From: a virus
DNA: 23,360 nucleotides
Reading direction: 5' to 3' (one strand)
Virus record (IMG/VR): IMGVR_UViG_3300022602_001688
Coordinates: 1-23,360 of that record
Position numbers and translations under genes: made by a program
Notes under the pieces: generated by a model
Seen by the model: the letters and a program-made list of their open reading frames with translations, nothing else
Database searches by the model: none
What the model was told of the DNA's origin: nothing
Shown: positions 1 through 23,360 of the stretch, in pieces
How positions within the stretch are numbered: the stretch's first letter is position 1
How the letters are laid out: each line of letters opens with the position of its first letter

Positions 1-8
1 TTCGGTGT

Positions 9-914
9 TTAGTCCCATTTAATATAACCTCTGCTGTAACCACTCGGACGATTAACGCCGTCCGCAAACGCTTGTTCCCACTCTGTGCTTCTATTATAAC
101 CTCTAGTCCAAAAAGAATCAACCTCTAGATAGCCTTTTTCAATGAAGAACCTAGCCATTTTCATACAATCGATAAATTCTGGATTACGTGGACTAGGTTT
201 AATAGTAGTAACCGATTTCCAAAGTTGACTTTGTGCTTCTTGTTTACTAACAGCTTTACCTACACCATCGATGATAATCGCATTGTTATTTAGGTTAATC
301 TGTGTACCAAGTTCATAATTTCCACTAAGGTCAACTACAACATCGTAGTTTTCAATAGTACTGGACTGTAGTTTATTACCCCAAAGTGCTTTATTACTAT
401 GTCCTAACACATCTACATGGAAGATATATCCATTAAGGCGCATTGTATGATAAGCAACCCACGCAAGGAAGCCGCTTCCAATAATAAGCATACGATTATT
501 TTCATTGCGACCTTGTCTGTCTTGTAGATAATCTTTTGCCTGGTTAATTAGATTAATGCCGCAAGCTACTGGTTCTAAAATATATTTTGGATCGGCTTCT
601 TGAACTACTACAAATTCTTCAATTCGAACATTGTAATAATCAGCATAAGCCGGTTCACCTCGTGTTGCGACAATGTCGCCTACATCGACTTTAGCAACAC
701 CCATTCCTACCTTAGTTACAACACCTAATCCTTCATGTCCTTGCATGTGTAATGGCAAAGGACCGAAATCTCCCATCATCATATCGATGTCGCTACGGCA
801 TACCCCAGTCATTAGAGCTTTAACTTCGATTTCATATTGCCCGGGTTCAGGTTTAGAATATTGTACTTCTTCAAACCGACCTTGTCCAGTTGTTTGTAAG
901 CAGTTAACGATCAT
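9..914 (-). CDS. Medium-chain (zinc-type) dehydrogenase
   Basis: A 301-residue protein of the MDR (alcohol/sorbitol/glucose dehydrogenase-like) superfamily, predicted to oxidise or reduce a sugar or alcohol with NAD(P). What is seen: the catalytic-zinc pattern with CRSD at residues 39-42 and GHE at 59-61, a later EPVACG segment matching the third zinc-ligand region, and a Rossmann strand LIIGSGFLA. The four-cysteine structural zinc loop of many MDR enzymes is not visible, and the protein is shorter than the usual ~340 residues. The start is the ATG at 914, which overlaps the stop of the upstream oxidoreductase gene as ATGA; an upstream extension in frame has no family resemblance. The pairing with a Gfo/Idh/MocA enzyme suggests a shared pathway, possibly sugar modification. 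The substrate cannot be told from sequence. The stop codon lies at 9-11, so the gene is complete. Confidence 0.82.
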   Translation of the reverse strand: MIVNCLQTTGQGRFEEVQYSKPEPGQYEIEVKALMTGVCRSDIDMMMGDFGPLPLHMQGHEGLGVVTKVGMGVAKVDVGDIVATRGEPAYADYYNVRIEEFVVVQEADPKYILEPVACGINLINQAKDYLQDRQGRNENNRMLIIGSGFLAWVAYHTMRLNGYIFHVDVLGHSNKALWGNKLQSSTIENYDVVVDLSGNYELGTQINLNNNAIIIDGVGKAVSKQEAQSQLWKSVTTIKPSPRNPEFIDCMKMARFFIEKGYLEVDSFWTRGYNRSTEWEQAFADGVNRPSGYSRGYIKWD

Positions 915-1801
915 AATGTTTCTATCTGTTGATGGATCCAAAGATCCTGGGTTAATTGTTTCTTCCAAAATATTGCTTCGTGCTGACTTAATATAGCATC
1001 TTGTATCATGGTTTGATATGCATCTTCTGGGCAAAGACCTAATTCTACACGAACTTGACTGTCGTCTGGCATAGTAAAGATAATAGCACGGTCGTCTTCG
1101 CCCAAGGTACGCCAATTAGCATCTAAAGTCCATACTCGATCATAGCAAACATACTCTAAACGGCAACTATCATCTACATCATATGTTCCGTTTACATTTA
1201 CAGTACCATAATCTGTATTAGACACATCATCTAATAACCAGTTTTGCATTGCGATGCTTGATATTTGACGAGATGTTTGGTAATAAGGTTCCAACACCAT
1301 AAACAAACTTAGCAAGTGGGGCATTAGATCTCTACTAACTCCACCAAAGGCCAATTTCTTTGTAGTAAACCAAGTACCAGGATTAGGCACACGATCTTTA
1401 TTATGCCAACGTATCTCTACACTTTTAGATTCTTGTGTTAGTTTGATCAAATCTTTTATATTACTACGCCATTGATTATTTTTAACCATCATGAAACGTG
1501 TATATGGAAATGTCTTAACTAGTGTTTCCCAGATATTGCTGGTGCTAACTCCAGGTTTTTCAATAAAAACCATATTAGAACATTTGGCAACCTTAGTAGC
1601 AAGATCGAAATGTGTAAAATTAGGAGTACATATATGTACGGTATCGAACATACGGCAAGCCACAATGGCGGCATCGACTGTTTCAAAGTCTGCTTTCTTG
1701 TTAGGATCGCTGTCTACAGTAACAATGCTGTGACCAAGATTATTTAATACTGTGGCATATAAATTGCCAATGCCCATACCAACAATAAGACTAGTTTTCA
1801 T
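911..1801 (-). CDS. Gfo/Idh/MocA-family oxidoreductase
   Basis: A 296-residue NAD(P)-dependent oxidoreductase of the Gfo/Idh/MocA family, whose members act on sugars, sugar nucleotides or inositols. Seen: an N-terminal Rossmann motif (LIVGMGIGN, residues 5-13), an acidic end to the second strand (TVDSD), the family signature EKP at residues 81-83, and a central GGVSRDLMPH segment equivalent to the family's GG...D...H active-site region. The ATG at 1801 overlaps the end of the upstream small gene by 11 bases, and the stop is shared as ATGA with the downstream MDR dehydrogenase, so the three are probably co-translated. It plausibly works with that enzyme and with the nucleotide-sugar dehydrogenase at 4542-5321 on a polysaccharide or glycosylation precursor. 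The substrate is unknown. Confidence 0.83.
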   Translation of the reverse strand: MKTSLIVGMGIGNLYATVLNNLGHSIVTVDSDPNKKADFETVDAAIVACRMFDTVHICTPNFTHFDLATKVAKCSNMVFIEKPGVSTSNIWETLVKTFPYTRFMMVKNNQWRSNIKDLIKLTQESKSVEIRWHNKDRVPNPGTWFTTKKLAFGGVSRDLMPHLLSLFMVLEPYYQTSRQISSIAMQNWLLDDVSNTDYGTVNVNGTYDVDDSCRLEYVCYDRVWTLDANWRTLGEDDRAIIFTMPDDSQVRVELGLCPEDAYQTMIQDAILSQHEAIFWKKQLTQDLWIHQQIETL

Positions 1802-2051
1802 TTGATACCTTTTTCTTTTCTTCCCAATACTTGATCATACGATTAACATCTTCCATACGTTCTTGTACAATCTCGGGAGCCGCACGTTCTAACATTTTTA
1901 AATTGTGATAACTAGGATAATGCCGCAAACACCACCGTGCTCGCTCACGTAGTTCTTTTGGAATACGTGGAGTTTTTTGAGGATTCATTAAATCTGTTAA
2001 GAATTCTTCTGTACGTTGTATACTTCTAAATCGTTCATCAGGTAATGTCAT
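1791..2051 (-). CDS. BPSL0761-like small protein
   Basis: An 86-residue charged, helical protein. The order of segments, MTLPDERFRSI, then a helix with EEFLTDLM, then PRIPKELRERARWCLRHYPS, matches what I remember of the small BPSL0761 family found in proteobacteria and some phages. Its function is unknown. The ATG at 2051 is preferred over the in-frame GTG at 2057 because a GAGG ribosome-binding site lies 9 bases before the ATG but only 3 before the GTG. The 5' end overlaps the 3' end of the transglycosylase-like gene and the 3' end overlaps the oxidoreductase gene, so it is translated within the same operon. No signal peptide or membrane segment is visible. Confidence 0.7.
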   Translation of the reverse strand: MTLPDERFRSIQRTEEFLTDLMNPQKTPRIPKELRERARWCLRHYPSYHNLKMLERAAPEIVQERMEDVNRMIKYWEEKKKVSNEN

Positions 2052-3594
2052 GTACACTAGCCTCTAATTCATCTAGTTTATCGGAAACTTCTTCATCGAA
2101 GTCTGGCTCATCTACTGATTGTACACTATCTTCTTCCACTTCGTCAAACAATTCGAAAAATTTTGTAGTAGCATTAACAGTTCGTTTTCCAGTATAACCG
2201 CGTGTTCCTGGAATAGCTTGCCAAAATCTGTCACATTCGTCTACTAATGTATCAGCAACACCTCGATCGCTAGTAGCAAAAATAGCATCGATAACATCTT
2301 TTACAAACAATCTATCAAATTTCTCGTCTACTAACATAGCTGGACATAATCCGGCATCATATTTTCTATTGGCTTCTTGTACAGCGTTAATGTGCATCCA
2401 AACATTATGACCCATCATTATAGCATAAGTAAAACTATCCCACGAAGTCTTACCAACCTTGCCTATCTTGTTAACATCATTCGGGCCGTAGATACAAATT
2501 TCATTAACCTTTACACCATCCATTAATGGACTTGTTTCAAAGTTTTTAAAATGTCCATCTTGTACCACTACGTCTTGGAAGAGACGAGTATCCTGGGAAT
2601 ATTTTTTATCATCGAGACTCGGTAACATTCTGTAGAGCCATTTTTCTCTGTCTGTAATTTCTGTTTGGACGTAGATTTGTCCGTTCGCTGTTGCGAGGAA
2701 GGGCGATGCGCAGTCAAAAGATATGGTAAATTGGTCATTGTGATATTTCCTTACGGCCCTTTGTATGTCAGTTAAAATTAATGCCCATTCGAGTTTACTA
2801 GTACCCAGAAAGTGCATCCAGTCTTGTTCTCCTTTTTCAAGGAGTCCATCGAAGCGCAACGCAACTAGACGTTTTAATGTCAAGTGTATGTCACACATAT
2901 TCTGTCCACCCATACCCCAACCGTTAAAATGACGGCCTGGATATTGTTTTGGATCAGAGTATTTCTTCATATGCTGATACCAACCTTCAGCATCTGTATG
3001 ATTTTCGCCTTGTAATACGTTTAAAAACTTGCAATTACCATTGCGATTGTTAATAAAGTAATCATTGTTAATGAATGTAGCTTGAACTGCTTCTGCATAA
3101 GTGCTAATACCTGTGGCTTTAGCGCCTTCCGGACTACGAGCTACCCACGCAGGTACGTCAAGACACATGCCATAGTCCATAAGTGCATCCATCCACTTAA
3201 GAACTTGTTCTCGTTTCTTCTGTGCTTTAGGACAGCTAGGATTTTTCCAGTCGCCTTCCCACTTACCTTTACCAATTTGGAAGCCACCTGAATCACCTAA
3301 CACCCAACTAGTTGCACGATTACGATTACGAAACATATCTTCGCTATCGTCTTGTTTATTAAGATCTAAATTCGCATGACCTGCGCTATACAAACAATGG
3401 TCATAATAAAATGCACCTTTGTCTGGCTCTAAATAGTTAAGACTTTCTACTCCTGATTTAAAACTTGCAGGTATACGAGCAGGATCAACGTAATTGTTAT
3501 AACGTTGTTTACCGATATACGTGCTATAGAATCCAGAAGTAGCCGGCAAAAAATATGCGTAATCGTTTTGTGTTGCTGTTAAATTTTTATTCAA
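2038..3594 (-). CDS. dpdA: Queuine-tRNA/DNA transglycosylase-like protein (DpdA-type)
   Basis: A 518-residue protein of the tRNA-guanine transglycosylase (TGT) superfamily. In phages such proteins are DpdA enzymes, which exchange guanine in DNA for a 7-deazaguanine base (preQ0, preQ1, archaeosine-like) and block host restriction. Seen in TGT order: DSGGFQ at residues 101-106 (substrate-binding Asp), NVLQGE at 192-197 (TGT VQGG region), NGWGMGGQ at 224-231, HFLGTS at 261-266, and SFDCASP at 292-298 with the probable nucleophile Asp294. The CxCxxC...H zinc site of bacterial TGT is not visible, and an acidic C-terminal tail follows. The start is TTG at 3594: no in-frame ATG fits, and a purine-rich AGTGGGG lies just upstream. 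It overlaps the DUF2061 gene by 8 bases. No preQ0-synthesis gene (folE, queC/D/E) lies in this window, so the base must come from elsewhere in the genome or from the host. DNA rather than tRNA as substrate is inference. Confidence 0.75.
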   Translation of the reverse strand: MNKNLTATQNDYAYFLPATSGFYSTYIGKQRYNNYVDPARIPASFKSGVESLNYLEPDKGAFYYDHCLYSAGHANLDLNKQDDSEDMFRNRNRATSWVLGDSGGFQIGKGKWEGDWKNPSCPKAQKKREQVLKWMDALMDYGMCLDVPAWVARSPEGAKATGISTYAEAVQATFINNDYFINNRNGNCKFLNVLQGENHTDAEGWYQHMKKYSDPKQYPGRHFNGWGMGGQNMCDIHLTLKRLVALRFDGLLEKGEQDWMHFLGTSKLEWALILTDIQRAVRKYHNDQFTISFDCASPFLATANGQIYVQTEITDREKWLYRMLPSLDDKKYSQDTRLFQDVVVQDGHFKNFETSPLMDGVKVNEICIYGPNDVNKIGKVGKTSWDSFTYAIMMGHNVWMHINAVQEANRKYDAGLCPAMLVDEKFDRLFVKDVIDAIFATSDRGVADTLVDECDRFWQAIPGTRGYTGKRTVNATTKFFELFDEVEEDSVQSVDEPDFDEEVSDKLDELEASVHDIT

Positions 3595-3766
3595 TTTTAC
3601 CCCACTTAATCTTTAACCATATACGTTCGTGACCGTAATGGATTGCAGTCAATATTAAATGAATTAATATTGCATCACTTAATCCGGTCCATATCGCCGT
3701 AATCATTAGAGCAATGACCCTGTAAGTAATTGCTCTAACGATAGTTCTTTTATGGAGTTCGACCAT
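3587..3766 (-). CDS. DUF2061-family small membrane protein
   Basis: A 59-residue protein with the layout of DUF2061 (PF09834). It has a basic N-terminus (MVELHKRTIVRAITYRV), a hydrophobic segment IALMITAIWTGLSDAILIHL, and the C-terminal signature YGHERIWLKIKWG, close to the family's hallmark YxHERxW pattern. Two hydrophobic stretches suggest an inner-membrane location. The family occurs in bacteria and marine phages; its function is not known. The ATG at 3766 overlaps the clamp stop as TAATG, and the 3' end overlaps the transglycosylase start by 8 bases, so it sits translationally coupled between the two. It is short and easily missed by automated callers. Confidence 0.8.
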   Translation of the reverse strand: MVELHKRTIVRAITYRVIALMITAIWTGLSDAILIHLILTAIHYGHERIWLKIKWGKIE

Positions 3767-4497
3767 TACTTGCTTTGTGCTGGAAGAATGTATTCGTATT
3801 CAGCAATACCGCTGTCTACTGTAATTTGTAATGCACCGACATCTGCAATACGCATTGTAATATCGCCTGCCAAGTTTAAAATGCTTTGAACTTGTGTAAC
3901 AGGCCATGACCAAATTTGTTTCAACTTACCAGTAACTCCGGACTGAAATGTAAATGATCCAGCATGTGTACTTGCATCACCAAAGCTGAATACTAAACTA
4001 CCGTCTTCAGTTCTGACTTGGAAAGTTTGTTCTTCGCTATGTGCGGCCGCTTGGAATTTAAAACGTTGAATGTTTGCAACTGTTGGCTTAAATTCGATAT
4101 TCCAACTTGCGCCTTTGAATTTAACAGTCTTCAATTTATCATTAATGATATTTTGATTCATAAAACGATAGTCGTTTTCGAAATCGCCTGTATTGTTAAC
4201 AAAGTGTAAACCTGTAGGAATAGTTTCTCCATCACGTTCTTGCTTAACTACGCTAATAGTAAAGTTCTCTTTGTATTCTGGGCACTTTAACAAAATATCT
4301 AATTTGTTAAGGTTTGGCATACCAAAAACGCCTTCTACGTTTTCAACTGCTTCTTTTGTTTTAGCATTAAGGATAACGCTACGATCTTCTGCTATACTTT
4401 CAATTACTGCTTCTTTATCAGAAGCTGAAACTTTTACCAAAGGCAAAAATCCCAAACTGTGTGTATGTGCTACTAGGTCTTGTAAAAAGTCTTTCAT
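3766..4497 (-). CDS. 45: DNA polymerase sliding clamp, gp45-like
   Basis: A 243-residue protein resembling the T4 gp45 clamp (228 residues), which forms a trimeric ring tethering gp43 to DNA and, in T4, also activates late transcription. Seen: a pattern of alternating strands and helices, a basic central stretch (NDKLKTVKFKGASWNIEFKP), and a C-terminal GALQITVDSGIAEYEYILPA segment very like the end of gp45. The start at 4497 (MKDFLQDLV) is chosen over the upstream in-frame ATG at 4509. The consensus promoter at 4518-4545 would start the transcript almost on the first ATG, leaving it leaderless, whereas GGAG sits 6 bases before the second ATG. The stop overlaps the DUF2061 start as TAATG. Its own strong promoter fits the need for many clamp copies. 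Confidence 0.88.
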   Translation of the reverse strand: MKDFLQDLVAHTHSLGFLPLVKVSASDKEAVIESIAEDRSVILNAKTKEAVENVEGVFGMPNLNKLDILLKCPEYKENFTISVVKQERDGETIPTGLHFVNNTGDFENDYRFMNQNIINDKLKTVKFKGASWNIEFKPTVANIQRFKFQAAAHSEEQTFQVRTEDGSLVFSFGDASTHAGSFTFQSGVTGKLKQIWSWPVTQVQSILNLAGDITMRIADVGALQITVDSGIAEYEYILPAQSK

Positions 4498-4517
4498 ATG
4501 ATTCTCCATGTTTTCTT

Positions 4518-4545
4518 ATTATATAGGTTTTTTAGACAATGTCAA
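4518..4545 (-). promoter_or_regulatory. Sigma70-type early promoter for the clamp gene
   Basis: On the minus strand TTGACA (4545-4540), a 16-base spacer and TATAAT (4523-4518) match both sigma70 hexamers perfectly. The -35 box overlaps the stop codon of the nucleotide-sugar dehydrogenase gene. The predicted start of transcription, near 4511, decides the clamp start codon. Perfect hexamers are typical of phage early promoters using unmodified host RNA polymerase. Confidence 0.85.
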
Positions 4546-5321
4546 GGATTTTTCCTAACCTTTTTGTTATACTTTACTGCTGATTCCACCAATGTATGTG
4601 ATACCTGTAGGCTATCTGTGTAATGTATAAAGGCATTTGTATCCTTGGGGAAACAAGCACCACCGAATCCTCTACTGCCATCGGGTCCAGGGACTTGCAT
4701 ATGACTATATCCAATCCTGTCATCCATTTGCAGTAGTTCAATAACTGTATTATATTCAGCACCATTAGCTTGGCAAATGTCATACAGTTGATTAAAGAAT
4801 GCTACTTTGACACTTAGGAAACAATTAGTGGCATATTTTACCATACTTGCTTCTGTGAGTGAACAATGCTCGACATTATTTAGGCTTTTGATTGAACTTC
4901 TGAATAAATCTTCCCATATACAGTTAGGATCAAATCCTCCAATTACCATATATGTTTGATTAGCAAAGTCTTCATTTGCAGATACTGCACGTAAAAACTC
5001 TGGACTATAGCAAATCATATGATCGGGATAATTTATTAATAGTCTATTTAGGTAGTCTGGACGAACCGTACATTTAATTAACACTGGTACAGACGCAGGT
5101 ACAGTATCCATTACACTATAAATTTGACTAACATCGCAATCGCCTAATTCGGTACTAGGCGTACCAACACAAATAATGACGCCTTCTGCATATTTGAAAT
5201 CAGACACAATATTATCATTTATTTTTGGGTCTACTATATGCAGTACAACATTATCTTTTATTGCGTTGGCAACTGCTTTACCGACAAAGCCGTACCCTGC
5301 AATTACTATTTCTTTTTTCAT
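4542..5321 (-). CDS. Short UDP-glucose/GDP-mannose dehydrogenase-like protein
   Basis: A 259-residue member of the nucleotide-sugar 6-dehydrogenase family, which oxidises a sugar nucleotide to its uronic acid with two NAD+. Seen: Rossmann motif IAGYGFVGKA near residue 8, ICVGTPS, YSPEFLRA, the central-helix KYATNCFLSVKVAFFNQ, and the catalytic-cysteine motif GFGGACFPKDTNAF near the C-terminus. Typical family members have 380-450 residues. Here the NAD domain and central helix are present, but the C-terminal nucleotide-sugar-binding domain is missing altogether. The ATG at 5321 starts 1 base after the polymerase stop; a longer in-frame form from 5393 would run back inside the polymerase gene and adds no family sequence. 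It may be a reduced phage form with another substrate or a domain-loss variant. Confidence 0.83.
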   Translation of the reverse strand: MKKEIVIAGYGFVGKAVANAIKDNVVLHIVDPKINDNIVSDFKYAEGVIICVGTPSTELGDCDVSQIYSVMDTVPASVPVLIKCTVRPDYLNRLLINYPDHMICYSPEFLRAVSANEDFANQTYMVIGGFDPNCIWEDLFRSSIKSLNNVEHCSLTEASMVKYATNCFLSVKVAFFNQLYDICQANGAEYNTVIELLQMDDRIGYSHMQVPGPDGSRGFGGACFPKDTNAFIHYTDSLQVSHTLVESAVKYNKKVRKNP

Positions 5322-5322
5322 A

Positions 5323-7989
5323 TTAAAACTCGAATAAACTATTAAAAGTATTTTTTTCTTCTGTGCTACCAACATCCCAATTGAGAACTCCAATCAAGTT
5401 GTCTAGCTTGTTATCGATGATGGTTTGTTCCATCTCAGCGTGATCAAATGGTAAATCTTTGAACCACTGCGGTAACCTCAGTTCGTCTACTGGATACGCG
5501 ACTGATGTAAAACCTAACGGATTAGGTTTGAGTTTACATACAATAACCTTAGCACCGTCTGTAATACCCATAGAATATTTGTCATCGAACATGCGTTTTA
5601 ATGTATTCCAATTAATACTAGCACGAACGTGACCAGGCATATTTGCCTTACCTTGTTTAGCTTCTTTGCCTTGATACTCGGTAATCTTGTTAGCACGTTT
5701 TGGACTACCTTTTTCCCAACCTGGACGAGCTTTAAATCTGATGCGGAATTCGCTAATGTGATCTAAAACTTCTTGTTCAGGCTTACCCATTAGTACCATC
5801 TCAAGAATTTCACTTAAAAAGTCTTGAATAAATTCTGGAGTATCACTACGCTTCAAGTCTAGACCCATGGCCTTGATCTTACCTGGCTTGCCATCTACAT
5901 CAGTACGCTTGCCTTCTTTATCATAATAAAGAACAGCATAACGTTTCTTAGTAATAAACAAGCTCTTACTACCAACAATTTCACGGCCTGCACGAATAAC
6001 TTCTCCACGTGACTTTGGACAATGGAATGTATCCAACATAAACTGTGGAAAGGTAGTGTTTACTTCCTCACCGATTTGGTCGTACAATCCAATTACTGTT
6101 TCTCTAGTCCATGGAAGTTGTCCAGAATCGATTTCTTTTTGCAATGTCTTGTAAGCACTAAAATAACAACTATCTGTATCTCCATAGATAATTGCCTTAC
6201 CGCGATAGTCGTATTCGCCTGTGACAATCTCGTTTACTTTACCAGCCATATGTCGAACAATTTGCCGACCTGTGAGTGTAGTACTTTGCCCAATACGCTT
6301 GTCAAAGAATCTACAACCACTATTAAGAATAGCACCATAAAGCGAATTAAGATTAATCTTCTTAACTAACTGACGTTTGTCCCAGTATTCTTCTTCTACT
6401 TTATTGCCTGCTTGAATACATTCTTTTAATTTGGCCTGCATCTCTTTACGTTCAGCATACCAACGCTTTAGCAATCCAGGAATAATACCTTCTTTTTCAT
6501 AAGTGAAAATTGTACCATTTGCGCTAATGACCCAAGGCTGATTGCTTTCAAAAATAAGTCTATATACTTCGGCGGCACTTAACACATCGCTCGATCCATC
6601 TTCCCAATCGATAGTAATTTCAGTGCCAATCTCTTGATCCATAACTGCTGTGTATTCTAAACTGCCAAATATACCTTCCCATGCCGCCGCAAATGATTTG
6701 CCTTTTGCCATTTGTAGTTCGATATATTCTTCGGTCATTGTTTGACGTAGTTGTCCGATAATAGTTTCAGGACCCATGTTCAACGCACGAATAGCACTTG
6801 GATAAAGACTGTTAATATCTAATGAACCAATCCAGTCATGTATACCTTCTTTAGGCACCGCAACATACGCACCTGCGGCCGCACTATCTTCACGCTCACT
6901 CATCTTAACACGATTAGGAACTTGAAACCCTCTGCGGTGTGCTTCGTTAATAATCGCCTGTTCAGTTACAGCCACCGCACCCATTGTGGTTTGTAGCAAT
7001 ACTGTATTTTCATGTGCCAGTGTATTGGCAAGATCCATGAACTTTAATTTCTTATCTAAATCGTCAAGTAGTTTACAGTCGTTAATGTTATATTCAACGA
7101 ATGTTTTAAAGTCATTGTTGTATAACTGGTCCAGTGTGCCTTCGTACTGTGTCTTACGCTTGCCTAATTCGTACTCAGCAATAGCGTCTAATCGATAACT
7201 GTGACGTTCTTCATATGTATATTTGCGGTACAGCTCGAGATAGTCTAAGTGTACACGACCAATGTAATCGTAAGTTGTACTAAGACGACCATACTTTTCG
7301 TATTCACGCTTTTTAGGCAATTGATTAAACAAACAAAAACGTCTTGTATCGTCTTTGCTCAATACCTTTGTAACACGATTAGTAGTATATGGAACGTCGA
7401 AGCCTTCTGAGTTCCAACCACTGATAACATCTGCATCTTTAATCAAGTCGAGGAATGTATCTAATAAATCCGCTTCGTTGTCAAACAGCATAGTATTAGG
7501 AAATTCTTTTATCATTTCCTTAGCATCTTCCATCTTAAGTTTCTTAGGAGGAATAGCCAAACATACCATTGTTTCTAACCATTGTAGGTAGACAGCAATC
7601 GCAGTAATTGGCATGAATGCATCGTCTGGACTAGCATAGCCACGCTCTGGATCAAAGTCTACCTCAATATCGAAAAATGCTACATTTAATTTAGGAGCAT
7701 CTTGATTTAAATAATGTTCGCTTAGTGTTACAAAGATTGGATTAATGTCAGCTTCGTACATTTCCTTGCCACTATTAATGGCTTGTTCTTTGCGTAATTC
7801 TTTTGTGTTTTTACAAACGATACGAGTGAGTTGCTCACCGTAAATTGAAGTAAATTTCCCTCTTGGGTCTTTTACATAAAATGTATGACGTACAGGAATA
7901 TCTCTAAATTCTCTCTCGCCTTTCTTATTGCGTTCAACCACTTTAACGATGTCGTTCTCGCGGTCAAACCATGCGTCTACATAGCTCAT
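5323..7989 (-). CDS. 43: Family B DNA polymerase, gp43-like
   Basis: An 888-residue replicative DNA polymerase with 3'-5' proofreading exonuclease, close in length to T4 gp43 (898). All motifs are in order: ExoI FFDIEVD near residue 106, ExoII SGWNSEGFDVPY near 190, ExoIII YNINDCKLLDD near 297, PolA SLDINSLYPSAI near 390, PolB KINLNSLYGAI near 548, and PolC IIYGDTDSCYF near 600 with the two catalytic aspartates. The extreme C-terminus, NSLFEF, resembles the clamp-binding tail of RB69 gp43 (SLFDMFDF), and the clamp is encoded two genes downstream. A GGAG ribosome-binding site lies 7 bases before the ATG, directly behind a small hairpin that may be an autoregulatory site. It is probably transcribed from the dsbA promoter at 8353-8381. 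No split, intein or frameshift is seen. Confidence 0.97.
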   Translation of the reverse strand: MSYVDAWFDRENDIVKVVERNKKGEREFRDIPVRHTFYVKDPRGKFTSIYGEQLTRIVCKNTKELRKEQAINSGKEMYEADINPIFVTLSEHYLNQDAPKLNVAFFDIEVDFDPERGYASPDDAFMPITAIAVYLQWLETMVCLAIPPKKLKMEDAKEMIKEFPNTMLFDNEADLLDTFLDLIKDADVISGWNSEGFDVPYTTNRVTKVLSKDDTRRFCLFNQLPKKREYEKYGRLSTTYDYIGRVHLDYLELYRKYTYEERHSYRLDAIAEYELGKRKTQYEGTLDQLYNNDFKTFVEYNINDCKLLDDLDKKLKFMDLANTLAHENTVLLQTTMGAVAVTEQAIINEAHRRGFQVPNRVKMSEREDSAAAGAYVAVPKEGIHDWIGSLDINSLYPSAIRALNMGPETIIGQLRQTMTEEYIELQMAKGKSFAAAWEGIFGSLEYTAVMDQEIGTEITIDWEDGSSDVLSAAEVYRLIFESNQPWVISANGTIFTYEKEGIIPGLLKRWYAERKEMQAKLKECIQAGNKVEEEYWDKRQLVKKINLNSLYGAILNSGCRFFDKRIGQSTTLTGRQIVRHMAGKVNEIVTGEYDYRGKAIIYGDTDSCYFSAYKTLQKEIDSGQLPWTRETVIGLYDQIGEEVNTTFPQFMLDTFHCPKSRGEVIRAGREIVGSKSLFITKKRYAVLYYDKEGKRTDVDGKPGKIKAMGLDLKRSDTPEFIQDFLSEILEMVLMGKPEQEVLDHISEFRIRFKARPGWEKGSPKRANKITEYQGKEAKQGKANMPGHVRASINWNTLKRMFDDKYSMGITDGAKVIVCKLKPNPLGFTSVAYPVDELRLPQWFKDLPFDHAEMEQTIIDNKLDNLIGVLNWDVGSTEEKNTFNSLFEF

Positions 7990-8002
7990 ACTAACTCTCC
8001 AA

Positions 8003-8020
8003 TGTCATTTGAGGCTGACA
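8003..8020 (-). promoter_or_regulatory. Candidate translational operator hairpin before DNA polymerase
   Basis: The transcript reads UGUCA-GCCUCAAA-UGACA: a perfect 5-bp stem with an 8-nt loop, two bases before the GGAG ribosome-binding site of the polymerase gene. T4 gp43 represses its own translation by binding an RNA hairpin of 5-bp stem and 8-nt loop just upstream of its ribosome-binding site. The geometry matches; the loop sequence differs from the T4 loop. Function is inferred. Confidence 0.5.
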
Positions 8021-8070
8021 AATACCTTTATGCGGTTTATTGGCCCGCTTGCCTTCTAATGCAATATTTA

Positions 8071-8328
8071 TTAGATACGTTTAGTGATATCTAAAATTGC
8101 TTCAATTTCTTCCCAATCTTCATTATGGCTAGCCCAATCGCCTTTATGTGCGATTTTGATTGCCTTATTGATAACGCTTGGTTTAACTTGTAATTCTTCT
8201 GCAACTGCTTTAACAGTTTCTTTTAAGCCTTCTGATAAGTCTTCAATTTCACGTAGTACTGTGCTACCTTCTGAAATTAAACGCTCTAGTTTTGCCTTTT
8301 CTTCTGCACCGTATGACCGACCGCCCAT
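8071..8328 (-). CDS. dsbA: DsbA-like double-stranded DNA-binding protein
   Basis: An 85-residue acidic, helical protein resembling T4 DsbA (89 residues), a small dsDNA-binding protein associated with late transcription. Seen: an N-terminal coiled segment (EEKAKLERLISEGSTVL), a helix pair with KAVAEELQVKPSVINKAIKIAHKG, and an acidic C-terminal helix EDWEEIEAILDI, in the same order as T4 DsbA (RAKDELGV..., LYHKDN, EVVELYDTVF). It is unrelated to the disulfide oxidoreductase of the same name. AGGAG lies 7 bases before the ATG. It is the first gene after the promoter at 8353-8381 and is followed, 81 bases on, by the DNA polymerase gene. Confidence 0.72.
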   Translation of the reverse strand: MGGRSYGAEEKAKLERLISEGSTVLREIEDLSEGLKETVKAVAEELQVKPSVINKAIKIAHKGDWASHNEDWEEIEAILDITKRI

Positions 8329-8352
8329 GTAAATCTCCTAATGTATATGCCT

Positions 8353-8381
8353 ATTATATATTACTTATTATGTAAACGCAA
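8353..8381 (-). promoter_or_regulatory. Probable sigma70-type promoter for dsbA and DNA polymerase
   Basis: On the minus strand TTGCGT (8381-8376), a 17-base spacer and a perfect TATAAT (8358-8353) precede the dsbA start by about 25 bases. The -35 box is only a partial match. It lies between a terminator-like hairpin and dsbA, where a new transcript is expected. Confidence 0.6.
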
Positions 8382-8394
8382 CCTTTAGAGGTGG

Positions 8395-8420
8395 AAATGG
8401 CAGAAATAAATCTGCCATTT
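8395..8420 (-). terminator. Terminator-like hairpin after the 774-residue protein gene
   Basis: A perfect 10-bp inverted repeat, AAATGGCAGA / TCTGCCATTT, with a 6-base loop lies just after the stop codon of the 8428-10752 gene and before the dsbA promoter. On the transcribed strand the U run is short and partly inside the stem, so termination may be leaky. It ends the 10-kb block of candidate head-internal genes. Confidence 0.6.
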
Positions 8421-8427
8421 TGTTTAA

Positions 8428-10752
8428 TTAACCGCGAGCGATTTTAAGCCAACGAGATAACTCGTCATCGACTGATTCTGCCTTTACTGCTGGGTTTGAT
8501 GCGGCGCCTGCTCCACCACCGTTTTTATAAACAGTTGGTTGCGATGTAACATCTTTGGTTATGTTAGCAATACTACCTGGAACGTCTGCTGGTAATCCAG
8601 ATGCTAGAGGAGGTTTCATTCCACCGCCGCCTACATCAGCTGGAGCCGCAGGATGATCTTTTTGGAACGTATCGATAGCTGTTTGTGCATCTTGCAATGC
8701 TCTCGATATACCAGCGTCACCGCCTTCTGTTGCATCTGGGACATCTGCTAATGTTCCCATTACTTGTTTAATTTGGTCAATTAATGCTTGTTGTTCCGGT
8801 GTCGGAGGAGTAGTAGTTGGTGTAGTTGGTGTAGTCGGTGTTCCACCACTTCCACCACTTCCACCACTTCCACCACTTCCACCATGACCACCTGTAACAG
8901 TTGCAGGAGCACCTCCTGAACCATTACCACCTAATGCTAACCCTGCACCTGCACCTAATGCTGTTGCACCTAATGCGGCTTTAACTGGATTACGTCCAAT
9001 TGCGGCACCTGTTTTAAGAGCACCTTTTTGTACAGCAGATAGATCCTTGCCAGTATTTGCTAATCTTGTTGCGGCCGCAGGAGCATTACTAGCACGAGCG
9101 GCAGTTTTAACTGCACCGCCTGCACCTTTCAATGCATCCCAACCTGCGCTAAGACCTTTACCAATACCTTGCAACCAATTTGCTTCGTTAAGTAATAAAC
9201 TACCTTCTTCAGCACTTTCATTAATAGCGGCAATCGTCATTAAGTCTGTAACATAATCGCCATTTTCATCATAGATGAAACAGCTTTCGTCTAAGAAATA
9301 TTCTTTAGCCAAACTTTCTTTAATTACAGATTTAGCTTCAATCAATTCTAAACGTGCTTGCATATCGCGAATACTTTCTGCAACTGATTGTTTTGCTGAT
9401 TCTGCAATTCCTGCTTTACCATAAGTCTCTGGACCAGGCATACCGTCAGCGGCAATACCTTGTGATTGTTGCCATGCTTTTAGTTTAGCTGATGTTTCAG
9501 GTCCCATTTTTCCATCCGGATTAGCACCGATAACTTTTTGTAGTTGAGCTAGTTTAGCATCAGTTCCGCCTGCTGGATGTCCACCACTACTACCACCTGC
9601 TGGAGCATTTTTATCTGGAGCACCACCAAATGCGCTACCAGTAGCTTTGTAGTCACGTGCCATATTAGCGGCATCTAATCCCATTGAAGCGGCCGCAGTT
9701 AACGGTCCACCCAAACTCAATACAGCACTTAAACCTGCCATGCCAGCACCTAAGTAGTCACCTTTCTTAGCACGGTCGATGGCATCTGCTGTACCAACAA
9801 CTAAACCAATACCTGGAATAATCTTAGATAACATTTTGCCGCCGCCTTTTGCAAGTAACATTTTACCTGCTTCTGGAGCAACTGCTTTAATATTCTTTGC
9901 GGCTAGGTTTGTAGCAATTTCTTTTTCAGCGGCTGGTAAAGTACCAAGTCCTGCGGTTTGTTTTGCAATACCATTTCCCGATTTTAATCTTGCTTTTAAT
10001 GCGGCTTGTGCATCGTTAGTTGCATTGCCAGCACCTGTTTTTACCATACCATTCATGGTATTTTGTAATTCACCACTAGCGGCACGACCTCTTTCTAATG
10101 CCGAATCTGCACGACTTTGTGCAAGTTTGTTTCCTACCTCACCAAAATCGCCAGGAGCTGATGCTTTAGGTGCACCTGGTAAATCTGCAAATGCGGCATT
10201 TGGATTATCTGGCGACATTGTGTTAGCAAGTTCGTCTAATTGATAACCAAAACTTTCTGCTAATTGTCGTGCAAATTCAAAACTTTCTTTAGTAGCGGCA
10301 GGTGTTGCCGGAGCTGCCGCTGAAGATGCTTTAAGTTGGTCTAATAGCTTATAAAGTTTTTGTAAGTTTGCTTGATTAACTTGTTGGCTAGTTCTGTCAG
10401 CATTAACTTTGCCACTTTGTGCTCTTAATTGCTTGTCATAACTAGAACCTGAAGTACCAAATATTCTACCTAGTAATGTTGATGTGTGAGCATTGCTAGG
10501 AATTAACCCCATATCAGATAATTTAAAGTCTGTGTTCTTATCTGCGGTGGAAGAAATTTGACCGTTTGCTCCGACAAAAGAACCAGATACTGGATCATAC
10601 AAACCGCCTAGTTGATTTTTAGTTGCCAACGCGGCCAATGCAGACGCACGTTCTTGATCAGTGCTCATGCCTTGTACAGCGGCCTGCACATCTTGCATTG
10701 TCAAACCTTCTGACAACGCATCTAATTTAGATAGTACGTCTCTAATGTTCAT
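8428..10752 (-). CDS. Large modular virion-associated protein with peptidoglycan-binding domain
   Basis: A 774-residue low-complexity, Ala/Gly-rich protein. In order: a short amphipathic start, MNIRDVLSKLDALSE, ending in an L-S-E prohead-protease-like site; helical and Ala/Gln-rich regions; a hydrophobic glycine-zipper-like stretch near 297-361 (IIPGIGLVVGTADAI, AGLSAVLSLGGPLTAAASMG); a PG_binding_1-like domain near 399-445 (NPDGKMGPETSAKLKAWQ); a second Gly/Ala-rich hydrophobic segment near 589-609; a GGS and TPT repeat linker; and a conserved-looking tail ESVDDELSRWLKIARG. No lytic catalytic domain is seen. The features fit a protein carried in the virion and passed through the cell envelope at infection, but that is inference. 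The ATG overlaps the stop of the upstream gene as ATGA; a hairpin terminator follows. Confidence 0.72.
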   Translation of the reverse strand: MNIRDVLSKLDALSEGLTMQDVQAAVQGMSTDQERASALAALATKNQLGGLYDPVSGSFVGANGQISSTADKNTDFKLSDMGLIPSNAHTSTLLGRIFGTSGSSYDKQLRAQSGKVNADRTSQQVNQANLQKLYKLLDQLKASSAAAPATPAATKESFEFARQLAESFGYQLDELANTMSPDNPNAAFADLPGAPKASAPGDFGEVGNKLAQSRADSALERGRAASGELQNTMNGMVKTGAGNATNDAQAALKARLKSGNGIAKQTAGLGTLPAAEKEIATNLAAKNIKAVAPEAGKMLLAKGGGKMLSKIIPGIGLVVGTADAIDRAKKGDYLGAGMAGLSAVLSLGGPLTAAASMGLDAANMARDYKATGSAFGGAPDKNAPAGGSSGGHPAGGTDAKLAQLQKVIGANPDGKMGPETSAKLKAWQQSQGIAADGMPGPETYGKAGIAESAKQSVAESIRDMQARLELIEAKSVIKESLAKEYFLDESCFIYDENGDYVTDLMTIAAINESAEEGSLLLNEANWLQGIGKGLSAGWDALKGAGGAVKTAARASNAPAAATRLANTGKDLSAVQKGALKTGAAIGRNPVKAALGATALGAGAGLALGGNGSGGAPATVTGGHGGSGGSGGSGGSGGTPTTPTTPTTTPPTPEQQALIDQIKQVMGTLADVPDATEGGDAGISRALQDAQTAIDTFQKDHPAAPADVGGGGMKPPLASGLPADVPGSIANITKDVTSQPTVYKNGGGAGAASNPAVKAESVDDELSRWLKIARG
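8841..8884 (-). repeat. 9-bp tandem repeat coding for a GGS linker
   Basis: About five copies of a 9-bp unit (TTCCACCAC on the plus strand) are nearly identical at the DNA level and encode repeated Gly-Gly-Ser. It is followed by a TPT-repeat stretch. Such a tract can change length by slippage without breaking frame. Confidence 0.85.
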
Positions 10753-11570
10753 TTTACATTCCTTTTATTCTTTCTAATCATTTCATTAATATGTTTAATG
10801 GAGCTCGTATTCTTTTTGGATTCAGCGACTTGCTCGTGATGTTTAACACAATATTTTAATTCATCTAAAGCATCTTCGTAGGAATCGTAGCCACTGTTGT
10901 CTATACCAGATGCATAGTGCTTCATATACCATTCACCGCCACCGGGACTTGCTTCAGGGTCTATACCAATTTCACCGACTGGCTTGCCATGCTTTTTAAT
11001 AACTTTTTTAACTTGATCGGAACCTTGTTCGCTCATACCTAAATCAAAATGTCCACCGGTACTAGGAGTTACTTCTGGACCAGGACCTGCACCGCGACCA
11101 TCGAACCCAAGACTTTCATCAAGATCTTTTTGGTTCCATTTATCGTTATACCTGTGATGGGATATTTTAAGCTCGGACTCTAATTCTTTCAATGCTTTAG
11201 CTTGAGCAGTTTTTTCGATCTTACTTTTTTTAGATTCTTTAATCAAAACACGTTCAGCAATAATGCTAGCATATTGATTAATTAATTGACGTTTAGATGT
11301 TTGTTGTTCAGCAAACTCTTGCTCAACATCATTTAAGTACTTGTCGATTAAACGTGCTTTACGTTCAACGGGAACAGGTTCTTCTTTTTGATAGTGTTGC
11401 ATTGCCATTTGAACTGGCAATGACACTTTATGCGGATTACTTGCTTCTGTTAGTATTTGTATACTAGCATTTTTATCTACGATAGCTAAAAATTTAGACA
11501 TATCAGAAGCACCTGCTACAGGCTTTGTAGCAACGCCATCCATCGCCTGTAGTATGCGCTTTATGTCCAT
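10749..11570 (-). CDS. Candidate internal head/structural protein, unknown function
   Basis: A 273-residue highly charged protein without recognised enzymatic motifs. It starts MDIKRILQAMDGVA, an amphipathic leader like its neighbours, and carries an L-T-E protease-like site at residues 40-42. A Lys/Glu-rich helical middle section (residues ~90-140, likely coiled) is followed by a Gly-rich stretch GFDGRGAGPGPEVTPSTGG. The more ordered C-terminal half contains KPVGEIGIDPEASPGGGEWY and SYEDALDELKYCVKHHEQVAES, which looks like a small globular domain with a conserved Trp/Tyr. It lies 4 bases after the metal-site-rich gene and overlaps the next gene as ATGA. Its role in the virion is inferred from context only. 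Confidence 0.75.
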   Translation of the reverse strand: MDIKRILQAMDGVATKPVAGASDMSKFLAIVDKNASIQILTEASNPHKVSLPVQMAMQHYQKEEPVPVERKARLIDKYLNDVEQEFAEQQTSKRQLINQYASIIAERVLIKESKKSKIEKTAQAKALKELESELKISHHRYNDKWNQKDLDESLGFDGRGAGPGPEVTPSTGGHFDLGMSEQGSDQVKKVIKKHGKPVGEIGIDPEASPGGGEWYMKHYASGIDNSGYDSYEDALDELKYCVKHHEQVAESKKNTSSIKHINEMIRKNKRNVK

Positions 11571-11574
11571 TGGA

Positions 11575-13320
11575 TTATCCCAATAGGCGTTTTGTCAATG
11601 CACGGATTTGATCAACCTCACGGTTCTCAACTAATGCTGGCTTTTCTGTACGATTCAAACGTCCAGTTAACTGAACTAAACGATCTACTTCAGAAGACTC
11701 TTTAACAGTTTCTTTCTTATCCATAGCTTTTTTAATTGCTTTGTCTACTGAACCGGCATGTTCGTCTTTACCGCTTTCAACTTTTCCATCACCGTCGTAA
11801 TCTTTCTTAGCAAGTTCAGCTTTTTTCTCAGCCATGTATGCTGTAGTTTCTTTGATATTTTTCCACATAGCGGCAGCGGCAATCTTTTCGCCTTTCTCAC
11901 CACCACCAGCTTTCTTAGCTAACTTGTCGAAGCCTTTACCCGGCTTACCAATGTCTCCACCTGCCTTAGCTTTTTTAACTGTAGCAGACTTCTTAGCTTT
12001 GCTTAGACCTGCGCTTGGCTTTTTGCCTTCTGCCATCGGAGTTGCGATTGCATTTGGATCGCATTCATACATAGTGCCTTGATTTAGATGTGGATGTTGA
12101 TGATATGTTTCACCCATTGCACCGTGCATAATGCTTCCACCGCATGACTCACATGCGTCTTTATGGTGCATAGCTAATTCAAGATTACCTGCTTTGTGGT
12201 GCTTTGCATATTCACAAGCATGGTGATGAGCCATATGCCCTGCTGGCATTTTGCTTTCTTTAACACTCTTCTTGTCGGCAATAGCTTTTTTCATTGACTC
12301 TTTCTTGTTGCCGTCTTTGTCCATATCTAAGAAATCTGGTTTCTTTTTCTTAGCTTCGTATACACCTTGGCCGTACACTTCTTTTACAGGCTCTTCTTTT
12401 CTGTTATCAAATTTCTCGCCATTCTTCTTACCCCAAGTTGGAGTATTGTGTTTTGGTAGCTTGATATCATTGCCACGTTCTGCTTTCTTTGTCTCAGCAT
12501 CTTTAGCTTTAGCATGAGTTTTGATACCCTTGCCTGATTTTTGATCAGCTTCGCCGTCGTCAGCATAGCTAGTGTTTTTATGTACAACACCTGTGTTAGT
12601 CTTAGTTAACTCACCTGTACGAGTCTTCTTAGTATCGCCGACTTTCATTTCGCCTTTACCTTTTGAAGAGAATGCATTTTCAACTTCTTCGTCTACTTCT
12701 GTTTCTGGACTATCTTGTCCGTCCATACGCTTGTGAGCAGCCTTAGTAGCTTTAACTAGACGTTTATATTTTTCAACCTTAGCAAGTGCTTTAGGATGAG
12801 GAGTCATTCCAGGCATATGAACTACGCCAGTTCCGCCACATTCTCCGCATGGTTGTTCGCCACCATTCAATGGGCCTTCCATCATTTTAACTTTTTCAGC
12901 ATCGGCTTTCTTAAGAGCTTTAACTTTAGATTTAGCCTCCATTAGCCAGTTCTTAAGAATACGTTTCTTGCTTTCGCTTAATGCTGGGGAATTCATTTGC
13001 TCGCCATACTCGCCGATTTTCTTTTCATAAGCTAGATAGTGATAAACACTGGCAATGTTAGTAGCGGCAATAGTAATTTTACTTTGTACCCATGCTTCTA
13101 ACTCTTCATCATCTTGGATGTGTTCTTGTAAGTTAGTTGCATAGTTAGCTAATTTAATTAGCTCTTGTTTGGCCATTGCGCCTTCTTGGTCACCGTGTGG
13201 GCCTTCTGCACCTGGGTCTGCACCCATATCTGCGTCCATTCCTGGTTCTGCACCTGCGTCCATTCCTGGTTCTGCACCTGCGTCCATTCCTGGGTCTAAG
13301 TTATCTAATTCTGGTGGCAT
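11575..13320 (-). CDS. Lysine-rich protein with Cys/His and EF-hand-like motifs
   Basis: A 581-residue, Lys/Glu-rich, mostly disordered-looking protein. In order: an N-terminal PGMDAGAE repeat; helical segment ~45-120; a CGECGGTG motif like one DnaJ zinc-finger repeat; a long basic low-complexity region; an acidic DMDKDG loop; a His/Cys-rich patch with HHHACEYAKHH and HHKDACESCGG; a second D-rich loop, DYDGDGKVESGKDE, resembling an EF-hand; and two C-terminal copies of a short helix, EVDRLVQLTGRLN and EVDQIRALTKRLLG. It may bind zinc and calcium, but this is inferred from motif shape only. No catalytic domain is recognised. GGAG precedes the ATG at 13320, and a GATAAATA late-promoter-like octamer lies 25 bases upstream. 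Its position in the head-protein cluster suggests a virion protein. Confidence 0.75.
   Translation of the reverse strand: MPPELDNLDPGMDAGAEPGMDAGAEPGMDADMGADPGAEGPHGDQEGAMAKQELIKLANYATNLQEHIQDDEELEAWVQSKITIAATNIASVYHYLAYEKKIGEYGEQMNSPALSESKKRILKNWLMEAKSKVKALKKADAEKVKMMEGPLNGGEQPCGECGGTGVVHMPGMTPHPKALAKVEKYKRLVKATKAAHKRMDGQDSPETEVDEEVENAFSSKGKGEMKVGDTKKTRTGELTKTNTGVVHKNTSYADDGEADQKSGKGIKTHAKAKDAETKKAERGNDIKLPKHNTPTWGKKNGEKFDNRKEEPVKEVYGQGVYEAKKKKPDFLDMDKDGNKKESMKKAIADKKSVKESKMPAGHMAHHHACEYAKHHKAGNLELAMHHKDACESCGGSIMHGAMGETYHQHPHLNQGTMYECDPNAIATPMAEGKKPSAGLSKAKKSATVKKAKAGGDIGKPGKGFDKLAKKAGGGEKGEKIAAAAMWKNIKETTAYMAEKKAELAKKDYDGDGKVESGKDEHAGSVDKAIKKAMDKKETVKESSEVDRLVQLTGRLNRTEKPALVENREVDQIRALTKRLLG
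13231..13293 (-). repeat. 24-bp tandem repeat (2.6 copies) coding PGMDAGAE
   Basis: Two identical 24-bp units (13231-13254, 13255-13278) and a 15-base partial third copy encode the repeated octapeptide PGMDAGAE near the N-terminus of the 581-residue protein. The identity at DNA level points to recent slippage or duplication. Confidence 0.9.
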
Positions 13321-13344
13321 GAGTATACTCCGTTTATCTTTATA

Positions 13345-13352
13345 TATTTATC
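13345..13352 (-). promoter_or_regulatory. Candidate T4-type late promoter element
   Basis: The minus strand reads GATAAATA, one base off the T4 late consensus TATAAATA, 25 bases before the start of the 581-residue protein gene and overlapping the stop of the gene before it. The same octamer recurs at 18341-18348 before another candidate head-protein gene. Confidence 0.5.
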
Positions 13353-13890
13353 TTTTGATGCTTCCGCCGGTTATCAAATTTGCCTTGATATCTAGGGCAT
13401 TTTTAGCTGTACCGTCTTTGTTTTTAGGTGTTTTCGGGTGCTTTTTATTTTTATAAACCGGGCCAACTCCGACATTGCCTGCACTTGTAGCGCCTGCACT
13501 AGCTGATTCCGCTACACCATGTTTAGCATCTAACCCATAATTTGGATTGTGTCTTCGCTGACCTAATACTTGATGTATTGCTTGAAATTTACTGTTATAT
13601 GGATATTGTTGTCCATTTGCCATTCTATCTTCTGGACTATTTCTAAATTTTTCTGCTAGGTCGTGAAGTTCTTCATTTGACAGATGTGAAAAAGGTTTAA
13701 GCCACTCTTCATATCTTCTTACATTTGCTTCACCTTCTTTTTTTCCTAAGGTGACGCCGTGTTGGTAACCTTTTTCATAATGATCTGATGAAGGGCCATA
13801 TATAGAACTGGCACGTGGATTTCGATGACCTCGTTTGCCATCATTTACGCCATCTTCGTAAGGGCCTTCTAATAATTCTTTCATTTTCAT
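13348..13890 (-). CDS. Candidate internal head protein, unknown function
   Basis: A 180-residue basic, polar protein. It starts MKMKELLEG: a short basic leader and an L-L-E site expected for gp21-type prohead protease cleavage. A tyrosine/glycine-rich region follows (YEDGVNDGKRG, HYEKGYQHGVTLGKKEGE), then a helical segment with LSNEELHDLAEKF, then AESASAGATSAGNVGVGPVY and a Lys-rich C-terminus ending ANLITGGSIKR. I do not recognise a catalytic motif. The paired YxxGxxxG phrases suggest a small repeated unit. The ATG overlaps the upstream stop as ATGA, so it belongs to the same translated chain as the small paralog genes. Confidence 0.75.
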   Translation of the reverse strand: MKMKELLEGPYEDGVNDGKRGHRNPRASSIYGPSSDHYEKGYQHGVTLGKKEGEANVRRYEEWLKPFSHLSNEELHDLAEKFRNSPEDRMANGQQYPYNSKFQAIHQVLGQRRHNPNYGLDAKHGVAESASAGATSAGNVGVGPVYKNKKHPKTPKNKDGTAKNALDIKANLITGGSIKR

Positions 13891-14117
13891 TTTTTAATTC
13901 CTCTGAATCCTTTTCCTACGGCAAGCTCACCGCCCATAAATTTAGGCAAACTAAACCACAACTTGAACCAATCTTCAGTGCCAGGCTGTATGTTTTGCTC
14001 ACGCATAATCTTTGCTTTCTCTGTACCAGTTATACTGATATTACTTCCGCCGTAAGGTTGCAGACCTTTAAACTCGTTAATACCTGCTAACTTCTTAAGA
14101 CGTTCTAGTTCATCCAT
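13887..14117 (-). CDS. Small conserved phage protein with LWF motif
   Basis: A 76-residue protein: an N-terminal helix MDELERLKKLAGINE ending in an I-N-E prohead-protease-like site, a middle segment with ISITGTEKAKIMREQNIQPG, and a compact TEDWFKLWFSLPKFMGG motif. From memory, similar small proteins with a PGxxxWFxLWF motif occur in T4-like marine phages; their function is unknown. The start shares TAATG with the stop of the upstream gene and the stop shares ATGA with the next gene. Confidence 0.72.
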   Translation of the reverse strand: MDELERLKKLAGINEFKGLQPYGGSNISITGTEKAKIMREQNIQPGTEDWFKLWFSLPKFMGGELAVGKGFRGIKK

Positions 14118-14527
14118 TATACACCGTACTTATTCTTTTTAGGTTTTGCAACAGGACTAAATTTGTTAGTTCCTTCCGGTTCTTCACTACGGTTGTTGCT
14201 TAACTTTTTACCTTTGTAACCTAAGTCTTTTTTACTCTTATCGATAATATCTTGTTCTGCATCAGTAAATGCATACAATGACATTTGATTAGCACTTGGA
14301 CTTTGTGCATCCATGCCTTGTTCACCCGGACTACCCGCCATGTGTACACCAAATCGATACATGTTATAATACCAGCTTGGTAGTTCAGGCAACGTATTCC
14401 AGCCTTTAATAGCGGCTGTGTGATTTGGATGCACTTTGCCTTTAGAGCCGTGATTGATTTCACTGTTACCGCCGTAAGCATCCATACCGCCTTCGCTATC
14501 TTCAGATAAGAATTCTCTTGCTCTCAT
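14117..14527 (-). CDS. Small paralog family member A (SPVAKPKxNKYG tail)
   Basis: A 136-residue protein, first of three related sequences. The N-terminus MRAREFLSE matches the layout of the T4 internal protein leader (MKTYQEFIAE), with an L-S-E protease site after nine residues. The core has YYNMYRFGVHMAGSPGEQGMD and YAFTDAEQDIIDKSKKDLG; the C-terminus ends FSPVAKPKKNKYGV. The two shared ends and the core pattern Y..YRFG...AGSP / (F/Y)(S/T)D....II recur in the genes at 14527-14901 and in the second half of 14901-16073. The function is unknown. Adjacent genes are joined by one-base TAATG overlaps. It is likely a packaged head protein, by inference. Confidence 0.78.
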   Translation of the reverse strand: MRAREFLSEDSEGGMDAYGGNSEINHGSKGKVHPNHTAAIKGWNTLPELPSWYYNMYRFGVHMAGSPGEQGMDAQSPSANQMSLYAFTDAEQDIIDKSKKDLGYKGKKLSNNRSEEPEGTNKFSPVAKPKKNKYGV

Positions 14528-14569
14528 TATATACCGTACTTGTTTTTTTTAGGTTTAGCTACTGGACTA
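14519..14569 (-). repeat. Direct repeat copy 1 at paralog junction
   Basis: 51 bases matching 14893-14943 at 49 positions. It spans the start of one paralog and the 3' end of the preceding one (stop codon plus the KPKKNKYG-coding tail). A more diverged third copy lies around 14115-14159. It marks recent tandem duplication of this gene. Confidence 0.88.
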
Positions 14570-14901
14570 GTTTTCTGTGTATCTTCAGGTTCTTTACTTT
14601 TATGAAAAGCAACTCTGTCATGGTACTCAGTAGGTATAGATTTTTTAACTTGTTTAAACATATTATGTTCTACTTCGGTATACGGGTGTTGTGTCCAGTA
14701 AGGACCCATCCAGCTCTCATGATCTATGTCTAATTTATTGTTACTACCATCTGACATAGCTAATGCTAGCCCTGTACGTAATTGGTGGTAGTTAGGATAG
14801 TAACCGCCAGGATCTCTAGCAACAGCCGCACTGGTATGAACACTTGCATGATGCTCATGATGCTTACCGGTTCTTTCGACAATAAATTCTTTTGCTCTCA
14901 T
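14527..14901 (-). CDS. Small paralog family member B (SPVAKPKxNKYG tail)
   Basis: A 124-residue protein, second of the tandem family. It begins MRAKEFIVE, with an I-V-E protease-like site at residues 7-9, continues through a His-rich stretch (GKHHEHHASVH), a core NYHQLRTGLALAMSDGSN aligned with the YRFG...AGSP core of its relatives, and YTEVEHNMFKQVKKSI aligned with their (F/Y)(S/T)D helix. It ends TSPVAKPKKNKYGI. The core has drifted more than the two ends, so the leader and tail appear to be the constrained parts. The start and stop overlap the neighbours as TAATG. Confidence 0.78.
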   Translation of the reverse strand: MRAKEFIVERTGKHHEHHASVHTSAAVARDPGGYYPNYHQLRTGLALAMSDGSNNKLDIDHESWMGPYWTQHPYTEVEHNMFKQVKKSIPTEYHDRVAFHKSKEPEDTQKTSPVAKPKKNKYGI

Positions 14902-14943
14902 TATATACCGTACTTGTTCGTTTTAGGTTTAGCTACTGGACTA
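14893..14943 (-). repeat. Direct repeat copy 2 at paralog junction
   Basis: Partner of 14519-14569 (49 of 51 bases identical). It spans the start of paralog B and the 3' end of the nucleotidyltransferase-fusion gene. Confidence 0.88.
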
Positions 14944-16073
14944 ACTGTATTAGTGCCTTTAATTTCACCACTCTTGTCTGCTAGCTTAGTCATTTTACCT
15001 AAGCCTAAATGATCGCCAGCGGCTTTGATAATTTCTAAATCTTCATCACTAAATGGTGCCAATAATGGATCTCCTGAAAACGCTCCACCTGCACGTTGAT
15101 GTACTGGCATGTGTTCTGAAGGATCTGGATGACTGCCTGCTAATGCTATACCAAAACGATACTGCAAATAGCTACTACCGTTTGATTTGTTCATGCTAAT
15201 TGCTGGAAAGCTAACAGCATGATTTAGTCCTGCTAAATGTTCGTCTGATAAGTCGTCACTATCACCTTGCCCTGCATATGGCGCATCTGGAGTGCCGGCA
15301 GTCATACTAGCTTTTTCATTTAATTGACGACGAATAAATTCTTGTGCTCGCATTTCTCTTATTACCTTATTAGCATATTTAACCGATTCTGCCGCAGGGT
15401 TCATAGTCTTTGCTGGCTGTTTTTTAACAGCAGGTTTTTTACCCCAAGTAGGATCTGATAAACGTTGTTGTGCTTTGTGCATTAGAGCAAGCACTTCTTC
15501 ATCGCTAAGTTCAGGATTCATTGCATCACGCCATGCTTGGAATTTTTCATCTTCGCTAGCATTAGGATCTTTAAGTATGTCACGCATTGGAGTAGCACGT
15601 GGACCTTCTTCACCGGCACTTGGGTCGTTAGTTTCTTGACGAGCAATAACTCGAAGACTGTTAAGCCCAAACTGTTTATACGGTTCAACGCCGCTCTTAT
15701 CTGGACGTACTAGATATTGGAATGCGTTCTTTTGATCAGCACCTACAATAAGCGTGACATCTGTATATCCGTGTTCTGCTAATCGTGTTAGTACTTTGTT
15801 TAAATCCGGCATTTCGTCAGTAGCAGTATGGAAAATGTGTCCATGCTTTGGAAATACTTTTTTGTATATTGCTAATTTTTCTTCAGGAGTAACTGGATCA
15901 TCTTTACCTACAGTACGACTAACCACAAAATAAGGATCTGCACCTTCTTCACGTGCTTGTGTAATAACGCTACTAGCTAAAAACATGTGTCCTTTGTGAC
16001 CCATGCCACGACCCCAACCGACTACTGCGGTTTTACCTTGTCCTGTGCGATTAAGAAATTCACGTAGTAACAT
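14901..16073 (-). CDS. HxGH nucleotidyltransferase fused to paralog family domain
   Basis: A 390-residue two-part protein. Residues 1-~180 form a cytidylyltransferase/adenylyltransferase-like domain: leader MLLREFLNRTG, then VVGWGRGMGHKGHMFLAS with the HxGH nucleotide-binding motif at 26-29, TPEEKLAIYKKVFP, GADQKNAF, and PRATPMRD standing for the family's S-T-x-x-R motif. It would transfer NMP from an NTP to an unknown acceptor. A Lys/Pro-rich linker leads to residue 241, where MRAQEFIRRQLNE starts a complete copy of the small paralog family (core YLQYRFGIALAGSHPD, tail VSPVAKPKTNKYGI). The second part may also be translated alone from the ATG at 15353. The start at 16073 is set by the TAATG overlap with the upstream stop and an AAGGA site; a longer in-frame form from 16094 reads back into the neighbour's coding region. 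Confidence 0.8.
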   Translation of the reverse strand: MLLREFLNRTGQGKTAVVGWGRGMGHKGHMFLASSVITQAREEGADPYFVVSRTVGKDDPVTPEEKLAIYKKVFPKHGHIFHTATDEMPDLNKVLTRLAEHGYTDVTLIVGADQKNAFQYLVRPDKSGVEPYKQFGLNSLRVIARQETNDPSAGEEGPRATPMRDILKDPNASEDEKFQAWRDAMNPELSDEEVLALMHKAQQRLSDPTWGKKPAVKKQPAKTMNPAAESVKYANKVIREMRAQEFIRRQLNEKASMTAGTPDAPYAGQGDSDDLSDEHLAGLNHAVSFPAISMNKSNGSSYLQYRFGIALAGSHPDPSEHMPVHQRAGGAFSGDPLLAPFSDEDLEIIKAAGDHLGLGKMTKLADKSGEIKGTNTVSPVAKPKTNKYGI

Positions 16074-17920
16074 TAGTCTTTCCTTGGAGCCCAATTTGCT
16101 TGGTCAATAGTTTTAACAAACTGTCCAGGTAAATCGTGTTTGAATTTTCCACCAGGATGTGCTTGCACATATCCTTCTGGTTTTGTTTGTCTAATGCCGC
16201 CGTGTGTGCCTGCACTTAATGAATTAATTACTTTCATCTTTTCATGAGTTAATAATTCAACAGCAGTTAATATTGCATCTAATCCAGGATGGCTTAAAAC
16301 TTTTTGTGATTGTGTATTGCTTAATTTAGACTGTGCCCAGTTTGCAAATTGTTGTTTAACACCAGCAACACGCAAGTTTTGATTAAAGAATGAATATAGC
16401 ACATCACCTGGTTTACTTAACCCAGGTTGTCCTGCAATAAAACTATCAATCAATGCTTTATTTTTCTTAATATAGTCTTCGGCATGCTTTAATCCAGCAT
16501 CGTCTACTTTAGGCGGATGTTCAACATAAGTTGTGCCTTGTACAATTACATCTGGAGTTGATAATTTCTCAGCATCTGGATACCGTGTTTCGTCTGCACC
16601 AATGTGTGTATAGTATCCAGTTGCGGCAACCATAACTTTTGCATTGGCAATCTTTTTACCTAGTTCACTATCTTGTGGAATGTGGAAACTAGTAATGTTA
16701 GGTTGGAAATCATATTCGTGTGTGCTAGGATTTAATTGTGCTGGCTTTAATGGACTGAATAAAATACCACCTTCGATGTATCCTGACTTAGGACTAATCT
16801 TTTCAAAGTAAGGCCATAAATCAGCAAGTCCACGAGCAAATGCTTTACGTTGTTCTTCTTGTCCAGGTTGTGTTGTTCCTGTGCCTAGTACAAACATTGC
16901 AACATCATCTGGATCATTCATCATAGTAGTCACACCACTCTTAGTATGTGTTGTACCACGCTTCATGTAATCCCATGCATTTTTAGGATACATGTGGAAC
17001 ACGCCTTGTTCATCACGACCCCAGTATATAACAGGACTGCCGTCCCATTTTAATTCTATACTACCACCTTTGCTAGTCATGTGACGTAGACGTTCAATAG
17101 CATGTAATCCACCAGTGCTACCATTTGTAAACACTAGATCTTCGATGTGTTGATATTTTCTTCCAACTGCGGGAGCCGCCGCTTCGTTAAGAGGTTGCAC
17201 ATGTTGCCAACTTGAACCTGCGCTTGCTTTTTGTAAAACTTCGTTACGTAATGCTTCGTCTGGAATAGAATCTAAAATAGCTTCCACACTTCCTAAATTA
17301 GTAGCATTAGCTTGTGGTCCAAGCAATTTTTTAGCAATAGCATTTAAGTCATTACTGATGAACTGTGATTTCTTACCTTGTTCATCTCTAGCATATAATC
17401 CTTCATCAGGTGACCATAACATTCCTTTGTGAGATGCTAGTGTACTTAGAATAACTTGCTTGTGTACACCTTTGTATGGGCTACCTTGAGGTATTGCATG
17501 ATGGTGGAACTTATGAACTTTCTCTGCATTGGGTACTGCTTTGATATCCACTTGATAAAATTTACCTTTGAAAGGTAACAAGATATGTACAGTTACACCA
17601 GTTCGTTTTGTTTGTAAGCCTGCACTTTGTAAATATTTTTCTAATTCGATACGAGTAGTTTTTCCATCCTTAGTGCCAAATTGTTGCATTAAAGGATTGA
17701 TGTCAATCATAACATCTAGGTCACCACTTATTTTACCGGGAGTTGGCGTTGCCGCACTACCGATTAAATGTACAGGAGTATGTACACCTTTAAGATACTT
17801 TTCTGTTTCACGTGCCATCTCAGCGGCAATTGCTTGATCGAAACCTTCCGATTCCGGCCAAATATTTCCACCTTCAAAGATGGGCTTTCGTACATTGGTA
17901 AACAATTCTCTTAACAGCAT
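16073..17920 (-). CDS. Pol-beta-type nucleotidyltransferase plus DUF6267/ligase-like protein
   Basis: A 615-residue protein with two enzyme-like parts. The leader MLLRELFTNVRKPIFE ends in an I-F-E protease-like site. Residues ~45-130 form a minimal nucleotidyltransferase domain: LIGSAATPTPGKISGDLDVM gives the GS...DxD pattern (Gly54-Ser55, Asp67/Asp69), and FYQVDIKA supplies a third Asp. From ~255 the protein resembles DUF6267-type phage proteins: ELKWDGSPVIYWGRDEQG near 290 has the KxDG core of covalent nucleotidyltransferases (DNA/RNA ligases), YIEGGILFSP lies near 378, and a late PEGYVQAHPGGKFKHDLPGQ looks like ligase motifs IV/V (EGxV...KxK). It could seal or modify nucleic acid, but the substrate is unknown. 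The stop overlaps the next gene as TAATG; the start is 2 bases after the upstream stop. Confidence 0.75.
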   Translation of the reverse strand: MLLRELFTNVRKPIFEGGNIWPESEGFDQAIAAEMARETEKYLKGVHTPVHLIGSAATPTPGKISGDLDVMIDINPLMQQFGTKDGKTTRIELEKYLQSAGLQTKRTGVTVHILLPFKGKFYQVDIKAVPNAEKVHKFHHHAIPQGSPYKGVHKQVILSTLASHKGMLWSPDEGLYARDEQGKKSQFISNDLNAIAKKLLGPQANATNLGSVEAILDSIPDEALRNEVLQKASAGSSWQHVQPLNEAAAPAVGRKYQHIEDLVFTNGSTGGLHAIERLRHMTSKGGSIELKWDGSPVIYWGRDEQGVFHMYPKNAWDYMKRGTTHTKSGVTTMMNDPDDVAMFVLGTGTTQPGQEEQRKAFARGLADLWPYFEKISPKSGYIEGGILFSPLKPAQLNPSTHEYDFQPNITSFHIPQDSELGKKIANAKVMVAATGYYTHIGADETRYPDAEKLSTPDVIVQGTTYVEHPPKVDDAGLKHAEDYIKKNKALIDSFIAGQPGLSKPGDVLYSFFNQNLRVAGVKQQFANWAQSKLSNTQSQKVLSHPGLDAILTAVELLTHEKMKVINSLSAGTHGGIRQTKPEGYVQAHPGGKFKHDLPGQFVKTIDQANWAPRKD

Positions 17921-17922
17921 TA

Positions 17923-18294
17923 TTAGTCCTTGTACTTTCCAATTCTGATATGCTCTTTAAATTCTTCATGTATTTTAGTACATGCTTCTTTAAGAGTGTC
18001 TTCTTCTAGTTCGTCAGGAAGAATGCGGATAGGATATTCTTTTTTGTATTGTTTGTATGCTTCTTTGATGGCTTCAGCAAACATTTTGCTGTGAGTTGGT
18101 TGCTTACCTTTAACAAGGTCGATACATTTTGATAAAGTTGGGTAAACGTTGCGACGATATACGTTGTCGTCATTGTGCATGTAGTGAATTAAGTCATCCA
18201 CTAGGTCGTAGTCTAATTCGGTTTTATCACCGCTTTTTTTAATAAAATCCAACTCCTTAAAGTTGGCATTTTCTAATAATTCTCTTATTCGCAT
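17923..18294 (-). CDS. Small helical phage protein, candidate head-internal
   Basis: A 123-residue charged, all-helical-looking protein. It begins MRIRELLEN, with an L-L-E site at residues 6-8 like its neighbours. Then come LDYDLVDDLIHYMHNDDNVYRRNVYP, a helical middle with HSKMFAEAIKEAYKQYKKEYPIRILPDEL, and a C-terminal helix HEEFKEHIRIGKYKD. From memory, similar DLVDDxxxxMxNDDxxYR proteins occur in T4-like marine phages; no function is known. It is the first gene after the GATAAATA element at 18341-18348 and starts the candidate head-protein operon. Confidence 0.75.
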   Translation of the reverse strand: MRIRELLENANFKELDFIKKSGDKTELDYDLVDDLIHYMHNDDNVYRRNVYPTLSKCIDLVKGKQPTHSKMFAEAIKEAYKQYKKEYPIRILPDELEEDTLKEACTKIHEEFKEHIRIGKYKD

Positions 18295-18340
18295 ATTAAA
18301 CCCGTAAATTTATTCCTACAGAAAACTCTGCACTTATCAG

Positions 18341-18348
18341 TATTTATC
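18341..18348 (-). promoter_or_regulatory. Candidate T4-type late promoter element
   Basis: The minus strand reads GATAAATA, 47 bases before the start of the 123-residue protein gene, in the 72-base gap after the clpA-linked operon. It is identical to the octamer at 13345-13352. The gap also contains an inverted repeat TTCCTAC / GTAGGAA (18313-18319 and 18356-18362) flanking the element. Confidence 0.5.
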
Positions 18349-18366
18349 GCTTTGCGTAGGAACAAA

Positions 18367-18975
18367 CTATGCTTTGATTATGCGTTCAACCTTAGCTATA
18401 CACCCGCCAAGGTGCATTTTTGCCATGAGTAAGTTGTTATCACCTGTGATATAGAAGTGTGTGCCGCCCCAACTGCGAGGTTTGTTTAAATCCCGTATGC
18501 AACTCTTTGTCATCTTACATTTTGCACTTTTCTCAGCCCATTCTACAAATGGTAGGTTGGGTTGTGTAGTTTTACCCAGCGTAACACGATAATCGTAGTT
18601 CATCTTGGGCATGACAACAGTACCAGCTTCTAAGTTATTAGAAGAGGGTTCGCAAATATATTTTACATTACTTTGATCTATGTTAGCTAAATTATTAACA
18701 AGTTTACGATCATTAGTGTAAATGCTGATCCAGGGACTTTCTACACGAACATCGAATTCTGTTTGTCCTGATAAAGCGTTGGCTACTTTACGTGCGTAGT
18801 CTAAATCGTCCTGTGTTTTGATTGTTCTGAGAGTGTGTTTTCCATTAATAACGACTTTTGTTAGTTTATCTAGCGCATCTTCTATATTCCTAAACACACT
18901 GGCACCGGAACATACCAGTACGATTTTGTACTGGTATTTTCCTCGAAATAAACTTCTAGTAGTCTTAAAGAGCAT
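18367..18975 (-). CDS. Conserved-looking protein of unknown function
   Basis: A 202-residue soluble protein, basic at the N-terminus (MLFKTTRSLFRGKYQYKIVLVCSGASVFRN) with alternating predicted strands and helices. Four cysteines are spaced through it, with a CKMTKSC pair near the C-terminus. The ordered look (KYQYKIVLVC, EFDVRVESPWISIYTNDRKLV, THFYITGDNNLLMAKMHLGG) suggests one folded alpha/beta domain; I do not recognise it. The ATG at 18975 is preferred over the TTG at 18984 because it begins the conserved-looking sequence; either overlaps the end of clpA by 11-20 bases, so translation is probably coupled. Being last in the dnaJ-def-clpA operon, it may be a partner or adaptor of these proteins, but that is speculation. 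Confidence 0.75.
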   Translation of the reverse strand: MLFKTTRSLFRGKYQYKIVLVCSGASVFRNIEDALDKLTKVVINGKHTLRTIKTQDDLDYARKVANALSGQTEFDVRVESPWISIYTNDRKLVNNLANIDQSNVKYICEPSSNNLEAGTVVMPKMNYDYRVTLGKTTQPNLPFVEWAEKSAKCKMTKSCIRDLNKPRSWGGTHFYITGDNNLLMAKMHLGGCIAKVERIIKA

Positions 18976-21250
18976 TTTCGTCAAGTAGCGACGTAACAGG
19001 TTCTGCCGTTAGTAATTGCACCTTAGGTTCTTTTGGAATAGCAATTAGCATTAGCTTGTTGTCTACTACTGTAATATTTAACGCACCACCGTTCTTAAGA
19101 TCACCGAACAACATTAGTTTAGCTAATGGACGTTTGATTTCTTTGTCGATAACACGTTGTAACGGACGGGCACCCATCTTAGGATCGAAACCATTGGTAG
19201 TTAACCAATTAGTACTTTCCTTATCTAGTTTGACTTTAATGCCCTTGTCTTTAACTTGGCCACGCAACTCTTCAATGAACTTGCCAACAATCTTAACCAT
19301 AGTTTCTTTAGCAAGCTTCTTAAATGTAACAATGCCATCTAAACGATTACGGAACTCTGGAGTCAAGAATTTCTTCAAGTCTGCATCGCTATAATCTTTC
19401 TCTTGCCCACCAAATCCAATTGCGTTCTTCTCAGCACTTTGAGCGCCAGCGTTAGTTGTAAGGATAAGCACTAGGTTACGGCAGTCTGCTGATTTACCAT
19501 TTGATCCTGTAATAAATCCATTGTCCATTACTTGCAATAATACAGTCATTACATCAGGATGTGCTTTTTCAATTTCATCTAACAACAATACAGCATTAGG
19601 TGACTCTTGAATACTAGTGATCAATTGACCTGCATTTTCTTCAAAGCCAACATATCCAGGAGGGCTACCAATTAACTTACTAATGCTATGCTTCTCTTGA
19701 TATTCTGACATATCAAAACGTAACAACTTAACACCTAAGTGTTTGCTTAGTGACTTAGCGGTTTCTGTTTTACCAGTTCCTGTTGGGCCCATGAATACAA
19801 ATGATCCAATAGGTTTATTTTCAGATTTAAGACCAGCTTGTGCAACCATAATCTTATCTACAATTTCTGTAATTGCAGTATCTTGTCCGTACACGTCAGC
19901 ATTAACATTAGATTCTAAACTTGCCAAGTTACTAGATTCAGTTTCCATGATCTTTTCTTCAGGCATTTGAATCATTTTAGCAAGTTCGTATTGAACTTCA
20001 CGTTCGCCGATAATGCGGTCATCACTAATCTTCAAGTTAAAGCGTGAGCAAGCCAAATCAATCAAGTCAATTGCTTTATCCGGCAACTTCTTGTCTGTTT
20101 GATACTTAACACTTAACTTAATAGCGGCATCGATTGCATCATCACGAATTTTAACACTATGGAAACCTTCATAGTATTTCTTAATACCTTTAAGGATCTG
20201 CTTAGTAACTTCCATGGTAGGCTCGTCAACAGTAATGCGTTGGAAACGACGCATTAATGCACGATCCTTTTCAAAGTGTTTACGATATTCTTCCCAGGTA
20301 GTACTGGCCACAACTTTAATGTTGCCTTTGCTTAAAGCCGGTTTCATCATGTTAGCGAGATCGTTAGCAGAGTTGCTAGCAGATCCTGCGCCAGAGATCA
20401 TATGTGCCTCGTCGATGAACAGCACAGTCTTACCTTTCTTCTGTAGGGCTTTGATAACTAGTTTAAAACGTTCTTCAAAGTCTCCACGGTATTTACTGCC
20501 CGCAAGCATAGCACTAATATCTAAACTATATACCTTGTACTCTTTGAGGAAGTCAGGAACAGAGCCATTTACAATATTAAAGGCAAGGCCTTCTGCAATA
20601 GCAGTCTTACCTACTCCAGGATCTCCTACTAGGATAACGTTATTTTTGCTACGACGACCTAATGCAAGTGCAATATTTTCTAATTCGTCAATACGACCGA
20701 TAACAGGATCGATCTTTTGCTTTTGCACCATGTCATTTAAATTGCTAGTAAACGCTTTTAGTGCTCTTTCGCCTTGTTGGTCGCCAGGACCTTGCGATTC
20801 TTCTTGATCAACTTCATCAGTGGCATTGTTAATGAAATCGTTAAATTTATCTTTGTCAATATTAGCTTTTTGGATGTAATAAAAACTCCAGCTACGTTTC
20901 TCGCCCATCATGGCAAGGAATACGTCCGTAGGTTCAATACGCTGACGTCCGTTAAACAACACTTGTGTGAACGCACGATTAAGTACACGCTCTACGCTTT
21001 GTGTCTTTTTAGGTTTAACTACAACATCTTGAGTGGTAATTTCTTCGCATTTAGTTTTTAAATATTCGCTTAACTCATTTCTAAGTGAAGTTGAATTTGC
21101 ACCAAATCCGTCGATAGCACCACTAAACGATTCTTCGGACAGCATAGCAAATAGAAGATGCTCTATTGTAAGGTATTCGTGATGTAGTTTCTTAGCAGTA
21201 TCAATTGCTTTTTCAAAGACTGCTTGTAGGTTATCACTTGGTTCTACCAT
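18965..21250 (-). CDS. clpA: ClpA-like ATP-dependent Clp protease ATPase subunit
   Basis: A 761-residue AAA+ unfoldase, essentially the length of E. coli ClpA (758). In order: Clp-N repeat domain (residues ~1-145, AIDTAKKLHHEYLTIEHLLFAML), D1 with Walker A GDPGVGKTA near 210 and Walker B LFIDEAH near 278, D2 with Walker A GPTGTGKTE near 493 and Walker B LLLDEIEKAHPD near 556, and the D2-small domain NRLDGIV...GARPLQRVID. It lacks the long M-domain coiled coil of ClpB/ClpC, which supports ClpA. A ClpP-docking loop, NAIGFGGQ (IGF tripeptide near 612), is present, so the protein should be able to form a protease with host ClpP. The ATG at 21250 overlaps the deformylase gene by 17 bases. No phage clpP or clpS is seen in the window. 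Confidence 0.96.
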   Translation of the reverse strand: MVEPSDNLQAVFEKAIDTAKKLHHEYLTIEHLLFAMLSEESFSGAIDGFGANSTSLRNELSEYLKTKCEEITTQDVVVKPKKTQSVERVLNRAFTQVLFNGRQRIEPTDVFLAMMGEKRSWSFYYIQKANIDKDKFNDFINNATDEVDQEESQGPGDQQGERALKAFTSNLNDMVQKQKIDPVIGRIDELENIALALGRRSKNNVILVGDPGVGKTAIAEGLAFNIVNGSVPDFLKEYKVYSLDISAMLAGSKYRGDFEERFKLVIKALQKKGKTVLFIDEAHMISGAGSASNSANDLANMMKPALSKGNIKVVASTTWEEYRKHFEKDRALMRRFQRITVDEPTMEVTKQILKGIKKYYEGFHSVKIRDDAIDAAIKLSVKYQTDKKLPDKAIDLIDLACSRFNLKISDDRIIGEREVQYELAKMIQMPEEKIMETESSNLASLESNVNADVYGQDTAITEIVDKIMVAQAGLKSENKPIGSFVFMGPTGTGKTETAKSLSKHLGVKLLRFDMSEYQEKHSISKLIGSPPGYVGFEENAGQLITSIQESPNAVLLLDEIEKAHPDVMTVLLQVMDNGFITGSNGKSADCRNLVLILTTNAGAQSAEKNAIGFGGQEKDYSDADLKKFLTPEFRNRLDGIVTFKKLAKETMVKIVGKFIEELRGQVKDKGIKVKLDKESTNWLTTNGFDPKMGARPLQRVIDKEIKRPLAKLMLFGDLKNGGALNITVVDNKLMLIAIPKEPKVQLLTAEPVTSLLDENAL

Positions 21251-21752
21251 TTATTTTCCTTTTTTTCTTAAGTTGTTTCTTCTTTGCTAATGCCAATTTC
21301 AATGGGCTAACTTTGTTTGTAAAGCAAACGCCATTCAAGTGATCTAATTCATGTAAAAACACTCTAGCATCAAGGCCCATAAGTTGTATTGTACGCTCTT
21401 TTCCGTCTTTGTCAATGTATTCGGCAGTTACTTGATTTGGCCGAGCCACTTCCAACCATAAGTCTGGAAAACTTAAACATCCTTCTTGACCTGTTTGAGT
21501 TTCTTCACTTACAGAAATTATTTTCGGATTAAACAAACCAAACGGCTCAGCGTTACTTGGACGCATTACAAACACACGCCTAGTTAAGCCTACTTGATTT
21601 GCCGCAAGGCCAATACCATTGTTAGCCTCCATAGTTTTAATCATAGCTTCTTCTATAAATTGTGCGTCAGCTATGGACTGCGGATGATCGAACACCCATT
21701 CTACTGTATTCTCTTTTAATACAGGGTCATTATCTTTGACTAATTCTAGCAT
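21234..21752 (-). CDS. def: Peptide deformylase
   Basis: A 172-residue metalloenzyme that removes the formyl group from the N-terminal methionine of new proteins. All three motifs are intact: GIGLAANQ at residues 46-53, EGCLS at 90-94 (metal-ligand Cys92), and HELDH at 134-138 (metal-ligand His134 and His138, catalytic Glu135). The length is like bacterial enzymes and longer than the clipped forms known from cyanophages. The C-terminus is a strongly basic tail, KKKQLKKKRKINGRTK, that could contact the ribosome. Both ends overlap neighbours (23 bases with dnaJ, 17 with clpA), so the three products are co-translated. A phage copy would raise deformylation capacity when phage proteins are made in bulk. 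Confidence 0.96.
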   Translation of the reverse strand: MLELVKDNDPVLKENTVEWVFDHPQSIADAQFIEEAMIKTMEANNGIGLAANQVGLTRRVFVMRPSNAEPFGLFNPKIISVSEETQTGQEGCLSFPDLWLEVARPNQVTAEYIDKDGKERTIQLMGLDARVFLHELDHLNGVCFTNKVSPLKLALAKKKQLKKKRKINGRTK

Positions 21753-22587
21753 TTAAGGCTTTCAACTCGGCAATTATTGTGGGATCAGTAACCTTTGGAG
21801 TTACAATGTGTACTACGCTAACAAATCTTCCTCGTTGGTTCGAGTTAATATTTTTAAACCCGTTGCCATGACTTGCAAATTCTACACCTGTTTCGACTCC
21901 TGCTCTAATTTCTAATTCTAATTTAGAGCCAGTTAGTGTTTCCACAGTTTTTTTGCAACCTATCATCGCTTCGATAGGATTGATCTCTACATTAGTAAAC
22001 AAATCATCTCCTCTACGTTCGTATTTAGGATGAGGAGTAACTACTACTGTAACATTTAAATTGCCTCTTGGCATTTGCGGAATACTATCATCTCCTAGTC
22101 CGCTATATCGAATAGTATCTCCGTTGTTTACACCTGCTGGTAAGTCGATAACTACATTTTGATTACGACCGCTAGGTAATTGGAAACTAGCTTCTACTTG
22201 TTTGCCAGTAAATGAATCAACTAAACTAATTTGGCATTGAATATTCAAGTCTCTATTTCGACGAGGTTGTCCACGCATGTGTCCAAATATATCTCCGAAC
22301 GGATGACCTTGTGGAAACCCACCACCAAACATGTGTCCAAACGGATCGAATCCACCGCCTTGGTTAAAATGGAATTGTTGTGCATCTCCAAATTGGCGTT
22401 TATGGTCGTACTCTGCTTTTTTCTGGGCATCGCTTAGTGTATCGTATGCCACACTGATATCTTTAAACTTGGCTTGATCTCCACCTTTATCCGGATGATG
22501 CTTATTAGCCAAACTTCGATAGGCCTTTTTGATCTCATCAGGGCCTGCGCTTTCGCTCACCCCTAATATTTTATAAAAATCAGTCAT
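21730..22587 (-). CDS. dnaJ: DnaJ/CbpA-like J-domain co-chaperone
   Basis: A 285-residue Hsp40. Residues 1-~68 are a J domain with the HPD motif at 31-33 (NKHHPDKGG), which stimulates DnaK ATPase. A Gly/Phe-rich region follows (FNQGGGFDPFGHMFGGGFPQGHPFGDIFGH), then two C-terminal substrate-binding beta domains (VDLPAGVNNGDTIRYSGLGDD; NVTVVVTPHPKYERRGDDLF). The four CxxCxGxG zinc repeats of DnaJ proper are absent, so it is a type II (CbpA-like) co-chaperone that must use host DnaK, as no dnaK is seen here. It is the first gene of the proteostasis operon, directly behind a consensus promoter. The GGAG ribosome-binding site is 13 bases from the ATG, an unusually long spacing, and lies in the right arm of the 22598-22640 palindrome. 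Confidence 0.95.
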   Translation of the reverse strand: MTDFYKILGVSESAGPDEIKKAYRSLANKHHPDKGGDQAKFKDISVAYDTLSDAQKKAEYDHKRQFGDAQQFHFNQGGGFDPFGHMFGGGFPQGHPFGDIFGHMRGQPRRNRDLNIQCQISLVDSFTGKQVEASFQLPSGRNQNVVIDLPAGVNNGDTIRYSGLGDDSIPQMPRGNLNVTVVVTPHPKYERRGDDLFTNVEINPIEAMIGCKKTVETLTGSKLELEIRAGVETGVEFASHGNGFKNINSNQRGRFVSVVHIVTPKVTDPTIIAELKALNARISQR

Positions 22588-22597
22588 AGTCGTAAAA

Positions 22598-22640
22598 ATG
22601 CTCCATTAATATAGTAATTATACTATCTTTAATGGAGCAT
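22598..22640 (-). terminator. Long palindrome / intrinsic terminator
   Basis: Perfect 12-bp arms ATGCTCCATTAA / TTAATGGAGCAT (22598-22609 and 22629-22640) enclose a further 6-bp stem ATAGTA/TACTAT with a four-base loop. On the minus strand it is followed by a run of five T. It lies after the small secreted-protein gene and would end that transcript. The same DNA holds the core of the dnaJ promoter. Confidence 0.72.
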
Positions 22641-22645
22641 GTCAA
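22617..22645 (-). promoter_or_regulatory. Consensus sigma70-type promoter for dnaJ-def-clpA
   Basis: On the minus strand TTGACA (22645-22640), a 17-base spacer and TATAAT (22622-22617) match both hexamers and the optimal spacing exactly. The -10 box sits at the centre of the palindrome at 22598-22640. Transcription should start near 22610, giving a leader of about 22 bases before dnaJ. Confidence 0.85.
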
Positions 22646-22654
22646 GTTTTTGGT

Positions 22655-22825
22655 TTACTTTTTCTTGACTACTGTGTCCGGTTTAGTGCCTGCGATTTCA
22701 GTACCTTCTGCTTTCTTGTGATGCTTAACTTCTTTTTTGGCAGGAGCCTTAGCTGGCTTCTTATCTGCCGCCATAGCTGTTGATGCGAATACTGCTACGA
22801 TTAGTAATGCTAATAGTTTTTTCAT
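22655..22825 (-). CDS. Small secreted lysine-rich protein
   Basis: A 56-residue protein with a textbook Sec signal peptide: MKK, then hydrophobic LLALLIVAVFAS, then TAMA with predicted cleavage after the last Ala near residue 19. The mature part is about 37 residues, very rich in Lys with a HHKK centre (DKKPAKAPAKKEVKHHKK ... TVVKKK), and should be periplasmic and strongly basic. AAGGA lies 6 bases before the ATG at 22825 and overlaps the stop of the upstream gene. It resembles small basic periplasmic proteins of proteobacteria, such as acid-shock-type proteins, more than known phage genes, so it may come from the host. The function is unknown; binding of acidic envelope polymers is one guess. 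Confidence 0.8.
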   Translation of the reverse strand: MKKLLALLIVAVFASTAMAADKKPAKAPAKKEVKHHKKAEGTEIAGTKPDTVVKKK

Positions 22826-22834
22826 AATTTTTCC

Positions 22835-23360
22835 TTATAAGGCTGGTTGATCTAATGCTGGAACAACTTTATGACCTTTTGAACTTAAGGCCGGTAGTGT
22901 TGCGGGTGTTGTTGCTCCGGACCCGCTATTAAAACCCGATCCAAATCCTCCTGCGGCTGGCGCCGGACTTGCTGAAGGTGTGCTTCCAAACCCGCCTCCG
23001 CCAAAGCCACCTGCTGGTGATGGAGAACCGAAGCCCCCAGACGAACTACCGAACCCGCCGCCTGTCGAAGGAGCGCCAAATGCTGAAGCCCCGCCTGATG
23101 AACCGAATCCGCCATTTGAACCTCCAAAGCCTCCACCCATTCCGCCACCCATGCCACCTTGCATTCCACTTGGAACGCCTGACATGTTAGTGTTGTTTGT
23201 CATTGTTTGACTTGTAGCAGTTGGGTTTGCGGCAGTACCTGCTAGTTTTTCTTGTGTACGACCAAACGCACTAATACCTAATACAGCACCCATTGCGATA
23301 TGAAACAAGCCGGCACCTTGTAGTGTTAGCGGATTCCATTGTGTAATAGGTACGTGATTA
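22835..23360 (-). CDS. Gly/Phe-rich repeat protein (5' end outside window)
   Basis: At least 174 residues; the reading frame stays open to the window edge, so the true start probably lies beyond 23360 (a TTG at 23308 is possible but cuts a coherent segment, TQWNPLTLQGAGLFHIAMG). After a hydrophobic Gly-rich section (LFHIAMGAVLGISAF) the rest is low complexity: GMQGGMGGGMGGGFGGS, many GGFG and FGS units separated by Ser/Pro/Ala, and a tail ALSSKGHKVVPALDQPAL. The FG-rich pattern recalls disordered, cohesive FG-repeat sequences, but no homology is claimed. It is probably a structural or envelope-associated phage protein. The small secreted-protein gene follows after 9 bases. Confidence 0.65.
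   Translation of the reverse strand, partial: NHVPITQWNPLTLQGAGLFHIAMGAVLGISAFGRTQEKLAGTAANPTATSQTMTNNTNMSGVPSGMQGGMGGGMGGGFGGSNGGFGSSGGASAFGAPSTGGGFGSSSGGFGSPSPAGGFGGGGFGSTPSASPAPAAGGFGSGFNSGSGATTPATLPALSSKGHKVVPALDQPAL

What the first reader, a model, noticed from the sequence alone, without database searches (positions are those of the whole stretch)
8428..18294. Ten-gene block of candidate capsid-targeted, protease-trimmed proteins
Many genes here start with a short basic/amphipathic leader closed by (L/I)-x-E: MRAREFLSE, MRAKEFIVE, MKMKELLE, MRIRELLE, MLLREL...PIFE, MDELER...GINE, MNIRD...ALSE. T4 internal proteins begin MKTYQEFIAE and are cut by gp21 after (L/I)-x-E. The shared leader on otherwise unrelated proteins, including enzymes, suggests one packaging tag that loads a cargo set into the head for injection.
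Basis: partly seen in the sequence, partly recalled or inferred. Interest (0 to 1): 0.78.

Follow-up and report, generated by a model that had tools for sequence, protein, structure and literature searches.

The report
Capsid-loading tags in freshwater jumbo phage
A run of ten linked genes in an uncultured freshwater giant phage mostly carries short, removable front-end tags like those phage T4 uses to load helper proteins into its head, so the particle probably delivers a set of enzymes into the host with its DNA.

Summary
In detail: ten tightly coupled ORFs, eight with a short N-terminal leader. The leader is enriched far above shuffled N-termini in the window and in relatives, including a 345-kb one that encodes the T4-type prohead protease gp21. 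The strongest evidence is protease logic. Among 39 distinct homologues of the DUF6267 gene (window 16073-17920), leaders of varying length all end in L/I-x-E (V once), with x free and E invariant. Gene 13348-13890 repeats the relatives' predicted gp23 cleavage site (LME|SPTAGATSAGNV). In T4 the same pattern retrieves gp24 and Alt, both known gp21 substrates. The cyanophage relative of gene 14901-16073 was detected in purified S-SM1 virions (PMC3037559) and begins MKKFSAFLNE. So these proteins are very probably loaded into the prohead and trimmed; injection is likely but not shown. Corrections: three genes or domains are paralogues, one gene has no N-leader, and one leader lacks its site in the window. 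New details: internal leaders in fused proteins, retained cleavage sites at gene fusions, and a tentative C-terminal tag resembling the scaffold's end. The kind is known (T4 capsid-targeting sequences); the cargo block and its architecture are a new variant.

The parts
17923..18294 (-). p10, 123 aa; leader MRIRELLE (18271-18294)
   Evidence: 38 distinct homologous leaders all M[RL]I.[ED]LLE, E8 invariant
16073..17920 (-). p9, 615 aa: N-terminal Pol-X-type nucleotidyltransferase fold plus DUF6267 (contains KWDG); leader MLLRELFTNVRKPIFE (17873-17920)
   Evidence: Pfam DUF6267 E 1.3e-15; Foldseek to DNA polymerase lambda E 3.4e-6; 39 distinct leaders with L29/I9/V1 at P3 and invariant E
14901..16073 (-). 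p8, 390 aa: cytidylyltransferase-type domain (GHKGH motif) with leader MLLREFLN (16050-16073; no L/I-x-E closer in the window)
   Evidence: PHROG cytidyltransferase E 4e-18; start at ATG 16073; cyanophage homologue detected in virions
15315..15353 (-). internal leader MRAQEFIRRQLNE inside p8, at the start of the fused p6/p7-type domain
   Evidence: kept in 23 of 35 distinct p8 proteins, 22 closed by [ILV]xE; P3 hydrophobic in 23/23 variants, P2 variable
14527..14901 (-). p7, 124 aa; leader MRAKEFIVE (14875-14901)
   Evidence: 15 distinct p6/p7-type leaders: P3 L7/I8, P2 of five kinds
14117..14527 (-). p6, 136 aa; leader MRAREFLSE (14501-14527); paralogue of p7 and of the p8 C-terminal domain
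13887..14117 (-). p5, 76 aa; leader MDELERLKKLAGINE (14073-14117), helical type resembling the C-terminal tags
13348..13890 (-). p4, 180 aa; leader MKMKELLE (13867-13890), variable middle, gp23-like cleavage site
13471..13515 (-). VAE|SASAGATSAGNV in p4: copy of the MCP cleavage-site region
   Evidence: GATSAGN-type motif occurs only in gp23 and p4 in each of G001, G002, G003; 17 variants, P3 L/I/V/M in all
11575..13320 (-). p3, 581 aa, no N-leader; two C-terminal tag-like helices (EVDRLVQLTGRLN, EVDQIRALTKRLLG), the second preceded by LVE
10749..11570 (-). p2, 273 aa; weak leader MDIKRILQAMD, ILTE at residue 42
   Evidence: weak PHROG 'internal virion protein' match, E 0.008
8428..10752 (-). 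p1, 774 aa with peptidoglycan-binding domain; leader MNIRDVLSKLDALSE (10708-10752) and C-terminal tag DELSRWLKIARG (8431-8466)
   Evidence: PF01471 E 8e-9; leader and tag conserved in relatives

Best explanation
The block encodes prohead-core cargo of a T4-like jumbo phage. Each N-terminal amphipathic leader (M-x-[IL]-x-E-[LF]-[LI]...) works as a capsid-targeting sequence: it binds the gp22-type scaffold core so the protein is enclosed when the gp23 shell forms. The phage's gp21 protease then cuts after the closing L/I-x-E, frees the cargo from the core and lets the leader leave. The freed proteins stay in the head with the DNA and most likely enter the host at infection. The cargo includes a nucleotidyltransferase/DUF6267 protein, a cytidylyltransferase, a peptidoglycan-binding protein and small proteins. 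Fused cargo keeps gp21-type sites between domains, so it is probably cut into separate products. Shown by sequence: leaders, conserved cleavage logic, gp21 in relatives, gp23-like site in p4. Inferred: targeting, cleavage, ejection, function in the cell.
For: Leader enrichment in window and three relatives. Protease-site pattern: p9, 39 distinct leaders, P3 L29/I9/V1, E invariant, P2 and length variable; p6/p7 15/15 L or I at P3; p4 site 17/17 and p8 internal site 23/23 hydrophobic at P3. p4 carries the gp23 site; in L075/L076/L077 p4 is MKIREL(L/I)E|TA(S/T)AGGTSAGN, so leader end and gp23-type site coincide. Phosso gp23 PLME|TATAGATSAGNVAT and a 65-aa Phosso protein MKAIEILSE..ALFE|HASGGGTGAGSVAT repeat the pairing. 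gp21 in G001-G003. Leader also on the gene between portal and gp21 (g101) and near terminase (g052, g053; g053 weak match to a virion structural family). T4 control: same pattern finds gp24 MAKINELLRE (annotated as cleaved by gp21) and Alt MELITE (ITE-6, PMC5694885). Cultured relatives: Salicola phage SCTP-2, 19 leaders in 12 families vs 0.52 expected; Atu_ph07 10 vs 0.92. S-SM1 virions contain GC190 cytidylyltransferase, whose ORF starts MKKFSAFLNE, directly after a DUF6267-like gene, as in the window.
Against: No proteomics of this lineage. gp21 is not in the 23-kb window itself, only in relatives. p8's own leader lacks the closer in the window. p3 has no N-leader, and a Dps-like gene often found in the block has none. 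GAP32, a T4-like jumbo with gp21, shows no leader enrichment. Regexes were built from the examples, so enrichment figures are partly circular; homologue conservation is the cleaner evidence. Presence in a virion does not prove location in the head or ejection.
Confidence: 0.83

Rival explanations
1. The leaders are gp21-cleaved and the proteins sit in the prohead, but they are structural or scaffold parts of the jumbo head (size determination, core packing) and are not ejected as effectors.
For: Leader on g101 in the gp67 slot, tags on gp22-like scaffold and terminase-flanking proteins; T4 core proteins gp67/gp68 are also gp21 substrates; p4 mimics the gp23 arm.
Against: Several block proteins are enzyme-like (cytidylyltransferase, Pol-X fold NTase, PG-binding) and gene content at the site varies between relatives, which fits cargo better than core structure.
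Confidence: 0.3
2. The leader is only a common N-terminal oligomerisation or membrane-contact helix of late proteins and is never cut.
For: Amphipathic helical pattern; p8's leader in the window has no L/I-x-E; no cleavage data in this clade.
Against: Invariant E with L/I two residues before and a free residue between, at varying distance from the start; fused p9-p8 proteins lose the p8 helix but keep (I/L)QE at the junction; p4's match to the gp23 site.
Confidence: 0.08
3. The similarity of N-termini is by common descent and chance: paralogues plus AT-rich start regions.
For: p6, p7 and the p8 C-terminal domain are paralogues; seven of the SCTP-2 leader genes fall in one family.
Against: p1, p4, p5, p9, p10 show no relation to these; 12 families share the leader in SCTP-2; shuffles reach at most 6 against 19.
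Confidence: 0.04

Closest known systems
T4 capsid-targeting sequences of IPI-III, Alt and gp24, processed by gp21
   Same: Short N-terminal amphipathic leader closed by L/I-x-E, in a phage group with gp21, gp22 and gp23 homologues; T4 gp24 MAKINELLRE is nearly identical in form to MKINELLNE (SCTP-2) and MKIKELLTE (G001).
   Different: A contiguous translationally coupled block, enzyme-like cargo not found in T4, internal leaders in fused proteins, gp23-site mimic (p4), possible C-terminal tag.
Cyanophage GC190 cytidylyltransferase with neighbouring DUF6267 gene (S-SM1, Syn9, S-SM2)
   Same: Same gene pair and order in S-SM1 and Syn9; leader MKKFSAFLNE / MKKFSAFLSE / MKSFFQFLSE; S-SM1 GC190 detected in purified virions (PMC3037559).
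   Different: Leader sequence differs; no fused p6/p7 domain; DUF6267 homologues there mostly lack a leader and the Pol-X domain.
P1 DarB N-terminal packaging signal
   Same: N-terminal signal of at most 30 residues targets a protein to the head (PMC9024508).
   Different: No shared consensus among P1 Dar proteins; a different phage group.
phiKZ/SPN3US ejection-protein propeptides
   Same: Giant-phage head proteins trimmed after x-x-E by a gp21-like protease (PMC5694885).
   Different: Propeptides mostly over 100 residues, A-x-E or S-x-E motif.

Membership tests
T4-type capsid-targeting sequence (CTS) | N-terminal propeptide of about 6-19 residues ending in L/I-x-E | tested here: met
   8 of 10 genes have a leader; p9, p6, p7, p10, p5, p4, p1 close with [LI]xE within 16 residues; p8 does not in the window
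T4-type capsid-targeting sequence (CTS) | Same phage encodes a gp21-family prohead protease | tested here: met
   Peptidase_S77 in the relatives G001, G002, G003 at E 6e-27 to 1.5e-26; the window is a fragment without it
T4-type capsid-targeting sequence (CTS) | Protease specificity in this clade is L/I-x-E | tested here: inconclusive
   Inferred from conserved gp23 LME|S and p4 sites; no biochemical test
T4-type capsid-targeting sequence (CTS) | Leader-bearing proteins are in the virion, with trimmed N-termini | not testable with these tools
   Only indirect: cyanophage GC190 homologue in S-SM1 virions; Atu_ph07 proteome table is in a supplement that could not be read
T4-type capsid-targeting sequence (CTS) | Leader is sufficient to load a foreign protein | not testable with these tools
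   Needs experiment
T4 internal proteins IPI-IPIII (sequence family) | Homology of the mature protein | tested here: not met
   No Pfam or PHROG hit to the IP families for any of the ten proteins
Phage cytidylyltransferase (PHROG 3041, T4-GC190) | Sequence match and nucleotidylyltransferase H-x-G-H motif | tested here: met
   E 4e-18; GHxGH nearly invariant in 22 sequences; the predicted model gave no significant fold match

The most novel reading that the evidence does not exclude
Beyond T4, this jumbo lineage uses a two-ended, modular loading code: N-terminal leaders and scaffold-like C-terminal helices ([DE]-L-x-R-W-L-x-I-A-G), both flanked by gp21 sites, plus internal leaders that turn fused cargo into polyproteins cut inside the prohead, so the injected proteome can be read from sequence.
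Probability: 0.35. Interest if true: 0.8.

Novelty: new variant of a known kind. Interest (0 to 1): 0.62.

Why it matters
If true, packaged and injected proteins of uncultured giant phages can be predicted from N-terminal sequence plus cleavage-site conservation, without isolating the phage. It names concrete candidate cargo enzymes in a freshwater lineage (80 related loci kept from one viral-contig scan), gives predicted mature N-termini, and extends gp21-guided loading from a few T4 proteins to a whole gene block. The internal leaders and the gp23-arm mimic raise testable questions about polyprotein processing inside the prohead.

Tried and rejected
Late-promoter support: no TATAAATA in the window and no clear pattern in G001. 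Structure of p8: model mean pLDDT 67, Foldseek matches not significant (E 0.01 at best, TM below 0.3), so no enzyme class beyond the family match is claimed. Synteny with the cultured phages Phosso and Atu_ph07: the place between ClpA and DNA polymerase holds tail-fibre and other genes there, the block is absent. C-terminal tag shared with the scaffold: strong with a regex built from examples (8 vs 0.12 in G001; N-leader and C-tag co-occur, Fisher p 0.0009), but an unbiased pairwise comparison did not single out gp22 and a simple xAG[LI] test was clear only in G001 and weakly in G004, so it stays tentative. Pfam search of SCTP-2 leader proteins gave no function. Product names in the Atu_ph07 record do not reveal which leader genes were detected by mass spectrometry.

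Full report
What was checked. The window is a 23.4-kb fragment of an uncultured T4-like jumbo phage (G000, a virus record). Its DNA polymerase is closest to Sinorhizobium phage Phosso (49%) and Agrobacterium phage Atu_ph07 (46%). One scan of viral contigs with the 615-aa protein gave 80 related loci, one in a 345,369-bp contig, G001, 82% identical in that protein. G001 was used as the stand-in for the whole genome; it encodes gp21 (Peptidase_S77; PHROG head maturation protease), a gp23 major capsid protein (Pfam E 3e-98) and a terminase, with a gp22-like gene between gp21 and gp23.

Observation. The ten ORFs exist and form a tightly coupled set: five junctions from 17920 to 13890 overlap or nearly overlap stop and start. 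The leader core is enriched over shuffled N-termini in the window (5/25 vs 0.07), G001 (12/423 vs 1.55), G002 (7/162 vs 0.54) and G003 (6/101 vs 0.24), but not in T4, S-PM2, Syn9 or HTVC008M with this exact form. The regex was derived from the examples, so conservation among homologues is the fairer test.

Cleavage logic. In p9 the first seven residues M[LF]LREL(F) and E16 are nearly or fully invariant among 51 distinct homologues while most of residues 8-15 vary. In 39 distinct leaders the residue two before that E is L 29, I 9, V 1 times, the one between is free, and the leader length varies. The same holds for p6/p7 (15/15 L or I), p1 (8/8 I or L), p5 (12/12 I, V or L), p8's internal leader (23/23 hydrophobic) and the p4 site (17/17 hydrophobic). 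This is the T4 gp21 rule, L/I-x-E (PMC9026906).

The gp23 mimic. The string GATSAGN and near variants occurs in only two proteins in each of G001, G002 and G003: gp23, at its predicted site YLME|SPT(A/T)GATSAGNVA, and p4. p4's middle is replaced in different relatives while leader and site stay; in the shortest forms (60 aa, L075-L077) the leader runs straight into the site, MKIRELLE|TASAGGTSAGN. Phosso shows the same pair: gp23 PLME|TATAGATSAGNVAT and a 65-aa protein with ALFE|HASGGGTGAGSVAT.

Fusions. In four loci p9 and p8 are one ORF of 984-999 aa; p8's helix is gone but (I/L)QE|NINRTGEG remains at the joint. p8 itself is a fusion with a p6/p7-type domain, and 23 of 35 distinct p8 proteins keep that domain's leader internally, 22 with a closer. 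This fits cutting by gp21 into separate products (inference).

Independent support from known phages. The same leader pattern in T4 returns four genes, two of them gp24 (MAKINELLRE, annotated as cleaved by gp21) and Alt (MELITE; ITE-6 in PMC5694885). Cultured Salicola phage SCTP-2 has 19 leaders in 12 families vs 0.52 expected, Atu_ph07 10 vs 0.92; GAP32 has none above chance. Cyanophage S-SM1's purified virions contain the GC190 cytidylyltransferase (PMC3037559); its ORF starts MKKFSAFLNE and follows a DUF6267-like gene (GC71), the order seen in the window; Syn9 and S-SM2 homologues start MKKFSAFLSE and MKSFFQFLSE. This is detection of a relative, not of the window's protein.

Cargo. p9: Pol-X-type nucleotidyltransferase fold (DNA polymerase lambda, Foldseek E 3.4e-6) plus DUF6267. 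p8: cytidylyltransferase family. p1: peptidoglycan-binding domain. Leaders elsewhere in G001 sit on a lysozyme-domain protein (g340, MRANEFTIKE, PF18013 E 4e-16) and on a protein with an HELVH motif (g418).

C-terminal tag, tentative. p1, p3, g392, g049, g050, g052 and the gp22-like scaffold end in a similar helix, often preceded by [LV]xE; three proteins carry both tags (Fisher p 0.0009). T4 Alt is also processed at its C-terminus. Unbiased tests were weak.

Verdict. Capsid targeting with gp21 trimming is strongly supported by sequence; virion presence is supported for one relative; injection is inferred. The kind is known; the cargo block and its architecture are a new variant.

Noticed in passing
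L187-L206 (Salicola phage SCTP-2, first 400 kb): 19 genes in 12 families start with MKINDLLKE-type leaders, six of them at 208-214 kb; a cultured phage suited to virion proteomics.
   Followed up: partly
L130-L138 (T4), gene at 18966: A 54-aa T4 ORF starts MKTFKEFIKE, the same form as the internal-protein leaders; its identity was not checked.
   Followed up: no
window 2038-3594: 518-aa protein that looks by eye like a phage tRNA-guanine-transglycosylase-type (DpdA-like) enzyme; no Pfam hit, so DNA modification is only a guess.
   Followed up: no
L071:3758: An ORF that looks like a GIY-YIG endonuclease, without leader, is inserted between p5 and p4 in one relative.
   Followed up: no
G001 g186 (176902-177339) and homologues in many loci, absent from the window: A Dps/ferritin-like 145-aa protein without leader sits inside the block in most relatives.
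   Followed up: no
window 4542-5393: UDP-glucose/GDP-mannose dehydrogenase family gene next to DNA polymerase (Pfam E 5e-24).
   Followed up: no
window 8071-8328: 85-aa protein with a sub-threshold match to T4 DsbA-type late transcription regulators, strongly conserved beside the block.
   Followed up: no
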